Assembly (NCBI RefSeq): GCF_014174495.1
Contig: NZ_JACJHR010000001.1
Coordinates: 124,001 to 188,000 of the forward strand
Reading direction: 5' to 3'
Source: Amycolatopsis echigonensis
GTDB taxonomy: Bacteria > Actinomycetota > Actinomycetes > Mycobacteriales > Pseudonocardiaceae
Length of the DNA: 64,000 nt
Part shown: piece after piece, positions 1-64,000 of the stretch
Position numbering within the stretch: the stretch's first letter is position 1
Layout of the letters: the number at the start of each line of letters is the position of its first letter
Position numbers and translations under genes: made by a program
Notes under the pieces: model-generated
The model's database searches: none
The model's input: the letters and a program-made list of their open reading frames with translations, nothing else
What the model was told of the DNA's origin: nothing

Positions 1-69
1 CGCTATCCCGGTGAGCCTGCGGCAGATGAGTTCGTTTCTGAGCTTCGCGAGATTCAGCGGCCGGCATAG
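1..69 (+). CDS. C-terminal tail of an unidentified protein, 5' truncated by the window
   Basis: An open frame enters from the left edge and stops at TAG 67-69, leaving 22 residues that end in SELREIQRPA. The tail is too short to assign. Its position about 120 bp before a tRNA-derived attachment site is where many actinobacterial integrative elements carry their integrase or excisionase, so an element-encoded protein is likely; that is inference. The directly repeated heptamer GGGGACA (75-81 and 86-92) follows the stop. Confidence 0.35.
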   Translation, partial: RYPGEPAADEFVSELREIQRPA

Positions 70-190
70 GCCCCGGGGACAAGTTGGGGACAGCGCACGC
101 GGCGACACGCGCGAAACGCCAGGACGTGAGCAACTGTCGACGCTTCACATTTTGCTGTTTTCTCAGGTCAACGCACTAGCTGAGTCCTGG

Positions 191-230
191 GGCCAAGGGG
201 TCGCAGGTTCAAATCCTGTCAGCCCGACCG
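191..230 (+). other. Partial tRNA 3' end, probable attachment (att) site of an integrated element
   Basis: The sequence carries a T-arm (GCAGG stem, TTCAAAT loop, CCTGT stem) followed by a seven-base acceptor strand CAGCCCG, discriminator A and CC. The matching 5' half (CGGGCTG acceptor strand, D arm, anticodon arm) is not found upstream, so this is a 3' tRNA fragment and not a working gene. Tyrosine integrases of actinobacterial integrative elements typically use exactly this part of a tRNA as the crossover site, leaving the intact tRNA at the other end of the element, here beyond the left edge. Confidence 0.65.
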
Positions 231-233
231 GAC

Positions 234-274
234 GACGGGTTTCCGCAGCTCAGAGCAGCGGAAGCCCGTTTTTT
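234..274 (+). terminator. Intrinsic terminator after the tRNA fragment
   Basis: A 12-bp stem (ACGGGTTTCCGC pairing with GCGGAAGCCCGT, one G-U pair) is followed by a run of T at 269-274. Its position directly after the tRNA 3' end suggests it was the native terminator of the intact tRNA gene before integration. Confidence 0.75.
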
Positions 275-306
275 CATGTGGTCGCAGGTGTCCTTCCGGT
301 CTAGCG

Positions 307-401
307 CAGCGCTCGGTGACACCTTGACTGCAGGCTCTCCTCATGCCGATCACTTTGACTAAACAGGGTGTGCCCTCGAGGAGTGGGACCGCGGCCTCCG
401 C
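307..401 (+). repeat. Integrase 5' repeat, copy A (partner at 5436-5562)
   Basis: Positions 307-374 match 5436-5503 with only a few substitutions, covering the leader and the first codons of the integrase. Positions 375-401 then match 5535-5561. Copy A lacks the 31 bases present at 5504-5534 of copy B, which shifts the frame. The two copies are in direct orientation and about 5.1 kb apart. Confidence 0.85.
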
Positions 402-775
402 GTCGGCAACAAACCTCACACCACCGCTACAACTACGAACTCGCCGTCGCCCAGTTCGCCGACTTCCTCGGCAGTGAGGACCTCCCTGCGGTTTCTCGCC
501 GACGCCGACGACCCCACCGACGTGGGACGCAAGCACGTCGAGTCGTTCATCGCCTGGATGATCCAAACCCGTTCCGCATCCACCGCCCTGAACAAATACA
601 AAGCACTCCAGCAGTCCTTTAACTACCTGCTCGACGCCGAAGAAAACGACCGCCATCCGATGGCCAAGCTCAGCCAGCCGGCCACCACCGAAAAAATCAT
701 CCCCGTAGTCGGCGACGAACAGCTCGCCGAGCTGCTCGAAACGGGCAAAGGCAAAACCTTCCGCGACTGCCGCGA
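343..775 (+). pseudogene. Tyrosine recombinase (integrase), N-terminal half, decayed
   Basis: Starting at ATG 343 (MPITLTKQG) successive reading frames give pieces of a phage-type integrase N-terminal SAM-like core-binding domain: YNYELAVAQFADFLG, then RKHVESFIAWM and KYKALQQSFNYLL, then LAELLETGKGK and FRDCRD. The last piece corresponds to the entry into the catalytic domain, where homologues continue with a helix carrying the first catalytic Arg. At least two frame changes and a 31-bp deletion just after position 374 (found by comparison with the copy at 5472) break the frame, and no catalytic R/H/R/Y residues follow. The gene is dead; its place next to an att site fits the old integrase of the element or of a second element in the same site. 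Confidence 0.75.
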
Positions 776-880
776 CATGCCGATGAGCCGAAGCTCGCTC
801 GTGGGGTTTTCCGACCGAGCGCCTTCCGTTCGGGCGGGCCCGGCTGTACTGGGCTGGTATCGAACCCGGTTACCGATCGG

Positions 881-1237
881 TCAGCTGACCATGCCGGCCT
901 CGACCTCCGGGATCGGTTGCTCCTCGAGGACGGTGATGGCACAGGAGTCGGCCCACTGCAGGTGATGGTGATCGCGGACCATGTCGAGCGCGTCGTCCAT
1001 GGTGTCGGCCTGCAGGATCGTCATACCGATGACCTCGGTCGGGGCAGCCATGGCGCCATCGCGGGTCACGGTCCTTGCATTGCCGAGCGGTCGGCCGGGA
1101 TCGATCAGTGCCGGTCCGAGCCGAGCAAACCAATCCGTCCAGAGCTGCATGCCGGCCTGGGCCTCCTCGGGCGTGGCCGTTGCGAAACGTTCCGCGACCT
1201 CTTGCGGAGCGCGGTACAACACGATGAAGCGTGCCAT
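881..1237 (-). CDS. YciI-like / YCII-related domain protein
   Basis: 118 residues, soluble, opening MARFIVLYRAP. Length and composition match the YCII/DGPF family of small alpha-beta barrel proteins, whose biochemical role is mostly unknown (some are dehalogenase- or peroxidase-like). A central IGMTILQADTMDDALDM segment followed by a His-rich HHHLQWADS stretch corresponds to the conserved second half of the fold. It starts 18 bp after the stop of the MarR gene on the same strand and is probably co-transcribed with, and controlled by, that regulator. Confidence 0.75.
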   Translation of the reverse strand: MARFIVLYRAPQEVAERFATATPEEAQAGMQLWTDWFARLGPALIDPGRPLGNARTVTRDGAMAAPTEVIGMTILQADTMDDALDMVRDHHHLQWADSCAITVLEEQPIPEVEAGMVS

Positions 1238-1255
1238 TTCGTTGTCTCCTTGCTC

Positions 1256-1720
1256 TCATGACTCTCGTTCGCCGTCAGTGATGGTCGATGAAAGCGTGCG
1301 CGACACCTCGTTGAGCGAGACCGTGAGTTCACGCAACTTGGCCTCGCTCAGCTGTGACACGACCTCGGCGAACCATGCCACCTGCCGCTGATAGATCGCG
1401 CTTAGTACCTCGTGTCCCCGGGGGGTGAGTTCGGCAAGCTTCGTGCGGCGGTCGGTGGGGTGTGGCCGATACGCGATCAACCCCTCTCGCTCCAGCACGT
1501 CGGCCACCCGCTGCACGCTCTGCCGTGCGTGCCCCATCTCGGCCGCCATCTCAGCAACGGTCCGCGGCTGGAATGCCCGACCGAGCACTTGCCACCTCGC
1601 TGCGCTCTGCCCCAAGGGACCGGAGATGCGCTCGCCTGCCTGAATTATCAATCCGTTGACGTCAAAGACCGCGAGTACGAACTCGCTCCACGCGTCCTCT
1701 GGCCCACGCCGATGACTCAC
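1256..1720 (-). CDS. MarR family transcriptional regulator
   Basis: A 154-residue winged-helix protein if translation starts at GTG 1720 (VSHRRGP). A longer frame could start at TTG 1756, but that would place the start inside a 14-bp palindrome and add Cys-rich residues not expected in the family. Recognition helix region: TVAEMAAEMGHARQSVQRV, then the wing RPHPTDRRTK with the conserved D-x-R motif, then a dimerisation helix at the C-terminus. MarR proteins repress an adjacent gene and release DNA on binding phenolic or oxidant ligands. The YciI gene immediately downstream is the obvious target, together with autoregulation. Confidence 0.85.
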   Translation of the reverse strand: MSHRRGPEDAWSEFVLAVFDVNGLIIQAGERISGPLGQSAARWQVLGRAFQPRTVAEMAAEMGHARQSVQRVADVLEREGLIAYRPHPTDRRTKLAELTPRGHEVLSAIYQRQVAWFAEVVSQLSEAKLRELTVSLNEVSRTLSSTITDGERES

Positions 1721-1740
1721 GACGGGAGTCTCGCACGATC

Positions 1741-1754
1741 GACAGCATGCTGTC
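1741..1754. promoter_or_regulatory. Candidate MarR operator palindrome
   Basis: GACAGCATGCTGTC is a perfect 14-bp palindrome lying 21 bp upstream of the chosen GTG start of the MarR gene. On the minus strand it overlaps a TTGACA hexamer (1756-1751) that could be the -35 element, a typical layout for autorepression. Confidence 0.6.
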
Positions 1755-1756
1755 AA

Positions 1757-2251
1757 TTAACTCGTTTATGAGCGCGCCCCGGGACGGCAGGAGAGTGTTC
1801 TACGCCAACCGGAACGGCAGAGGCGGCACCCTCGCTCTCGACCCCGCCGCCTGGGAGCGCGATCTCTTCCGCATCCTCGGCAACCGCCGGTTCACCCCAG
1901 ACTGCCAAGCGTCGCCCGAGATTGTCACCGCGGTGCCGCCGGGCAGATCGTGCATGTTTCTTGAAGGCGTCGCACGGGTCAGTGCTCGAGGCGGTAGTGC
2001 GTCGTGGCCCAGGGCGGACTTGACGGTGAGCCCAGGTCGACCCCTCAACCCTGCATGGCGGGTGCGGCACTCACTGTGGTCGTCGAAATGTCTGGTTCTG
2101 CTGCCATCGTCGGCGAGCCGCCCGCATCACCACGTCCGAGGGCCGCCGCGCAGGTGGACAACTCGCGCCGGAACCTCCGGCTTCCGAGCCGACACCGTTA
2201 AGCCCATGCGATCGGCGACTGCGGCAAACTGGCTCCGCTGACCCGCATCGG
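1757..2251. other. Region without a recognisable gene
   Basis: A plus-strand frame from ATG 1768 has good actinobacterial codon bias for about 45 codons (RRVFYANRNGRGG, then AWERDLFRILGN) and then degrades in codon use. I do not recognise it. It may be the 5' remnant of a gene once divergent from the MarR gene. The rest shows no convincing coding signal. Confidence 0.3.
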
Positions 2252-2470
2252 CTAAGCCGCGGTCCACCCGCCGTCGACAGTGAGTGTGCTGCCGACGGTA
2301 TAGGTCGCGGCGTCGGACGCCAGGTAGACGGCCGTTCCGCCGGGCTCATGCGGAGCTGCCACGCGGGTCTGCGGGGTACGGGCGAGGAGGCGCTCACTCC
2401 ATTTGCTTGCCGTCGCCCCGGCTTCGATGTCCTCCCATGCATCCCGGACGAGCTGCAGCCGCAACAGCAT
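2252..2470 (-). pseudogene. Short-chain dehydrogenase/reductase, C-terminal fragment
   Basis: Only the last 72 residues of an SDR remain. The ending GGTAVYLASDAATYTVGST followed by LTVDGGWTAA is the classical C-terminal signature of gluconate 5-dehydrogenase/3-ketoacyl-ACP-reductase-like SDRs. The Rossmann GxxxGxG and the Ser-Tyr-Lys catalytic part are absent, and the frame is closed by a TGA shortly upstream of 2470. It is therefore the tail of a deleted gene, consistent with rearrangement between the two integrase remnants. Confidence 0.75.
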
Positions 2471-3151
2471 GGGCAGCGCTGCTGGGCTTCGCTCGGCTCA
2501 CACTCGCTGTGCCACGCGCTGGCAGCTGGCGAGCGGGCTTGCCGGTCCGAGCGGCGGGTTGCGCCGTGTCCGAACTGGGTCGCGGCGAGGAACTTCTGTT
2601 TCACGGCACCGGGGTGATGTCCTCCTGGCTGGGCCGCCAGACTGAGTCGCACCACACTCCGGCGGCACTGAGCGTGAGCGCGGGCGGCGATCTGCTGGCC
2701 GGATGCGATTCCGTCGGTGGCCGGTGGCGATCAGGTGGTGCTCGGCCGTCACAAATGGCCCCCGCCGTCGGCCAGGTCTACGTGGTGGACCGGATCGGCG
2801 CGGTCTGTGGTGAATGTGGCAATCCGCGCCTAATGCGCATTCCGCCCGGCTGGCGGTATGGACCGATATATTCCGGCTGACGTAAACGTCGCCCGTCGCA
2901 TAGCTGCAGGTGATTTGTGTGTTTCGACTGAATAAGGTCAAGGGCGACGTCGCAGCAATCAGCGCCGAATCGGTCACACTGCGTCGATATTTCGGCGGTT
3001 GTCGCTCCTGGGTGTCTGGGAAAATGCATCTGCAATCAGGCGGATTGCTTTTGTTCACCTCGCATTTTCTTCCCCGACCGCTTTGGCGAAGAAAGATACG
3101 GCGCACACGGAAATGTGCGACGTCTCGTTGTACTCGACTCCATGGAGAGCC
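2471..3151. other. Intergenic region upstream of the phosphodiesterase gene
   Basis: No recognisable gene. A GTTCACC heptamer at 3053-3059, 92 bp before the phosphodiesterase start, matches the consensus unit of the actinomycete PHO box, but the neighbouring 11-bp units are poor (ATTTTCT at 3064-3070), so PhoP control is only a possibility. Confidence 0.3.
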
Positions 3152-4942
3152 ATGCCGAAGTTCACTCGCCCGGCCGTAGCCGGCGCTGCGATGGCGTCCG
3201 CCGCATCGCTGCTCGTGCTTTCGACCCTGCCTGCCGACGCGCAGTCGGCGGGCGCGCCCGCGAACAAGCACGTTCTGCTGATTTCGGTCGACGGCATGCA
3301 CCAGAGCGACCTCGACTGGTATGTCGCCACCCACCCGGGTTCGACGCTGGCCAAGCTCTCGCGCGGCGGCAGCGAATACACCAACGCGCAGGCGTCCAAC
3401 CCGTCGGACTCCGACCCCGGCGGCACCGCGCTGATGACCGGCGGCAACCCCAAGTCGACCGGCGTCTACTACGACGTCGAGTACAGCCACAAAACCGACG
3501 AGCCCGGCTCCGCCTGCACGCCGGGCAAGCCGGCCACCGGCGGCGATGTCGTCTACGACTCGCCGGACGACGCGCTGGCGAACGTCAATGACTTCATCAA
3601 CCCGTCGAACGGCACGTTCCCGTCCTTCGACGAGAACGGTTCGATCTACGCCAAGGGCGTCGACAAGAACCCGGCCGCGATCATGAACCTGAAGAACGAC
3701 GCCTCGTCGTTCAATGCCTCGACGTTTCCCGTCGACCCGGCGACCTGCAAGAACATCACGCCGTGGGACTACCTGGGCACGAACTCGATCTTCCAGGTGA
3801 TCCACAACGCCGGTCGGCGCACCGCCTGGTCGGACAAGCACGCCGTTTATCTGTCGTTCAACGGCCCGGGCTCGAACGGCCAGAGCATCGACGACTTCTT
3901 CGGTCCCGAAATCGACTCGCAGGCCGTCATGCCGAACGGCGTCCCCTACCCGCAGGACGACGACTGGGCGCACATCGACGCCGCCACCAAGCAGTACGAC
4001 GGCTACAAGGTCCAGGCAGTCCTCAACGAGCTCGACGGCCGCGACCACTCGGGCAAGGCGCAGGTCGGCACCCCGGCGGTTCTCGGCATGAACTTCCAGG
4101 CCGTATCGGTCGCGCAGAAGAGCCGCTCGACCTCGACCACGCTGATCGGACCGGACGCGAAGGGCAACTACACCACCAGCGCGCCGCAGCCGGGCGGCTA
4201 CCAGTGGGTCAACGGCAAGCTCGTCCCCGGCCCGGCCCTGTCGAGCGCCTTCGACTACGTCGACGCCCAGCTGGGCAAGATGTCCGCCGAGATCCACAAG
4301 GACGGCCTCGCGGACTCGACGACGGTCATCGTCACGGCGAAGCACGGCCAGTCGCCGATGAACCCGAACGAGCTCGTCACGGTCCAGGACGGCCCGATCG
4401 TCAGCGCGATCAACGCTGCCTGGGCCCAGAAGCACCCGGACAACAAGAGCCTGATCGTCGCCGGCACCGACGACGACCTGTGGCAGTCCTACCTCTCGGA
4501 CACCTCGCAGGCCGCGTGCGATTTCGTCAAGAACTACCTGTGGAACCACACCGCGCAGGGTTACGACGTCAACAAGAAGCCGGTCACGGTCCAGCACTCG
4601 GGCCTCACCCAGATCTGGGCGGGCTCTGATGCCGCCGGCTTCTTCGGCGTCCCGGTGAACAACGGCCACTACCCGGACGTGTTCGGCAAGGTCCAGGAAG
4701 GCGTCGTCTACTCGAAGCCGACCAAGCTCGCGGAGCACGGCGGCATGAACACCGGCGACCGCAACGTCCTGATGGTCGTCAACGGCCCGGGCGTCCCGGC
4801 TCAGGTCCAGTCGAACCCGGTCGAGACCACCCAGGTCGCGCCGACGATCCTCTCGGCTCTCGGCCTCGACCCGGCGTCGCTGCAGGCCGTCCGCACCGAG
4901 GGCACGCAGGTCCTGCCCGGCATCGGCGGAGCGCACCGCTGA
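3152..4942 (+). CDS. Secreted alkaline-phosphatase-superfamily phosphodiesterase/nucleotide pyrophosphatase
   Basis: 596 residues. A cleavable signal peptide is visible: charged start MPKFTRP, hydrophobic stretch, cleavage likely after ADA. The mature protein begins with the metal-site motif LLISVDGMH of type I phosphodiesterase/nucleotide pyrophosphatases (Asp as first metal ligand). The nucleophile Thr lies in GGTALMTGG and later ligands in TAKHGQSP and AEHGGMN. It probably hydrolyses phosphodiester or pyrophosphate bonds outside the cell for phosphate scavenging. An in-frame ATG at 3114 is possible, but the 3152 start places the signal peptide correctly and has GGAGAG just upstream. It stands alone and ends at a hairpin. 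Confidence 0.85.
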   Translation: MPKFTRPAVAGAAMASAASLLVLSTLPADAQSAGAPANKHVLLISVDGMHQSDLDWYVATHPGSTLAKLSRGGSEYTNAQASNPSDSDPGGTALMTGGNPKSTGVYYDVEYSHKTDEPGSACTPGKPATGGDVVYDSPDDALANVNDFINPSNGTFPSFDENGSIYAKGVDKNPAAIMNLKNDASSFNASTFPVDPATCKNITPWDYLGTNSIFQVIHNAGRRTAWSDKHAVYLSFNGPGSNGQSIDDFFGPEIDSQAVMPNGVPYPQDDDWAHIDAATKQYDGYKVQAVLNELDGRDHSGKAQVGTPAVLGMNFQAVSVAQKSRSTSTTLIGPDAKGNYTTSAPQPGGYQWVNGKLVPGPALSSAFDYVDAQLGKMSAEIHKDGLADSTTVIVTAKHGQSPMNPNELVTVQDGPIVSAINAAWAQKHPDNKSLIVAGTDDDLWQSYLSDTSQAACDFVKNYLWNHTAQGYDVNKKPVTVQHSGLTQIWAGSDAAGFFGVPVNNGHYPDVFGKVQEGVVYSKPTKLAEHGGMNTGDRNVLMVVNGPGVPAQVQSNPVETTQVAPTILSALGLDPASLQAVRTEGTQVLPGIGGAHR

Positions 4943-4961
4943 TCCAGCCCCGCTCGACCGG

Positions 4962-4993
4962 AGCGCCGGGATCCCGCACCGGATCCCGGCGCT
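4962..4993 (+). terminator. Hairpin terminator of the phosphodiesterase gene
   Basis: A 13-base arm (AGCGCCGGGATCC, with near-perfect partner GGATCCCGGCGCT) separated by a short loop lies 20 bp after the stop codon. There is no T-run, as is common for actinobacterial terminators. Confidence 0.6.
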
Positions 4994-5435
4994 TCTGCGC
5001 TGCCGGGCTTCTCGTCGAGACCGGAGCGGCGACAGGCAACCGGCGCTGCTGAACAGCCTGCGCACGCACGGCGGCCGCTTCGGCCTGCAGACGATGTGCG
5101 TCGCCGGCGATGTGACTTAAGGGTTCGCGTTTCCTCGCTGGCTTGGAGGTCGGGTCAGGGCATTTCCTGTCTGGCGCTCCGTGAGCGTGTTGCGGCGCTC
5201 GCGGAGGTGTTCCGGTCGTGCCCGGCTACGTTCGAGATTCTCGGGCCGGCGACTTGCGGGGTCTTGCCTCGCGAAGTCGAGGTGCTGCTGAGCCAAGCGG
5301 TCTAGACCGGCGCAAGGCGTCGAGTGGATCGGCGAGAGGGCAGCGGCACGCTGTCTGCTCGCTTGGCGATCGCGGCTGGAGCCTGTCGACTGGCTGCGGA
5401 GCGCGCCGGTCGGCTTGGATGTCCGCGGCCATCGC
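4994..5435. other. Region between phosphodiesterase gene and second integrase remnant
   Basis: No confident gene. A plus-strand frame around 5150-5305 (ALRERVAALAEVF, EVEVLLSQAV at the end) looks like a protein tail by codon use but matches nothing I recognise. It may be another element-derived fragment. Confidence 0.3.
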
Positions 5436-5565
5436 CAGCGTTCGGTGACGCCTTGACTGGAGGCTCTCCTCATGCCGATCACTTTGACTAAACAGGGTCT
5501 GCCCCGCCCGGCCAGCGACCGCCGGATCTCCTACCTCGAGAAGTGGGACCGGAGCCTCCGCGCTG
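5436..5565 (+). pseudogene. Integrase 5' fragment, repeat copy B
   Basis: ATG 5472 opens the same integrase head as copy A without the 31-bp deletion: MPITLTKQGLPRPASDRR then ISYLEKWDRSLRADD. Similarity stops near 5562, after about 30 codons, and the frame then runs into unrelated sequence. The leader (5436-5471) is shared with copy A. Both fragments are in the same direction and may mark two integration or recombination events at the same locus. Confidence 0.75.
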
Positions 5566-5757
5566 ACGACTCACGGGCAATCAGGCGGAATTGCAGAGCC
5601 TGAGCGCTCGTCGGGGTGGTGTGACGACGGGTGGGACGGCGGGCCGCCGGTGCGCGCCCCGGCTTGGTGTCGAGCACCGGTCCGGCGGTCGCGACGACGT
5701 CCCTGCGGTGGTAATCGCAGGTATCAGAACCGGGGGAGTCGGGTAGTGCGCATCGGC

Positions 5758-7269
5758 TTAACGACTTCCGGATGGAAGGTTCCTCAGGGTGCGTTTGAGG
5801 ATCTTCCCGTTGGCGTTCTTGGGAAGCTCGTTGAGAAATGTGACGGACTTCGGTTTCTTGAAGGACGCCAGGTGCGCACGGGTGTGTGCGATGAGTTCTG
5901 TCTCGGTGACGTCGGCGCCCGGGCTGGTCACGACGAACGCGCCGACGTTCTCGCCCCATTCTGGGTCGGGGAGGCCGACGACCGCGGCTTCGTGGACAGC
6001 TGGATGGGCGAGCAGGACTTCTTCGACCTCGCGGGGGTAGATGTTCGAGCCGCCGCTGATGATGACGTCTTTCGAGCGGTCGGTGAGATACAGGAATCCG
6101 TGTTCGTCGACGTGCCCGACGTCGCCGGTCAGCAGCCAGCCGTTGTCGACGGCGGCGGCGGTGGCGGCTGGATCGGACCAGTAGCCGGTCATCACGACGT
6201 CGCCGCGGACCCGGATTTCTCCGGTCGTTCCGGGGGGAAGTTCGGTGCCGTCGGCGTCGGCGACCCGGACCTCGACGCCGGTGAACGGCTGGCCGCAGGA
6301 CCGGCGGCGAGGGTGTGCGCGGTTGTGAGGAATCTGGTCCGATTTCATGACTGCGATGGTCATGGGCGCCTCGCCTTGCCCGTACATCTGGGTGATGATC
6401 GGGCCGAATGCGTCGAGTGCTTGCTGCAGATCTTCTTGATATAGCGCGGCTCCGCCGATGACGAGGCTGCGCAGTCGTGGAAGCGCTGGTGCGGAGCCGG
6501 CTCGGGCTTCGTCGGTCAGCCGACGCAGCATCGTGGGTGCGAGGAACGCTCCGTGCGTGACCTGGTTGGCTTCGGCGAGCGCGAGATAGTCGGCTGGCTC
6601 GAAGCTGCCGGCCGCGGAGATTACGTTGACCGCTCCGTGCCCCACGGCGGGGAGCAGGTACATCCCGCTGCCGTGGGTGAGCGGAGCGGCGTGGAGGAAA
6701 ACGGCGTCGTCGTGGACCGGGTCGACGTCGGCGTAGTAGTTGAGCGTCATGCTCAGCAGATTCCGGTGAGTGAGGGTGGCGCCCTTCGGCCGCCCGGTGG
6801 TCCCTGAGGTGTAGAAGATCCAGGCGGGGTCCTCAGGGCGCACTTCGGCGACCGGCACCGGCCGTCCGGCTGTGAGTGCCTCGTACGAAGGTGAGTCGGT
6901 GCGGAGCACGGTGGCATCGGTGGTGTCGCTGCTTGCCGCGTCGCCGGTTTCGGGTGCGACGACGAGGAGCTTCGCTCCGGAATGGCCGAGGACGTATGCC
7001 ACCTCCCGGGGGTGCAGGTGCCGGTTGAGAGGCACTGTCACCAGCCCGGCCCAGAAGGTCGCCCACAGCAGTTCGAAGAGGTCGGGCCCGTTCGGCAGGA
7101 CGAGCGCGACCCGGTCGCCGGTGCGGAGCCCGAGCGCCTGCAGTCCTCCGGCCAGGCGGGCGATCCGGTCGCGGGCGAGCGCGTAGCTCGCGGATCGGTC
7201 GCCGTGGCGCCAGGCGTCGCGTGCCGGTACCCGGAGCGCGCTCGCTGCCAGCAGAGTTGCCGCGTTCAT
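5758..7269 (-). CDS. AMP-dependent acyl-CoA synthetase/ligase (class I adenylate-forming)
   Basis: 503 residues, full family length. The P-loop motif FYTSGTTGRPKG lies at about 152-163, the adenylate-binding MYGQGE near residue 315, the YLTDRSKDVIISGG hinge near 400 and the catalytic Lys in NANGKILKR near the C-terminus. It would activate a carboxylic acid (medium/long-chain or aromatic) to its CoA thioester via an acyl-adenylate in the cytoplasm. It is the last gene of a five-gene minus-strand operon with an FAH-family hydrolase, a FAD aromatic hydroxylase and two NTF2-like proteins, so an aromatic or ring-cleavage-derived acid is a plausible substrate. The start is 7 bp after the preceding stop. 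Confidence 0.9.
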   Translation of the reverse strand: MNAATLLAASALRVPARDAWRHGDRSASYALARDRIARLAGGLQALGLRTGDRVALVLPNGPDLFELLWATFWAGLVTVPLNRHLHPREVAYVLGHSGAKLLVVAPETGDAASSDTTDATVLRTDSPSYEALTAGRPVPVAEVRPEDPAWIFYTSGTTGRPKGATLTHRNLLSMTLNYYADVDPVHDDAVFLHAAPLTHGSGMYLLPAVGHGAVNVISAAGSFEPADYLALAEANQVTHGAFLAPTMLRRLTDEARAGSAPALPRLRSLVIGGAALYQEDLQQALDAFGPIITQMYGQGEAPMTIAVMKSDQIPHNRAHPRRRSCGQPFTGVEVRVADADGTELPPGTTGEIRVRGDVVMTGYWSDPAATAAAVDNGWLLTGDVGHVDEHGFLYLTDRSKDVIISGGSNIYPREVEEVLLAHPAVHEAAVVGLPDPEWGENVGAFVVTSPGADVTETELIAHTRAHLASFKKPKSVTFLNELPKNANGKILKRTLRNLPSGSR

Positions 7270-7276
7270 CGTGTCG

Positions 7277-7789
7277 TCAGCCTTCGGCGTTGCCCGGTTC
7301 GGGGAAGTGCTCCACCGGCGAGCCCGGCGGAATGGCGTCGTTGACGAGCGGGCCGCCGTCCTCGCGCCACATCTCGTAGGCGATCTCCTTGGTGATCTTG
7401 CCGTCCTTGAGTTCGAAGCAGTGCACGATGCGGGCGCTGACCCGGGTGCCGACGGGGAAGGGCAGGTTGGGCATCTCGTCGCCGACCACGGTCACGTCGG
7501 CGATCGCGTCGTCGAAGACGAAGTTCTCGGTGGCGAAGCGACGCAGCGAGGTCAAGGAGTGGAACTGCAGGGTGCGGAAGATCCCCAGGTAGCCCTCGCG
7601 GACTTTGCCGTGGTCGGTGTAGACGAGCCCGCGGTTGGGGGCTTCCCAGGAGATTTCGGGGGCGTAGAGCGCGATTGCCTTGTCGACGTCGTCGGGGTTT
7701 TCGTTGTGGAAGTGTTCTTGGACCACTTCGAGATTGCGCGCGATGATCTCGTCGCGGGTCAGCGCCGCGTCCGGTCGCATGGTCGTCAT
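7277..7789 (-). CDS. SnoaL-like / NTF2-fold protein (first of two in tandem)
   Basis: 170 residues with NTF2-fold features: N-terminal helix ARNLEVVQEHFHNENP, LYAPEISWEAPNRG, then strands ending in HCFELKDGKITKEIAYEMW, where the conserved F-x-DGKI turn of SnoaL-like proteins is clear. Such proteins act as polyketide-type cyclases, dehydratases, isomerases or small hydroxylases, and the fold does not reveal which. Start may be M1 or M4 (MRPDAAL). It lies between another SnoaL-like gene and the CoA ligase, with short gaps. Confidence 0.8.
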   Translation of the reverse strand: MTTMRPDAALTRDEIIARNLEVVQEHFHNENPDDVDKAIALYAPEISWEAPNRGLVYTDHGKVREGYLGIFRTLQFHSLTSLRRFATENFVFDDAIADVTVVGDEMPNLPFPVGTRVSARIVHCFELKDGKITKEIAYEMWREDGGPLVNDAIPPGSPVEHFPEPGNAEG

Positions 7790-7821
7790 GAGTCAGGGAT
7801 CCTTACGGCAGAAGGGAAAGG

Positions 7822-8259
7822 TTAGTTGGTGAGCCACGGGTAGCGGGTGGTGTCCTCGCCGGCGTAGTCCGGGTCGAGGTAGACGAAGAGACGCTGGATC
7901 TTGAAGTCGCGGATTTCGAACACGTCGCACCACGGCCCGGCGGAGGTCACTCCCGCCCGCCACTCGACGCCGTTCGCGGTCGTGCCGTGGCTGGTGCCTT
8001 CGACGACGACCTTGTCGCCGTCGACGACATAGTTGAAGTACGCGGTGTGGTGTTCGATCGACGAGATGATGCCGCCGAGCTGGCCGAAGAACTCGCGGAT
8101 TTTGTCGATGCCGCGGACCACGCCGTATTTCGGGAAGCAGAACTCGGCGTCGTCGGCGAAGAGTTCGAGGACGTTGCCGCCGGAATCGACTCGTTTGAGG
8201 AACTCCAGGGCGACCGACTTGCGCTGTTCGTCGGTCATGGTGCCGGTCGTGACGGTCAT
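7822..8259 (-). CDS. SnoaL-like / NTF2-fold protein (second of two in tandem)
   Basis: 145 residues. The start follows an AAGGAGG ribosome site at a good distance. Features are SVALEFLKRVDSGG, LFADDAEFCFPKYG, GIDKIREFF and the strand DVFEIRDFKIQRLFVYLDP, all typical of a SnoaL-like cone-shaped barrel with an internal pocket. It is not a close duplicate of its neighbour, so the two probably do different steps or form a heteromer. It directly follows the FAD hydroxylase in the operon, which suggests it handles the hydroxylated product. Confidence 0.8.
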   Translation of the reverse strand: MTVTTGTMTDEQRKSVALEFLKRVDSGGNVLELFADDAEFCFPKYGVVRGIDKIREFFGQLGGIISSIEHHTAYFNYVVDGDKVVVEGTSHGTTANGVEWRAGVTSAGPWCDVFEIRDFKIQRLFVYLDPDYAGEDTTRYPWLTN

Positions 8260-8292
8260 TTCGAGCCTCCTTGATCGAATGAATGGCCGGGC

Positions 8293-10038
8293 TCAGGTTC
8301 GGGAGAGGGCGGCCTTCGCCGCTTCGCGCAGCGCGCCGACCGGGTCGTCGGCCTTGTCGTGGCTGCGCCAGGCGATGTGCCGGTCGGGCCGGACCAGCAG
8401 GCAGCCGCCGTCGGTCACCTCGCGGGTTCTGGCCCAGTCGCCGTACACGTCGTCGAAGGCGAGCCGGTAGCCGATGGGTGCGCCGACGATCTCGACACCC
8501 AGTTCGGCGCTGATCTTCTCGGCGGCGGCGGTCCAGGCTTCGCCGCCGATCCCGGTGATCAGGGTGAATGTGCCGTGCCCGACGACGTCGAGCGTCGAGA
8601 TCTGCTTGCCGTGGCGTTCGATCCAGACGTGGGGGAGGTAGGCGCCGGGGTGGGTGGTGGGGTGGTAGTAGAGCTCGGGATCGCGGGGGCAGGCCGGGAA
8701 CGGGGTGCCGTCGTCGACGACGGCGGCTGAGGTGTAGCGCTGGCCGAGTTCGACCCCGTGCGCGTGGAAGTGGTACGCGTTCTCGTCGAGGCAGTCTTCG
8801 AGCGCTTTCCGTCGCCTGCGGCCGTCGTCGGTGTCGGCGAAGAAACCGTCGATCGCCGCCCAGCCTTCCTCGTCGGTCTGGCCCGGCCGGATGCCGAGGA
8901 TGGACGGCACCCGGCCCACGATGTCGGCGCTTTTCAGGGCGCGGTCCACGACCTGGCGACCTACCGGGTGCCGTTCCTGGTGGTAGGTCTCGAGCAGTGC
9001 TTCGCCGGCGTGTCCCTGGATGACCGCGGCCAGTTTCCAGGCGAGGTTGTAGGCGTCCTGGATCGAGGTGTTGGACCCGAGGCCGTTCGCGGGCGGGTGC
9101 CGGTGCGCGGCGTCGCCGGCCAGGAATACCCGTCCTCGCCGGTACTCGGTGGCGAGGACGTGGTTGACCTGCCACGTCGAGACGTTCTTGATCGTCACCG
9201 GGACGCTGTCGTCGCCGATCGCCTTGTGGACGCGCGGCAGCATCGCTTCCTCGCTGGTGTCGATCTCCTCGGTGTCCGGGTCGTACATGAACACCAGGAC
9301 CCATTCGTTCCAGGGCCGCACGGTGATGAAGACTCCGGAGCCCAGCCAGAAATCCTTGCCCGGCTGGACCGTCCAGAACAGCACGCCCGGGCGGTGGGCG
9401 CGGAAGCGCGAGAGGTCGGCTTCGAGCCAGACGTTGACCGCGTACCCGAGACCGGTTTCTCCCTCCAGCGAGAACCCGAGCTGGTCGGCGACCGTCGAGC
9501 GGCCGCCGTCGGCGCCGATGGCGTACTTCGCCTTGATCAGATAGGTCTCGCCGGTGTGGCGGTACCGAACGGTCGCCGTGACCCCGGCGTCGTCCTGGGC
9601 GATTTCGATCAGTTCGGTGGAGAACCGGATGTCGGCGCCGCGGTCGAGCGCGCCCTGCAGGATCAGGGGCTCGAACAGGTGCTGGGGCATGTTGCACATG
9701 GCCGACGGGCTGCCGGCCTCGTAGTCGGCCTTGCGCTGGACCATCGTCCCCCAGGTTTTCACCCGGGCGATCTCCTTGCCCGCCATGCTCGTGGCCCACA
9801 CGTTGTCGGCCATCAGCTCGTTGGGCACCGAAACGGCGCGCACCTGCTCCTCGATGCCGAGGTCGCGCATGACTTCCATGGTGCGCTGGTTCGTGATGTG
9901 CGCCCGCGGCGTGTTGGCAGTGCGCGGATACTTGGTGACAGTGATGGCCTCGACGCCGTACATCGCCAGGAACGCCGCGGCCGTGAGTCCGCAGGGCCCG
10001 GCGCCCACGACGAGGACATCGGTTTCGACGACTCGCAT
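8293..10038 (-). CDS. FAD-dependent aromatic hydroxylase (PheA/TfdB-MhpA type)
   Basis: 581 residues, the size of phenol 2-monooxygenase/2,4-dichlorophenol hydroxylase-like flavoproteins. FAD-binding Rossmann motif GAGPCG at 12-17, second FAD motif VFLAGDAAHRHPP at about 300-312, and a C-terminal thioredoxin-like domain typical of this class (VGHGTFTLITGIGG region). These enzymes use NAD(P)H and O2 to ortho-hydroxylate a phenolic ring. It is preceded by GGAAGGAG. Operon context (FAH hydrolase upstream; SnoaL-like proteins and CoA ligase downstream) points to oxidative degradation of an aromatic or polyketide-like compound; the exact substrate cannot be read. Confidence 0.9.
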   Translation of the reverse strand: MRVVETDVLVVGAGPCGLTAAAFLAMYGVEAITVTKYPRTANTPRAHITNQRTMEVMRDLGIEEQVRAVSVPNELMADNVWATSMAGKEIARVKTWGTMVQRKADYEAGSPSAMCNMPQHLFEPLILQGALDRGADIRFSTELIEIAQDDAGVTATVRYRHTGETYLIKAKYAIGADGGRSTVADQLGFSLEGETGLGYAVNVWLEADLSRFRAHRPGVLFWTVQPGKDFWLGSGVFITVRPWNEWVLVFMYDPDTEEIDTSEEAMLPRVHKAIGDDSVPVTIKNVSTWQVNHVLATEYRRGRVFLAGDAAHRHPPANGLGSNTSIQDAYNLAWKLAAVIQGHAGEALLETYHQERHPVGRQVVDRALKSADIVGRVPSILGIRPGQTDEEGWAAIDGFFADTDDGRRRRKALEDCLDENAYHFHAHGVELGQRYTSAAVVDDGTPFPACPRDPELYYHPTTHPGAYLPHVWIERHGKQISTLDVVGHGTFTLITGIGGEAWTAAAEKISAELGVEIVGAPIGYRLAFDDVYGDWARTREVTDGGCLLVRPDRHIAWRSHDKADDPVGALREAAKAALSRT

Positions 10039-10056
10039 GGTCGGTCTCCTTCCCGG

Positions 10057-10899
10057 TCAGTCGCGGGACGCGACGAGACGGTGGGTCATCCGGCCCAGCC
10101 CGTCGATCCGGGTGGTCAGCACATCGCCGGCGGCGAGGTAGCGCTGCGGGTGCGAGGCGAGTCCGACGCCGGCCGGGGTCCCGGTGAAGATCAGGTCGCC
10201 GGGGTAGAGCGTGACGACCTCGGAAAGCTGTTCGATCAGCGCGGGCACCGAGAAGATCAGGTCCGAGGTCCGGCTTTTCTGGACCTCTTCGCCGTTGATC
10301 GCGCAGGCGATCTCCAGGTCGTCCGGGTTCTCCAGTTCGTCCGGGGTGACCACCCACGGCCCGGTCGGGCTGAAGCCGGGATGCGACTTGGCCAGGCTGA
10401 ACTGCGGCGCGGGCCCGGCGAGCTGCCGGGTTCGCTCGGAAATGTCCTGGCCGTTGGTCAGCCCGGCGACGTGCTCCCACGCGTCCTGTTCGCGCACGGC
10501 GCGCGCCTCGCGGCCGATCACGACGACCAGTTCCGCTTCCCAGTCGACGTTCCCGTCGACGAGGGCGATGTCGCCGGCCGGTCCGGTCAGCGACGAGGCG
10601 AATTTGGTGAACACCGAAGCCTTGTCCGGGATGTCGAAGCCCGACTCGACCGCGTGCGCCCGGTAGTTGAGCGCGATCGCGAAGATCTGCCGCGGCCTCG
10701 GCACCGGCGGGCCGAGCAGCGCCTCGTCGAAACTCCGCGGAGCCAGCGTCGCAGTTCGCGCCCACTCACGGAACTCGGCCCACTGCTCCAGGACTGCCTG
10801 CGGGTCCGGGCCGAAACGCCCGCCGCTGTCCCGGGCGACGTCAGCCGCTTCGTCGCCGGTCACCAGGACCGCTCGTCCTGCCAGGTTTGCCAACTTCAT
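10057..10899 (-). CDS. Fumarylacetoacetate hydrolase (FAH) family protein
   Basis: 280 residues. The catalytic-domain core is recognisable: RQIFAIALNYRAHAVE, then DWEAELVVVIGR carrying acidic metal ligands, NGQDISERTRQL, KSHPGFSPTGPWVV, and GDLIFTGTPAGVG near the C-terminus. The family covers acylpyruvases, 2-hydroxyhepta-2,4-dienedioate isomerases/hydratases and fumarylpyruvate hydrolases, all acting on ring-cleavage products in a Mg-dependent way. It is the first gene of the operon, with GGAGG before ATG, divergent from the GntR regulator. Confidence 0.88.
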   Translation of the reverse strand: MKLANLAGRAVLVTGDEAADVARDSGGRFGPDPQAVLEQWAEFREWARTATLAPRSFDEALLGPPVPRPRQIFAIALNYRAHAVESGFDIPDKASVFTKFASSLTGPAGDIALVDGNVDWEAELVVVIGREARAVREQDAWEHVAGLTNGQDISERTRQLAGPAPQFSLAKSHPGFSPTGPWVVTPDELENPDDLEIACAINGEEVQKSRTSDLIFSVPALIEQLSEVVTLYPGDLIFTGTPAGVGLASHPQRYLAAGDVLTTRIDGLGRMTHRLVASRD

Positions 10900-10962
10900 C
10901 GTCGTCCTCCTCGGCCGGGGCGGCCGGCGCCACCCTGCGCTGTGGGACTCAGCATGACCGCA

Positions 10963-10995
10963 AACTTTCTAAAGTTCAAGCGAAAGAGGAAAGTT
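10963..10995. promoter_or_regulatory. Candidate GntR operator in the divergent promoter region
   Basis: AACTTT-CT-AAAGTT (10963-10976) is a perfect inverted repeat, and a further AAAGTT half site lies at 10990-10995. The block sits between the divergent FAH operon and the GntR gene, where a regulator would control both promoters. Confidence 0.55.
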
Positions 10996-11030
10996 GCCGG
11001 TACGTTCTCTTCTGCTGCTACTGTGGAACC

Positions 11031-11792
11031 ATGGCGCGATCCACGCACGGGACCCGCGCGGACGACACGTTCGCGACGATGCGGGCCGACATCCTGGCCG
11101 GGCGGCTGGCCCCGGGGGAGAAGCTGAAATTCCCGGAACTCGGCGCCCGGTACGGCGTCGGCGTGGGAGTGCTCCGTGAAGCCCTGACCCGGTTGGCCGA
11201 GCAGGAGCTCGTCCGGTCGCAGCCGCACCAGGGTTTCCAGGTGACGCCGTTGTCCGCGGAGGATCTGACTGATCTCACCGCCGCCCGCGTGGCGATCGAG
11301 TGCCTCGTGCTGCGGATGTCGCTGGCCGAGGGCGACACGCCGTGGGAGTCGGATCTGGTCGCGAAGCACCACACGCTCGAGCGGACTCCGCAGTACGACG
11401 AGGACGATCCGGAACGGGTCAGCGACGCGTGGTCGCGCGCGCACGCCGACTTCCACCACACGCTGCTGGCCGGCTGCCGCAACTCCCGGCTGCTGGGCAT
11501 CGCGAATTCGCTGCGCGACTCGGCAGAGCTTTACCGCTCGTGGTCGCAGCAGCATTCGAGGCATCCCGGCCGCGATGTGATCGCGGAACACCGCACTCTC
11601 ATGGAACTCGCGCTCGCCCGCGACACCGAAGCCGCTGTCGAGGCGTTGGAGCGGCATATCAGCCACACCACGGAAATCCTGCTCGACGGGGACCGAGCTT
11701 CCCGGTCTGACGGCGGGTTTCCGCGTGCACGTCCGGAGCTCTCAGCCCGAGTGGCGGGCGCTGGGCGGATCGCGGTCGAGACGACCCCGTGA
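11031..11792 (+). CDS. GntR family regulator with FCD ligand-binding domain
   Basis: 253 residues from ATG 11031. N-terminal winged helix (TFATMRADILAGRLAPGEKL, VLREALTRLAEQELVRS, HQGFQVTPLS) with the GntR signature, followed by an all-helical FadR C-terminal domain (ADFHHTLLAGCRNSRLL and ALARDTEAAVEALERHI) containing the His residues that bind a metal and carboxylate ligand. FCD regulators usually respond to a pathway acid. Divergent orientation to the FAH/FAD-hydroxylase operon makes that operon its likely target. Confidence 0.88.
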   Translation: MARSTHGTRADDTFATMRADILAGRLAPGEKLKFPELGARYGVGVGVLREALTRLAEQELVRSQPHQGFQVTPLSAEDLTDLTAARVAIECLVLRMSLAEGDTPWESDLVAKHHTLERTPQYDEDDPERVSDAWSRAHADFHHTLLAGCRNSRLLGIANSLRDSAELYRSWSQQHSRHPGRDVIAEHRTLMELALARDTEAAVEALERHISHTTEILLDGDRASRSDGGFPRARPELSARVAGAGRIAVETTP

Positions 11793-11861
11793 CAGGTAGG
11801 GAGCGCGAACTGCGCACCCGAACCATTCGAGGTCCGCCCGTCGCGCGAAAGGCTGGTAGTC

Positions 11862-12245
11862 GTGAATCTCGGCCTTGCAGGGAAGAGCCTGCGCGCCATG
11901 ACCATCGAGTACAGTGCGGTCCTGCACTTCTCCGACGATTGCACGGCGCGCATCGAGTCGCCATTCACCTTCAGCACCGCAGGCGAGCAGTACAGTTTTT
12001 CTCCCGACAGCGATCCGCAAGAATCATTTCGGCCGATGGATGTCGTGCTGTCCGATATTGTGACGAAGGCAGACGCTGATGATGCGGGCGCTCTGAACAT
12101 CGTGTTCGACAGCGGGGCTGTGATTCGGGTGGAACCCGACGACGAATACGAAGCATGGACAGTGTCGGGACCCGGCGGGTTCCTGGTCGTCTCCATGCCT
12201 GGCGGGGAACTTGCGACCTGGGACGCAAAGCCTGACGTTTCCTGA
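11862..12245 (+). CDS. DUF6188 family protein
   Basis: 127 residues from GTG 11862; an internal ATG (MTIEYSAVL) is an alternative. It contains the acidic, beta-rich pattern of DUF6188 proteins: DIVTKADADDAGALNIVFD, then EYEAWTVSGPGG and SMPGGELATWD near the end. The family is widespread in actinobacteria without a known function. It stands alone between the GntR gene and a non-coding stretch. Confidence 0.7.
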   Translation: MNLGLAGKSLRAMTIEYSAVLHFSDDCTARIESPFTFSTAGEQYSFSPDSDPQESFRPMDVVLSDIVTKADADDAGALNIVFDSGAVIRVEPDDEYEAWTVSGPGGFLVVSMPGGELATWDAKPDVS

Positions 12246-13018
12246 CGAGGTTTCGCCTGCCTCCAAGCGCACCGACACGGTCAAGTCCGAGGTGTCCTCG
12301 GTCGCAGCAAGCTCGTCGTGCGGGTGCGCCGCCGGAATCGGCGCGGCGTGTCTCCGACCGCATCACGGAGCCTCGCAGCCGTTGTCGTCGTCAAGCCCGT
12401 CTCCCTGCGAGCCCTCGCCGAGACCGCACTTGCCCAGGTCCCCGACGGCATCGGACTGGTGGAGAGCTCAAGAACCTGACCGGGTTCGATCTCGACGAGC
12501 TGTCGCCTCTCGCTTACGCGAAGACGTCACGGTCCCGACGCTGCTCGCCAGGTCCACCACGACTCCAGCACACGCCCCGACGACGTCCAGGGCGGTGACG
12601 ACAACCTCGCCTCAACGGACCAGAAGTTGTAGCGGACCGAGGGAACTACTCGCCGCTTCGATGGCCTGCTGGCCGGGGCAGCCGTCGCTTCGGCGATGTC
12701 CGCTGATCGGTGGTGGCCGTACCGCGGCGGCCGGGGTTCCTGCACCGTCGCCACTGCCCGCGACGCGAGCGAGTAACAGCTCGGCTGCGCTGCAGCTTTC
12801 CTTGGCGTACGGCGGTATCCAGGGAGAATTCAGGTCGGGGAATAGTTCCCGGCGAACGGTGCTCGGCCGGTCCGGGTCTGTCCACTGTGGTCATGGCAGC
12901 GGCCGGGCTCATACCGTGCCGGGGGACCAGATTCAAGTGAAGAAATCCGAATCGGCGCTTTCCGAGAACCGAAGCTGGTTTTCGGGAGGATCGTTGACGC
13001 TCCGCGTGACGGCTGCGT
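12246..13018. other. 770-bp stretch without a recognisable gene
   Basis: Open frames exist on both strands, but none has consistent codon bias or recognisable motifs. The composition is less GC-rich at third positions than in the neighbouring genes, suggesting decayed sequence. I see no inverted repeats typical of an insertion sequence. Confidence 0.4.
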
Positions 13019-14514
13019 ATGGATACAGGCATGCCACAATCCGCGGTTCGCGTCTACGACCGGCTCTACATCGGCGGCGAGTGGGTCGCGCCCGCTGACG
13101 GCGAGAACGCCGAGAGCATCGATCCGGCCACCGGACGGGCGTGGGCAGTGGTCGCCACCGGCGGTCCGGCGGACGTGGACCGGGCCGTCGATGCCGCTCG
13201 CGCGGCTTTTCCGCGCTGGCGGCGCACTCCGGGGCACGAGCGGGCCGCGCTGCTGCGCCGGTTCGCGGATCTGTTCCGGTCTGCTCTTCCGGAATTGATC
13301 GAGGTCGAGTCCCGGGACACCGGGACGCCTGTGACTGATCTGCGTGCTTCGTTGCCCGCGCAAGTGCAGTGGTACCACTGGTTCGCGTCGCTCGCGGACA
13401 AGGCGCAGGGCGCGACGATCCCGTTCGACGATTCCGTGCACGCGTTCACGACCAGGGTCCCGGTCGGTGTCGTCGGCGCGATCGTGCCGTGGAACGCCCC
13501 GCTGCTGGCCACCTGCCTCAAGCTCGGCGCCGCGCTCGCCGCGGGGTGTGTCGTGGTGCTCAAACCGGCCGAACAGACTCCGGTGTCCGCGCTGCTGCTG
13601 GCTCGTCTCGCGCATGAGGCGGGTTTCCCGCCGGGCGTGTTCAACGTGGTCAACGGCGCCGGCTCCCGGGTCGGCGCGCACCTGGTCGCGCACCCCGGCG
13701 TGGACAAGATTTCGTTCACCGGGTCCACCGCGACCGGCCGCCGGATGCTGCGCGAGGGTTCAGGCAATCTGAAGCGGTTTACCTTCGAGCTCGGCGGCAA
13801 AGCTCCGCACATCATCTTCGATGACGCCGACGTCGAGCAGGCACTGAACGCCGCGACCGCGTCGGCCTGGAGGTTGTGCGGGCAGAGTTGCGCGCTGGGC
13901 TCCCGGGTTCTGGTGCACCGCCCGCTGTACGACCGGGTCGTCGAGGAGTTCCGCACCCGCGCCGGTCGCGTCCGGGTCGGGCTGCCGCACGACGAATCCG
14001 TCCGGATGGGGCCGCAGGCGCACGCCGAACAGCTGGCGAAGACCCTGTCCTATGTCGAGCTGGGCACGCACGAAGGGGCCGAGCTTGTGCCGGCGGCGCG
14101 CGCATCACCGACGGCGGTCTGGCCGATGGTTATTTCGTCCAGCCGACGGTGTTCGCCCGGGCGACGAACGCGATGCGGATCGCCCGGGAAGAGATCTTCG
14201 GGCCGGTGGCGACCCTGATCCCGTTCGAAGACGAGGACGAGGCGGTCGACATCGCGAACGACACGGACTACGGCCTGACGGCTGGCCTGTGGACCCGCGA
14301 TTTGTCCCGAGCGCACCGGGTCGCCGGCCGGATCGAGGCTGGCTCGGTGTGGGTCAACACCTATTCGTTCGTCCGGTGGTCCATGCCCTACGGGGGTTTC
14401 AAGGCCAGCGGATGGGGGAGGGAGAACGGGATCGACGCGCTGGCCCCGTACCTGGAGACCCGGACGACCGTGATCGGGCTGAACGGGACCTTCCCCGACC
14501 CGTATTCGGCGTAG
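13019..14514 (+). pseudogene. NAD(P)-dependent aldehyde dehydrogenase, single frameshift near 14090
   Basis: Two overlapping frames together give a complete aldehyde dehydrogenase of about 495 residues. The first runs from ATG 13019 or 13031 to about 14090: LYIGGEWVAP, IVPWNAPLL, KPAEQTPVS, FTGSTATGR, catalytic Glu in FELGGKAP, catalytic Cys in GQSCALGSR. The second continues from there to 14514: GYFVQPTVFA, EEIFGPVATLIPF, GSVWVNTYS, KASGWGRENG. The span from 13031 is two bases over a multiple of three, consistent with loss of one base in a GC-rich run (the expected LVCGGARI is disrupted). Either a real mutation or a sequence error; everything else is intact. It would oxidise an aldehyde intermediate and is paired with the SnoaL-like gene 20 bp downstream. 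Confidence 0.85.
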
Positions 14515-14534
14515 CACCTCTGAAAGGAAGCGCG

Positions 14535-14999
14535 ATGGCAGCGAAGGCACCCATTCCGGAAGACAAGATCCGGTGGGCGATCGACGTCGAAGAGATCAAG
14601 ACGGTGATGGCGAAGTACTGTCACGGGATCGACAAGCAGGACGAAGAGCTGTTCATGAGCATCTGGTCCGAGGACGCGGAGTACGTGCTGCCCCGAGGGG
14701 AAGGGCGGGGCATCGACGGCGTCCGGGCGTTGGTGCGGAAGGTGTGGGTGCAGGTGCCGCGGTGCCACCACCACATCACGAACCCGGTGATCGAGGTCGA
14801 CGGCGACACCGCGGCAGCGAAGGCCGACGTCTTCTACTTCCGGATGACCGAAGGCGGTGTGCGGGAGTTGTTGTCCGGCGGGTACGACTTCGAGTTCGTC
14901 CGGCAAGACGGCGGATGGAAGACGCGCCGGATGGAGTTCAGCCCGTTCGTCTCCGCCAGCCCGGTATTCGCCGACAATCCGGCTGCCGCCCACGGCTGA
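14535..14999 (+). CDS. SnoaL-like (SnoaL_4) NTF2-fold protein
   Basis: 154 residues from ATG 14535, with GAAAGGAAG upstream. The family core is clear: AIDVEEIKTVMAKYCHGID, then EELFMSIWSEDAEYVLP, RCHHHITNPVIEVDGDTA and VRQDGGWKTRRME. The pair of helices followed by H-H-x-x-x-N resembles ring-hydroxylating-dioxygenase beta-subunit-like/bile-acid dehydratase-type SnoaL_4 proteins. It follows the aldehyde dehydrogenase closely and is the third such protein in the 7-15 kb block. Confidence 0.82.
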   Translation: MAAKAPIPEDKIRWAIDVEEIKTVMAKYCHGIDKQDEELFMSIWSEDAEYVLPRGEGRGIDGVRALVRKVWVQVPRCHHHITNPVIEVDGDTAAAKADVFYFRMTEGGVRELLSGGYDFEFVRQDGGWKTRRMEFSPFVSASPVFADNPAAAHG

Positions 15000-15006
15000 G
15001 GAGACG

Positions 15007-15060
15007 ACCCCGCTTCGTGGGCTGCAACGGCATCGCTGGCGCAGGCCACGAAGCGGGGCC
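15007..15060 (+). terminator. Long-loop hairpin after the SnoaL-like gene
   Basis: ACCCCGCTTCGTGG (15007-15020) pairs with CCACGAAGCGGGGC (15046-15059) around a loop of about 25 bases. No T-run. It lies directly after the stop and probably ends the aldehyde dehydrogenase transcript. Confidence 0.55.
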
Positions 15061-15884
15061 GTCAGTGCTTGCCGCCTTGCGCGTCGGCCAGGACGTGCCG
15101 TTCGGACCTCGTCGCGAAAGACCGTCTTCGGCAATGGAAAAGCCGCAGAAATGGAAGAACAACTGCCAGGTCTACCACGGACAGGCAGAGTGGCGGCCAA
15201 TGAATCACAGCGGAGACGTGTCAGCTTCAGACTGCCAGGCGGCCTCGATGGAGCGAGACGGCGTCAGTTGGGGCTAACTCGTGCTCGCCGTGGCTCGGGC
15301 CAAGCACGAACCGCCCTGGATTGAGATGGAGTTTTACCGCGGGACTCTGAGGGACGCTCAGCCTTGGCGCTACAGCGAACGTGCGGATCCGGACGACTAT
15401 GACACGGCTGCCGAGCTTCGGAGAGGTGCGCTGGCGGACCGCAGCGGACGCAGCCGCCCAAGGCAAGACCTTCGCGCAAGCCGAGAAGGCGATCATCAGA
15501 CCCGTCCGCACTTGCCGGGAGATCGTGCCAGTGCTCCGCTCCACGAATTTCCGCACCTGCGGATCCCATGGAACGGCAGCCTCAACAGGTCGCCACCACG
15601 GCTAGCAGACGGCACCATCCGAGTGGCCAACCGGCATTGCCGAACCCCATCCACAGTCGCGAACGGTCATCACCGACCGTTCGAAAAGCGCGGTCCGCGA
15701 CGCCTTCCGCGCCCTCGGCTACTCGCCGCGCCAGCAGGACGCCAACCACGTCGACCGCTGGTGCGGCCTCCCCCGACGATCACGACACAGAGGAGGGGGC
15801 GGTCTGCCGGCCGGGTCGAGTACGCCGGACGAACCGATCCCCGCGACCGTTTTCAGAGCCCCGTTGTTCAGGCACGATGATGCC
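15061..15884. other. 800-bp stretch without an intact gene
   Basis: Short pieces with coding-like bias appear in changing frames, for example RWRTAADAAAQGKTFAQAEK at about 15430-15490 and VRDAFRALGYSPRQQDANH at about 15690-15750, but I cannot assign them. The pattern suggests decayed genes. No terminal inverted repeats of an insertion element are visible. Confidence 0.3.
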
Positions 15885-18707
15885 GTGCATGGAAGCGGGC
15901 GCGCGTCGAAGGCGGCCGACCGCTTGGTCGGACGCACGGCCGAGCTGGAGCTGCTTCGCTCGTGCCTGGATTCGGCCGGTGGCGGGCGTCCGGTCGTCAT
16001 GATGTGTGTGGGCGAGCCGGGCATCGGCAAGACGCGCCTGGCGGAGGCTCTGGGCGAGGCGGCTGGGGCGGCCGGTTTCGTGCAGGCTTGGGGCCTCGGC
16101 GACGAGGCGGACGGCGCCCCACCCTTCTGGCCGTGGATACGAATCCTGCGCCAACTCGCGCAGGAAACCCGCGTGCGCGAGCGCGTCCTGGCTGAGGCGC
16201 TGGAGGTTCTCTCCGGCCGTGACGTGGGGCAGTATGCGGCTGACGCGCAGGCGCGGTTCCGTCGATTCGAGACTGTCGTGGAGGCGCTGCGCGAAGTCGC
16301 CGCAGCGTCGCCGACGCTGATCATTCTCGATGACGCGCACTGGGTCGACGAGTCCTCGATTCTGCTGTTGCAGCATGTCACGCGCGGGCTGCGAAGCGAG
16401 CGGCTGTGCGTGGTGGTGACGATGCGAGCGACTGATCCGCGCGTCCGAGCGGTGAGGAGCGACCTGCTACGGAGCCCGTTCGCGCGCGAGCTGTCGCTAC
16501 ACGGCTTGCCAGTCTCCGGCGTTCGCGAATACTTGGACGCAGCGGGTCTGCTCGCCGACGATGCGGACGCCGAACGCGTTCATGAGCTCACCGGCGGCAA
16601 TCCGCTGTTCCTGGCCGAATACGCGCGCACATATCGCACAGGCGGGCTTTCTCCGACCGTGCGCGAGACGATTGCGCGCCGTATTCGGACGTTGCCGGCG
16701 GACACGTCGCGCGTCCTGGCCAGCGCCGCCGTTCTCGGGCCGGAGTTTCTGGTGTCCGAGGTGACGGAGGTGGCTGGCTTCACTCAGACGGACGTTCAAG
16801 CAGCTCTCGACGACTTGGACCTTGCCGGCCTCGTCGCGCCGACCGCGGCAGGTCGGTACCGCTTCGTGCACTCGCTAGTGCGCGACGCGGTGGAAAGCGG
16901 TCTGGGCCATGCCGATCGAGCCGCCCTGCACCGTCAAGCCGCACGAATCGCGGAGGGGCGCCCGGAACCCGACCTGTTCGCCGTCGCGCACCACCTCGCC
17001 GAGGCGGCCGACGGTGACCCGGCGGGAGCGCTCGTGGCGATTCGGCGGGCGGCCGACGAGGCGATGCGGCGGCTCGCGTTCGAACCAGCGGTCCGGCTCT
17101 ACCGCCTGGCGCTGTCGATCGGTGCTGATCTGGAACCAGCCGAACAATTCGAGCTCTTGATGTCTCTCCAACGCGCGAGCCACGACGCGGGTGACCTCGG
17201 CGAGCGCCTTGCTTCGGCGACACGTGCCGCGTCGCTGGCTCGGCAGATCGGCCGGGGAGACCTGCTCGCCGAGGTTGCCCTGGCGATGCCGCCGGTCGGC
17301 CACATCGGCTTCGACCTCGCGACTCGACGGCTGTGCACCGAGGCGTTGGACGCCGTCGACCCCCAGGACCTACGGCTGCGCGCGATGTTGTCCGCGTGCT
17401 ATGCGGAAACGTTCAACTACCAGGCCGACGCGCTCGCTGGGCGCCGGGCGAGCCGGGCCGCGCTCGAACTTGCGGAGGCGAGCGGCGAGCCGACCGCGGT
17501 GATGGCCGCCTGCCGGTCGTTCCAAACGCTGTTCGCCGGCCCGGACGATCTCGACACGCGCGCCGAGATCGCCGAACGGATGATGCGGGTCGCCGAGTCA
17601 ACCCAAGATGCCCACCACGAACTCACCGCGCGGACGGCGTGGACAACCGTCCTGCTGGAGCGCGGCGACCTGGACGGCGCTGCCGACCAGGTCGCCGCGT
17701 CATCCGTGCCAACCGAGAAAATCGGCACGCCGGTCGCGCGGTTGCATTTGTTGTTGGCGCAGGCGACGCTCGCGCAGGCGCGCGGCCGCGTGGTCGAGGC
17801 GCGCCGGCTGGCCGACGCCGCCCACGCCGCAGCGGGCGGGACCGGACTGCCCAACGCACGTCACGGGCGGGCAGCACTGCTGGGCAACCTCGGCCGCCAT
17901 GCCGGGCACGACGACACGACGCTGTCCGCGTCGGGTGACTCGGCTGCGCCGAACCCCGGTGGCGCACCTCCGGTCATCGCCGGTATCGCCTTGGCGCACA
18001 GCCTGGTGACCGCGGGGCACACGGCCGAGGCGGCGGAGGTCTACGACTCGCTCGGGTCGCCGCGGCACTGGCGTCCGGCCCCGCACGTCACCCTGTTGTG
18101 CGCGGCCATGGGCATCGCGGTGGCGTCGGAGCTAGGCCGGGGCGAGGATCTGCCGGTCTTCGTCGAACGGCTGGCCAACTATCGAGGTCATCACGTAGTC
18201 AGCGGCGTCGGGGCGCTCGCCTATCTCGGGCCGGTCGAACTCTGGCTGGGCACAGCTGCCCGAAATCTCGGAAACCTCAGCGGTGCCCTGGAAGACCTCC
18301 AAGCGGCCCGCGACATCTGCGAACGCGTTGCCGCTCTCGGCTTCCAGTGCGACGCCGAAATCGAGATCGCCGCGGCACTCGTCGCACGAGGTGCCCCCGG
18401 CGACGCGAGGCGGGCGCGGCAGCTGATCGCGCACGCAACGGCCGTGGCGAACTCCCACCGCATGCCAGGCGTCCGCCGGCGTGCGGACTCGGTCCGCACG
18501 CAGCCAACCGGCACGAGTCTGCTCACGCGCCGCGAATGGGAGGTCGCCCGACTTGTCGCGGCGGGCCTGACAAACCGGCAGATCGGTGAGCGTCTCGTGC
18601 TTTCCGAGCGGACCGCGCAGAACCACGTCCAGCACATCCTCGACAAGCTCGGGGTGAACACGCGAAGTGCGATCGCGACGTGGGTGGCCGAGAACCGAGG
18701 TGAGTAG
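15885..18707 (+). CDS. LAL-type transcriptional regulator (ATPase plus LuxR HTH)
   Basis: 940 residues from GTG 15885 (a TTG at 15864 would add seven residues). Domain order: AAA-type ATPase with Walker A GEPGIGKTRL at about 43-52 and Walker B LIILDDAHW at 145-153; a long helical TPR-like middle region of Ala/Arg-rich repeats; a C-terminal LuxR helix-turn-helix (LLTRREWEVARLVAAGLTN, RQIGERLVLSERTAQNHV). LAL regulators are large activators often found next to secondary-metabolite or catabolic genes. The O-methyltransferase begins 90 bp downstream in the same direction and is a likely target. Confidence 0.9.
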   Translation: MHGSGRASKAADRLVGRTAELELLRSCLDSAGGGRPVVMMCVGEPGIGKTRLAEALGEAAGAAGFVQAWGLGDEADGAPPFWPWIRILRQLAQETRVRERVLAEALEVLSGRDVGQYAADAQARFRRFETVVEALREVAAASPTLIILDDAHWVDESSILLLQHVTRGLRSERLCVVVTMRATDPRVRAVRSDLLRSPFARELSLHGLPVSGVREYLDAAGLLADDADAERVHELTGGNPLFLAEYARTYRTGGLSPTVRETIARRIRTLPADTSRVLASAAVLGPEFLVSEVTEVAGFTQTDVQAALDDLDLAGLVAPTAAGRYRFVHSLVRDAVESGLGHADRAALHRQAARIAEGRPEPDLFAVAHHLAEAADGDPAGALVAIRRAADEAMRRLAFEPAVRLYRLALSIGADLEPAEQFELLMSLQRASHDAGDLGERLASATRAASLARQIGRGDLLAEVALAMPPVGHIGFDLATRRLCTEALDAVDPQDLRLRAMLSACYAETFNYQADALAGRRASRAALELAEASGEPTAVMAACRSFQTLFAGPDDLDTRAEIAERMMRVAESTQDAHHELTARTAWTTVLLERGDLDGAADQVAASSVPTEKIGTPVARLHLLLAQATLAQARGRVVEARRLADAAHAAAGGTGLPNARHGRAALLGNLGRHAGHDDTTLSASGDSAAPNPGGAPPVIAGIALAHSLVTAGHTAEAAEVYDSLGSPRHWRPAPHVTLLCAAMGIAVASELGRGEDLPVFVERLANYRGHHVVSGVGALAYLGPVELWLGTAARNLGNLSGALEDLQAARDICERVAALGFQCDAEIEIAAALVARGAPGDARRARQLIAHATAVANSHRMPGVRRRADSVRTQPTGTSLLTRREWEVARLVAAGLTNRQIGERLVLSERTAQNHVQHILDKLGVNTRSAIATWVAENRGE

Positions 18708-18797
18708 GAATCTGAGTCATCCGGCGGATCTGCGCGCAGCCGCCGGCTCGTAGCGTCCGGTTCGTCGACGACTCGCGACGAAATCGGAGGGCATCTC

Positions 18798-19799
18798 ATG
18801 ACCACGACATCCGTGCACGACGCGGCGGTCGATCAGCTGTGGGCAATGACGACGGCCCACCTGCACGCACGTGCCCTCCACGTCGTCGCAGACCTCGGTG
18901 TCGCGGACCTGATCGGGGACGATCCGGTCCCGGTCAGCGAACTCGCGGCCGCCTGCGGCGTGGCGCACCACTCACTGGGACGGGTATTGCGACTACTGGC
19001 CGACCTTGGGGTGTTTCGGCACGGGCCGGCGGGCGTGGAGCACACAGCGATGTCGCGCGTGCTGCGCACCGACCACGCGGAGTCCCTGCGCGCGTTCGCG
19101 CAGCTGATGGCACTCGATGTGGTCTGGCACGGAGTCGCATCACTCGAAACAGCAGTACGGCACGGGACCACCGGCATCGCCGAGATCGCGCCGAACGGCC
19201 TCTTCGACTACCTGGCCGAACACCCAGCACAAGCGCAGCTGTTCGACAACGCCATGCAGGCGAAGGCGCGCGCGGACGTGGACGCGGTCATCCGCGCCTA
19301 CGACTTCAGTCCCTTCGGGACGGTCGCGGACATCGGCGGAGGGACCGGGCAGTTGCTTAAGGCAATCCTGACCAGGCACCGCACCGTTCGCGGCATCCTG
19401 TTCGACCTGCCGCACGTGATCGCCCAGGCCGGTGTCGACGACGCTCACCTCACCACGTGCGCGGGAGATTTCTTCACCGACCCGCTGCCAGCGGCCGACC
19501 TCTACGTGCTGATGGAGGTGCTGCACGACTGGCCCGACCGGGGCACCACCGCGATCTTGCGCGGCGTGCGGGCCGCGTGCCGAACCGGTGCCGTGGTCCT
19601 CGTGATCGAAAGCCTGCCCAGCGACGAGCATCCGGATCCGCGAGCTCGCACGCTCGACTTGCTGATGCTTGCCGTCAGCGGCGGCCAGGAACGCAGCCCG
19701 TCAGAACTCGATCGCCTGCTCACGGCCACTGGTTTCCGCCGGACCGCCGTGCTCGACATCGCCGGACCGCTGCGCATCGCCGAAGCCGTCGCCGTCTGA
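18798..19799 (+). CDS. SAM-dependent O-methyltransferase (methyltransf_2 family)
   Basis: 333 residues. N-terminal dimerisation/winged-helix domain (HARALHVVADLGVADLIG, HHSLGRVLRLLADLG) and a C-terminal Rossmann domain with the SAM motif VADIGGGTGQLL, then DLPHVIAQA, FFTDPLPAADLYVLMEVLHDWPD, the classical layout of hydroxyindole/polyketide O-methyltransferases such as TcmN-C or DmpM. It methylates a hydroxyl on a small aromatic or polyketide substrate. GGAGGG precedes the ATG. The downstream antibiotic-monooxygenase-like gene suggests a small tailoring pair under the LAL regulator. Confidence 0.9.
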   Translation: MTTTSVHDAAVDQLWAMTTAHLHARALHVVADLGVADLIGDDPVPVSELAAACGVAHHSLGRVLRLLADLGVFRHGPAGVEHTAMSRVLRTDHAESLRAFAQLMALDVVWHGVASLETAVRHGTTGIAEIAPNGLFDYLAEHPAQAQLFDNAMQAKARADVDAVIRAYDFSPFGTVADIGGGTGQLLKAILTRHRTVRGILFDLPHVIAQAGVDDAHLTTCAGDFFTDPLPAADLYVLMEVLHDWPDRGTTAILRGVRAACRTGAVVLVIESLPSDEHPDPRARTLDLLMLAVSGGQERSPSELDRLLTATGFRRTAVLDIAGPLRIAEAVAV

Positions 19800-19801
19800 T
19801 C

Positions 19802-19836
19802 CATGTCCCGACAACCAGATTCATGTCCCGACTACC
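19802..19836 (+). repeat. Tandem 20-bp repeat between two genes
   Basis: CATGTCCCGACAACC (19802-19816) is repeated as CATGTCCCGACTACC (19822-19836) with a 20-bp period, directly before the ribosome site of the next gene. Confidence 0.7.
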
Positions 19837-19850
19837 GAAGGAGAGCACCC

Positions 19851-20120
19851 ATGCACGCAGTCGTCTTCACCGTCGAATTCAAGCCGTCGGCGACACCACA
19901 ACAGCTCGACAACGAACTCGACCACCTCGCCAGCCACGTCCGCACGATTCCTGGCTTCGTCCGCGGGACGTGGGCGACCGACGGTCGAACTGGCGTGAGC
20001 TTTCAGCTGTTCACCGACGAAACTGCGGCGCGAAGCGTCGCCGCGAACGCGTCTGTACCAGCCGACGCCGCGGTCTCCCTCCGCTCCGCCAACGTCTACG
20101 AGGTAGCCCGCGACGTCTGA
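19851..20120 (+). CDS. Small ABM-like (antibiotic biosynthesis monooxygenase fold) protein
   Basis: 89 residues from ATG 19851, with GGAGAG upstream. The pattern of a ferredoxin-like dimeric alpha/beta barrel is visible: a first strand AVVFTVEFKP, a helix ending LDHLASHVRTIPGF, a strand GVSFQLFTDE and a final helix. Family members are cofactor-free monooxygenases or heme-degrading proteins, and many are uncharacterised. It lies 51 bp after the O-methyltransferase and is probably co-transcribed. Confidence 0.65.
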   Translation: MHAVVFTVEFKPSATPQQLDNELDHLASHVRTIPGFVRGTWATDGRTGVSFQLFTDETAARSVAANASVPADAAVSLRSANVYEVARDV

Positions 20121-20241
20121 AGTGCGAGATCAGTCTGCGAAGCAGCCGGAGTTCGGCTTCGACCACGCGCGCGGGCTCGAACGGGACGTGAGCGCTCGTC
20201 TGGGAACCCTGGATTCGATACATCTCGGCAGGTCGCCGGGA

Positions 20242-21849
20242 TCAGATCCGCATCGCTTGGGGCAGCACGAAGTAGAACAGAGCTCCGATGCCGATGAGGT
20301 AGGCGAGGATGACCAGTGTCCAGCCCATGTTGTAGCGGATGACCTGGCCTTCGTCGCGGACGAATTTGGTGGTCGCGACGCCGACGCTGGCTGTCTGCGG
20401 CGCGATCGGTTTGCCGACCTCGGCGCCGAGGGAGTTGAGCGAGGGCAGCAGGAGCACCGGGGCGTGGATCAGTTGCGCCACCGAGTATTGGAAGTGCCCG
20501 AACACGGCGTTGGAGGAGGTGTTGCTGCCAGACAAGGCGACCGCGATCCAGCCCAGGACCGGGGAGAGCACCACGAACCAGGTGCCCAGGTGGGAGAACC
20601 CGTTCGCCATGGAGTTGGCGATCCCGCTGAAGTTGTAGACCGCCGCCAGCCCGAAGATCAGCGGCCCGACCAGCAGCGCACCCCACATCTGCTGGAACGT
20701 GGACCGGAACACCCGGCGCAGCTGGTCTCCGCGCGGCCGCAGATAGGCCAGGATCAGCAGCCAGCTGACCAGGATCGCAGTGCCGGCGATGAAGGGCGCG
20801 AACTTCCACGTGACAGCGGAGGCGGTGTGGCCGAGCGAGGACCGCGCCGACACGCTGGGCGCGAACGGGGTCCAGTTGCCCAGCTTCGACCACGGTCCCG
20901 TCCAGGCCACGACGACGATGACGAGGATCAGGAACGGCAGCAGCGCCCGCAGCGGCGCGGTCTGCCGTCGGGGAGTATCGGCGACGGGGGATCGGTCGGA
21001 CGGGATCGGCACACCGCCGAAGCCGAGGGTTTCCTTGGGCTGCCACACTTTCAGCAGGAGCAGCAACGCGGCGAAACAGACCAGCGAACCGATGACGTCG
21101 GGCAGGTACGGGCCGAGGTATTGCGAGGTCGGGTACTGCCCGATGATGTAGCCGAACGAGCCGACCAGCGCCAGCGGCCATCCGGTCTTGATGCCGCGTT
21201 TGCCGCTCACCAGGTACAGCAAGATCCACGGCGGCGCCAGCGCGAGCACCGCGACGATCTTGCCGATGGACGCGGACAGCGCCGTGGCCGAAAGGCCGGT
21301 GACAGCCGCGAGGCCGAGGACCGGGGCGCCCAGGGCGCCGTAGGACACCGGCGCGTTGTTGGCCAGTGCGGCCACCCGCAACGCGGGCAGGTCGGCGATG
21401 CCGAACGCGATGAGGATCGGCGCGACAACGGCCCAGGGGTAACCGAATCCGACCAGGCCTTCCAGCAACGCCCCGAAGGCCCACGCGATCAGCAGCGTCT
21501 GCACGCGGATGTCAGCGGTCGCCTGCTCGATCAGCCAGTTCTTGAACACGTCGAACGCGCCGGTCACCACGAGCGTGTTGTAGATGACGACGCCCCAGAA
21601 CACGATCCAGTCGACCGACCAGAAACCCTGGCCGGCGCCGATCCCGTAGGCCTTGGCCGTCGCGGCGAACGGCGCGTGCCACACCGTGACGCCGAGCGCG
21701 ATCGTCACCAGTGCGCCGACGATCACGGCCTGCCATGCCGAGATGCGGAAAACCGCCAGGAGCAACAGCAAGACGATGACCGGAGCGAGCGCGAGGAGTG
21801 TGCTGCCGAATACGCTGTGGGCAGGGTCGAGGACCTGCGAGAACACCAT
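20242..21849 (-). CDS. lctP: L-lactate permease
   Basis: 535 residues, almost entirely membrane-spanning (about 13-14 helices). Family signatures are clear: WIVFWGVVIYNTLVVTGAF near residue 85-105, AWAFGALLEGLVGFGYPWAV, LANNAPVSYGALGAP and, near the end, SGSNTSSNAVFGHFQY. LctP takes up lactate or glycolate with protons at the cytoplasmic membrane. It is a single gene with an inverted repeat upstream. No lactate dehydrogenase genes lie next to it. Confidence 0.92.
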   Translation of the reverse strand: MVFSQVLDPAHSVFGSTLLALAPVIVLLLLLAVFRISAWQAVIVGALVTIALGVTVWHAPFAATAKAYGIGAGQGFWSVDWIVFWGVVIYNTLVVTGAFDVFKNWLIEQATADIRVQTLLIAWAFGALLEGLVGFGYPWAVVAPILIAFGIADLPALRVAALANNAPVSYGALGAPVLGLAAVTGLSATALSASIGKIVAVLALAPPWILLYLVSGKRGIKTGWPLALVGSFGYIIGQYPTSQYLGPYLPDVIGSLVCFAALLLLLKVWQPKETLGFGGVPIPSDRSPVADTPRRQTAPLRALLPFLILVIVVVAWTGPWSKLGNWTPFAPSVSARSSLGHTASAVTWKFAPFIAGTAILVSWLLILAYLRPRGDQLRRVFRSTFQQMWGALLVGPLIFGLAAVYNFSGIANSMANGFSHLGTWFVVLSPVLGWIAVALSGSNTSSNAVFGHFQYSVAQLIHAPVLLLPSLNSLGAEVGKPIAPQTASVGVATTKFVRDEGQVIRYNMGWTLVILAYLIGIGALFYFVLPQAMRI

Positions 21850-21894
21850 CGTTGGCCTCCGCGCGCCGTCGGGTTCTGCCGGTTTACCTGCCCG

Positions 21895-21910
21895 TTGACA
21901 CAGGTGTCAA
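21895..21910. promoter_or_regulatory. Candidate operator/promoter of the lactate permease gene
   Basis: TTGACACAGGTGTCAA is an inverted repeat with 7-bp arms and a 2-bp centre, 46 bp upstream of the permease start. On the minus strand its outer half is a TTGACA -35 element, followed 17 bp later by GTAAAC, so a bound repressor would block the polymerase. Confidence 0.55.
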
Positions 21911-22103
21911 GGACGTCCGGCAAACCGGCGGGCGTTCACTCCGGAGGCCGGTTGTCAGGTGCTGATCTTCTCGCCAGACAGCAGGACGGACCGCGGGTTC
22001 GCGCGGCACCCGTCGGGCCGAGCAGGGGAAAGGGGCCGGTCGACGGACCCTCGCGGCACGTCTGCTGCTGAAACCTTCGGTGGGTGTCGGTTAAAGTCGC
22101 GGC

Positions 22104-22937
22104 ATGGTTGACGAGGCTCCGCGCATCGACATCGACCGGCCGAGCGCCGGCCGGATCTACGATTACGTGCTGGGGGGCACGCACAACTACGCCATCGACC
22201 GGGAGTTCGCGGAGCAGCAGCTGAAGGAAATGCCGCAGATGCGGGTCGGGATGGTGGCCAATCGGGAGTTTCTCGGCCGGGCTGTGCGGTTCGCGGTGGA
22301 GTCGGGCATCCGGCAGTTCGTCGACATCGGCAGCGGGCTGCCGACGCAGGGCAACGTGCACGAGGTGGCCGATGAGGTCGCGCCGGGGGAGTGCCGTGTC
22401 GTCTACGTCGACAACGAGCCGGTCGCGCACGCGCACTCGCAGATCCTGTTGGAGGACACCGCGGACCCGTTGCGCCACCGGGCGATCTTCGGCGATTATT
22501 TCGACGGTCCCGGTCTGTGGGAGCGGGTGCTGGACGAGGGCATCATCGATCCGGATGAGCCGGTCTGCCTGCTGATCGTCGCGTTGCTGCACTTCATGCC
22601 GGACGACCTGGAGCCGGAACGGCAGTTGGCGCACTATCGCGACCTGCTGGCGCCGGGCAGCCTGCTCGCGCTGACGCACGTCAGCATGAATCCCGAGGAC
22701 GAGGACGCGCTGGGCTCGTTCGGCAAGGTGTCGGGGCAGTACACGCAACGGGCGACCCTGCCGCTGACCCAGCGGAGCCGGGAGCAGATCGCCGCTTTGT
22801 TCGGCGACTTCGAGCTTGTCGAGCCCGGGTTGGTGTGGCTTCCGGATTGGCGTCCGGACGCGCCGATCCAGGGAGACTCCGCGGAGGCGAACATCGTCGG
22901 CGGGGTCGCGCGCAAGCGAGGCAGCACGAGGAGATGA
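22104..22937 (+). CDS. SAM-dependent methyltransferase, PF04672 (DUF574) family
   Basis: 277 residues from ATG 22104. Family signatures: IDIDRPSAGRIYDYVLGG, NYAIDREFAEQQL, FVDIGSGLPTQGNVHEVA and VVYVDNEPVAHAHSQ, then LLIVALLHFMPD. These methyltransferases are abundant in actinomycetes, often tens of copies per genome, and mostly lack assigned substrates; some act in specialised metabolism. A TAAAGT hexamer seven bases before the ATG suggests a leaderless transcript. No operon partner. Confidence 0.9.
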   Translation: MVDEAPRIDIDRPSAGRIYDYVLGGTHNYAIDREFAEQQLKEMPQMRVGMVANREFLGRAVRFAVESGIRQFVDIGSGLPTQGNVHEVADEVAPGECRVVYVDNEPVAHAHSQILLEDTADPLRHRAIFGDYFDGPGLWERVLDEGIIDPDEPVCLLIVALLHFMPDDLEPERQLAHYRDLLAPGSLLALTHVSMNPEDEDALGSFGKVSGQYTQRATLPLTQRSREQIAALFGDFELVEPGLVWLPDWRPDAPIQGDSAEANIVGGVARKRGSTRR

Positions 22938-23324
22938 GCGTGCTCCGACGTGCGGTGCTGATCCATCGGTGGTCCGGCATCCGCGCTGGATCGGCTTGCT
23001 GACGTTCGGGATTGTGTTCATTCAGCTGGAACAGTCGGTTGCCGGGATTGACCGGCTGTTGGGAGCCCAGCTGGAGCGGGCAAGCGTCTATCTGGAGTGC
23101 GATCGGTGCAGGTGCTGTGCCGGAACCAACCGCTGGGACGGCGCCGAAACCCGCGTCTGCTGCTCCGGTCGGACATTCGCCCTGGGTCGAAAACCCGGGC
23201 AGCGACTACAGCACCACCGGGTCTCCGGTTATGTGGTGCACCGCAGTGGTGAACGACTGGATCGCCGTCGGTCCGGATTCCGCATTGCGCGGGACCTGCG
23301 CTCCCGCGTCGGCGGTCACGCTGG
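22938..23324. other. Intergenic stretch with a possible small remnant
   Basis: A frame at about 23110-23320 has a Pro/Ala-rich part followed by SPWVENPGSDYSTTGSPVMW, with reasonable codon bias, but no credible start or recognised family. Otherwise nothing is visible. Confidence 0.25.
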
Positions 23325-24062
23325 CTAGGGCCTGGCCCGGAACATGGCGATCCAGTTGGAGAATTCGCACGCCAGGTGGAGCCGGTGCTCGCGGAGCATG
23401 GCCGGCGCGGTGAGCTTCGGGAACTCGACGCGGAGCCGGGCGTGGAATCCGCCGTCCTGGTCGCGGAATTCGTGGCGGACGCCGCCGATCGCCTGGCCCG
23501 CTGCGGTGCGGGCGACGCCCGACGCGTCGAGCGGGAACTCCGCGTCTCGGGGCGTCACGAGCGACGAGGTGTCGGCGTAGTCGATGAAGAACCGGGTCGC
23601 GAGGGGGCTTCCGCCGGTCGTTTCCACCACTTCCTGCCTGCCGTCGGGTGCGGTGTCGATCAGGAAGTGGTCCGGGTTCGCGGCAATCATGCTGCGGGCG
23701 TAATCGCTGCGGCCGGTGTCGCTGAACCAGTCGACGAACTCGCCCGCCCGGCCGGCACCAGACACGTACAGGTCGCAGGTGCTCAGTGCGCGGCGTCCGC
23801 GCGAGAGTCCGGTGAGCGCCCGGGAAACGGTTTCGCTGAGGCGGAGGTCGCGATGCAGCCGACGGCGCACTTCGTCCGGGCCGAGGGCGAGCTTGGCGTC
23901 GGCGAAGCTTGTCCTCATCTGGGCGAGGTCGCCTCGCGGAGCGGGCAAGCCCAGCTTCGCCGCTGCTTTGCGCATCCGGCCGGCTTCCCACTTGAGCACG
24001 TCGTCGCGGGAGACCGGACGTCCGTCGAGGACTGTGCGGATGGACAGCGGGGCAGGTGGCAT
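23325..24062 (-). CDS. Conserved protein of unknown function, paralogue of the 25081 gene
   Basis: 245 residues if translation starts at ATG 24062, which has GGAGG five bases upstream; a longer frame begins at GTG 24128 inside a palindrome and is less likely. No known domain recognised. It aligns along its length with the gene at 25081-25956: shared blocks are VLKWEAGRMR versus VLEWEARRLR, RFFIDYADTS versus RFVIDYADTA, GGVRHEFRD versus GAVRHQFRD, and HLACEFSNW in both. Unlike its paralogue it has no signal peptide, so it would be cytoplasmic. It is divergent from the XRE-cupin regulator, with a palindrome between them. Confidence 0.7.
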   Translation of the reverse strand: MPPAPLSIRTVLDGRPVSRDDVLKWEAGRMRKAAAKLGLPAPRGDLAQMRTSFADAKLALGPDEVRRRLHRDLRLSETVSRALTGLSRGRRALSTCDLYVSGAGRAGEFVDWFSDTGRSDYARSMIAANPDHFLIDTAPDGRQEVVETTGGSPLATRFFIDYADTSSLVTPRDAEFPLDASGVARTAAGQAIGGVRHEFRDQDGGFHARLRVEFPKLTAPAMLREHRLHLACEFSNWIAMFRARP

Positions 24063-24124
24063 CGGAGCCTCCGGTGGTGGACGTGCCCGCGACGAGGGTG
24101 CCTGCGCGGAACTCGTGTGCGTTG

Positions 24125-24138
24125 ACACTGAACAGTGT
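24125..24138. promoter_or_regulatory. Candidate operator between the paralogue gene and the XRE-cupin regulator
   Basis: ACACTG-AA-CAGTGT is a perfect inverted repeat 63 bp upstream of the minus-strand gene and about 80 bp upstream of the plus-strand regulator, placed to control both. Confidence 0.5.
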
Positions 24139-24216
24139 AGATCCCGCGTGCGCCGGTCCGGGCGGTATCGTTCAGCGAGGGCGGATCAGGTCTGCCCACC
24201 TGGACGGCGAGCAGGG

Positions 24217-24942
24217 GTGACTGTGGAGCACATGATCGGTCCGGCGCTGCGGGAGGCGCGGTTGGCGCGCAACCTGAGCCTGCGCAGCGTCGCGGCGGCG
24301 GCCAAGATTTCCGCGAGCCTGTTGTCCCAGGTCGAGAACGGCAAGTCGCAGCCGTCGGTGAGCACGCTGTACGCACTGGTCAGCCACCTCGGCGTCTCGC
24401 TCGATGATCTGCTGGGCCTCGGCGGCGGTCGCGCCGTCGCGACCCCGGCCGAGCGGCCGCCGGGCGAGGCGTCGTCCGGGGTGGTCCAGCGTGCCGCCGA
24501 CAACCCGGTGCTGGAGATGGCCAGCGGGGTCCGGTGGGAGCGGCTGGCGGTCGGCTCGGGTACTGGAGCGGACGCGCTGCTGGTCACCTACGAACCGGGC
24601 GCGGCGAGTGCCGCGGACCGGAAGCTGATGCGGCACAGCGGGACCGAGCACGCCTACCTGCTGTCCGGGGAATTGGTCCTGCTGCTGGACTTCGAGCGGC
24701 ATGCGATCGCCGCGGGCGATTCGCTGTGCTTCGACTCCACCCGGCCGCACCTGTACGTGAACCAGGGCGCCGAACCCGCGCGCGGCATCTGGTTCGTCAC
24801 GGGACGGCACGAGCTCGACCACACGCAGGACTGGGTCGCCGCGCAACTCGGTCCCGCCGGTTTCGCCGCCTCGCCGTCGAACGCGGCAGAGGCGCTCGAG
24901 ATGCTCGCAGCGGAGCGCGCCGCGGAAGGCGGAGCCGGCTGA
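24217..24942 (+). CDS. XRE-family regulator with C-terminal cupin domain
   Basis: 241 residues from GTG 24217 (ATG 24232 also possible). Helix-turn-helix at about 10-65: LREARLARNLSLRSVAAAAK, SASLLSQVENGKSQPSVSTL. Cupin_2 at about 140-215 with HSGTEHAYLLSGELVLLL, AAGDSLCFDSTRPH as metal-site motifs. This PuuR/SutR-like architecture senses a small molecule or metal through the cupin and regulates neighbouring genes. It sits between two paralogous unknown proteins that point outward from it, one cytoplasmic and one exported. Confidence 0.88.
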   Translation: MTVEHMIGPALREARLARNLSLRSVAAAAKISASLLSQVENGKSQPSVSTLYALVSHLGVSLDDLLGLGGGRAVATPAERPPGEASSGVVQRAADNPVLEMASGVRWERLAVGSGTGADALLVTYEPGAASAADRKLMRHSGTEHAYLLSGELVLLLDFERHAIAAGDSLCFDSTRPHLYVNQGAEPARGIWFVTGRHELDHTQDWVAAQLGPAGFAASPSNAAEALEMLAAERAAEGGAG

Positions 24943-25080
24943 AACAGGAGCGCGAGCTCCGCCGGAAGTGTGCCGGATCTGGGACACCGAGGCCCCGCCG
25001 CGGCGGCCTAGCATCCCCGGCGCGGTACGGATCGAAATGCCGTGCCGCTGCCCGGAAATGCTTCTCCTCGGAGGTGTCCT

Positions 25081-25956
25081 GTGCTGACCAGGCGACGTTT
25101 TCTGACTGCTGCCGCCGCGGCCGGGCTCGTGCCCGTCGCCGGTCGGCAAACGGCCGCCGCTGACGACGCGGAACCCGGGCTGACCGCCTACCTCGGCGGC
25201 GAGGCGATCGGCCGCGACGCGGTGCTCGAATGGGAGGCGCGACGCCTGCGCGTCGCCGCGGAGCGGTTGCGCGGCAACCTGCCCGCCGCGCTGGCGGCCG
25301 AACTCGACGCGCTAGTGCTGCGGCCTGCCCAGAGCACCGCGGAGGTGGCCCGTGACCGCGAGCGTCTCGCCGCGGTGAAGATGCGGATGGGCGAGGCGGA
25401 GATCCGCAAGCTGATGGCTCCTGACCTCGCGGTCAGCGGCCCGGCGAGCGAGGGCGCGGCTGCCCCCGGCGAGTGGGCGGTCAGCAGCGCCGGGCTCGCC
25501 AGCACGCGCGGCACGGCCGGCGGATTCGCGCGGTGGTTCACCGGCGAGCGGGACCGGAACGACGAGCGAGCCATGCTGGCCGCCTGCCCGGACCACTACG
25601 TCATCCGGACTCCCCGCGCCGGCGTCCAGGAAGTGATCGAGGTGACCGGCGGCGCGGTGCTCGCCGCGCGGTTCGTCATCGACTACGCCGACACCGCGGG
25701 CGTTCCGATCGCGCGGGACCAGGGGTTCCCGATCGACCTCTCCGGCTGGGCCCGCGGCGGCGACGGCGTCCCGATCGGCGCGGTGCGCCACCAGTTCCGC
25801 GACGATCCGCGAGGCGGATTCGCCGCGCGGCTCGCGATCGCGTTTCCGGCGGTGCTGCCGCCGTGGATGATCAGCGAGCACCGCTGGCACCTCGCCTGCG
25901 AGTTCTCGAACTGGGTCCTCGCTTATCTGGCGGGCCGCCCGGCGACCGCGCACTGA
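25081..25956 (+). CDS. Exported (Tat-type signal) paralogue of the 23325 protein, unknown function
   Basis: 291 residues from GTG 25081, with GGAGGTG upstream. The N-terminus TRRRFLTAAAAAGLVPVAG has the twin-arginine R-R-x-F-L signal followed by a hydrophobic stretch and an Ala-x-Ala cleavage site, so Tat export is likely. The mature part resembles the 23325-24062 protein (WEARRLR, VIDYADTAG, GAVRHQFRD, HLACEFSNW). I know no function for this family. Tat export would suggest a folded or cofactor-binding protein. The pair flank and face away from the XRE-cupin regulator. Confidence 0.7.
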   Translation: MLTRRRFLTAAAAAGLVPVAGRQTAAADDAEPGLTAYLGGEAIGRDAVLEWEARRLRVAAERLRGNLPAALAAELDALVLRPAQSTAEVARDRERLAAVKMRMGEAEIRKLMAPDLAVSGPASEGAAAPGEWAVSSAGLASTRGTAGGFARWFTGERDRNDERAMLAACPDHYVIRTPRAGVQEVIEVTGGAVLAARFVIDYADTAGVPIARDQGFPIDLSGWARGGDGVPIGAVRHQFRDDPRGGFAARLAIAFPAVLPPWMISEHRWHLACEFSNWVLAYLAGRPATAH

Positions 25957-26000
25957 GCTGCCGCGATCTCGGTGCCCAGCCTGATTTTGTGCGCTATGCG

Positions 26001-26030
26001 TTGACATATGCTGCGCGTTGTTTCATGATA
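26001..26030 (+). promoter_or_regulatory. Candidate promoter of the hydroxyquinol operon
   Basis: TTGACA (26001-26006) and ATGATA (26025-26030) are separated by 18 bp in a locally AT-richer stretch, about 110 bp before the first gene. The leader then holds an AGGAGG ribosome site at 26129-26134. Confidence 0.5.
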
Positions 26031-26138
26031 CTGAACACCGGCTGAACGCTGCGCTTCCGATGGGCAGTCGAGGGGCGACCGTTCCCTCACTTGTCGGCCA
26101 GCCGGAGAAACCAGGCAGTCAATCCTCAGGAGGAGTCC

Positions 26139-27008
26139 GTGTTGATCGGATTCGCCGGGCTCGGGCGGATGGGCCGGCCGATGGCCGCCCGGCTGGCCCG
26201 AGCCGGGCACACCGTCCTCGCTTACGACCCGGGCCTCGGCGCGGCGCCCGACGGCGTGACCGCGGTCGAGTCGGCGGGCCGGCTCGCGGACGCGCCGGTG
26301 AGCATCAGCATGCTGCCGGACGGGGCGACAACCCGGGACCTGGTGGAGCGCGGGCTGGCCGGAGCGCGGCGTGGGCATCTGCACGTCGTGATGGGCACCG
26401 TCGGGCCCGCGCTGGTGCGCGAACTGGCTGCGCGAGGCGGCCCGGTCGAACTGGCGGACGCCCCGGTGTCCGGCAGCGTGTCGATGGCGGAGGCCGGCAC
26501 GGTCACCGCGATGGTCGGCGCCACGCCGGATCAGTTCGCCCGGCTCCGTCCGGTCCTGTCCGCCATGACCGCTGCGCAGGTGCACACCGGTCCGGTCGGT
26601 TCGGGTTCGGCGGCGAAGCTCGCGGTGAACACGGTGCTGGCCGCGGTCAACCAAGGGGTCGCCGAAGGCCTGCTCGTCGCGGAGGCGGGCGGACTCGACC
26701 TGAAGATCTTCTACGACGTGCTCCGGACGAGCGCCGCGGGCGCGCCTTACGTCGGCTACAAGGAGGAAGCGTTCCTCTCCCCGGCCTCGGCCGGAGTCGC
26801 CGCACCGGTGTCGCTGATCCGCAAAGACCTCGGCCTCGCCCTCGACGTCGCCGCCGGTCGCCGGCTCGGACTGCCGGGCACCGAAGCGGCTCAGTCCGTC
26901 CTCGACGACGCGATCGCGGCCGGGCTCGGCGACGAGGACATGGCTCAGGTCCTTGCGGCACTGCGGCTGCGCAACACCCGCTCGAACGACAAGGAGACGA
27001 TCTCATGA
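26139..27008 (+). CDS. 3-hydroxyisobutyrate/6-phosphogluconate-type NAD(P)-dependent dehydrogenase
   Basis: 289 residues from GTG 26139, placed five bases after AGGAGG. Rossmann motif GLGRMGRPMA at the N-terminus, the substrate-loop signature ADAPVSGSV, and the catalytic Lys in GSGSAAKLAVN. This family oxidises beta-hydroxy acids or reduces their semialdehydes. As the first gene of the hydroxyquinol operon it may handle a side-chain or ring-cleavage product. It overlaps the next gene by ATGA. Confidence 0.88.
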   Translation: MLIGFAGLGRMGRPMAARLARAGHTVLAYDPGLGAAPDGVTAVESAGRLADAPVSISMLPDGATTRDLVERGLAGARRGHLHVVMGTVGPALVRELAARGGPVELADAPVSGSVSMAEAGTVTAMVGATPDQFARLRPVLSAMTAAQVHTGPVGSGSAAKLAVNTVLAAVNQGVAEGLLVAEAGGLDLKIFYDVLRTSAAGAPYVGYKEEAFLSPASAGVAAPVSLIRKDLGLALDVAAGRRLGLPGTEAAQSVLDDAIAAGLGDEDMAQVLAALRLRNTRSNDKETIS

Positions 27009-27400
27009 CCGCCGGCACTGCCGCGGACGTCGAAGCGACCATCCGGGATCTGGAAGAAAGCCGTTACGCCGCCGTCATTTCCGGCGACATCGAGGCCTTC
27101 TCCGCGCACGCGCACCCCGACCTGGCCTACACCCATTCGAACGGCGTCACCGACACCCTGGACTCGTACCGCGAGAAGCTGCGGGCAGGCTACTACGTCT
27201 ATCACCGCATCGATCACCCGGTCGACCGGATCCTCGTCTGCGGGGACACCGCCGTCGTGGTGGGAGAGATGCATGCGGACATCACCGCCGGCGGGACCCG
27301 CAAAACCCTGGCCAACAAGGCTTTGGCGGTGTGGGTGCGCGAGAACGGCCGATGGCTGCTGCTGGCCTACCAACCCACCGTGCTGCCCGAGGCGCGCTGA
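27005..27400 (+). CDS. NTF2-like (DUF4440/SnoaL-type) protein
   Basis: 131 residues. Features: an N-terminal helix IRDLEESRYAAVISGDIEAF, then HPDLAYTHSNGV with the DLxYxHSxG motif characteristic of DUF4440-like proteins, and strands ending in VRENGRWLLLAYQPT. It is likely a small enzyme or accessory such as a decarboxylase or dehydratase. Translational coupling on both sides (ATGA with the previous gene, TGATG with maleylacetate reductase) places it firmly in the pathway. Confidence 0.82.
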   Translation: MTAGTAADVEATIRDLEESRYAAVISGDIEAFSAHAHPDLAYTHSNGVTDTLDSYREKLRAGYYVYHRIDHPVDRILVCGDTAVVVGEMHADITAGGTRKTLANKALAVWVRENGRWLLLAYQPTVLPEAR

Positions 27401-28461
27401 TGGCCGCCTTTGTCTACGACGCCCTGCCCGGCCGGGTGGTCTTCGGCGCCGGAGCCGCGCGGACCCAGCTGGCCGCGGAAGCGGAAGCCTTGGGAGCCAA
27501 GCGGATTCTGGTGGTCGCCGCCGATTCGGAAACCGAGCTGGCCGACGAACTCTGCGGCCCGCTCGCCGGCCGGGTGACGGAGACGTTCTCCGCAGTCCGC
27601 CCGCACGTCCCGGTCGAGGCGGCGGACAAGGCACGCGCCGCGGCCGCCGGCGCCGATCTGATCCTGTCGGTGGGCGGCGGCTCGACGACCGGCACCGCCA
27701 AAGCGGTCGCGCTGACCACCGGACTGCCGATCCTGGCCGTGCCCACCACATACGCGGGCTCGGAGGTCACCCCGGTCTGGGGCCTGACCGACGCGGGCCG
27801 CAAGACGACCGGAACCGACCCGCGCGTGCTGCCCCGCACGGTCGTCTACGACCCGGACTTGACCGCCACCTTGCCGGAGGAACTGGCGGTCGCCAGCGGT
27901 CTGAACGCGATGGCGCACTGCGTCGAAGCGTTCTGGGCGCCGCGCCGCAATCCTGTGTCCAGCGCCGTCGCCGAGGACGGGATCCGGCACCTGGCGGCGG
28001 GCTTGCCCGGCTCGGGCGCGGACCCCGCCTCGCGCGAAGAGCTGATGCTCGGCGCCTACCTGGCCGGGTCGGCGTTTGCCGTCGCGGGATCGGGGCTGCA
28101 CCACAAGATCTGCCATGTGCTCGGCGGCGCTTTCGACCTGCCGCACGCGCAGACGCACGCCGTCGTGCTCCCGCACGTGCTGGCGTTCAATGCCGCTCCC
28201 GCCGCCGACGCCGCGGCGCGGACCGCCGCCGCGCTTGGCGCGCCGGACCCGGCGATCGGGTTGTTCGAACTGGCCGCGCGACTCGGCGTTCCCGCTGGGT
28301 TGCGCGAGCTGGGACTCCTTGAGTCCGATGTGGACACTGTGCTGGACGAGATCCTCGAGCTGGCACCGGCCGACAATCCCCGTCCGGTCACCGCCGCCGG
28401 GGTTCGGACGCTGCTGCACGCGGCGTGGGCGGGCATCGAGCCAGGAAAGGAAAGCCGGTGA
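27400..28461 (+). CDS. Maleylacetate reductase
   Basis: 353 residues, an iron-alcohol-dehydrogenase-like fold. Signatures: a VVFGAGAA nucleotide-site start, [34 protein letters not shown] (diagnostic of maleylacetate reductases), [11 protein letters not shown] and [22 protein letters not shown]. It reduces maleylacetate to 3-oxoadipate with NAD(P)H. Maleylacetate is the product of hydroxyquinol ring cleavage, and the dioxygenase gene overlaps the 3' end by GTGA, so the two consecutive steps are coupled. No 3-oxoadipate CoA transferase or thiolase is in the window. Confidence 0.93.
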
Positions 28462-29342
28462 GCACACGGGAAAGCCTTGCCGCCGAACGGGAACAGGCCG
28501 TCACCGACGATGTCCTGGCCAGCTTCGACAACGCCGAGCCACGGCTGCGCGAGGTCATGCAGAGCCTGGTCCGGCACCTGCACGCGTTCGCCCGCGAAAC
28601 CCGCCTCAGCGAACGGGAATGGGAAGCGGGCATCGCATTCCTCACCCGCGCCGGGCGCCTCACCGACGACCGGCGCCAGGAGTTCATTCTGCTGTCCGAT
28701 GTGCTCGGGCTGTCGATGCTGACCGTCGCGATCAACCAACCGGCGGAACCGGGCGCGACCGAGGCGACCGTGTTCGGGCCGTTTTTCCACGACGAGGCAC
28801 CGGAAATCGCGCTCGGCGGAGACATCGCCCGCGGCGCGGCCGGGATGCCATGCTACGTGTCCGGACAGGTCCGCGGCACTGGCGGCGAGCCGATCGCCGG
28901 GGCCCGGATCGACGTGTGGGAGGCCGACGAGGACGGCTTCTACGACGTCCAGTACGACGACCACCGCTCCGCCGGTCGGGCGTGGCTGCGCACCGGGCCG
29001 GAAGGGGAGTACCGGTTCTGGTCGGTGCTGCCCGCGCCGTATCCGATCCCGCACGACGGCCCGGTCGGAGACCTGCTCAAGGCCGCCGGACGCGGCCCGA
29101 TGCGCCCGGCGCACCTGCACTTCATGGTCACCGCGCCCGGATACCGGCGGCTGATCACCCACATTTTCCTCGCCGGCGACCCGCATCTGCGCGACGACGC
29201 GGTCTTCGGCGTGAAAGACAGCCTGATCGTCGACGCGACCACTCACGCGGGCGGGCTCGCACCCGACGGGACCGAGCCCGCGGCCCCCTGGGCGAGCATC
29301 GCTTTCGACCTCGTCCTGGCCCCCGCACCGGCCCGCCCCTGA
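28458..29342 (+). CDS. Hydroxyquinol 1,2-dioxygenase (intradiol ring cleavage)
   Basis: 294 residues from GTG 28458. N-terminal helical linker domain ([20 protein letters not shown]) and catalytic beta-sandwich with the non-heme Fe(III) ligands: Tyr in [15 protein letters not shown], Tyr in [14 protein letters not shown], and two His in RPAHLHFMV. The PYPIPxDGPVG signature is typical for hydroxyquinol/chlorocatechol dioxygenases. It opens 1,2,4-trihydroxybenzene to maleylacetate. It lies between maleylacetate reductase and an MFS carrier. Confidence 0.93.
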
Positions 29343-29428
29343 CCCGCTGCGCCCATTCCCGACCGTCCGCGCCCGGACGGCGATCGACCCTGCCCGCACG
29401 CCCTGGCAGCTCACCGTGGAGATGCGAC

Positions 29429-30646
29429 ATGAGAGATTCCCGCTGGATCGTCCTGGGCGGGTGCTTCCTCGCCTACCTGTTCGACGCGCTCGAAATCGTC
29501 CTGCTGTCGCTGGCGTTGCCGGCGATCCGGCACGAGATGGGGTTGTCGGTCACGCAAGCGGGCCTGCTCGCGACCGCGACCTTGCTGGGCATCGGAGTCA
29601 GCAGCGTCACCGGCGGCTACGTGGCGGACAACTTCGGCCGGAAGAAAGCGCTGATCGCTTCGCTGCTGGTGTTCGGCGGGTTCACCGCGGCGCTGTCCGC
29701 CGTGCCGAACTTCGCGGTGTTCCTCGTCCTCCGGTTCCTCGCGGGCATCGGGCTCGGCGCGGTGTGGAGCGTCGTGTCGGCGTACGTGGTCGAGACCTGG
29801 CCGTCGCGGCTGCGCGGCCGTGCCGCCGCGTTCGTGATCAGCGCGTTCCCCGCCGGGGGAGCGATCGCCGCGGTGCTGTCCGCCCCGTTCCTGCCGAACT
29901 GGCGGATGATGTTCCTCGCCGCCGGTCTCGCGGTCGTCGTGCCCGTCGCGGTGGTCCTCGCTTTCTTCCCCGAATCGGCCAGCTGGGCCGAGCAGAACGC
30001 ACAGCACGAGGGCGATCCGGTCACCGCGCGGACCGTGCTCACCGGCTCGCTGCGCCGCACCACGCTGCTCGGCACGCTCATGGCTGCGCTGGCCTTGACC
30101 GGGTACTGGGGCACGACCACCTGGCTCCCGACCTACCTGACCACCGAGCGCGGCCTGCCCGCCCCGTCGGTCGCGGTCTTCGTGACCATCCTCAACCTCG
30201 GCATGTTCCTGGGCTACAACGGGTTCGGCCTGCTCGCCGACCGGGTCGGCAGGCACCGCACGATCGTGGCGACACTGGCCGGCGTCGCCGTCACCCTGCC
30301 CGTCTACGCGGTCGTCACCCATCAGGCGGCGCTGATGTGGCTCGGTCCGCTGTTCGGCGCGTTCACCGCGTTCTTCGGTCTGTTCGGCTCCTATCTCGGG
30401 GAGCTGTTCCCCACCCGGGCGCGAGCCACCGGTGCGGGCTTCTGCTTCAACGTCGGCCGCGGCATCTCCGCTTTCGCCCCGTTCGCGCTGGCGGGGCTCG
30501 CCGGCACCATCGGCTTCAGCGGCGGGCTCCTGGTCTGTGCGGGCGTTTTCGCCCTTGCGGCCGTGACGGCGCTGTTCCTGCCGCGCACCACGGCCGGCGA
30601 GGCCCTTCCGGCCGAGGCCGACCGCGTCCGAGGGGCTGCCGCATGA
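29429..30646 (+). CDS. MFS transporter, probable aromatic acid/proton symporter
   Basis: 405 residues with 12 predicted helices. The first helix contains the D residue typical of AAHS carriers (LAYLFDALEIVLLSLALP), the loop 2-3 motif GGYVADNFGRKKAL, and the loop 8-9 motif LLADRVGRHRT. Family membership and operon position suggest uptake of the aromatic substrate of the hydroxyquinol route. It overlaps the next gene by ATGA. Confidence 0.88.
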   Translation: MRDSRWIVLGGCFLAYLFDALEIVLLSLALPAIRHEMGLSVTQAGLLATATLLGIGVSSVTGGYVADNFGRKKALIASLLVFGGFTAALSAVPNFAVFLVLRFLAGIGLGAVWSVVSAYVVETWPSRLRGRAAAFVISAFPAGGAIAAVLSAPFLPNWRMMFLAAGLAVVVPVAVVLAFFPESASWAEQNAQHEGDPVTARTVLTGSLRRTTLLGTLMAALALTGYWGTTTWLPTYLTTERGLPAPSVAVFVTILNLGMFLGYNGFGLLADRVGRHRTIVATLAGVAVTLPVYAVVTHQAALMWLGPLFGAFTAFFGLFGSYLGELFPTRARATGAGFCFNVGRGISAFAPFALAGLAGTIGFSGGLLVCAGVFALAAVTALFLPRTTAGEALPAEADRVRGAAA

Positions 30647-31704
30647 CTGGGACGATGCAGGCAGCCGTTTACCACGGCCCGCAGGACGTGCGGATCGAAC
30701 AAGTGCTGGTGCCGGCTCCGCGGGATGGCGAAGTGCTCCTGGCAGTGCGGCGCAACGGCCTGTGCGGGACGGACGCCACTGAGTGGGCGAAGGGGCCGGT
30801 GCTGGTGCCGCTGCACCGGCCGCATCCGGCGAGCGGGCACGTCGGGCCGATGATCCTGGGACACGAGTTCGTCGGCGAGGTGGTGGACGGGAGCCCCGGC
30901 CTTCCCGCGGGCACGCTCGTCGCCTCCGGCGCGGGAGTTTGGTGCGGACAGTGCGACAGGTGTGCCGAGGGCCGCACCAACGTCTGCCGCAACTACTACA
31001 CGCTCGGGCTGAACGCACCGGGCGGCCTGGCGGAGTACGTTGCGGCACCCGCCGCGACGCTGCGGCCGATTCCTCCCGGCGTCTCCCTGGACGCCGCCGG
31101 GATGGCGCAGCCGCTCGCGGTCGGTCTGCATGCGGTGCGCCGGGCGGGCGTACGCGACGGCGACTCGGTCGTGATCATCGGTGCCGGCGCGATCGGCACG
31201 TTCGTCCTCGCCGGGCTTATCCACTTGTACCGAGCCGACCTGACCGTGATCGACCTGCCCGGGCAGAAGCTGGAGCGGGCCGCGCAGCTCGGCGCGGCGC
31301 ACACCGTCTCCGCCCGCGGCGACGTCGTCGCTGCTGTCCTTGAGCGCACCAGCGGGCGGGGAGCAGACGTGGTGATCGAAGCCAGCGGCGCTTCCGGGCA
31401 GTTCGAGAACGCGCTGCGGATGGTGTCGGCCGGCGGCCGAGTCCTGGCAGTCGGCCTGCCGAAGGACAAGCCCGCCATCGACCTGGCTGCCGTCGCCCTT
31501 CGCGAGATCACCGTCGAGTCCACCGTGGCGCACGTGTGCGACGCCGACCTCGGCCCGGCTCTTGACATCCTCGCCGAAGGACACCTCGAAACGGCGCTGC
31601 TCGAGTCGGTGATCCCGTTGCCGGACGTGGTCGCGCGAGGACTGGAACCGCTGGCGTCCGGCAGCGCCGAGGGCAAGATTCTCGTCGCGCCCACCGGCCG
31701 GTAG
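30643..31704 (+). CDS. Zinc-dependent medium-chain alcohol dehydrogenase
   Basis: 353 residues. Catalytic zinc ligands Cys in NGLCGTDA and His/Glu in LGHEFVGEV; structural zinc Cys cluster CGQCDRCAEGRTNVC; NAD Rossmann motif GAGAIG. The LCGTD and GxxVWCGQC spacing resembles the butanediol/sorbitol dehydrogenase branch. It probably oxidises an alcohol side chain of the substrate or an intermediate before ring attack. It ends 8 bp before the regulator gene. Confidence 0.9.
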   Translation: MTGTMQAAVYHGPQDVRIEQVLVPAPRDGEVLLAVRRNGLCGTDATEWAKGPVLVPLHRPHPASGHVGPMILGHEFVGEVVDGSPGLPAGTLVASGAGVWCGQCDRCAEGRTNVCRNYYTLGLNAPGGLAEYVAAPAATLRPIPPGVSLDAAGMAQPLAVGLHAVRRAGVRDGDSVVIIGAGAIGTFVLAGLIHLYRADLTVIDLPGQKLERAAQLGAAHTVSARGDVVAAVLERTSGRGADVVIEASGASGQFENALRMVSAGGRVLAVGLPKDKPAIDLAAVALREITVESTVAHVCDADLGPALDILAEGHLETALLESVIPLPDVVARGLEPLASGSAEGKILVAPTGR

Positions 31705-31712
31705 GACCTGCC

Positions 31713-33449
31713 ATGTCCGCCGGAACACAGGAATTCATCGCCGCGGCCCGCGCAGCGTTCGTCGCCGACGGAGTCGAGACGCCAGGCATCCGCGCCGAGA
31801 CGCTGGCTTCGTGGCGCCGTTGCAAAGCGGCCGGCGTGCCGGCGACCGGTCGTGTGTCGCGCCGGACCGGCCAGGACTTCGATCGCGACAGTGCGCTGCT
31901 GCGCGCGGTGCGTCCGGTCACCGAGGACCTGATGAGCCAGTTCCACGCCTCCGACTTCGGCATGGTCCTGATCGACCGCGACGCCCGCGTAGTGGGCCGG
32001 TGGACGGCCAACGGCGCGATGGAGAGCCGGCTCGACGGGATGAGCGCCGTCCCCGGAGCGGTCTTCGACGAGTCGTTCGTGGGATCCACCGCACTGGGCA
32101 CGCCCTTGGAGGAGGGCCGTCCAGCCATTGTGGACGGTGCGGAGCACTACAACGAGACCTTCGATTCCGTTGTCGCCACCGGTGTTCCGGTGACCAACCC
32201 GGCGACCGGCGTGGTCGAAGGGGTGCTGGATCTCGTCGCGCCGACCGGTGCGCCGTCAAGCCTGATGCTCCCGCTCGCCGCGCACGCGGCCCGGGACGCG
32301 GGCGATCGGCTGGCGAGCGGGCACGCGAGACACGACCGGGAGCTGCTCGACGCGTACCTGCGCCTGGACCGGCGTGGCCACCGGCGCCCGCTGGCAGCGG
32401 TGAACAGCCGGCTTCTCGTGGTGAACCGGCACGTCGGCGACGCCTTGGCCGGACATCCGCAGCTGCTGCTGTGGGAACAGGTCGAGCGCGCGATCTCCCG
32501 GGGCGAGCGGACGCTCCGCCTCGATCGCGGCGCGCAAACGCCGCTCAGCGCCCGCATCCGGGTGATCGGCGAACCCGGACAGTGCCTGGGCGCGGTTCTC
32601 CAGCTGGTGCCCGGTTTCCCCGCATCTGAGCCGAAAGGCGCACCGTGCGGTCCTCGCGTGCTGGAGACCGCGGCGGCGGCAGCCCTGCGCGGCAGCAGCC
32701 TGCGGTGGACGAGCGCGGTCCAGCGGGTCCGCGAGGCACTGGCGGGCAGCCGCCCGGTGGTGCTCACCGGGCCGAGCGGGAGCGGGAAGAGCTTCCTGGC
32801 CGTATCGGCTGCCCAGCAGCAGGTGGGCAACGAAGGACGAGTCGAAGTGGCCGAGGCATCGGCTGGCGAGACCATGCCCGAGCACTGCGAGGCGGACGCG
32901 CTGGTGCTCGACGGCGTCGACTTGCGCGAGGGGCCGGGCGAACTGCTGCGCAGGGTGGTGGACGCGCGCCGGGCTTCCGGCCGCCTGACGGTCCTCGTCT
33001 CGTGGTGCAGTCCGGCTCGCGCGGAAGAAGCCGCGGCTGCGATCGGAGGCGACATGGTGGAGCTGCCGAGCCTGGCGCACCGCTCCGCCGACATCGCCGA
33101 CCTCGTCCGCGCGTGGGCGGACCGCCAGCGTTCCGGCGTGAGCGTCGACGCGACGGCGGTCCACGAATTGGCCCGGCGCAGCTGGCCGGGCAACGTGCGG
33201 CAGCTATTCACCACACTGGATCGGGCCCTGGCAGCGCGGCCCCACGGCCGGATCGACCGGGCGGCACTGGGTTTCGCCGGCACCCCCGCCCCGCATCGCG
33301 ACCTGACGTTCCTCGAGAACGTCGAACGCGAGGCGATCGCCGCCCTGATCGACTCGGCAGGCGGCAGCCGGATGAGAGTCGCCCAGGAACTCGGCGTGTC
33401 CCGGTCGACGCTCTACCGCAAGCTCGCCGCACTCGGCCTCGACATCTGA
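31713..33449 (+). CDS. AcoR-like GAF/AAA+/Fis regulator lacking the sigma-54 contact motif
   Basis: 578 residues. Order: N-terminal signal-sensing region with a GAF-like part (FGMVLIDRDARVVGRW, FDESFVGSTALGTPL, GAEHYNETFDSVVATGVPV), a shortened AAA+ domain with Walker A GPSGSGKSFL near 350 and a degenerate Walker B ADALVLDGVDL, RRSWPGNVRQL, and a C-terminal Fis-type helix-turn-helix (RMRVAQELGVSRSTLYRKL). The GAFTGA loop that couples such proteins to sigma-54 is absent, in line with actinobacteria generally lacking RpoN. It is probably the activator of this operon, responding to an aromatic or acetoin-like effector. Confidence 0.85.
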   Translation: MSAGTQEFIAAARAAFVADGVETPGIRAETLASWRRCKAAGVPATGRVSRRTGQDFDRDSALLRAVRPVTEDLMSQFHASDFGMVLIDRDARVVGRWTANGAMESRLDGMSAVPGAVFDESFVGSTALGTPLEEGRPAIVDGAEHYNETFDSVVATGVPVTNPATGVVEGVLDLVAPTGAPSSLMLPLAAHAARDAGDRLASGHARHDRELLDAYLRLDRRGHRRPLAAVNSRLLVVNRHVGDALAGHPQLLLWEQVERAISRGERTLRLDRGAQTPLSARIRVIGEPGQCLGAVLQLVPGFPASEPKGAPCGPRVLETAAAAALRGSSLRWTSAVQRVREALAGSRPVVLTGPSGSGKSFLAVSAAQQQVGNEGRVEVAEASAGETMPEHCEADALVLDGVDLREGPGELLRRVVDARRASGRLTVLVSWCSPARAEEAAAAIGGDMVELPSLAHRSADIADLVRAWADRQRSGVSVDATAVHELARRSWPGNVRQLFTTLDRALAARPHGRIDRAALGFAGTPAPHRDLTFLENVEREAIAALIDSAGGSRMRVAQELGVSRSTLYRKLAALGLDI

Positions 33450-33475
33450 ACCGACCACCGGAGACAGGAAAGCGG

Positions 33476-34663
33476 ATGCTGAACTACTTCAAGGACTACC
33501 CGGCCGATCTGTCGCTGTCCATGGCCTTGGACATGGGTGCCAACATGGACGAGGTCGACCGGGCCTGCCGCGATCTGCGCGACCACGGCCCGCGGCCTGG
33601 CATGGACGAAGCGGACGCGTTCTTCGAGGCCTGGGTCGGCGCCGGTGACCGGCTCGTCGCCGCGGCTCAAGCAGACGAGGCCGTCGGGCATCGCTACTCG
33701 GCAGCGGAGAAATATCGCCGCGCCGCCATCATGTACATCACCGGCGAACGGATGCCCGAACACGACAACCCGGCGCGCGTCGAGGCGTACGACCGGCTCC
33801 TCCACGCGTTCGGGAAGCACCTCGAGCTCGGCGAGGTGAACTGCGAGAAGGTGTTCGTGCCGTATCAGGGCTCGGTGCTGCCAGCGTTGTGGGTGCCGGC
33901 GGCTAGCGGCGCGGCTCCGGCCGTGGTGCACTTCAACGGTCTCGACGGAACCAAGGAGTTCCTGTTCCTCACCGGGTTCGGCGCGGCCCTGAACCGCCGG
34001 GGGATTTCGGTGCTGTTCGTGGACAATCCCGGCGTGGGGGAGGCGCTGCGCAAGCACGGCTTGCACAACTTCGCGGAGGCTGAGATCCCCGCGGGTGCCT
34101 GCGTTGACTACCTGGAAGGCCGTCCCGACGTGGACCACGACCGGATCGGGATGGTCGCCCTCAGCCTGGGCGGCCACCATGCTGCGCGAGCGACTGCCTT
34201 CGAGCCGCGCTTCAAGCTCGGGGTGTGCTGGGGCGCCAATTACGACTTCGCCGCCCGCCTGCGCGGCAGGGTCGCCGGTGCCGGTGCGCAGCCGTCGGTG
34301 CCGCACCTGTTCAAGCACCTGATGTGGGTGTTCGGCACCAACACTATGGAGGAATGCGTCCAGGCGACCCGGGACTTCCACCTGCGCGGCATCCTGGACC
34401 GGATCACCGTGCCGATCCTGATCACCCACGGCGAGGAGGACCAGCAGATCCCGGTCTCCGACGCGTGGGCGACCTACCACGACTGCGTCAACAGCCCGCG
34501 CCGGGAGCTCCGGCGCTTCACCGCGGAGGAGGGCGGCGAACAGCATTGCCAGATCGGGAACATGTCGCTGGGGACCGACTACATGGCCGACTGGATCGCG
34601 GACGTGCTGGGGACCGGATCCGCAGTCGGCACACCGGTTCAGGACGCCGCTCGCGTCAGGTGA
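33476..34663 (+). CDS. Alpha/beta hydrolase, FrsA/2,6-dihydroxypseudooxynicotine-hydrolase-like
   Basis: 395 residues. A helical N-terminal cap (FEAWVGAGDRLVAAAQ, AAEKYRRAAIMYITGERM) precedes the alpha/beta core. Nucleophile Ser in VALSLGGHH, acid Asp in HGEEDQQIPV, catalytic His in GGEQHCQIG. This cap-core arrangement and the E-x-H-C ending match the C-C-bond hydrolase of nicotine catabolism (2,6-dihydroxypseudooxynicotine hydrolase), which removes an acyl side chain from a dihydroxylated ring. In this operon a similar reaction could release resorcinol or a related ring that leads to hydroxyquinol; that is inference. Confidence 0.82.
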   Translation: MLNYFKDYPADLSLSMALDMGANMDEVDRACRDLRDHGPRPGMDEADAFFEAWVGAGDRLVAAAQADEAVGHRYSAAEKYRRAAIMYITGERMPEHDNPARVEAYDRLLHAFGKHLELGEVNCEKVFVPYQGSVLPALWVPAASGAAPAVVHFNGLDGTKEFLFLTGFGAALNRRGISVLFVDNPGVGEALRKHGLHNFAEAEIPAGACVDYLEGRPDVDHDRIGMVALSLGGHHAARATAFEPRFKLGVCWGANYDFAARLRGRVAGAGAQPSVPHLFKHLMWVFGTNTMEECVQATRDFHLRGILDRITVPILITHGEEDQQIPVSDAWATYHDCVNSPRRELRRFTAEEGGEQHCQIGNMSLGTDYMADWIADVLGTGSAVGTPVQDAARVR

Positions 34664-34768
34664 GAACGGTCGGCGCCACGCCGGACTTCAACCATGACAG
34701 TGCCGCTCATGGTGTCATCAGAGCCGGCAGTCCCGTCCGGGGACAGTCTGCCTCACGTGATGCGGGGC

Positions 34769-34895
34769 TGCTGGTCAGCGCCTTCCGCACCGGCCTGCAC
34801 GCGTCAGCCCCGATGACGGTGACGCGCTCGCGGTCGGCTTCCAGCTCGCGCACGGCGATGACCTTGTCGTCGGGAATCAGCCCGGCGTGGGCGTC
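34769..34895 (-). pseudogene. Possible P-type ATPase fragment
   Basis: One short frame reads AGLIPDDKVIAVRELEAD and then RVTVIGAD, resembling the conserved LLPEDKVAAVRELQ-x(4)-VAMVGDG segment of the P-domain of heavy-metal P1B ATPases. Both flanks are out of frame. A second ATPase remnant lies at 39450. Identification rests on about 28 residues. Confidence 0.4.
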
Positions 34896-35152
34896 GGTTG
34901 TGCGCGGCCGCCTGCAGTGCATTGCCGCACGCGGCCGACCCAGTCACGGGATGGTTTCCGGCGTCTACGGTGATGTGCGGCCAGATGGACGGGTCGGATG
35001 CGTCGCGACCGCGGTGAGGCACACGGAGCGTTTCTAGATGCGAGGCTGCCGCATCTGGAGGCGCTGTACCGGATCGCGCGGCACGCGGCGGCCGACGAAT
35101 TGAGCGCGATCACCGGCTCCGCTGCGGCGTCTCCATACCGGCGACCGCGTGT
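34896..35152. other. Decayed sequence; possible ECF sigma N-terminal scrap at 35022-35112 (+)
   Basis: The frame AFLDARLPHLEALYRIARHA resembles the start of region 2 of an ECF sigma factor (typically HLxALYRxARRLxxD followed by AEDLVQ), but the DAED motif is missing and the frame changes. Otherwise nothing is identifiable. Confidence 0.25.
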
Positions 35153-35168
35153 TGTCGCCTCGCTGACA
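35153..35168. promoter_or_regulatory. Putative Crp/Fnr-regulon site 1
   Basis: TGTCGC-CTCG-CTGACA: right arm perfect, left arm degenerate relative to TGTCAG-N4-CTGACA. It ends 64 bp before the start of the MerT/MerC-like membrane gene. Confidence 0.5.
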
Positions 35169-35232
35169 GTTCCGTGGCCGAACGCGGCACCACCAGGCTG
35201 GAATGGTCGGCAGCAACGGCGAACGGAGCATC

Positions 35233-35610
35233 GTGACCACGTCCCATCGGGAGTCTCCCAGGAAGACCAAGGCCGACCGGCTGCCGGTATGGCGGATCGG
35301 CGTCGTCGGCGGGTTGGTGGGCATTCTCTGCTGTGTCGGCCCGACTGTGCTGGCGCTGCTCGGCTTGGTCACCGCCGGAACCGCGTTCGCGTGGGCGACG
35401 AACCTCTATGACGGTTACGCCTGGGGGTTCCGGCTCGGCGGGTTGGCCGTTCTGGCTGTCCTGGTTTGGCTGTCCCTTCGGCGGCGCGACCAGTGCAGCG
35501 TGGCTGGGATGCGGCGTTGGCGGTGGCGGCTGCTCGGCGTCCTCGGCATCGCCGTCGGCACGTACGTCGCGTTGTACGCGCTGACAACCTGGTTAGGCAC
35601 CTTCGCCTGA
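35233..35610 (+). CDS. MerT/MerC-like small membrane protein with vicinal cysteines
   Basis: 125 residues from GTG 35233 (GGAG upstream). Three to four hydrophobic segments: GVVGGLVGILCCVGPTVLAL containing a Cys-Cys pair in the first helix, as in MerT/MerC mercury transporters, then LGGLAVLAVLVWLSL and LLGVLGIAVGTYVALYALTT. No MerR or MerP is nearby. It could carry mercury or another soft metal, or have an unrelated redox role. It is preceded by a regulon site shared with the Crp/Fnr gene cluster. Confidence 0.65.
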   Translation: MTTSHRESPRKTKADRLPVWRIGVVGGLVGILCCVGPTVLALLGLVTAGTAFAWATNLYDGYAWGFRLGGLAVLAVLVWLSLRRRDQCSVAGMRRWRWRLLGVLGIAVGTYVALYALTTWLGTFA

Positions 35611-35765
35611 GCAGCGGCGGCCGAACCGGCGCGGCAGCGAGTTCGCGACCACGATGGCCGCTCCGGTGGAATGTCTGTGGTAGCGCTTGCCCTCGGCAGG
35701 CGCGTCGATCGGTGCGGGGTGTTGAGTGCGGGTACAACGTTCGACGGGTCGGGAGGGCGCGGGGT

Positions 35766-36098
35766 ATGTCTGAAGTGGTGGTGTATTGGCGGCCGGGTTG
35801 TGTGTTCTGCGCGCGGCTGCGGCGGCAGCTCGATCGCGCTGGGGTCCCGTATCGGCCGGTCAACATCTGGGAAGACCCGGCCGCGGCGGAGACGGTGCGG
35901 TCCATTGCGCGGGGTGACGAAACCGTGCCGACGGTGGTCGTCGGCGGTCAGGGCTTGGTGAATCCGAGCGTGCGCCAGGTGCAGGCGGCGATGCGGGAGG
36001 CGATGCCGGACGTGCCGTTCGCGTCCGATGCCGCGCGCCGCCCGTCGCCGGGTTTGCTGGGGTGGCTGCGGGAGAAGGTGCGCAAGCTCGGGCGCTAG
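35766..36098 (+). CDS. Glutaredoxin/mycoredoxin-like protein with C-terminal extension
   Basis: 110 residues from ATG 35766. VVYWRPGCVFCARL holds the CxxC redox site of actinobacterial mycoredoxins, followed by the NIWEDPAAAETVRSI and VPTVVVGG substrate-binding motifs. A 25-residue basic tail (LLGWLREKVRKLGR) is added to the usual 80-85-residue fold. It reduces mycothiol- or other mixed disulfides. It converges with the HAD remnant (4-bp overlap of 3' ends). Confidence 0.88.
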   Translation: MSEVVVYWRPGCVFCARLRRQLDRAGVPYRPVNIWEDPAAAETVRSIARGDETVPTVVVGGQGLVNPSVRQVQAAMREAMPDVPFASDAARRPSPGLLGWLREKVRKLGR

Positions 36099-36652
36099 GC
36101 ACCGGCGGGCAGCGCCATCAGTCTCTGAGCGACCTCGGCAAGGTCAGAACCGACCACGTCGGCTGGCGCGAAGATCCCGGCGTATTGGCCTTCGTGGCGG
36201 CTGGCCCATCCCGTGGTCAGGCCTGCCCGGCGTGCGCCGTGGCAGTCGAACGCGTGCACTGCCACCAGCGCGGCCTGCTCGGGCTCGCATCCGGTCTTCT
36301 GGAGTGCGTAGTGGTAGACCTGGGCGGGCGGCTTCCAGCTGCGCACGTCGGCGACGGACAGAATTTGCTCGACATACGTCGTCAACCCGGTGCGCTGCAA
36401 GAAATCCTGGGTGTTCCGCGCTGCGCCGTTGCTCAGGCATGCCACGCGGACGTCGTGTTCGGCGAGCAGCCGCAGCGCCGGTTCGACGTCGGGATGCGCT
36501 GGCAGTTCGGCGAATCCGGCCAGGACGTGCTCGACGGCGTCCTTGCTGACCGCGCCGCGGGTCAGGGTGCGCAGCGCGGCCGCGGCGACCTTCGGGAACG
36601 GTTCGTAGTCCCCGGCCAAGGTCAGCGCCATGCCGTCGCGGGCGATTCGGCA
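36095..36652 (-). pseudogene. HAD type II haloacid dehalogenase, N-terminus deleted
   Basis: The C-terminal three quarters of a type II (S)-2-haloacid dehalogenase are present: RDGMALTLAGDY, VRVACLSNGAARN (motif II Ser), SWKPPAQVYHYAL (motif III Lys) and VHAFDCHGARRAGL (motif IV). The first 50-60 residues, including the nucleophile motif DxxGT, are missing. The frame is entered directly from the TGA of the upstream CMD gene, so a deletion has fused the two. Without the nucleophile Asp it cannot work, though an ATG at 36631 could still be translated. Confidence 0.8.
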
Positions 36653-37201
36653 TCAGGCCTCCCATGCCTGGGCGGTGAACGCGTCGTCCAGGGGCGTGTG
36701 GGCCAGATGGTTGATGTAGTTGGACAGGGTCTTCATCGCGACGCCGACGACGACGTCCAGGATCTGCCGCTGCGCGAACCCCGCGGCCAGGAATGCGCGT
36801 ATCTCGTCGTCGGGGACGTTGCCCTGCTCGGCGGCCACGGCGTGGGCGAAGCGGCGGATGGCTTCCAGTTGCGGGTCGCCGAGCGGCTTGCCGTCGCGCA
36901 ACGCGGCGACCGTTTCACTGTCCACACCGGACCGCAGGGCGTTCGTGGAGTGCACGGCCATGCAGTAGTGGCAGGCGTTGTAACGGCTGACCGTGAGCCA
37001 CACGACGTCTTGCCCGCCCTTGGGCAGCGACGTCTTGCGGAACTGCTCCGACAGTGCCTGGTAGGCGTTGAACGCCTGCGGCGACTCGGCCATGATGCCG
37101 TACAGGTTCGGGATGAACCCGAGACTCTTGTGGATCTTTTCGAGCGCCGGGGCCACTTCGGCCGGCGCGGTGTGCTCGTCGTGGATCGTGAACTCCGTCA
37201 T
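36653..37201 (-). CDS. Carboxymuconolactone decarboxylase/AhpD-like protein
   Basis: 182 residues. AhpD-fold signature: WLTVSRYNACHYCMAVHS with the CxxC-x3-H redox/proton relay typical of alkylhydroperoxidase-like enzymes, preceded by ALEKIHKSLGFIPNLYG. It may act as a peroxidase coupled to a thiol partner such as the nearby glutaredoxin. It follows the TetR gene by 24 bp on the same strand and is probably its regulated partner; the HAD remnant lies immediately downstream. Confidence 0.87.
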   Translation of the reverse strand: MTEFTIHDEHTAPAEVAPALEKIHKSLGFIPNLYGIMAESPQAFNAYQALSEQFRKTSLPKGGQDVVWLTVSRYNACHYCMAVHSTNALRSGVDSETVAALRDGKPLGDPQLEAIRRFAHAVAAEQGNVPDDEIRAFLAAGFAQRQILDVVVGVAMKTLSNYINHLAHTPLDDAFTAQAWEA

Positions 37202-37225
37202 CGAATTCCTCCGTGTTCGTCGGGT

Positions 37226-37834
37226 TTAGCGCGGCCACGCGTCGGTGGTATCGCCCGGACGGCGCAACGCGGTCAACGCGGCGGCGACGGCGCTGCGCAG
37301 GGTCGACGCGTCCGCGCCGGCTCGCGAGCGCAGGTTGACGCCTTGGGCCACCAGCACGAGGTGTTCGGCAGTGGCGTCCAGGTCGAGGTCCGGGCGGAGC
37401 TGGCCCAGCCGGTCAGCCGAGTCCAGCGCAGTCCGCAGTGCGTGCCGCACCCGCTGGTGATGTTCGGCGAGCGCATCCGGGATGGGTGCCTGCCCGCCGG
37501 TCTGGAGGTTGGTGGCCAGACAGCCCCAGCGAGCCCGCGGACCCGCACAGCGCGCGGTGATCAGCCCGTCGAAGAACTCCGCGATCGTCGACAGCCCGCG
37601 CCCGCCGGTCTCGAGCGCGGTGAACGCGGGTTCGGCGTGCTCGGCCAGGTAGCGGCGCAGCGCGGCCAGGCAGAGGCTCTGCTTGCTGCCGAACGTCGCG
37701 TACAGGCTTGACCGGCTGATGCCGGTGGTGGCCACGATGTCCGCGATCCCGGTCTCGGCCCAGCCACGCTGCCACAGCAACTGCGTCACGGCGCCGACCA
37801 CCGCCGAGGGATCGAAATGCTTGACGCCCGACAC
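37226..37834 (-). CDS. TetR family repressor
   Basis: 202 residues from GTG 37834, preceded by GGAGG. TetR N-terminal helix-turn-helix: VTQLLWQRGWAETGIADIVA, TTGISRSSLYATFGSKQSL; helical ligand-binding domain with the AEFFDGLITARCAG-x-RARWGCLATN motif of the TetR_C branch seen in AcrR/NemR-like repressors. An inverted repeat of 10-bp arms lies just upstream, suggesting autorepression of the tetR-CMD operon. Confidence 0.9.
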   Translation of the reverse strand: MSGVKHFDPSAVVGAVTQLLWQRGWAETGIADIVATTGISRSSLYATFGSKQSLCLAALRRYLAEHAEPAFTALETGGRGLSTIAEFFDGLITARCAGPRARWGCLATNLQTGGQAPIPDALAEHHQRVRHALRTALDSADRLGQLRPDLDLDATAEHLVLVAQGVNLRSRAGADASTLRSAVAAALTALRRPGDTTDAWPR

Positions 37835-37843
37835 GGTGCACCT

Positions 37844-37871
37844 CCAACCTGGACCGCTCGTTCCAGGTTGG
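37844..37871. promoter_or_regulatory. TetR operator candidate
   Basis: CCAACCTGGA-N8-TCCAGGTTGG, perfect 10-bp arms, located 10 bp upstream of the TetR GTG start. Size and symmetry are those of a TetR-family operator. Confidence 0.75.
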
Positions 37872-37899
37872 ATCGCAGGTGTCGATCGCGCCATCGCAG

Positions 37900-37915
37900 T
37901 GTCTGGTCGCTGACA
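37900..37915. promoter_or_regulatory. Putative Crp/Fnr-regulon site 2
   Basis: TGTCTG-GTCG-CTGACA ends 73 bp before the FAD oxidoreductase start at 37989. Right arm perfect, one mismatch in the left arm. Confidence 0.6.
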
Positions 37916-37988
37916 AACTCCGCTTGCCGGGCGGGGCGGGTCTGGTGTGCTGGACGATGAGTCCGAGGCTCGGCAAGGAGGGCGCAGC

Positions 37989-39434
37989 GTGACGCGAGGC
38001 AGTGGCAGGGCCGACCTGGTCATCGTCGGCGGCGGAACCGCCGGCATCATCGCTGCCCAGACCGCGGGCGGGCTCGGCGCGCGGGTCGTCCTCGTGGAAC
38101 GTGACCGCATCGGCGGTGACTGCCTGTGGACCGGATGCGTGCCGAGCAAAGCACTGATCGCCGCTGCCCGCGCCGCCCAGAACATGCGCACTGCGGGCAG
38201 GTTCGGCATCGCTCCGGTCGAGCCGCAGGTGGATTTCGCGGCCGTGACGGCGCATGTCCGCAGGTCGATCGAGCGGATCGAGCCGGTCGACTCGCCCGCG
38301 GCGCTTACCGACGCCGGTGCCGAGGTCGTCGCCGGTACCGCGGTGTTCACCGGCCCGGACGAACTCCAGATCGAGGGCCGGTCGCTGCGGTTCCGGCGCG
38401 CGCTGATCGCCACCGGCTCCGCCCCGGCGCTCCCGCCGGTGCCCGGCCTGGCCGAGGCGGAGCCGCTGACCAGCGACACCGTGTGGGACCTGGCGGAACT
38501 GCCCGCCCGGTTGGCCGTGCTGGGCGGCGGCCCGATCGGCTGCGAGCTCGGACAGGCGTTCGCCCGCCTCGGCGCCGAGGTGACCGTCGTCGAGGCCACC
38601 GAACGCCTTGTGCCGCGCGAAGAACCCCGCGCTGCGACCGCGTTGTCGGCCGCCCTGTCCGCGGACGGCGTCCGCGTGCTGACCTCGACTACCGTCACCC
38701 AAGCCGCCCGGCAGGCGAAAGGGGTGCGTCTAGATCTCACGGGCCGCACCGGCCCGAGCGTGCTCGATGTCGACCGGGTGCTCGTCGCCACTGGCTGCCG
38801 CCCGCGCACCGCCGGGCTCGGCCTTGAGCAGGCCGGGGTTCGCCTGGACGAGCGCGGCTACGTTGCCGTGGACGCCAAGCTGCGCACCAGCAACCACCGG
38901 ATCTACGCGGCCGGGGACGTCACCGGCGCGCCCGCGTTCACCCACGTCGCCGGGGTCCACGGCAGCATCGCCGCCACCAACGCGCTGCTCGCCCCGATCC
39001 GCCGCATCGACCACGACAAGATTCCCTGGGTGACCTTCACCGACCCCGAGATCGCCCACCTCGGCCTCACCGAAGACCAAGCCCGCCAACGCTTCGGCGA
39101 CGCGGTCCGGGTCCGGCTGCTCCAGCACGAGCACCTCGACCGCGCGATTGTAGAAGACGAAACCGACGGCTTCACCCACGTCGTGCTCGACGCCAAAGGT
39201 CGCGTGCTCGGTGCCACAGTCGTAGGACCGCGGGCCGGGGAGATGATCGCCGAGCTCACCGGATTGCTCGCGCGCGGCGGGAGGTTGAGGGATCTCGCGT
39301 CGGTGATTCATCCCTATCCGGCGTGGTCCGACGGTGTCTGGAACGCGGCCGTGGCCGAGTCGAGCGACGCACTCCAGAGACCGGTCATGCGCCGCGTCAC
39401 CGGTGCCTTGTTACGCCTGCGCCGAGTCCGGTGA
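37989..39434 (+). CDS. FAD-dependent pyridine nucleotide-disulfide oxidoreductase (MerA-like core)
   Basis: 481 residues from GTG 37989, seven bases after AAGGAGG. FAD motif IVGGGTAGI, redox-active CLWTGC (Cys 45 and 50), NAD motif VLGGGPIGCELGQAF, second FAD motif IYAAGDVTG, and the C-terminal dimerisation domain with VIHPYPAWSDGV, where the usual H-P-T-x-S-E carries the catalytic His-Glu pair; here the Glu position is Asp (WSDG), as in many MerA-like proteins. It lacks the N-terminal HMA domain and C-terminal Cys pair of true mercuric reductases. Substrate unknown. It probably reduces a disulfide, quinone or metal. Confidence 0.87.
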   Translation: MTRGSGRADLVIVGGGTAGIIAAQTAGGLGARVVLVERDRIGGDCLWTGCVPSKALIAAARAAQNMRTAGRFGIAPVEPQVDFAAVTAHVRRSIERIEPVDSPAALTDAGAEVVAGTAVFTGPDELQIEGRSLRFRRALIATGSAPALPPVPGLAEAEPLTSDTVWDLAELPARLAVLGGGPIGCELGQAFARLGAEVTVVEATERLVPREEPRAATALSAALSADGVRVLTSTTVTQAARQAKGVRLDLTGRTGPSVLDVDRVLVATGCRPRTAGLGLEQAGVRLDERGYVAVDAKLRTSNHRIYAAGDVTGAPAFTHVAGVHGSIAATNALLAPIRRIDHDKIPWVTFTDPEIAHLGLTEDQARQRFGDAVRVRLLQHEHLDRAIVEDETDGFTHVVLDAKGRVLGATVVGPRAGEMIAELTGLLARGGRLRDLASVIHPYPAWSDGVWNAAVAESSDALQRPVMRRVTGALLRLRRVR

Positions 39435-39449
39435 CGCTCCACGTCGGCA

Positions 39450-39770
39450 ACTCGACTGCATGGATTCTCTGGCGGCAAGTCCAGCACCAGGTCGCGATGG
39501 TCGGGGACGGCATCAGTGACGCGTCCTCGCTGATGCGCGCCGACGTGGGCGTGCCCATCGGCGGGGCACCGACATCGCCACCGGGTCCGCCGACATCATC
39601 CTTGTCCGCGACGACCTCAGGCTCGTGCTCACCGCGCGCCGAGATCAGGTGCCGCTCCTACCGCAGGTTTTAGCAGAACGTCGTGCTGGCGTTCGCGTTC
39701 AACGGCCTCGGCCTCCCGCTTCGGCGACCGGGTTGTCAGGTCACCCAGTATCGCTCTGCCCTCGCTGCTG
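39450..39770 (+). pseudogene. P-type (P1B) ATPase C-terminal remnant
   Basis: Successive frames read QHQVAMVGDGISDASSLMRA (P-domain hinge, normally MVGDGIND), then GTDIATGSADIILVRDDL, then NVVLAFAFNGLGLP, which is the penultimate transmembrane helix of heavy-metal ATPases. At least two frameshifts and a stop separate them and all upstream domains are gone. The gene is dead and directly follows the FAD oxidoreductase, so a metal-handling operon has decayed here. Confidence 0.75.
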
Positions 39771-39948
39771 GCTTGTCTCTGTGCTTTCCCACCCCATGAC
39801 CGTGCGGCCGAGACTTACCATCGACGTCCACAGTGGAGTGATCCGGGGACCGAGCCGATGCACATGATCAGGGGCGAAGATCACCCGCGTCACCGTGGCG
39901 AAGCCTGCCAGCAGGACCGGTCGCGGTGAAGCGGCACTTCGCGTCCGC

Positions 39949-40554
39949 TCAGCGGCGGCGCAGGGTGAACCAGAAAGTGGGGAAGGGGTTCGTGCCCGGG
40001 GTGACGTCGACGAGATCCCAGTCGGAGAACCGTGTGCGCAGTTCGTCGGCGGTCACCCCGAAGATCTTGTCGGGCAGTGCGTCCGGCCCGTACCCGAACA
40101 TCAGCAGGTTCGCCCCCGGTGCCGTGGCGCGGGTGACTCCGGCCGCGTAGCCGTCACGCCGATGCGCCGGGATGGCGCAGAAGCAGCTCAGGTCGAAGAC
40201 GAGCGAGAAGCCGTCGCCCACGGCCAGCTCGACCAATCGAGTGGCATCGCCGAGCAGCAACTGTGCGGACACTCCGGCCGCGTCCGCCTTCGCACGGGCC
40301 TGCTCGATCGCCCGTTCGATCAGGTCGACCCCCACTACCTCCCAGCCGTGTTCCGCGAGGTAGACGGCGTTGGTCCCGGTGCCGCACCCGAGTTCGAGCG
40401 CGCGCCCGGCCGGCTCGCGCTCGACCAGCGCAACCAGTTCCGGCGGCGTGACGCCGTTGTCCCACGGCGCTTTCTCCCGGTAGTACTCCTCGAACTCCAG
40501 CCGGACCGCCGTCTCTTGTTCCGCCGGGCTCTTCGCCTGCATCCGCTGGACCAT
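39949..40554 (-). CDS. Class I SAM-dependent methyltransferase
   Basis: 201 residues. The Rossmann SAM motif ALELGCGTGTNAVYLA is followed by WEVVGVDLIERAIEQA and LLGDATRL, then FDLSCFCAIP; this resembles thiopurine/tellurite-resistance (TehB)-like methyltransferases, which detoxify small nucleophiles or metalloids. Divergent from a TetR gene with a triple CTAGAG array between, so likely its repressed target. Confidence 0.87.
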   Translation of the reverse strand: MVQRMQAKSPAEQETAVRLEFEEYYREKAPWDNGVTPPELVALVEREPAGRALELGCGTGTNAVYLAEHGWEVVGVDLIERAIEQARAKADAAGVSAQLLLGDATRLVELAVGDGFSLVFDLSCFCAIPAHRRDGYAAGVTRATAPGANLLMFGYGPDALPDKIFGVTADELRTRFSDWDLVDVTPGTNPFPTFWFTLRRR

Positions 40555-40571
40555 GACTTCTCCTCCGGTTA

Positions 40572-40603
40572 CTAGAGTCAGCCTCTAGAGTTCCTCTCTA
40601 GAG
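40572..40603. promoter_or_regulatory. Triple CTAGAG operator array between divergent genes
   Basis: CTAGAG occurs at 40572, 40585 and 40598, each 13 bp apart; the last two extend to perfect CTCTAGAG palindromes. The array ends 14 bp before the TetR start and 18 bp from the methyltransferase start. Confidence 0.7.
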
Positions 40604-40617
40604 CTATACTCTTCTTC

Positions 40618-41244
40618 GTGAGTTCTGACAAGCAGGCCGAACGCTCCCGCAAGACCCGCGCGAAGATCGTCGCCGCCGCGTGCGAACTGTTCGTGGAGAA
40701 GGGATACGGGGCGACGAGCCTGCAGGACGTCGCGACCCGGGCCGGGGTGGCCGTCCAGACGATCTACTTCGTCTTCGGCGCCAAACGCGCGCTGTTTAAG
40801 GACGTCGTGGACACCACCATCGCCGGCGACGCCGAGCCGGTGGAAACGATGGGCCGGGACTGGTTCCGCCGCGCGGTCGCCGCTCCGACCGCGGCCGAAC
40901 ACGTCCGCCTGCACGTGCGAGGCACGCGACCCGTCATGGACCGGGTCGCACCGATCATCCCGGTCATCGCGGCCGCCACCGCGACGGATCCGGAGATCCC
41001 GGCGCTGTGGCCGGACCGTGACCCGCGCTATACCGTCCTGCACACGACCGCGAAGTCCCTGGTCACGAAGCCAGGCGCACGGACGGGAGTGTCGGCGCGG
41101 CATGCCGCGGATGTCCTGTACGGGGTGCTGAGCCCGGAGCTGTACCTGGTGTTCACCCGGGAACGAGGCTGGTCGCCCGCGAAGTGGGAGAAGTGGGCAC
41201 GGGAAACCCTGCTCCAGCAACTGTGCGAGGCGGCCGGTTCCTGA
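40618..41244 (+). CDS. TetR family regulator
   Basis: 208 residues from GTG 40618. N-terminal helix-turn-helix: RAKIVAAACELFVEKGYGAT, SLQDVATRAGVAVQTIYFVF; C-terminal helical domain without recognisable ligand signature. Divergent from the methyltransferase with an operator-like array in the 63-bp gap. It would repress both genes until a ligand, probably the methyltransferase substrate, binds. Confidence 0.9.
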   Translation: MSSDKQAERSRKTRAKIVAAACELFVEKGYGATSLQDVATRAGVAVQTIYFVFGAKRALFKDVVDTTIAGDAEPVETMGRDWFRRAVAAPTAAEHVRLHVRGTRPVMDRVAPIIPVIAAATATDPEIPALWPDRDPRYTVLHTTAKSLVTKPGARTGVSARHAADVLYGVLSPELYLVFTRERGWSPAKWEKWARETLLQQLCEAAGS

Positions 41245-41330
41245 GCCCCAAGGCTCCGTCTCGTTTCATTCGGCTCGTCTGCGGTCCGTCAGCGACGCGC
41301 GAGTGACGGTCTGGCCGGACATTGCCAGCG

Positions 41331-42074
41331 CTACGACACATCTTCCCCGATTGCGGGTATGCCGCTGGAATGCCCGGACCGGTTCCGGGACTGGGGAGTC
41401 TGTCTGCTGCTGCGGTAGCCACGCGTCCAGCGGAGGAGGGCGCGGGCGGTGAGCACGGCCTGCATCGCCGCGGCCGGCCGGACGAGGACGGGCCGTGGCG
41501 TGTCCACCATCCGGCCGCGTCCGAAGCTGGCCGTGGCGACCGCGACGACCGGAGCCACCCAGGCCGCCAGCGCGGCGGTGCGGACCCGGATGCTTGGTTC
41601 GTGGTGCAGGGCGTACCAGGCCCAGAAGGCCGCGTCGGCCAGCGAGTCCGCGGCGGCCCCGAACCGGGATGCGGTGCCGAGCCCGCGGGCGAGACGGCCG
41701 TCGGCGAGATCGCTGGCGAGCGCAACGAGGGGGACGGCCCACCCGTCGCTGATCGCGGGCAGGTTGGCGCGGGTCAAGGTGACGATGTCGGCCGCGCCGA
41801 GGGAGCGGCGGTCTTCCAGCATGCCCAGGTGGGTGGCCGCCAGCACCCAGCTCGCCACCGTCCACACAGGACGCTTCCGCCGACCGGCCGCAGCGAAGAC
41901 GAGGTGCAGCACGGTGATCTCGCCCAGCGCAGGTGGCCGCAGCCGGGCTTGACTGATCGAGCGCCGAGTGGTGTCGAGGAGGAATCTGGTCCAGGCTCGC
42001 GGCCGCCACCGTCCCTGACGCAACCCGTCCAGGAGCGCATTGGTGGCTGCGCGGCTGTCCGGCTCGGTCGTCAC
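41331..42074 (-). CDS. CDP-alcohol phosphatidyltransferase family membrane protein
   Basis: 247 residues from GTG 42074. The family signature D-G-x2-A-R-x8-G-x3-D-x3-D is complete in DGRLARGLGTASRFGAAADS followed by LAD, with flanking hydrophobic helices (VPLVALASDLA, WVAPVVAVATA). Such enzymes transfer a CDP-activated lipid or alcohol headgroup in phospholipid synthesis at the membrane. It overlaps the upstream peroxidase-like gene by GTGA and is third in an operon with the NrtS-methyltransferase fusion, preceded by a Crp/Fnr-type site. It suggests a lipid-headgroup step within that regulon. Confidence 0.87.
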   Translation of the reverse strand: MTTEPDSRAATNALLDGLRQGRWRPRAWTRFLLDTTRRSISQARLRPPALGEITVLHLVFAAAGRRKRPVWTVASWVLAATHLGMLEDRRSLGAADIVTLTRANLPAISDGWAVPLVALASDLADGRLARGLGTASRFGAAADSLADAAFWAWYALHHEPSIRVRTAALAAWVAPVVAVATASFGRGRMVDTPRPVLVRPAAAMQAVLTARALLRWTRGYRSSRQTPQSRNRSGHSSGIPAIGEDVS

Positions 42075-42622
42075 CGGTCGTCGCCGAGCATTGTTTTGAG
42101 ACCCGCGTATCCGCCGTCGGCCAGCCGCCGCGCCGAGCGGGTGAAGTAGTCCGCGCTGGCCGTGATGCCGAGCCCGTCGACCAAGCGGTTCATGAGGTTG
42201 AACAACGCGCACACCGAGACCGCGTCGTGCAGGGCACGCTCGTCCCAGCCCGCAGCGAACACCGCGGCGGCGTCGGCTTCGGTCATCCGGCTCGGGGTGC
42301 GGGTGAGCTTCCCGACGTAAGACAGGAGCGGTTTGAGCCGCTCGTCGACCGGCGCGGTGGCGACATCGGCGAGCAGTGCGCTGAGCGTGTTTCCCGGGAC
42401 GCCGAACGCGGCCGCGGTGGCCGTGTGGACGCCGTGGCAATAGCCGCAGGAATTGAGCCCGGAGACGTAGGCGGCGATGAGCTCGCGTTCCGCCACGCTC
42501 ACTGGGGACGGCCCACGCAGCAGCGCCTCGTGATAGTCGAGCAACGGTCCTGCGGTGTCCGGATAGGACCGGAACACGTCGAGCAGGACGGCCTCGGCGG
42601 GCAGCGACGGCAAATACGACAA
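42071..42622 (-). CDS. Carboxymuconolactone decarboxylase/peroxidase-related protein
   Basis: 183 residues. AhpD-fold signature AAYVSGLNSCGYCHGVHTAT contains CxxC-x2-H, and the N-terminal LLDYHEALLRGPSPVSVAER is the helix pattern of uncharacterised peroxidase-related enzymes. A peroxide- or NO-detoxification role is possible; the family does not prove it. It is the middle gene of a three-gene minus-strand operon. Confidence 0.87.
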   Translation of the reverse strand: MSYLPSLPAEAVLLDVFRSYPDTAGPLLDYHEALLRGPSPVSVAERELIAAYVSGLNSCGYCHGVHTATAAAFGVPGNTLSALLADVATAPVDERLKPLLSYVGKLTRTPSRMTEADAAAVFAAGWDERALHDAVSVCALFNLMNRLVDGLGITASADYFTRSARRLADGGYAGLKTMLGDDR

Positions 42623-42634
42623 CAGGTTCTCCTC

Positions 42635-43684
42635 TCAGCTCGTGAGGGGCAGGTGGGCGACGACGCGGCGCAGCGGGAACGGCAGTCGGCGGCCCGGTCG
42701 TGCCCAGGACGCCAGCGCGGCGCGCGCGGCCTCGACGCGGTCGGGTGCGATGTCCGGAAGGTACAGCCCGTCGATGAGCAGTGCCGCCGCGTGCGCATCG
42801 CCGATCTCGCGCCGGAACACGCGGCGTTCGCTGGTGTCGACGATGAACCCGTGCGCACGCAGGATTCTCGGCAGTCCGTCGCGGGCGCCGGGGTTGGGCC
42901 AGGGCTGGGCGCGGATGCCCAGGGACCGCATCACCCGCCACCAGCCGAGCAGCCCGCGCCCGAACCGCATCCGGGACGGGACCAGTGCCACCAGCGTCCC
43001 GCCGGGCCGCAGCACGCGTTTCATCTCGGCCAGCGCCGCGTCGAGCGGGGTCAGCACCGGCAAACACATGGCCGCGCAGACCGCGCCGACGCTGTGGTCG
43101 CCGAGCGGCAGCTGCTCGGCGCGGCCGCGGACCACCGGGCCGCGGCCGGCGGCCACGGCGAGCGCCAGTTCCCCGGCGGAGAAGTCGACGCCGAGCCAGC
43201 GCGCGTCCGGAAGCAACTCGCGGGTGGGAGCGGAGCCGCAGGCGAGGTCGAGGACCACCGCGTGGCGGCCGGGCAACGGTTCCAGCAGCCACGAGTAGGG
43301 CTGTTCCGCCTGCCGGTCCGTGGCCTGCCCCAGGATGAGCTCGGTGATGCCGGGCCGGGCGTCGTGGTAGCGGGCCAGGTAACCGGGCCAGGCCGTGGCG
43401 TCCGCTGCGGTGCGGCGTCCGGCGAGATAGCCTACGCTGGCCACGATAAACGGCACCGTGTAGTTCACCGCCACTCGAATCCACGTGCTCGCGGTTGCCG
43501 TGCCGGCGAGGATCGTCGAGCCCTGATTGACCAGCGACAGCACCGTGCCGACCACGAGCGCCACCGGAAACGCCGTGCGCGCAGTGCGGCCGCGCAGCAC
43601 CAGCAGCGCCGCCTCGCCCGGCCGCGTCCACGAACACCGCGGACACACCTGCGAGCCGGTGTGTCGGCATGCCTCGACCGCCAC
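42635..43684 (-). CDS. Fusion of NrtS-like membrane domain and class I SAM methyltransferase
   Basis: 349 residues from GTG 43684. N-terminal about 100 residues: a CPRC motif, then two membrane helices with NrtS signature LVVGTVLSLVNQGSTILAG and VNYTVPFIVASVGYLAG (the N-Q-G after helix 1 and Y-T-V-P-F in helix 2). NrtS proteins are small nitrate/nitrite transporters that normally stand alone. The C-terminal 240 residues are a methyltransferase with VVLDLACGSAPTRELLP, GVDFSAGELALA and KRVLRPGGTLVALVP, the UbiE/COQ5 pattern. The fusion is unusual: it would anchor a methyltransferase to the membrane next to an anion-transport module. First gene of the operon with a Crp/Fnr-type site 65 bp upstream. 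Confidence 0.83.
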   Translation of the reverse strand: MAVEACRHTGSQVCPRCSWTRPGEAALLVLRGRTARTAFPVALVVGTVLSLVNQGSTILAGTATASTWIRVAVNYTVPFIVASVGYLAGRRTAADATAWPGYLARYHDARPGITELILGQATDRQAEQPYSWLLEPLPGRHAVVLDLACGSAPTRELLPDARWLGVDFSAGELALAVAAGRGPVVRGRAEQLPLGDHSVGAVCAAMCLPVLTPLDAALAEMKRVLRPGGTLVALVPSRMRFGRGLLGWWRVMRSLGIRAQPWPNPGARDGLPRILRAHGFIVDTSERRVFRREIGDAHAAALLIDGLYLPDIAPDRVEAARAALASWARPGRRLPFPLRRVVAHLPLTS

Positions 43685-43749
43685 CTCGTCACCTCACAAC
43701 CGTGGACCCGGGAAGCTAATCGCAGCCGTCGTCCTGCTGACAGGGAAAG

Positions 43750-43765
43750 TGTCAGCGTGCAGACA
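43750..43765. promoter_or_regulatory. Putative Crp/Fnr-regulon site 3
   Basis: TGTCAG-CGTG-CAGACA, 65 bp upstream of the NrtS-methyltransferase start (minus strand). A second, weaker site with a perfect CTGACA right arm ends at 43742. Confidence 0.65.
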
Positions 43766-43931
43766 CCACCGTGAACCGACCAGCACCTCGCGGGTCGTGA
43801 CCGGACACCGCGATCTCGATGGGGAAGTCTTCGAGCGCGGCGCGAACGACTACCGAACCGCAGTCCGCGAGAGGGCGTCTTCGATGGCGCGGTGGCAGGC
43901 CGGGTGGCGTAGCGTCTCGCGGTTTCGTCTC

Positions 43932-44669
43932 CTATCCGGCGGTGGTGAGCAGTTTGGCCGGGTCGAGCAGGCCGATGGCGGCGTAGCGCACTTCGATCAG
44001 GCCGGCGCGCTCGAATTCCTTGAGAATCTTGTTCAGGGACGGCCGCTGCACGCCGAGCATGGCCGCCAGGGTGCGCTGGGGCAGCGGGACCTCGCCGTCG
44101 ACGGCTTCGTCGAGCAGCAACCGGGCGACCTGTTCGGTCAGCGACCGGCCGAGCAACCCGACGATGCGGCTCTGGCTGGTCGCCAGCCGCTGCGCGACGC
44201 TGGAGAGCCAGCGGCGGGCGATCTGCGGGTGCTCGGCCAGGAGTTTCTCGAAGGCTGCGGTGTCCAGTGACAGGGCGGTGACCTCGTCCAGGGCGCGTGC
44301 GGTGTAGGTGAGCGGCATGTCGAGCAGGTGCTGGATGTCGCCGTCGACGTCCCCGGGCTGCAGCACGTAGACGACCGCGCGGTGCCGTCCGGAACCCACC
44401 GACAGCTCGACGCGGCCGCGCTGCACGATCCACACCCCGTCCGCGGCGTCGCCGCCGCGGAAGAGGAGCGCGCCGCGCTCGTAGGTCCGGGTCCGGAGCG
44501 TCGCGGCGAGCGCGTCCACGTCGGCGCGGCCCAGGGGAGCGGCCTCGCCGCGGCCGACGCAGCGGGCTACCCACGCAGCCTGCCGGATCGCCATGTCGGC
44601 GGCGGGACCGGTGCCCAGCAACCGCATCGTCTGCTCCATCGCCGCGGCGGGCAGCTTCGACAACGCCAT
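43932..44669 (-). CDS. Crp/Fnr family transcriptional regulator
   Basis: 245 residues from ATG 44669 (a GTG at 44714 would extend it into its own operator). Cyclic-nucleotide-binding-like domain at about 50-160 ([33 protein letters not shown]), dimerisation helix, and C-terminal helix-turn-helix [20 protein letters not shown]. The recognition helix [12 protein letters not shown] differs from the R-E-T/S-V-S pattern of Crp/Fnr that reads TGTGA or TTGAT. Only one Cys (ARCVGRG), so no Fnr-type iron-sulfur cluster. The ligand is unknown; heme or NO sensing as in DNR-like members is possible. Shared palindromes upstream of at least five neighbouring transcripts make it the likely local master regulator. 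Confidence 0.88.
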
Positions 44670-44721
44670 ACGGCCAGCGTGACAGTGTTCCGCCGGGAAT
44701 GCCTGTCCGATCACCGTGGAG

Positions 44722-44765
44722 TGTCAGCGACCTGACAGAGTTTCCGTCCTGTCAGCGTGCTGACA
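44722..44765. promoter_or_regulatory. Putative Crp/Fnr-regulon sites 4 and 5 in a divergent promoter
   Basis: TGTCAG-CGAC-CTGACA (44722-44737) has perfect 6-bp arms and lies 52 bp from the regulator's own start; TGTCAGCGTGCTGACA (44750-44765) is a perfect 16-bp palindrome lying 41 bp before the DUF427 gene. Centres are 28 bp apart. Confidence 0.75.
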
Positions 44766-44806
44766 CTTCGGCTGCCGGGCTCCCGCAGGGGTGGTGGTAT
44801 GGAGGC

Positions 44807-45154
44807 ATGTTGAGTGCCGTGTGGAACGGGATCGTGCTGGCCGAGGCGCCGCGCACGGTCCGCGTCGAAGGAAACCACTACTTCCCGCCGGATTCGGTGC
44901 ACACCGAGTACTTCGCCAAGAGCCGGACCAAGACGCTCTGCCCGTGGAAGGGCCTGGCGAGCTACTACAACCTCACCTCCGACCGGGGCAGCGAGCTGGA
45001 CGTGGCGTGGTACTACCCGCATCCCAGCCCGCTGGCCCGGCGGATCAAGAACCACGTCGCGTTCTACCCCGCGGTGCGGATCGAGGGCGAACCCGAACCG
45101 CGTCCCGGCGGCAGCTTCTGGAGCCGTCTGTTCGGTCGCACGCCAACGCCGTGA
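44807..45154 (+). CDS. DUF427 domain protein
   Basis: 115 residues. Family signatures: VWNGIVLAEAPRTVRVEGNH, YFPPDSVHTEYF, CPWKGLASYYNL, and DVAWYYPHPSPLARRIKNHV. The fold is a small beta-barrel of unknown function, common in actinobacteria. The start may be ATG 44807, TTG 44810 or GTG 44819 (GGAGG lies at 44801-44805, very close to the ATG). Its promoter carries the perfect regulon palindrome, and the glutaredoxin remnant overlaps its stop. Confidence 0.83.
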   Translation: MLSAVWNGIVLAEAPRTVRVEGNHYFPPDSVHTEYFAKSRTKTLCPWKGLASYYNLTSDRGSELDVAWYYPHPSPLARRIKNHVAFYPAVRIEGEPEPRPGGSFWSRLFGRTPTP

Positions 45155-45425
45155 CCGGGAACGACACCGGTGCCACCGTGTACTGGCGGCCCGGTTGCCC
45201 GTACTGTTCGCGGCTGCTCGGCGACCTGGAGCGGATCGGCCTGCCCGTCCGCAAGGTCAACATCTGGGAGGACGCCGGGGCTGCGCCGCCGGTCCGTGGC
45301 ATGCGGGCCTGGTGGTCACCCTTCTGGCAGCCGTCGGCTGGTTCGCCCTCGCCACCGCCAACCCGACGGCCAGCTATCACCTGGTCCCGGCCGTGGTCAC
45401 CGCCGCCTGGCCTATCGGGACCCTT
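45151..45425 (+). pseudogene. Glutaredoxin fragment fused by deletion to a membrane-protein fragment
   Basis: GTG 45151 opens TVYWRPGCPYCSRLLGDLER and VRKVNIWEDAGAA, a second mycoredoxin closely similar to the 35766 gene, but it breaks at about 45285. The following bases, in another frame, read GLVVTLLAAVGWFALATA and SYHLVPAVVTAAWPIG, a transmembrane protein piece with no start. The join lacks the glutaredoxin VPTVVVGG part, so a deletion of unknown size has fused two genes. It also abuts the 3' end of the minus-strand methyltransferase. Confidence 0.7.
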
Positions 45426-46231
45426 AACTGGGGAGCGCGTTGTCCAGGCTTTTCGGCGACGAGCAGGGCGTATCCGATGAGCTCGTCGGCGACGGCCTGC
45501 CGGGCCAGCGCCGTGTAGCGCAGGACGGCCTCGACATCGATCCTGGATTCGGCCAGTCGGGCGGACGCGGTCATCCGCAGGAGCCGCAGCCGGGCGTCGA
45601 TCTCGTCGATCATCCGCGCGATCGCGGTGTCGTGGCGCTCGGTGTGCACCATACGCAGCCCGGCCCGTTCCAGGATCGCCGCGTAGTCCGCGAGCGGGCG
45701 GGCGTCGGCGATGCAGGCGACCCACGCCGCCACTGTCGTCAGCTCCCCGGGCAGTCCGCCCGCGGCAACGGTCACGTCGGTGATGCCGACCCGTCCGCCC
45801 GGTCGAAGGATTCGTGCGAACTCTGCCGCGGCGGTGGCCTTGTCGGGGAAGGTGCAGAACGCGCACTCGCACACCACCGCGTCGAAAGTGCTGTCCGGCA
45901 ACGGGATTCGCTCGGCGTCGCCGAGGTGGAACCGCACCTTGGCAGCCAGCCCTGCCTCGCCCGCCGCTGCCGTAGCGGCTTCCACTGTGGACTGTCCAAG
46001 GTCGACTCCGTCGACCGAGACGTCGTACTCGGTCGCGAGCAGCCGTGCGGTGGCACCGGGGCCGCTGGCGATGTCGGCGACCCGCTCGCCGCTGCTCAGC
46101 CGCACCTGATCGGCCAGCCGACGGGTCAGGGCGAACCCGCCGGGGTGGTAGGACTCGCCCAGCACCAGGGCCACGGCGTCGAGCTCGTAGGAGGCGGCGC
46201 AACAGAGCTTGATCTCGCCCGGCGTGCTCAT
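45377..46231 (-). CDS. Class I SAM-dependent methyltransferase (ArsM/UbiE-like)
   Basis: 284 residues from ATG 46231, which overlaps the radical SAM stop by ATGA. SAM-binding motif RVADIASGPGATARLLA, then GVDLGQSTVEAATA, FHLGDAERIPLPD and FARILRPGGRVGITDV. An N-terminal CCAASYELDAV and CECAFCTF supply several Cys. Order of domains resembles methyltransferases of quinone, arsenite or lipid modification. Its last 15 to 20 residues (RVPIGQAAVTTAG) overlap the foreign membrane-protein fragment on the other strand, so the C-terminus may have been replaced by the deletion at about 45425. Confidence 0.8.
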   Translation of the reverse strand: MSTPGEIKLCCAASYELDAVALVLGESYHPGGFALTRRLADQVRLSSGERVADIASGPGATARLLATEYDVSVDGVDLGQSTVEAATAAAGEAGLAAKVRFHLGDAERIPLPDSTFDAVVCECAFCTFPDKATAAAEFARILRPGGRVGITDVTVAAGGLPGELTTVAAWVACIADARPLADYAAILERAGLRMVHTERHDTAIARMIDEIDARLRLLRMTASARLAESRIDVEAVLRYTALARQAVADELIGYALLVAEKPGQRAPQLRVPIGQAAVTTAGTR

Positions 46232-47827
46232 TCCGGCACCGCCCGCCGACCGACGTTGGTGGTGTCCGGGGCGCTCGGCCGGTGCCCGTTGCCTGCCGCG
46301 ATTTTGGAACCGTAGGGCGAATCGGCCAGCAACGGCTGGAGTTCTGCCGAGTTGGGCACGACGTCGGCGACCTTCACCCCGGACATCTGTCCGCGTACCT
46401 GTTCCCGGTAGCCGACGGAGTTGTAGGCGCAGAAGGGGATCAACCGCCCGTCCGGGGTGATCTCCTCGACGCAGCACTTCATCAGCTGTTTGACGTTGAG
46501 GGTGTAGGGGTCCTGGAAGTCCTGCACCACGATCATGAACGCCCGGTCGGTGAGGTTGGCCAAGGCTTCGGGCAGGTTGACCCCGCACGCGTCGGCGCAG
46601 TCGAGGGCTTCGGCGGTCTGCCGTAGCCGCTCTTCGGTGGTGTCAGTGCCCATGAACGCCGAGGCGCTCCACAGTTTCTCCAGCGCCTCCCGGATTGCGT
46701 AGTCGGGCACGATGCGGTTGGACACGTAGTCCAGGTAGTCCTCGACCTTGAGCAGCCGCGGGATCGGCACGACCCCGAAATCGGGTTCGCCCGGTGTGCC
46801 TTCGGAGAGCAGGTAGGTGATCGACCGGCAGGTCGGGAAGCAGCACGGCACCGGGAAGAAGTCCTCCTTGCCGAACCAGTCCGGGCGCTGCGCGGCGATC
46901 AGGTTGATGACGTCGGAGTTGGTCAGCCGGGTCAGTGGATCGAACTCCACGTGCCGTCCGGAGTGGGTGACCGGCTGGAACGACACCGACCGCACCGCCG
47001 GATGCGCGAGCCCGAATTCGACGATGTCGCCCAGTTCGTGTTCGTTGAGCCCGCGCTCGACCGCGGCGACCAGAGTGACGGTCAGCCCCGCTTCGGCGCA
47101 GTTGTCCAGCGCCTGCCGCTTGCGCTCGCGGAGATCCTTGCCGCGGATCTCCCGGTGCGTGCGCTCGTCGAAGCCGTCGAACTGCAGGTAGATGTTGATC
47201 GACTTCCCGTTCCGGCCGTTGCGCTCCCCGAGCGCGGTCACGAGTCGCTTGTCGGTGGCGAGGCGGATGCCGTTGGTGTTGAGGGTGACGTTGCGGATCG
47301 GCTTCGCTTGGGCGAGGTCGATGAAGTCGAGGATGTGTTTGTGGATAGTGGGTTCCCCGCCGGAGAACATCACTACTTCCGCCTCGCCTTCCGACGCGAC
47401 GAACACGTCCAGCATCCGCTCGCACTGCTCCAGGGTGATCGCGTAACCGTCGGGCTGGTGGCCGGAATCGGCGAAGCAGATCGGGCAGTCCAGGTTGCAG
47501 TTCGTGTTGACCTCGATGATCCCGAGGCAGGCGTGCTGTTTGTGCTCCGGGCACAGGCCGCAGTCCGACGGGCAGCCGTCCTTGACTTCGGTCTGGAAGG
47601 TCAGCGGGATCGTGCCGGGCTTGTTGAACCGGGCCGAGGACAGGTACGCCTGAGCGTCGCCGTAGACCAGCGCCTCGAATTCGCCGTGTTCCTTGCAGCG
47701 TTTGCGCAGATAGACCTTGTCCTGCCGGATGTTGACGTGCGCGTCGAGCACCACCCTTGCACACCGGGCAGATGCTCTTGGTGTACTCGACGAACACCTC
47801 GTCGCGATCCCGCTTCCGCTCCGCCAC
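46228..47827 (-). pseudogene. Radical SAM protein of the MJ0619/tetraether lipid synthase (Tes) type, one-base frameshift near 47757
   Basis: From GTG 47827 the frame reads AERKRDRDEVFVEYTKSICP, CK and is lost at a GGG run; one base less restores VVLDAHVNIRQDKVYLRKRC and continues to 46228. The length of 1600 bases is 3 x 533 + 1, consistent with one inserted G. Features: N-terminal CPVC...CKEHG metal site; CPSDCGLCPEHKQHAC; radical SAM CNLDCPIC; FSGGEPTIH; further Cys in CCFPTCRS, DCADACG and KCCVEE...PFCAYN. This Cys inventory and order match the Tes family, which joins lipid chains by C-C bond formation between sp3 carbons in archaea; bacterial members exist with less certain roles. If the shift is an artefact, the gene is intact. 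Downstream methyltransferase is coupled. Confidence 0.85.
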
Positions 47828-47905
47828 CAGCCGCTCCTCGGTCCAGGTCCGTGCTCAGGGTGCGGGCATCAGCCCATCAGCCAAGGCCGATCGCCGCAGC
47901 ACAAA

Positions 47906-47921
47906 TGTCAGCACGCCGACA
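47906..47921. promoter_or_regulatory. Putative Crp/Fnr-regulon site 6
   Basis: TGTCAG-CACG-CCGACA: left arm perfect, one mismatch in the right arm; 78 bp upstream of the radical SAM start on the minus strand. Confidence 0.6.
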
Positions 47922-48487
47922 CTGTGCGGACGGCGGTAGTGCACCGGACCCAAGCCGGGCAAGTGTGTCGGCACCCCTGAGACATCAGCCCTTCCGGTCC
48001 GCCGTGACCTCCGGCGTTGCTCCCGGCGTGACGGCAGAAAGTACCGGCACCTCACGGAATGAGGATGTATGGCGGGGCATCTCATGATGTCCACATGGGA
48101 CAGTTGCCCGACGCGGTGGCCCGATGCTCGCGACCGAAGGTTCGCTTCCTGGCACGCCGGTATTCCCCGCGGAATTGAAGCAGGACGAGAGCAGTCGCTG
48201 CGGTTCAGTTGGGCTGCGGGGGTTCCGAGCGGGCAGGGTCTCCATGATCTGTCCCAGGGGCGCGCGGAATCGTGCCCACGTCGCTCGATTTCCCCGCATC
48301 GCCAGCCGATGGAACACATTCGCGTGGTCTGGATATCCGGGTCGGTCAACGGTGCGCCGACATCGCGGGTACGTCCGGTGACGTAGACCGGGCCGCCAAA
48401 GTGTCGCTTCCCGCCCGATGCCTGTGTACGGGCCGCTCGCCGACACTGGCAGCCGAGCCAGTTTCCCGCGGCGAGGAGGACAATCCC
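47922..48487. other. 560-bp stretch without a recognisable gene
   Basis: No frame shows consistent codon bias. GTGTCGG and CCGACAC half-motifs at about 47970 and 48440 echo the regulon site but do not form paired arms. Ribosome site GGAGG at 48475-48480 belongs to the next gene. Confidence 0.4.
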
Positions 48488-48883
48488 GTGGCTGAACAGA
48501 TCCGGATGGCCCGTACCGCGCTCGGCCGTGCGCAGGGCAGGCATCGGGCGCTTCTCGTCGCGACGTGCGTGGCGCTGATCGTGGCCGCGATCGGGGACGA
48601 GGCCACCGGTTACGACGGACCCGGCCCGTTCATCTACCCGGCGTTCGCGTTGCTCGTCGCACTCGTCCCGGGACGGTTCACCCCGCTGGCCGCGACCGTC
48701 ATGAGCGTGTTCTTCGTCTTCGGCGGGCTCTCCTCACCCGCGTTCGTGCACCAGCTGCTCGACGCCGACCGGCTCGGGCCTTTCGCTGCCGGCTGGGCGC
48801 AGATGGCCGGCTTCGCCGTCGCCGCGGTGTGTGCGGTGGCCGCAGTCGTCACCGCGCGCTCGTCCCGCCAACCCTCTGTATGA
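48488..48883 (+). CDS. Small membrane protein, unknown function (four helices)
   Basis: 131 residues from GTG 48488, preceded by GAGGAGG. A basic amphipathic N-terminus (RMARTALGRAQGRHR) leads into four hydrophobic segments: ALLVATCVALIVAAIG, FIYPAFALLVALVPG, AATVMSVFFVFGG and AGFAVAAVCAVAAVVTA. No known domain recognised. It is followed 11 bp later by another small membrane gene and forms a two-gene operon. Confidence 0.7.
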   Translation: MAEQIRMARTALGRAQGRHRALLVATCVALIVAAIGDEATGYDGPGPFIYPAFALLVALVPGRFTPLAATVMSVFFVFGGLSSPAFVHQLLDADRLGPFAAGWAQMAGFAVAAVCAVAAVVTARSSRQPSV

Positions 48884-48894
48884 AGGAGTCCGCC

Positions 48895-49302
48895 ATGTTC
48901 CGCCGTCTCAACCGCAACACCCTGCTCGCTTTCACCGGGCTGCTCGCAGGCATCGTCGGGCTGCTGGTGCAGTGGGCCGCCGACCCGGCGAAGTTCTCCG
49001 AGGCCCAAGGGTTCTTCGGGCTCGCGTTCCCGCCCGGCATCCTGTTCATCGTGCTGGCCGGGCTGCTGATGCTGGCCACCGCCCGCTGGTGGTGGCATTC
49101 GGTGTTCGGCGTGTTCATCGCGTTCTGGATCGTCGGCGTCGGCGGCCTCTCCGGGCAGCTGACCCCGAACCTCGTCTCCTCGAACCCTGGCACGGTCACG
49201 GGCAACGTCGTGATGTCCGCCGGGCTGATCCTCGCGTTCGGCGCCGGGATCGCCAGCATGATCGGCGGGCGGCGCGCCACGCGAGCACGCGAGCTGCGGT
49301 GA
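48895..49302 (+). CDS. Small membrane protein, unknown function (four helices)
   Basis: 135 residues from ATG 48895, with GAAGGAG upstream. Four predicted helices: LLAFTGLLAGIVGLLVQWAA, GILFIVLAGLLMLATA, SVFGVFIAFWIVGVGG, and VVMSAGLILAFGAGIAS; ends in a basic RRATRAREL tail. Not recognised. Pairing with the preceding small membrane gene suggests a shared complex or role. Confidence 0.7.
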   Translation: MFRRLNRNTLLAFTGLLAGIVGLLVQWAADPAKFSEAQGFFGLAFPPGILFIVLAGLLMLATARWWWHSVFGVFIAFWIVGVGGLSGQLTPNLVSSNPGTVTGNVVMSAGLILAFGAGIASMIGGRRATRARELR

Positions 49303-49459
49303 GGCAGCTGCTCAAAGTACGCGCTGGCCCGGTGGTTGCCCGCGTCTCGGTGAGAGTGTTCGGCGTTGATGCCGAGGGGCAGCAGGCCGTGCTTCATGAC
49401 GGGGCGTTCCCGCGTGCCGGACCCGTGAGCTCTCGCCCTCGGGGCCGACGAAAAGCAGG

Positions 49460-49487
49460 ACGGCCCGCCGGAGATCCGGCGGGCCGT
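49460..49487. terminator. Hairpin terminator (bidirectional position)
   Basis: ACGGCCCGCCGG-AGAT-CCGGCGGGCCGT, a perfect 12-bp stem with a 4-base loop, lies between the convergent membrane gene and the minus-strand phosphoesterase. It could end both transcripts. Confidence 0.7.
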
Positions 49488-49523
49488 CGTGATGTGCTGC
49501 GTCGAATTGTTGCCGCGAACTCG

Positions 49524-52349
49524 TCAGTTGGGGTCCGCGCCGGGAAGAACCGCGCCCGGAACGTCGTTCGGGGCGTAGATCTTCGGGTCACCGGGGTAGG
49601 GCGTTGCCCATTGGTGCGTCTGGTACCAGGTGTAGCGGTTCATCTGCTCCGGGTTCGAGTAATCCGGAACCGCACCGTTGCCGGTGGTGTGCTGGCCGGC
49701 GAGCCAGGCCTGCCAGGCGGCGGCGGTGGCTTGCATGTTCGCCGGCACCGCGGTCTTCTGCGCCTCCGACCTGTTCAGCGCGGCCGCCGCGGCGCCGGTC
49801 TGGCCCGTGGTGTCGGGACCGCAGGACGGCTGGGTGGCGATGCCTTCGGTGAGCGGAACCTGGTTCGGCGCCGCCGTGTAGGGCGTGTTGTCGGGTTTGC
49901 TGGTGAAGGCGTCGTACATCGGCGTCGCGGCCGCGAGCTTCTCGTTGAGCGGCTGCGCGCCCAGGATCTGCTCGATGGTGCGGACCATGTTGATCTGCGA
50001 GTAGTAGGTGCTGACGGTCTTGCCGTGCACCGCGTACGGGCTGATCACCTGGACCGGAGCGCGGTGGCCGTCGACGTGGTCGGCCCCGTTCTGGCTGTCG
50101 TCGTCGACCACGAAGATGGCCGAGTCCTTCCAGTACTTGCTGTGCGAGATCGTGTCGACGATCTGGCCGATGGCGAGGTCGCCGTCGGCCACGCCCGCGG
50201 ACGGGGTGGTCGGCCCGCCGGTGTGGTCGCTGGACAGCCACACCATGTTGAGGTTGGCCGGACCGTTCTTCTCGAAGTCCTGCTTCCAGATCTGGGACCG
50301 GTAGATGTCCGGGATCGAGAGGTCGAACGGAGGGGACTGCGGGTCGGCGATCGCGTTGAGCGACGGAATCGCCGAGCCGTAGTTGCCCTTCAGCGCGGGG
50401 GAGGTCAGCTGGCTGGGGTCGCCGCCCTTCTCGACGCTCCTGGACGCGCAGTAGTACTGCTGCCAGGTCCCCGACGGCCTGCCCTCCATGTACTCGAACT
50501 CGCCGTAGTTGCGGGCGGTCTTGCCCGCGTCCTTGACCCCGGTCCACAGGAAGCCCGAACGCTGGTGGCCGAGGACGTCCTCTTCGGTGTCGTAGCTGCG
50601 CTGGTATTCGCCGGCCGAGGACTCGGTGTACTCGGGGTTGTCGCCCTGGGTGAGCCAGTTGTGGCCCTCGGCGGAGTTGGTAGCGGGGTCGTAGGTGTTG
50701 TCGTAGAGGCCGAACTGCTTGGCCAGGGCGTGCTGGTTCGGCGTGACCTTGGCGCCGAACTGCGTCAGGGTCGGGTCGCCGTTGCCCTGCTTCATGTCGC
50801 CGAGGATCTGGTCGTAGGTGCGGTTCTCGTTGATGAGCAGGAAGACGTGCTTGATCGTCGACGGGTCGCCGACGCGGGCCGGCACCGGCACGGCTGCCGC
50901 CTTGGCTCCCTTGGCCTGCTGGTCGTCCTTCTTGCCCCAGCCGTTCTGGGCGAAGACCGTGTCGGTGTACTTGCCGGAGATGTCCTTGTCGCTCGGCAGG
51001 GCGAACCGGGTCAGCGACGCGGTAGTGCTGTGCGTGCTGTGTCCGGTCGCCGGGAGCGTGCCCGGATAGGAGGTAGTCAGGGCCGGGCCGCGCGCGTCGA
51101 TGCCGCGGGTGTTGGTGACCACGATCTGGCCGCCGACCGTCGCCACGTTCGACGGGTAGTAGTCCGTCGGCAGCAGGCCGATGAAGCCCACCGGCTGCTG
51201 GGGCGCGCCGTCGTAGCGGTAGACCGCGACGGCGTTGGCCCGGCCGAGGGTCACCAGCAGGTGCCCGTCGGCGGTCAGTGCGATGCCAGTGGGCTCGTAG
51301 CCGACGCTCGACGACGGCCACGGCTTCGTGTCGATCGTCTGCACGACCTGGTTCTTGGCGGTGTCGACGACCGAGACGGTGTCGCTGTTGGTGTTGGCGA
51401 CGAACAGCGCGTTGTTCTTGGCATACATCGCGGTGGGGTGCAGCCCGACCGCGATCGATCCGACTGGTGCCGCGGGGTCCGCGGGGTTGATCACGCTGAC
51501 CGTGCCGGTCGTCGAGGCACCGGTGGACCCGTTGGCGGGCACCTGGGTGCCGTACGAGTCCATGGCGGTCTCGCCGGGCTGAGCCGGGCGGCCGCCCTCG
51601 TTGCTCACGTACAGCTTGCCGCCCGCGAAGGCGAGCTGACGGGGCGCGGTGCCGACGTGCCAGGTCTTCTTGACCGCGCCGGTGGCGGGGTCGAGCGCCA
51701 CGACCGTGTTCTGGCCGTTGAGCGCCGCGTACAGGGCGGAGCCGTCCGGCGCGTACTTGAGCTGGCCGACCAGCGCGGAGTTGGGCGCGGTATGGCGGTC
51801 GTTGTCGGCGAGGTGGGTGCCCGACGTGGGGATGGGGAAGCGGGTCGGCGCGCCGAGGGTGCCGCCGGCGTTGACCGGGAACCGGGTGACGGCGTCCTGC
51901 TGGGGAAGCCAGAGGAACTTGCCGTCCGGCGAGAAGGTCGGACCCTCCTGCCCGACGGAGCCGTCGGAGAGCTTCTGGTTGACCCCGGACGCGCTGCCCG
52001 CCGTCCAGATCAGCCGGTAGCTGTGCAGATCGAAGATCTGCAGAGCCACCGACTTGTCGGCGCTGCTCGCCGCGAGGAACCGACCGTCCGGGCTGACCGT
52101 CGAGCCCATGAACTTGCCGAACGGGGTCATCAGCCGGGCGCCGAGCGGGTTGACGAGCTGATTGTCGGAAACCTGCAGCCCGTCGCGGTACTGCGTGCCG
52201 ACCTGGTTGCCGCCGAGCGGCACAGGGGTGGCGGCGGCTACCCCCGTGCCCACGGTGACGACGACAGCCACGCCGGCTGCCACGGTGCGGAGACTGCGGC
52301 CTTGCCGGCGCACTCCCGAGACTTCTCGACGCCGTCTCGTGACTTGCAT
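49524..52349 (-). CDS. Bifunctional YncE-type beta-propeller and phosphoesterase (PF04185), secreted
   Basis: 941 residues. N-terminal signal region (RRQGRSLRTVAAGVAVVVTV and an Ala-x-Ala site). Residues about 60-450 form a beta-propeller of repeats such as TVSPDGRFLAASSADKS, KLYVSNEGGR, ALFVANTNSDTVSVVD. Residues about 500-800 are a phosphoesterase domain: HVFLLINENRTYDQILGD, EGHNWLTQGDNPEY, FVVDDDSQNGADHVDGHRAP. This architecture is known in many actinobacteria as a secreted protein of unknown substrate, presumably hydrolysing organic phosphates. Monocistronic; terminator just past its 3' end. Confidence 0.88.
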   Translation of the reverse strand: MQVTRRRREVSGVRRQGRSLRTVAAGVAVVVTVGTGVAAATPVPLGGNQVGTQYRDGLQVSDNQLVNPLGARLMTPFGKFMGSTVSPDGRFLAASSADKSVALQIFDLHSYRLIWTAGSASGVNQKLSDGSVGQEGPTFSPDGKFLWLPQQDAVTRFPVNAGGTLGAPTRFPIPTSGTHLADNDRHTAPNSALVGQLKYAPDGSALYAALNGQNTVVALDPATGAVKKTWHVGTAPRQLAFAGGKLYVSNEGGRPAQPGETAMDSYGTQVPANGSTGASTTGTVSVINPADPAAPVGSIAVGLHPTAMYAKNNALFVANTNSDTVSVVDTAKNQVVQTIDTKPWPSSSVGYEPTGIALTADGHLLVTLGRANAVAVYRYDGAPQQPVGFIGLLPTDYYPSNVATVGGQIVVTNTRGIDARGPALTTSYPGTLPATGHSTHSTTASLTRFALPSDKDISGKYTDTVFAQNGWGKKDDQQAKGAKAAAVPVPARVGDPSTIKHVFLLINENRTYDQILGDMKQGNGDPTLTQFGAKVTPNQHALAKQFGLYDNTYDPATNSAEGHNWLTQGDNPEYTESSAGEYQRSYDTEEDVLGHQRSGFLWTGVKDAGKTARNYGEFEYMEGRPSGTWQQYYCASRSVEKGGDPSQLTSPALKGNYGSAIPSLNAIADPQSPPFDLSIPDIYRSQIWKQDFEKNGPANLNMVWLSSDHTGGPTTPSAGVADGDLAIGQIVDTISHSKYWKDSAIFVVDDDSQNGADHVDGHRAPVQVISPYAVHGKTVSTYYSQINMVRTIEQILGAQPLNEKLAAATPMYDAFTSKPDNTPYTAAPNQVPLTEGIATQPSCGPDTTGQTGAAAAALNRSEAQKTAVPANMQATAAAWQAWLAGQHTTGNGAVPDYSNPEQMNRYTWYQTHQWATPYPGDPKIYAPNDVPGAVLPGADPN

Positions 52350-52949
52350 AAACCTATCCCTTCAATCGGGGCGAGCAGATCATCCGGAACGCTGCCACCG
52401 TCGACGACCTACCGCTCACCCGACGACCTCGCCGACGAAATCACTATCTCCGCGAATTACGAGCAGTTTCGTACGTTGTGCCTCGCTGATTCGCGCGGCT
52501 CGAAGAACCTAACCACGCTGCATGGAATCGGCAGGGCGCGCCAGACGAACCTTGGGTAACGCGGCAGCGACGTAATCTGAAAGCCGCACGCATGTTCCTG
52601 TGCGCGAACACCGCGCTCCACGACCGCCAGGGCGATCCGAAATCCGCTGTTTCGATGCTTATTGTCGCCTGAAATGCGGAAGTGACCCCGTTGTCTGAAT
52701 TGCCGCGAAAGTGTGTCAGCTGGCGAAGCCACGTCGTGGTGCGGCTGGCCGAGCAGCCGCTGGCCACGCTGACCCGCATGGGCCGAACCGATACCTGGAG
52801 GACTGAGGAGCGGCAATGGAGGAAAACATGGTGCGTCGGCCCGCATCCTGGGCATCGCAGCGCCCCGTCCGGACGGGCGGTGGCGTCTACCCGGATGGAG
52901 GCGGTCCCAGTCCGGGGCGCGCCGCGGACACAGAACAGGACCACAGATC
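52350..52949. other. 600-bp stretch without a recognisable gene
   Basis: Upstream region of the phosphoesterase and of the YciI-like gene. Frames on the minus strand at about 52460-52720 show no family. A single TGTCAG at 52717 has no partner arm. No PHO-box array of three units is evident. Confidence 0.35.
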
Positions 52950-53249
52950 ATGGCCAAGTACGTTTTCTCCTTCCGTGTGCCCTCCGGCTACGCTCCCGGC
53001 GCCGGGACGCTGGCCGAGTGGCGGGCCTGGTTCGGCGGGCTGGGATCGGCCCTTGCGGACGTCGGGAACGCGGTGACCGAGTACGCCTCGCTCGGCGAGG
53101 TCGGCGGCAGTGACTACCGGATGGCCGGCTACTCGGTGGTGTCCGCCGAGGACATGGACTCCGCGCTGGCGCTGGCCAAGGACTGCCCGGTGATGCGGGT
53201 CGGCGGCGGAGTCGAGGTCGGTCCCGTGCTGGAAGCCGCTGAGTCGTGA
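52950..53249 (+). CDS. YciI/YCII-like small protein
   Basis: 99 residues from ATG 52950. Pattern MAKYVFSFRVP ... AEWRAWFGGLGSAL ... GYSVVSAEDMDSALALAKDC ... GGGVEVGPV matches the YCII/DGPF fold found beside ECF sigma factors in actinobacteria. It may serve as a small enzyme or stress protein; role unknown. The RibD-like reductase starts 140 bp downstream. Confidence 0.75.
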   Translation: MAKYVFSFRVPSGYAPGAGTLAEWRAWFGGLGSALADVGNAVTEYASLGEVGGSDYRMAGYSVVSAEDMDSALALAKDCPVMRVGGGVEVGPVLEAAES

Positions 53250-53391
53250 ACAACGTGGTCTCGCACCGGCTATTCCGTTCGCCCGCATGACTGTAATGAC
53301 GCCAGCACGTCCGGAATTCGTCGCTCAATCCCCCTCGTCGCGCGCGTCTCAACGCACGCAGCACCCGCCAGGCAAAGCAAGGAGAACCGAG

Positions 53392-53970
53392 ATGGGAAAG
53401 ATAGTGGTCAGCCAGAACGTCACGCTCGACGGCGTCGTCGAGGACCCGAGTGGCGAGGGAGGGTTCAGGCACGGCGGGTGGTTCCAGCAGTTCATGGGCC
53501 AGGACTGGGAGGCGTGGGAGGAGCTCGAACTGGCCGAGGCGCAGGGTGCCGAGGCGCTGCTGATGGGCCGGCGGAGCGACGAGTACTTCGGCGCACGGTC
53601 GCCGTTGATGAGCGGCGAGTGGGTCGACAGGTTGAATCGCTTGCCCAAGTACGTCGTGTCCGCGACGCTCCAAGAGCCCAAATGGACGAACGCGACCGTC
53701 ATGTCGGGCGAGGCAGTGAGCGAGGTTTCGAAGCTCAAGCACCAGATACCGGGGGAGATCGTCGTGTACGCCAGCCGCCCGCTCGTGCGCACCCTGATGG
53801 AGCACGACCTGGTCGACGAGTTGCGCCTGACCGTCTTCCCGGTTGTGCTCGGCGCGGGCGAGCGCCTGTTCGGCGAGACCAGCGACAAGCGACCTCTGCG
53901 CCTGATCCGCACGAAGATCGTGGGGAACGGCCTTGCCCACCTGACCTACGAGCGCGCCCGCGAGGCCTGA
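53392..53970 (+). CDS. Dihydrofolate reductase family (RibD C-terminal-like) protein
   Basis: 192 residues from ATG 53392, after GGAGAAC. RibD_C fold motifs: MGKIVVSQNVTLDGVVEDP, ALLMGRRSDEYF, KYVVSATLQEP, and VVLGAGERLFGE. NADPH-dependent reductases of this group act on pteridine- or pyrimidine-like compounds; a second member lies at 55459 on the opposite strand. Confidence 0.85.
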   Translation: MGKIVVSQNVTLDGVVEDPSGEGGFRHGGWFQQFMGQDWEAWEELELAEAQGAEALLMGRRSDEYFGARSPLMSGEWVDRLNRLPKYVVSATLQEPKWTNATVMSGEAVSEVSKLKHQIPGEIVVYASRPLVRTLMEHDLVDELRLTVFPVVLGAGERLFGETSDKRPLRLIRTKIVGNGLAHLTYERAREA

Positions 53971-54329
53971 ACAGCCGAGTCGGGCATCTACGAGATGATC
54001 GAGGCCGCCGCCTACGCCTTATGCCGGAGGTGAAAGGGCGCGAACACGGGCGTGGCGAAGGATAAAGCCGGATTGGCCCAGCCTGTTCAGCACCCTTTCC
54101 AGCTCGGGCGGGGGCTCGACGTGGCGGTGTCCAGCGGGATCGCGACCAGCCCCCCCTGCTGGTCGCCCACCGCACGCCCCGGAGCACTCACCGCCGGATT
54201 CCAGCGGGTGCCGCGGGGAGCCATCGTGTTGCGTGCTTTCGGCACCCGTGGCGAGCCAGCCGCGGTGCCAGAAACCCCGCGAAGATCCGGAATCCTCCTC
54301 CGGCCCCGCATCACACAACACGAAGAAAA
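53971..54329. other. 360-bp stretch without a recognisable gene
   Basis: No convincing frame. The stretch lies between the RibD-like gene and a strong terminator. Confidence 0.35.
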
Positions 54330-54364
54330 CCCGGGCTGGCGTTCAACGCCAGCCCGGGATTTTC
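54330..54364. terminator. Strong intrinsic terminator
   Basis: CCCGGGCTGGCGTT and AACGCCAGCCCGGG form a perfect 14-bp stem with a 1-base loop, followed by TTTT on the plus strand and preceded by AAAA, so it may work in both directions. Confidence 0.75.
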
Positions 54365-54535
54365 CTTGCCGCCGGGTGCACGATTATGCCCATCCTGCTG
54401 TGCTTCCGAGCTCCACAACGTTCTCCACTGCGCTTCCTCGGCCTGGGGCAATGCCGCCCGGCAACCGGCACAGTGCGTCGGCGTCGTGACAGTGGCGCCG
54501 CCGGGGCGTGCGGGTGATCGAGTCCGAGATGACGA

Positions 54536-55270
54536 CTAGCCCTCAGCGGCTCGGATCAGCGCCTCGGCCAGGGATTCGGGCTGCGTGAGCTGTGCCAGGT
54601 GGCTGCCCGCGGTGTAGATCAACGGAGCTCCCGGCAGGCGCTGCGGGAACCGGGGCGCCCAGGCGAATTCCCCTGGCGGCATGGAGATGTCGTCCGTGCC
54701 CAGCACGTAGGACGACGGCAGTTGCAGCCGCTCCCACTCAGTGAGGTCGAGCGCTTCGCTGATGGTGTGGAACGGCTGGCGTTCCAGCAGCGAATAGATC
54801 GTTTTCTGGGTCTCGGCCGTGGCATCTTGCATCAAGGCAGTGCAGAAGACCTCGAACGGGAATTTGACCGAGTTGTCCGACGACGCGGCAACCGACGCCC
54901 GGAACACCTCGCCGAGTTGAGGCGGGCACAGGTCGATCATCGTTTCGCCACTGTGCGGCACGAATGCGTTCCAGTACACCAGACGTGAGATGCGGGTGGC
55001 CAGTCGTGCGGCTGCTCCGGACACCGGGAAACCGCTCCAGCTGTGGCCGACGAGGACCACCTGGCGCAGGTCGGCGCGCTCGACATAGCCGGCCAGGTAG
55101 TCGACGGTGTCGGCGAGGTGGACGTTCGCGGGCTGGTCACCGGTGTTCAGACCAGGCAGCGTCGGCGTGTGCACGGTGTGGCCTCGTGCGCGCAGGTGCA
55201 GGGCGACCGGCCGCCAGGTCCATCCGGCATCGCACGCACCGTGGACGAGAACGAAAGTACGGGATGTCAT
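54536..55270 (-). CDS. Alpha/beta hydrolase
   Basis: 244 residues from ATG 55270. Oxyanion-hole HG motif in TFVLVHGACDAGWTW, nucleophile Ser in VVLVGHSWSGFPV, and the acid/His region AGSHLAQLTQPESLAEALI. It resembles the salicylate-esterase/haloalkane-lyase-like branch acting on small esters or similar. GGAAACGAAG lies upstream. It shares a strand with the second RibD-like gene, 188 bp upstream. Confidence 0.88.
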   Translation of the reverse strand: MTSRTFVLVHGACDAGWTWRPVALHLRARGHTVHTPTLPGLNTGDQPANVHLADTVDYLAGYVERADLRQVVLVGHSWSGFPVSGAAARLATRISRLVYWNAFVPHSGETMIDLCPPQLGEVFRASVAASSDNSVKFPFEVFCTALMQDATAETQKTIYSLLERQPFHTISEALDLTEWERLQLPSSYVLGTDDISMPPGEFAWAPRFPQRLPGAPLIYTAGSHLAQLTQPESLAEALIRAAEG

Positions 55271-55458
55271 CTTCGTTTCCTTGGGTTGGCTTGATTCCGG
55301 CCGAGATGGGCCGAGCCGTCGAAGAGACAGACGTCGCGTCGGCGGAAAACGGGTCGGCATCAACCGGCGAGTTCAGTACTGGGGCAAGCGATCCGATGAC
55401 CATTCCGGCAAAAGCCGGTGCTGCCGCTGAACCGAGTGCAGAGCCAAGGCCGTTCCGT

Positions 55459-56001
55459 TCATCTGTCGACTTCATAGGTCAGCTTCACGATTTTCGAGAA
55501 GGCCTTCACAGCCACGAGCCTCAATTTGGCGTCCTGGCCCTCCCGAAAGAACTGTTTCCCGGACCCCGCCAGAAAAGGGTAGATAGCGAGGTCTATCGCA
55601 TCGATCACCCGCTCCCGCAGCAGCGTCTCCCCGAGCAGGCCGTGGCCCATGAGCAACAGGTTCCCTCCTTCCCGCTGCTTGAGCCGGGTCACCTCGGCTA
55701 CCGCATCGCCTCGAACGACGGTCGGGTTTCCCCAGCCGCCCTTCTCCAGCGTCGAGCTGAACACATACTTCGGGATCGCATTGAGCCGCTCGGCCCACAT
55801 CGGTTTGTGGGTCCCGCCGCCATACAGCTCAGCGAACGCCTCGTAGGTGCGGCGGCCGAAGAGAATCGCGTCGCACGCCGTCAGCAGGCCCAAACCGTCC
55901 CGCAGGTAGGCCTCGTCCTGGTACTGGCCGACCCCCATGGCCACCGGGTCTTCGAAGACGCCGTCCGCCGAGACCAGCACGTACCCGATCACCTTCCGCA
56001 T
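55459..56001 (-). CDS. Dihydrofolate reductase family (RibD C-terminal-like) protein
   Basis: 180 residues from ATG 56001, with AAGGAGG upstream. Motifs: MRKVIGYVLVSADGVFEDP, AILFGRRTYEAF, IPKYVFSSTLEKGGW, LLLMGHGLLGETLL, and FLAGSGKQFF. It is homologous to the 53392 protein but not a recent duplicate. Divergent from the ECF sigma gene, with a 170-bp shared promoter region, and so possibly a target of that sigma factor. Confidence 0.87.
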   Translation of the reverse strand: MRKVIGYVLVSADGVFEDPVAMGVGQYQDEAYLRDGLGLLTACDAILFGRRTYEAFAELYGGGTHKPMWAERLNAIPKYVFSSTLEKGGWGNPTVVRGDAVAEVTRLKQREGGNLLLMGHGLLGETLLRERVIDAIDLAIYPFLAGSGKQFFREGQDAKLRLVAVKAFSKIVKLTYEVDR

Positions 56002-56173
56002 GGCGTTGACCTCCTTGGTCGAAACCTGCGGCACCGGCTCCGAACCGGCGCCTTCGTCGCCGACGTTGTCGGCTGTCGCGGATCTAGACGCGGCGACGCC
56101 GGGAAACGGGGCGCTGATCAACCGCCCCGTTCGCCAGCCGGGCGGCGTCTATACAGGACGGAAGCGCGACACA

Positions 56174-57217
56174 ATGCGGCAGCGACGAGAGGCGGCGAAG
56201 GTGGAATTGGACCTGATCAGCAGGGCGCGGGCCGGGGACGGCGACGCGTTTCGGGCGCTGAGCGAGCCGCACCGCCGCGAGCTGCAGGTGCACTGCTACC
56301 GGATGCTCGGGTCCTTCCAGGACGCCGAGGACGCTCTTCAGGACACCCTCTTGTCCGCTTGGCGAGGCCTGGCCGGGTTCGACGGTCGCGCTTCGATTCG
56401 CACCTGGCTCTACCGGATCGCCACCAACAGGTGCCTGAGCGTGCTCCGGTCGGCCAGCCGGCGTCCGGCCAAGGAGTGGGACATCCCCGGGGTGCGACCG
56501 CCCGAGCCGACCCGCCTCGGCGAAGTCGCCTGGCTCGAGCCCTACCCCGACGCGCTCCTCGACGGTGCGATCACTGTGCCGCTGGGCCCGGAGGCCCGCT
56601 ACGAGCAGACCGAATCCATCTCCCTGGCCTTCATCACCGCTCTTCAGGCCCTGCCACCGCGTCAGCTTGCCGTCCTCGTCTTGCGCGACGTGCTCGGATT
56701 CCCCACCAACGAGGTGGCCGACATGCTCGACACAACGGCGGACTCGGTCAAGAGCGCGCTGAAACGCGCCCGCACCGGCCTGCGGAGCCGATGGCCGCAA
56801 GCCCTTGACTGCGAGCCTCCCGCCGCAGGTTCCCCCGCGGAGGAGGCGATCGCGGCGAAATTCGTCAGTGCGTTCGAATCCGCCGACGTCGACGCGCTGG
56901 TAGCCCTCCTGACCGACGACGCCTTCATCTCCATGCCGCCACTGCCGCTGGAATACGAGGGCCGAGCCGCCGTGGCCGGCTTCTGCGCCGCGCTCTTCGG
57001 CACCGGCCGCACGTTCGACCTCGTACCGACTCGAGCCAACGGTCAACCGGCGTTCGGCACGTACCTGCGCACCCATGCCGGCGTTCGCCCCGGAACCGGC
57101 ATCTTCGTCCTCACGCTCACCGGCGACCGGATCTGCGCACTGACCCGCTTCGAGAACACCGCGCTGCCATCGTTCGGCCTGCCACGATCGCTCCCGCCCG
57201 TCCGGAAGAAGGAATGA
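56174..57217 (+). CDS. SigG/SigX5-type ECF sigma factor with C-terminal SnoaL-like domain
   Basis: 347 residues from ATG 56174. Sigma region 2: LQVHCYRMLGSFQDAEDALQ, with ASIRTWLYRIATNRCL; region 4: LPPRQLAVLVLRDVLGFPTN, SVKSALKRARTGLRSRW. After it an NTF2/SnoaL domain (FVSAFESADVDALVALLTDD) extends the protein to 347 residues. This architecture occurs in actinobacterial ECF factors that lack a membrane anti-sigma partner and may be modulated by the C-terminal domain. None of the adjacent genes encodes an anti-sigma factor. Confidence 0.9.
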   Translation: MRQRREAAKVELDLISRARAGDGDAFRALSEPHRRELQVHCYRMLGSFQDAEDALQDTLLSAWRGLAGFDGRASIRTWLYRIATNRCLSVLRSASRRPAKEWDIPGVRPPEPTRLGEVAWLEPYPDALLDGAITVPLGPEARYEQTESISLAFITALQALPPRQLAVLVLRDVLGFPTNEVADMLDTTADSVKSALKRARTGLRSRWPQALDCEPPAAGSPAEEAIAAKFVSAFESADVDALVALLTDDAFISMPPLPLEYEGRAAVAGFCAALFGTGRTFDLVPTRANGQPAFGTYLRTHAGVRPGTGIFVLTLTGDRICALTRFENTALPSFGLPRSLPPVRKKE

Positions 57218-57593
57218 GACTGTCGGGCCAGGCGGGAAACCAGGTCATGGTGGAGAGCCCTGTGACTCCTGGCGGGATCGGAAGCCGACGCTGTCGCCGG
57301 CCCGGCTGGAACGGGATTTTCGGCCGGTGAAACGCGCAGCGGGTACCGCGGCAAGCGGTCCGTCAGCACGAGCGCGGGCAGCGACCACGACAACGTGCCA
57401 CGGGCGTACGCCTGCTGGCTTCCGAGCTGCGCGAGGGCGAGCAGTGGCCCCTGACCGACCATCCACTTCGGACTGGCCACCAGCCGGCGCAGTTCCACCC
57501 TGGCCGGGTCGTCTACAGTCAGCGTTGAACTTCTCCCACTCTTGTCATAGTCCTGGGCCCTCTTCCACGATCCGCACTCCAGGAGCCACTGCC
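57218..57593. other. Gap with a possible minus-strand gene remnant
   Basis: At about 57300-57500 (minus) a frame shows good codon bias: RRLVASPKWMVGQGPLLAL, then SQQAYARGTLSWSLPALVL. I do not recognise it and it has no clear start or conserved end. It may be a gene fragment. The 3' part holds the PAP2 gene leader. Confidence 0.3.
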
Positions 57594-58283
57594 ATGACCA
57601 CCGCGTTGACAGCGGCCGCCGACTCCGGCATCCCCGACAGCGGACTGATGAACGCCGTCAACGACTTCGCCCGCGCCACCCCGTGGCTGCACGGCCTGAT
57701 GTACGGCTACGCGACCTACGGCATCGCGTTGTTCGCGGTGCTGCTGGTGGCCGGATGGTGGAGCGCCCGCCGCGCGGGCGATCCGGCCGGGGTCGCCGCC
57801 GCGATCTGGGCGGGGGTCGGCACTCTCGCCGCGGTCGGGATCAACCAGCCGATCGTCAACGCCGCCCACGAAGCTCGTCCTTACACCACGATGCCGCACC
57901 TGCTCGTCCTGGCCGATCGCAGCGCGGACTTCTCGTTTCCCAGCGACCACGCGACGATGGCCGGTGCCGTCGCGGCCGGCCTGTTCGTCGCGCGCCGTCG
58001 GCTGCTGGGCTGGATCGCGACGGTCGCCGCGGTGGCGATCGCGTTCGCGCGGGTCTACATCGCCGCCCACTACCCGCACGACGTCGCGGCCGGCCTCCTT
58101 CTCGGCGCTCTGGTGGCGGTGTTGGGCTGGCTGCTGCTCAAGCGGATCCTCACCCGCCTGGTGTGGCGGCTGGGCCGGACTCCGTTGTGGTTCGTCGTGA
58201 CGAGCGCGCCGCGGGAATCGTGGCAAACCCTCGCCAATGGGGCAGAGCAGGCCGCGGAGCCGCCTCATCGACAGGAACACTGA
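57594..58283 (+). CDS. PAP2-superfamily phosphatase, membrane protein
   Basis: 229 residues. Five to six helices with the PAP2 motifs: a degenerate first motif AHEARPYTT, the second SFPSDHATMAGAV, the third FARVYIAAHYPHDVAAG with catalytic His. It dephosphorylates undecaprenyl-pyrophosphate, phosphatidic acid or a related lipid phosphate at the outer face of the membrane. The first-motif Lys (K-x6-R-P) is replaced, leaving only R-P. Transcribed alone. Confidence 0.88.
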   Translation: MTTALTAAADSGIPDSGLMNAVNDFARATPWLHGLMYGYATYGIALFAVLLVAGWWSARRAGDPAGVAAAIWAGVGTLAAVGINQPIVNAAHEARPYTTMPHLLVLADRSADFSFPSDHATMAGAVAAGLFVARRRLLGWIATVAAVAIAFARVYIAAHYPHDVAAGLLLGALVAVLGWLLLKRILTRLVWRLGRTPLWFVVTSAPRESWQTLANGAEQAAEPPHRQEH

Positions 58284-58352
58284 CCCTGTTTGCCCGCTCG
58301 CGTTCGGCACGTCTCGTGAGGTAGCGCGTGATGCATTCGTGAGCGTGACGCC

Positions 58353-58737
58353 GTGGAGAAGCGGCTGGTCCTGGTCGCGCTGTTCACTGCCGATCGCGAG
58401 GACAAATGGCGCGAATTCCTCGCCGATCGCGGCAAATGCGACGCCGAGATCGACAAGGAAATCCAGAGCCGCGAGTTCACCATGGCGGAACCTGGAGGAA
58501 GAGGAGCAAAGGCTCGAACGCCCGGGCCACTGGCACCGCGACCTGAAAGTCCGCGAGGTGTTCAGCTCCCCGTCCGCAGCCGAGGCGGAGCAGCAGCTGA
58601 ACCACTGCGCCGAGCGGCACGCCGATTGCCCTGAGCGGGTTTCCAAGCCAGATGTGCCTCGAGGATTCACGATGTACGCCGACCTCGCCTCGCCCGCAAC
58701 GACTGCCATCATTCGCTGCGGCCCGGAGGCGGGCTGA
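58353..58737 (+). pseudogene. ChrB-like protein fragment with one-base frameshift
   Basis: Frame 1 (58353 to about 58490): LVLVALFTADREDKWREFLA then CDAEIDKEIQSREFTMAE. Frame 2: LEEEEQRLER then HWHRDLKVREVFSSPSAAEA and QLNHCAERHADC. Together they resemble the helical middle of ChrB/chromate-resistance-associated proteins (E-x-x-K-E-x-FT-x-x-ELEE-x-E-x2-L-x-RL-x-x-W). The span is 3 x 128 + 1 bases, pointing to one extra base near GCGGAACCTGG. The N-terminal part is also missing. No ChrA transporter follows. Confidence 0.55.
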
Positions 58738-58831
58738 CGTGGCCGCGCCGTGCTGCCGGGGTTCCTGGGCAGCCTCACTCCGCTGCCCGACAGCCACGGC
58801 TATTTCATCGGCGTTCGTGCGCCTGAGTTGC

Positions 58832-59443
58832 TCAGCCGTTTTCGACGTTGAAGGTCCAGAGAGCGATGATCTTCCCCGCGTGGCGAAGGGTGATCTGCGC
58901 GGCCCCGGTGTGGAAGGTCGCCGCTACCTTGAGCTCCGCAGCGGTGCCCGGCGTACCGGTAGCTCCGCTGGCACCGACTGGGGTGAGCCGGATGTCGTTG
59001 CCGCTGTCGTCGCGGCTCGTCAGGTCGGTCGCGGCGACGGTGATCGAGCCGGACTCGGTGGCGACGCGGAGCGTGATGGTGCCGTTCACCTGCTCGGGCG
59101 GTTTCGTCGTGCCGGTGGGCAGGTCGATCTCCGGGCCGAGCGCGGTGATGGTGGCACGGCCGGTGGGGAGGATCGCCTCGACCGGGGCGCCGATCGCGAG
59201 GAGTTGCGGGTGCTGCTGGTCGGCGGTCGGCGTTGGCTCGGTCGCCGGCGCGGTCGGAATCGGTACGGCGCCAAGGCTCTGCACGACGTCGTGCGCGGAG
59301 TCGTCGGCGGTGGACGTGCTGCAGGCCGCCGTGCCCAGGGCGAGCGCGGAGGCGGTGAGCAGGCTCAGCAGGGAGTGGCCGCGGCGGGCGCCGGGCCGGC
59401 GGGTGCCGGCCCGGCGCACGGTCGCGGAATGGCTGGTGGTCAC
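58832..59443 (-). CDS. Secreted lipoprotein, unknown function
   Basis: 203 residues. A basic N-terminus (RRAGTRRPGARRGH) and hydrophobic stretch lead to a lipobox LGTAACS, the Cys becoming the lipid-modified residue. The exported part is Thr/Pro-rich then beta-rich (GRATITALGPEIDLPTG, NGTITLRVATESGSITV). No catalytic motif seen. The gene begins 44 bp after the phosphoesterase stop on the same strand, so the two are probably co-transcribed and may work together outside the membrane. Confidence 0.75.
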   Translation of the reverse strand: MTTSHSATVRRAGTRRPGARRGHSLLSLLTASALALGTAACSTSTADDSAHDVVQSLGAVPIPTAPATEPTPTADQQHPQLLAIGAPVEAILPTGRATITALGPEIDLPTGTTKPPEQVNGTITLRVATESGSITVAATDLTSRDDSGNDIRLTPVGASGATGTPGTAAELKVAATFHTGAAQITLRHAGKIIALWTFNVENG

Positions 59444-59486
59444 GAGGTGTGCTCGGCCTTTCCGGGATGCGACGGAGATCCGGTGG

Positions 59487-60992
59487 TCAGCGCGCGTAGA
59501 CGCTGCCGGCCGGGATCACGGGCTCGCCGGTCGCGCCGGCGCCCGCGACGGCCGGGTAGACGATCGCGCCCGACGGGGTCGGGGGGAGCGCCTTGCCGGA
59601 CGGGTTGTTGTAGATGTCGCCGCCGAACGGGCGCAGCCCGTCGGCCGCGGCGTAGCCCAGGTGGCCGTGGTGGTCAGTGCCGCCTTCGTCGATGCCGAAC
59701 AGGTCCTCCATGCTGCGCAGCCAGCTGTAATGGTTGTACGGCTGCTTGCTCACCGAACCCGGCTTGATGAACCGCGAGATCATCACCGCGCCGGTGATGC
59801 CGCCGCCCGGAGTCGTGTCCTGGTGGAAGGCCTGTGCGCCCGGCTGGTCGGTGTTCGGGCCCGGAAGCTCGTTGCAGCACGCGACGACGGACTGGGCCGT
59901 GTTGGCTTCGGCCGCGACCGGCTGGCCGGTCTTGCTGTCCGTGCCGAGAACGGGCGACGACTCGGGGCCCCACGGGCCGGCGTTGTAGGGGAAGTCGGCG
60001 GTCGAGTTGCCGTACATCTTGTACGGAGGCATGGCCTCGTCGAAGACGACCTGGATGAGGCCGTCCTTCTGGAACGCCGGCGAGGCCATGATCATCGGGA
60101 TGTACTTCTTCAGGAACAGGTCCGCCGCGTAGAGGCCGCCCTGGTGGTTGTTCGGGTCGCCGCTGAGGTTGTCGCCCTTGCACGTCGCGTCGTGCGCGTC
60201 GGAGCAGTTGTCGGGGGAGATCCAGGAGAACGCGGGCGTGGTGTCGATCGACTTGAGGTCGTTGGCGATGCCGGGCTCAGCGGGGTGCCCGGGGGCTGCC
60301 GCCAGGCCGTCGAGCGGCACCACGTTCTTGCACGCGGCCGGGTTGTCGATCATCGAGCGGAACCACGGCGCCGGGTTGTGCTTGGCGACGTACTGGTCAG
60401 TCGGCGTCGCCCCGCCCGGGTCCTTCACGCCCGCGCCGGACGGGTCGCCCGGGATGCCGCACCGGTAGGCGTCCTCGCGCGTGGCGTCTTTGCCCATGTC
60501 CTGGTTGTAGATCTTCCAGGGGAGGTGCTTGCCGTCCAGCTGGTTGAACAGCGTCTTGACCGAGGACGGGTACACGCAGCCGGAGGAGGCGTGGACCTGG
60601 CCGTCGGCGGCCGGGGTCCCCGGCGCGACGTCCTTGTACTGGTCGCAGTCGGCCTGGTTGTCCGGTGCCGGGGCCTGGCCCGAGACGAGGCTGATGTAGT
60701 TGTCCAGGCTGAAGTGACCGGTGCCGTAGTACTGCGTCAGCAACTCGCCGTACGACGGGAGCGTCTTCCACAGATAGTCGTTCTTGTTCAGTCCGGTGAA
60801 CGTCGCCTCGTAGGACTTGTTCTCCAGGATGATCGTCCACACGTGACCGATGTGCGGCTTCGCACCGTGGCCGTCGCTGTCCGCGGATGCGGCGGCGCTG
60901 CTGTTTGCTCCGACGAGTGACGCCCCGACCGCGCCGAGTGCCACCACGCCTGCGGCGAACTTGACGAGCCCGCCCCGGCCCCGAAATCTCAT
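59487..60992 (-). CDS. Secreted phosphoesterase/acid phosphatase family protein (PF04185)
   Basis: 501 residues from ATG 60992, with GGAGG five bases upstream. Signal peptide region LVKFAAGVVALGAVGASLVG followed by a small-residue cleavage zone. Metal/phosphate site motifs HVWTIILENKSYEATFTG, LPSYGELLTQYYGTGH, and LIQVVFDEAMPP, TGAVMISRFIKPG. Similar actinobacterial enzymes are phosphatase or phospholipase C-like. A PHO-box-like array upstream suggests induction under phosphate limitation. The lipoprotein gene follows. Confidence 0.87.
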   Translation of the reverse strand: MRFRGRGGLVKFAAGVVALGAVGASLVGANSSAAASADSDGHGAKPHIGHVWTIILENKSYEATFTGLNKNDYLWKTLPSYGELLTQYYGTGHFSLDNYISLVSGQAPAPDNQADCDQYKDVAPGTPAADGQVHASSGCVYPSSVKTLFNQLDGKHLPWKIYNQDMGKDATREDAYRCGIPGDPSGAGVKDPGGATPTDQYVAKHNPAPWFRSMIDNPAACKNVVPLDGLAAAPGHPAEPGIANDLKSIDTTPAFSWISPDNCSDAHDATCKGDNLSGDPNNHQGGLYAADLFLKKYIPMIMASPAFQKDGLIQVVFDEAMPPYKMYGNSTADFPYNAGPWGPESSPVLGTDSKTGQPVAAEANTAQSVVACCNELPGPNTDQPGAQAFHQDTTPGGGITGAVMISRFIKPGSVSKQPYNHYSWLRSMEDLFGIDEGGTDHHGHLGYAAADGLRPFGGDIYNNPSGKALPPTPSGAIVYPAVAGAGATGEPVIPAGSVYAR

Positions 60993-61073
60993 GCGTGCCT
61001 CCTGCACCTACCGGCAAAACCCTGAGTTGTCCACATAGGACGCCGGGACGCTAGCCGCGGCTGCTTGCGGGAA

Positions 61074-61102
61074 ATCGACCGCGAGGTGAACTCGAGTGGC
61101 AC
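61074..61102 (-). promoter_or_regulatory. PHO-box-like array upstream of the phosphoesterase gene
   Basis: On the minus strand three heptamers occur at exactly 11-bp spacing: GTGCCAC (61102-61096), GTTCACC (61091-61085) and GGTCGAT (61080-61074). The centre unit is the perfect actinomycete PHO-box consensus GTTCACC; the outer units are degenerate, as usual. Distance to the start codon is about 80-110 bp. Confidence 0.55.
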
Positions 61103-61213
61103 GACGGCGAGCATTGGTCACACTGTGCCGTCGCTCACCTTGCCCCGCTGCCAGGTCCTCATCGACTGGTGCTCAGTGGCCGTCTCTAGTGCGGCCGGGT
61201 CGAAGCGCAGCTC

Positions 61214-61271
61214 TTGACGACTGCGCCCCAGGCCTTCATTATTCCGCATGTCATCATATGACCTGCGGAAT
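61214..61271 (+). promoter_or_regulatory. Promoter with an overlapping large inverted repeat before the tetronate-type operon
   Basis: TTGACG (61214-61219), 17-bp spacer and CATTAT (61237-61242) form a plausible promoter. It abuts an inverted repeat at 61241-61271 with arms ATTCCGCATGTCAT and ATGACCTGCGGAAT around a CAT centre (one mismatch). Position over the transcription start suggests a repressor operator; no regulator gene lies in the window, so it may be encoded beyond the right end. Confidence 0.7.
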
Positions 61272-61306
61272 CCAAGTCCGCGTGAGTGCCGCAAAGGAGC
61301 GACCAG

Positions 61307-62218
61307 ATGCACGAGGACACCGCCGCCCGTCCGCGGGTCGGGGTGGTCGGCTTGGGCGCGATGGGCCGGGGGATGGCCTCGTCGCTGCGGACCGCCGGGT
61401 TCGAAATCGGGGTGGTCGACGCCCGTCCTGGTGTCGCGGACGAGTTCGCGGCAGGCGGCGGCACGGCGTACCGGACGGCCGGCGAGCTTGCCGCCGAGGT
61501 AGAGGTGCTGGTGAGCGTCGTCGTCAACGCGGCGCAGGTGGAGCAGGTGCTCTTCGGCGACCACGGCGCGGCTGAGACGTTGCGCCCCGGGTCGGTGTTC
61601 GTGATGTGCTCGACGGTCCTACCCTCGTGGTCGGCCGAGCTTGAGCAGCGGCTGGCCGAGCGTGGCGTCCGGTATCTCGACGCCCCGATCTCGGGCGGCG
61701 CGGTCAAGTCCGCCGCCGGGCAGCTCACGATGATGACCTCCGGCGCTCCGGAGGCGTACGCGGTCGCGGATCCCGTCTTGGAAGCGATGAGCGAGACGGT
61801 GTATCGCCTCGGCGACGCGGCGGGCAAGGGGTCGACGGTGAAGATCGTCAACCAGTTGCTCGCCGGGGTGCACATCGCCGCTGCCGCGGAGGCGATGGCG
61901 CTGGGAATCAAGGCCGGGATCGCGGCGGACGACATCTACGAGGTGATCACCCACAGCGCGGGCAACTCGTGGATGTTCGAGAACCGGATGGCGCACGTGC
62001 TCGCCGCCGACTACACGCCCCTGTCCGCGGTGGACATCTTCGTCAAGGATCTGGGCCTCGTCCTCGACGCGGCCCGGCCTCAGAAATCGCCGGCGCCGCT
62101 CGCCTCGACCGCGTTGCAGATGTTCCTGCAGGCGTCCGCGCAGGGCCACGGCGGCGAAGACGACAGCGCGGTCATCAAGATCTTCCCGGATGTGGACCTG
62201 CCGAAGGCGGGGCGCTGA
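61307..62218 (+). CDS. ltnD: NAD(P)-dependent 3-hydroxyacid dehydrogenase, LtnD-like
   Basis: 303 residues from ATG 61307 with AAAGGAG upstream. Rossmann GLGAMGRGMA, substrate loop YLDAPISGGAVKSAAG, catalytic Lys in GKGSTVKIVNQ, and the DIFVKDLGLVLD motif. Arrangement with an acid-sugar kinase and a class II aldolase matches the threonate/tetronate pathway, where LtnD oxidises L-threonate to 2-oxo-tetronate. The kinase start follows the stop by one base. Confidence 0.85.
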   Translation: MHEDTAARPRVGVVGLGAMGRGMASSLRTAGFEIGVVDARPGVADEFAAGGGTAYRTAGELAAEVEVLVSVVVNAAQVEQVLFGDHGAAETLRPGSVFVMCSTVLPSWSAELEQRLAERGVRYLDAPISGGAVKSAAGQLTMMTSGAPEAYAVADPVLEAMSETVYRLGDAAGKGSTVKIVNQLLAGVHIAAAAEAMALGIKAGIAADDIYEVITHSAGNSWMFENRMAHVLAADYTPLSAVDIFVKDLGLVLDAARPQKSPAPLASTALQMFLQASAQGHGGEDDSAVIKIFPDVDLPKAGR

Positions 62219-62219
62219 C

Positions 62220-63485
62220 ATGGGAATCCGCCTCGGCTGCATCGCCGACGACTTCACCGGTGCCACCGACCTGGCCAACAACCTCGTGCGGGCGGGCATG
62301 CGCGTCGTCCAGACGATCAACACTCCCGCCGGACCGCCGTCCGGCCTCGCTGCCGACGCCGTCGTGGTCGCGCTCAAGTCGCGCACCATTCCCGCCGCGG
62401 ACGCTGTCGCACAGTCGCTGGAAGCGCTTGCCTGGCTGCGCGCGGCGGGCGCCGAGCAGATCTACTTCAAGTACTGCTCCACGTTCGATTCCACTTCGGA
62501 CGGAAACATCGGCCCGGTCGCCGAGGCGCTGCTCGACGCGCTCGGCGCGGACTTCACGGTGGCTGCCCCTGCGTTCCCCGACAACGGCCGCACTGTTTAC
62601 AAAGGACACCTCTTCGTCGGCGACGAGCTGTTGTCCGACAGCGGGATGCGGAATCACCCGCTGACCCCGATGACCGATTCCAATCTGGTCCGGGTGCTGC
62701 AGGCGCAGTCGAGGGGCAAGATCGGACTCGTCGAGCACGCCGTCGTCGCCGCGGGTCCGGACGCGGTCCGGGAACGGTTCTCCGCGCTGCGCGCCGACGG
62801 CGTGTCACTGTCCATAGTGGATTCCGTGACCACCGGCGATCTGGTCCGGATCGGCCCGGCACTGGCGGAATTGCCGCTGGTGACCGGCGGTTCGGGCATC
62901 GCGATCGGCCTCCCCGCGAACTGGGGCATCACGCCGTCCGCCGACGCGGCGAGTCTCCCGGCCGCGAGCGGGCGGGCCGCGATCCTGTCCGGCTCGGTTT
63001 CGACCGCGACCAACGGCCAGGTCCAGCGCGCGATCCGCGCCGGGGTTCCGTCCTTTGTGGTGGAACCGCTGCGGATCGCGGCCGGCGAGCCGGTCGTCGC
63101 GGAGGCGCTGGCCTTCGCCGACCGTCACCTCGCGGCCGGTCCGGTCCTGGTCTACTCGACTGCCGCCCCGGAGGCAGTCCGGTCGGTGCAGGGGCGGCTC
63201 GGCGCGAGCGAGGCCGGCGCCCTCGTCGAGCACGCGCTGGCCGAAGTGGCGCGTGGGCTCATCGAGCGCGATGTGCGCCGCCTGGTCGTCGCGGGCGGCG
63301 AGACTTCCGGTGCCGTCGTTCAGGCTCTCGGCGTCGATCAGCTCAGGATCGGCGCCCAAATCGATCCCGGCGTTCCGTGGTGCGCCGCCACCCTGCCCGG
63401 CGGCGAAACCCTGCACATCACGTTGAAGAGCGGAAACTTCGGCACCCCCGACTTCTTCACAAAGGCATTGGAGTCGTTGCGATGA
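62220..63485 (+). CDS. otnK: Four-carbon acid sugar kinase (3-oxo-tetronate kinase type)
   Basis: 421 residues. N-terminal DUF1537 start GCIADDFTGATDLANNL with the IADDFTGA motif, then FKYCSTFDSTSDGNIG (YCSTFDST is diagnostic), AAPAFPDNGRTVYKG, SVSTATNGQ and C-terminal VVAGGETSGAVVQAL plus LKSGNFG. It phosphorylates the oxo-acid made by the dehydrogenase, with ATP. It overlaps the next gene by ATGA. Confidence 0.9.
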   Translation: MGIRLGCIADDFTGATDLANNLVRAGMRVVQTINTPAGPPSGLAADAVVVALKSRTIPAADAVAQSLEALAWLRAAGAEQIYFKYCSTFDSTSDGNIGPVAEALLDALGADFTVAAPAFPDNGRTVYKGHLFVGDELLSDSGMRNHPLTPMTDSNLVRVLQAQSRGKIGLVEHAVVAAGPDAVRERFSALRADGVSLSIVDSVTTGDLVRIGPALAELPLVTGGSGIAIGLPANWGITPSADAASLPAASGRAAILSGSVSTATNGQVQRAIRAGVPSFVVEPLRIAAGEPVVAEALAFADRHLAAGPVLVYSTAAPEAVRSVQGRLGASEAGALVEHALAEVARGLIERDVRRLVVAGGETSGAVVQALGVDQLRIGAQIDPGVPWCAATLPGGETLHITLKSGNFGTPDFFTKALESLR

Positions 63486-64000
63486 CCGGACGCGCCGACG
63501 TCGTGCGCGCGGGCGCGAGCCTGTTCGCCCGCGGATATGTCCACGCCAGCGCCGGCAACATCAGCATGCGCGTCGACGACGGATACCTGATCACCCCGAC
63601 CGACGCGCCGCTTGGTTTCCTCGAGGCCGACCGGCTCGCGCACGTCGCCGCCGACGGCGCCCAACTGTCCGGGGACCGGGCGAGCAAGACCCTCGCCCTT
63701 CACCGGCGCATCTACGCCGCCGTCCCCTCGGCGCGCGTCGTGATCCACACTCATGCCACCCATCTGGTGGCGCTGACGCTGCTCGGCGTGTGGTCGCAGG
63801 ACGACATCCTGCCCCCGCTGACGCCGTACCAGGTGATGAAAGTCGGCCACCTGCCGCTCATCCCGTACCGCCGCCCGGGCGATCCCGAGGTGGCGGACCT
63901 GGTCGAGGCCGCGATCGCGGCCCGGCCGTCCCTGCGCGCGGTCATGCTCGAACGACTCGGCCCGGTCGTATGGGGGCCTGACGTCGCGACCGCGATGGCC
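63482..64000 (+). CDS. otnC: Class II aldolase/decarboxylase (3-oxo-tetronate-4-phosphate decarboxylase type), 3' end outside window
   Basis: 173 residues are present and the frame is open at position 64000. GYVHASAGNISMRVDDGY matches the class II aldolase/adducin start (the usual S-G-N-x-S), then LITPTDAPLG and VVIHTHATHLVAL with two zinc-ligand His residues. The usual third ligand segment, N/R-H-G-P-V-V, reads RLGPVVWG, with Leu in place of His. In the pathway it splits or decarboxylates the phosphorylated oxo-acid. The His change is unusual and could alter metal binding. Confidence 0.85.
   Translation, partial: MTGRADVVRAGASLFARGYVHASAGNISMRVDDGYLITPTDAPLGFLEADRLAHVAADGAQLSGDRASKTLALHRRIYAAVPSARVVIHTHATHLVALTLLGVWSQDDILPPLTPYQVMKVGHLPLIPYRRPGDPEVADLVEAAIAARPSLRAVMLERLGPVVWGPDVATAMA

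Follow-up and report, generated by a model that had tools for sequence, protein, structure and literature searches.

The window considered here, a stretch of 64,000 nucleotides from Amycolatopsis echigonensis, holds a Crp/Fnr-type regulator gene together with several similar palindromes, which raises the question of whether these form one local regulon and, if so, to which known regulator it belongs and what signal it might follow. The first-pass annotation had listed six copies of a 6-4-6 palindrome, TGTCAG-N4-CTGACA, and our scan of the window recovered all six 16-mers, at 35153, 37900, 43750, 44722, 44750 and 47906. Two of them match the consensus perfectly (44722 and 44750), three carry one mismatch (37900, 43750 and 47906) and one carries two (35153). 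At one mismatch or fewer, five sites stand against 0.17 expected by chance, and none of 100 shuffles reached five. At up to three mismatches, the window count equals chance expectation (20 versus 20.1), so weak matches are uninformative when taken alone; the site at 35153 is backed by its position and by the element downstream of it, while its score gives no support. The claim that the sites lie 41-78 bp upstream of start codons holds for five of them, with 41 bases to the DUF427 ATG at 44807, 52 to the regulator ATG at 44669, 65 to the GTG at 43684, 73 to the GTG at 37989 and 78 to the GTG at 47827 (N-terminal frame of the radical SAM gene), but not for the 35153 site, which is 34 bases from the ATG at 35203.

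The regulator (43932-44669, minus strand) has 245 residues, a single cysteine, Cys37, and the recognition helix QRPSLNKI. In a profile search it matched the Cmr structures 5w5a/5w5b at an E-value of about 1e-109, the next best match being at 4e-19; the profile score was 366 bits for Cmr and 35.6 for CooA. Comparison with Cmr as a single sequence gave 2e-83, and the top three Foldseek matches were Cmr chains at 61-62% identity, CRP-Mt chains following at 23-25%. Among solved structures, the protein is thus closest to Cmr (Rv1675c of Mycobacterium tuberculosis) in both sequence and fold. With E. coli Crp and mycobacterial CRP (Rv3676) it shares the Crp/Fnr fold and the 5-6-5 palindrome layout, yet the half-site here is TGTCA rather than the TGTGA of Crp (TGTGA-N6-TCACA). 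The recognition-helix Arg presumably corresponds to that of Crp, while by eye we take the Glu of the Crp helix to be replaced by Pro, and the cAMP-contacting Arg of Crp by an invariant Tyr. Cmr itself is without 15 of the 17 cAMP-pocket residues. Fnr has four Fe-S cysteines and binds TTGAT-N4-ATCAA, and the window regulator differs from it in having one cysteine and in its motif. CooA recognises TGTCG-N6-CGACA and shares the C at the fourth half-site base. Our literature search on helix specificity returned a match that concerns IscR.

The motif had been described as neither Crp's nor Fnr's, which is correct, but it does have an owner: all 16 bases of the site at 44750 (TGTCAGCGTGCTGACA) agree with the site published for Cmr (PMC5499769). 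In that study, M. tuberculosis Cmr binds this identical 16-mer, mutation of the palindrome abolishes binding, and in vitro the divergent gene is activated by Cmr. The likeness therefore extends from family and fold to the divergent-promoter site, the 16 bp of that site and a cysteine at position 36 in Cmr and 37 in the window protein. The recognition helices differ in one letter (QRPSINKI in Cmr), the divergent partner is DUF427 instead of rv1676/dsbF, the divergent promoter holds two sites 28 bp apart against one at cmr-rv1676, and the targets predicted in the window form a local thiol/membrane set.

The observation that the regulator lacks the Fnr cysteines is true, yet it overlooks Cys37, the counterpart of Cmr Cys36; in Cmr, two cysteines modulate DNA binding, and Cys36 is one of them. 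The second, Cys131 in Cmr, is Ala132 in the window protein, which therefore gives no grounds for invoking the disulfide switch published for Cmr. Across 82 relatives, Cys37 is a cysteine in 77; the second cysteine is present in 45 and absent in 37, of which 34 retain Cys37, and its state changed at least four times on a quick tree. The second cysteine varies within the family, and its absence is no ground for excluding the window protein from the Cmr type.

Conservation among relatives ties the motif to the regulator. A TGTCA-N6-TGACA site with at most one mismatch occurs at the regulator promoter region, searched from 400 bp upstream to 60 bp into the matched start, in 45 of 80 relatives; when the half-site letters are permuted in 59 other ways, at most 2 of 80 have a site there. 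No such site was found in this promoter stretch in the other 35, and in 12 of the 80 none was found anywhere in the DNA examined. Over 82 sources we counted 191 sites, 185 of them outside called genes and 142 upstream of starts, against averages of 17.9, 6.8 and 4.8 for the 59 control palindromes; one control reached 126 sites overall, but only 30 outside genes. A site precedes DUF427 in 19 of 23 loci, oxidoreductases in 14 of 34, the radical SAM gene in 9 of 21 and the MerT-like gene in 6 of 23, so that sites before the target families are far from universal. That the window holds a local regulon of a Crp/Fnr protein, which includes sites at the divergent promoter of the regulator gene itself, is supported, the motif being co-conserved with the regulator across actinobacteria.

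A genome scan had been suggested as a check and was run here by mismatch count. At one mismatch or fewer it yielded 11 matches, while the reversed control gave 6. Of the 11, five lie in the window, two on contig C264, two on contig C253 and two inside model-called reading frames. The overall excess is weak, and we rejected it as proof by itself; the case rests on clustering and on the relatives. The C264 pair adjoins paralogues of the regulator and of the radical SAM gene and constitutes a second circuit with the same motif; its regulator keeps the second switch cysteine. A multicopper oxidase label on C264 was assigned by eye. The C253 pair, two perfect palindromes 28 bp apart between MarR-like and VOC-like genes (both labels by eye), is the operator of another regulator.

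Promoter layout bears on what the regulator does at these sites. Before promoters were counted, pairs of site and gene less than 15-20 bp apart were set aside, as were sequences truncated at a contig end and near-duplicates with more than 60% identity. Of 112 non-redundant target promoters, 62 have a T-N4-T pattern, picked after looking at the data, that starts 30 or 31 bases past the site; its count at these two positions is 63, and the largest two-position count in 500 shuffles was 19. All five target promoters of the window show the pattern at such spacing, and only towards the target. A strict TANNNT -10 was rejected as the conserved element (8 in 154 oriented sites), T-N4-T being conserved instead, and unlike in the housekeeping -10, only 2% of the 62 have A at the second place. 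The -35 stretch at target promoters is not conserved. Such spacing would centre the site near -50, and as this is an activator geometry, the regulator most likely activates. A centre at -50 is not known as a classical Crp position. On this layout, transcripts would begin near 44807, 35211, 37958, 43707 and 47864.

At the divergent promoter, the perfect site on the regulator side (44722-44737, minus strand) has no T-N4-T towards the regulator, while its partner (44750-44765, plus strand) is followed by TGGTAT at 44795-44800 and the DUF427 (PF04248) gene at 44807-45154 (plus strand), which, judging from the spacing, is probably leaderless. Upstream, the site TGTCGCCTCGCTGACA (35153-35168, plus strand), with TGGAAT at 35199-35204, precedes a gene for a small membrane protein (35203-35610, plus strand). 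The ATG at 35203 adjoins the predicted -10-like element, so translation more probably starts at a GTG some 30 bp beyond it. The MerT/MerC label given to this protein is not supported: no Pfam or NCBIfam match was found at an E-value of 0.001, the likeness to MerT is by eye only, and its family (family 3) is present in 23 of 82 sources. The site TGTCTGGTCGCTGACA (37900-37915, plus strand; element TGTGCT at 37946-37951) precedes a FAD-dependent disulfide oxidoreductase (37989-39434, plus strand) with the redox pair GGDCLWTGC. This protein ends in RRVTGALLRLRRVR; with no C-terminal CC it is not a MerA, and its MerA score is 396.9 bits, the cut-off being 454.45.

On the minus strand, the site at 43750-43765 (element TTAGCT at 43719-43714) precedes a gene in which an NrtS domain and a methyltransferase are fused in one frame (42635-43684), followed by a CMD/AhpD-like gene (42071-42622). 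The NrtS domain, residues 37-85, scores 40.3 bits on NCBIfam NF038050, above the cut-off of 25. Likewise on the minus strand, the site at 47906-47921 (element TGGGCT at 47876-47871) precedes the radical SAM gene (46228-47827), whose N-terminal part and remainder lie in different frames. It had been typed as Tes; homology to the tetraether lipid synthase (7tol) is indeed present over residues 11-454 (E-value 3e-71), but the 508-residue frame, the only one scored, reaches 302 of the 450 bits required for Tes and 314.5 of 490 for TrsS, and on these scores the enzyme is best described as putatively Tes-like.

Taken together, we consider it likely that the sites and genes form a local regulon whose Crp/Fnr regulator is of the Cmr family (Rv1675c type), activates its targets and is set by the state of Cys37. 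The regulator dimer would bind TGTCA(GCNNGC)TGACA palindromes; at its targets, it would sit just upstream of the would-be -35, centred near -50, with the -10-like element 30 or 31 bases on, and at its own divergent promoter it would autoregulate, as has been shown for Cmr in M. tuberculosis. Affinity for DNA would probably be set by the single Cys37, the unmodified protein binding and the nitrosated or otherwise modified one releasing, by analogy with Cmr, which in published biochemistry binds DNA when reduced and more weakly upon nitrosation or oxidation. This switching is the least certain step, and an intramolecular disulfide could not form in the one-cysteine window protein. The predicted targets (DUF427, the disulfide oxidoreductase, the small membrane protein, the NrtS-methyltransferase and the Tes-like radical SAM enzyme) would share thiol redox and probably membrane-lipid functions as a theme. 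The idea of the first-pass annotation that a single stimulus (redox, NO or nitrite) induces the whole set is doubtful in sign, because with an activator geometry and a protein that loses its DNA on nitrosation, NO would be expected to lower target expression instead; it is doubtful in kind as well, because the window protein has no second cysteine.

The sign would be reversed if the same regulator acted through the same sites mainly as a repressor, occluding promoters until oxidation or nitrosation derepressed all targets together. Published work does describe Cmr as repressing dosR and its own upstream promoter, with binding impaired by nitrosation. Where the gene is that of the regulator, moreover, NNAT frequently comes directly after the terminal CA of the site and may be an overlapping -10: of 30 such sites, 19 have T four bases past their end, versus 29 of 99 at targets that lie apart from the regulator. 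This signal is partly confounded, however, by divergent sites shared between genes and by missed gene calls (at the mirror position, A occurs in 40 of the 99 far targets), so that autorepression through an overlapping -10 was retained as suggestive only. At target promoters, the -10-like element lies well past the site and does not overlap it, and Cmr can activate, as seen in vitro at its divergent gene. We regard general repression as rather improbable. Possible, albeit unlikely, is a one-cysteine regulator blind to redox and NO, either a standing activator or one answering a ligand in an altered nucleotide pocket, with the two-cysteine C264 paralogue keeping the switch. According to published work, one-cysteine Cmr is insensitive to oxidation, and Ala in place of one cysteine locks it in the DNA-binding state (the window protein has Ala there and the C264 paralogue Cys). 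The retention of Cys37 in nearly all relatives, including those without the second cysteine, nonetheless argues for a role of its own.

More distant readings dispense with the Cmr-type switch altogether. The palindromes might be operators of another protein, e.g. of the MarR type, with the Crp/Fnr gene merely sitting among them; the C253 pair next to a MarR-like gene in the same genome, and a pair 27 bp apart in another genome (G311:C155), would fit this. Yet the inner bases at C253 are GG..TC and GG..CC, versus GC..GC in the Cmr set, and the motif accompanies the Cmr gene from locus to locus and equals the published Cmr site, which leaves this reading hardly credible. A mercury regulon, in which MerT-like, MerA-like and glutaredoxin-like genes answer Hg(II), we likewise consider very improbable: the surroundings of the C264 circuit do include a MerR-family gene, an ArsR-like gene (by eye) and a MerA-type gene with a C-terminal CC, but none of the 15 oxidoreductases with a site ends in CC, none of the 9 that end in CC has a site, and the MerT-like protein is without a family match. 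Mercury resistance was accordingly rejected as a common theme.

The preferred reading, an activating Cmr-type regulon, thus involves a motif and a regulator type that are already known, and a regulon that was not found in print, neither by motif strings nor by joint searches with regulator and target gene names; for Cmr outside mycobacteria, nothing relevant was present among the matches listed. Ranganathan et al. are said to have reported ChIP-seq of BCG Cmr in 2016. A Cmr relative and known Cmr sites at a fixed distance before thiol-redox and membrane genes suggest an old, widespread local circuit. Going further, we tentatively raise the idea that an old switch of actinobacteria, of which Cmr of M. 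tuberculosis would be one specialised branch, first served to activate a local thiol/membrane-lipid programme (DUF427, NrtS, the disulfide oxidoreductase and the Tes-like enzyme that would cross-link lipids) from an unusual -50 position, read via one near-invariant cysteine, the disulfide partner being a changeable add-on and one- and two-cysteine versions running in parallel in single genomes. This would take Cmr beyond the mycobacteria, as a widespread actinobacterial switch whose motif, promoter layout and targets are defined in soil species; there the signal could be sought without handling a pathogen, and one genome offers two natural sensor versions, with one and two switch cysteines, on the same kind of DNA site. 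Besides, the DUF427 family and the Tes-like radical SAM enzyme gain a shared regulatory context.

Exact palindromes also occur farther afield: 16 genomes contain 74, versus 9 for the reversed control, and 40 of them lie outside the fetched loci. Leaving out the second of two close pairs, 38 of these were measured; T-N4-T is present on either side in 9, and other positions at the same 38 sites give 1-9 matches, so most such outlying palindromes are chance occurrences or other operators. Three of them precede relatives of the oxidoreductase family (L116, L123 and L140), and those at L116 and L123 carry T-N4-T.

The regulator encoded at 43932-44669 on the minus strand of the window belongs to the family of Cmr (Rv1675c) from Mycobacterium tuberculosis. 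A profile built from 41 relatives matched the Cmr structures at E ~1e-109, with the runner-up at 4e-19, and the window regulator as a single-sequence query found Cmr at E 2e-83; in the alignment, its recognition helix is one residue off that of Cmr (QRPSLNKI vs QRPSINKI). When an AlphaFold2 model (mean pLDDT 86.6, pTM 0.73) was submitted to Foldseek, the three best matches were Cmr chains (61-62% identity), at a large overlay rmsd of 6.8-8.9 that is possibly due to domain swinging in the Cmr family. Besides, the palindrome at 44750 is the same 16-mer as the Cmr site of Smith et al. 2017 (PMC5499769).

The six sites listed in the first-pass annotation were all located in the window at their assigned positions: two perfect TGTCAG-N4-CTGACA palindromes (44722 and 44750), three with one mismatch (37900, 43750 and 47906) and one with two (35153). 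Five sites with at most one mismatch compare with 0.17 expected, a number reached in none of 100 shuffles. At up to three mismatches the count (20) equals chance (20.1 expected), so only the strong sites count as evidence by themselves. That annotation had also proposed a genome scan as a check on a local regulon. In the 9.66 Mb of the same genome (302 contigs), the bare count at a limit of one mismatch, 11 places vs six for the reversed pattern, would not suffice alone; it is the distribution that upholds the proposal, as the strong sites are confined to two clusters, five in the window and two on contig C264, except for a pair on contig C253 and one match each on C258 and C283 that falls inside a called reading frame.

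The C264 sites lie ~21 kb apart, one preceding a paralogue of the radical SAM gene and the other adjoining a paralogous regulator (68% identical to that of the window), and counterparts of the window methyltransferase, DUF427 protein, membrane protein and glutaredoxin-like protein are found nearby. This second circuit (locus L013 on C264, 5000-12500; locus L012, 13700-15600) sits amid a MerA-type reductase with a CC tail, a MerR-family gene, an ECF sigma factor and, labelled by eye, ArsR-like and multicopper-oxidase-like genes, surroundings that look like a stress or metal island. The C253 pair (locus L016, 7693-7736) consists of two perfect palindromes, 28 bp apart, with a MarR-like gene on one side and a VOC-like gene on the other (labels given by eye). 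It differs from GC..GC in its inner bases and is a look-alike operator of another, unrelated regulator. A comparable pair, 27 bp apart, occurs on a contig of another genome (G311:C155).

The regulator has a patchy distribution: within the order, 14 of 298 genomes have a match with E no higher than 1e-30. When the genome collection was scanned, 90 relatives came up, and the analysis used the 80 best; their hosts include Pseudonocardiaceae, Actinopolyspora, Nocardiopsis, Streptomyces, Nocardia, Rhodococcus, mycobacteria and Geodermatophilaceae, and the nearest among these 80, from Pseudonocardia dioxanivorans, is 97% identical to the window regulator, which points to Pseudonocardiaceae as the probable family of the host. 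From 400 bp upstream to 60 bp inside the matched regulator start, TGTCA-N6-TGACA was found in 45 of the 80 relatives (32 exact, 13 with one mismatch) and was absent at this threshold from the other 35, while the best of 59 other permutations of the five-letter half-site reached two of 80. Across 82 sources (the 80 loci, some closely related to one another, plus window 30000-50000 and C264), 191 sites had at most one mismatch, 185 of them outside called genes and 142 upstream of gene starts; the 59 control palindromes averaged 17.9, 6.8 and 4.8, respectively, with a largest total of 126 (30 outside genes) and a largest upstream count of 22. Twelve of the 80 loci contain no site.

Gene calls came from our own simple codon model and families from a BLAST graph, so that the following counts of loci with an upstream site among loci holding the family are approximate: regulator 39/70, DUF427 19/23, FAD disulfide oxidoreductases 14/34, radical SAM 9/21, two families of small membrane proteins 9/13 and 7/13, NrtS-methyltransferase 7/11, MerT-like 6/23, CMD 5/16, thioredoxin-like protein 4/14 and multicopper-oxidase-like 3/15. 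Operon-internal genes would carry no site themselves. None of the 15 oxidoreductases preceded by a site ends in the CC pair of mercuric reductase, and none of the nine that do has a site. The functions shared by the targets are thiol-disulfide chemistry and the membrane. Two window genes deserve a remark. The radical SAM gene (46228-47827) has its N-terminal part and the remaining 508 residues in different frames, with a switch near 47755 that is either an assembly error or a broken gene; the C264 paralogue is open throughout. Downstream of DUF427 (45154-45480), a glutaredoxin-like copy looks degraded, because by eye its start seems to continue, after a gap, as the membrane portion of the C264 relative.

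The promoters have a fixed layout. Over 154 site-gene pairs, the target-oriented consensus is TGTCA(G/C/T)C-NN-GCTGACA, and a T is preferred two bases beyond it. A T-N4-T begins 30 or 31 bases past the site in 62 of 112 non-redundant target promoters. These two positions hold 63 counts vs at most 19 at any adjacent pair in 500 shuffles, which correct for the choice of position and not for that of the pattern, picked after viewing the sequences. In the 62 promoters, G stands at -2 before the T-N4-T in 84%, resembling an extended -10, and the second place is A in only 2%. Among the 99 targets lying away from the regulator, 35 have a broader -10 pattern at 30/31 (the average for one position is 2.5), compared with only five of the 24 sharing the regulator's region. 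All five target-facing sites of the window, the weak 35153 included, have T-N4-T on the target side and none opposite; at the regulator-side site, 44722, the direction facing the regulator lacks a T-N4-T, and the one in the opposite direction falls beyond the 44750 site. Among 38 exact palindromes outside the fetched loci (16 genomes), measured as a control, nine had T-N4-T on either side vs 1-9 at other positions. With the first T at -12, the site centre falls close to -50, immediately upstream of a -35 stretch that lacks conservation. This is neither of the two classical Crp positions; the layout is that of an activator site. In regulator genes, the fourth base past the site is T in 19 of 30, compared with 29 of the 99 remote targets. 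This weakly suggests that a -10 overlaps the site and that the regulator represses its own gene, a signal absent from the window's own regulator promoter.

Cys37 is retained in 77 of 82 relatives. At the position of Cmr Cys131, the published disulfide partner, 45 of the 82 have a cysteine and the window regulator has Ala; the C264 paralogue has both switch cysteines. Since the second cysteine varies across the 82 (at least four changes on a quick tree), the disulfide is ruled out as the general switch, and a single-thiol event, be it nitrosation, mycothiolation or an intersubunit bond, is our guess at a common mechanism. Alternatively, the window regulator may be redox-blind: according to Smith et al. 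2017, Ala for one or both cysteines locked Cmr in a 'reduced', DNA-binding state. We entertain this rival because Cmr mutants with one cysteine act as locked reduced, and it slightly lowers our confidence in both readings that follow. A local regulon under a Cmr-type regulator, with activating geometry and Cys37-tuned binding, nevertheless appears probable to us; that Cmr is a specialised branch of an old actinobacterial activator switch for a thiol/membrane programme is a tentative idea, and rather doubtful. Given the activating geometry and the weakening of Cmr binding by nitrosation, the likely effect of NO would be to reduce rather than increase expression of the predicted targets.

The regulator family, its DNA site, the divergent arrangement and redox sensitivity are already known. 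Among the matches listed in the open-access literature, a regulon outside mycobacteria with its target set, a fixed promoter layout of Cmr-type sites, a one-cysteine Cmr form and two paralogous Cmr circuits per genome were unreported.

Nocardiopsis loci L079, L086 and L087 (~7.8-8.4 kb) and L080 (1268-1909) carry a second, diverged regulator paralogue ~1.6 kb upstream of the main regulator, with the helix EMLGVCRPSLNK and 55-57% identity to the window regulator. A distinct Crp/Fnr-type gene (family 18, e.g. locus L082, 6005-6739; Pfam HTH_Crp_2 and cNMP_binding) occurs in 10 of 82 sources, with a Cmr-type site upstream in two. Finally, one of 72,556 plasmid records (E limit 1e-25), from Mycolicibacterium vanbaalenii, holds a Cmr relative (NZ_CP126902.1, 141688-142395; 60.6% identity), so the gene can be plasmid-borne.
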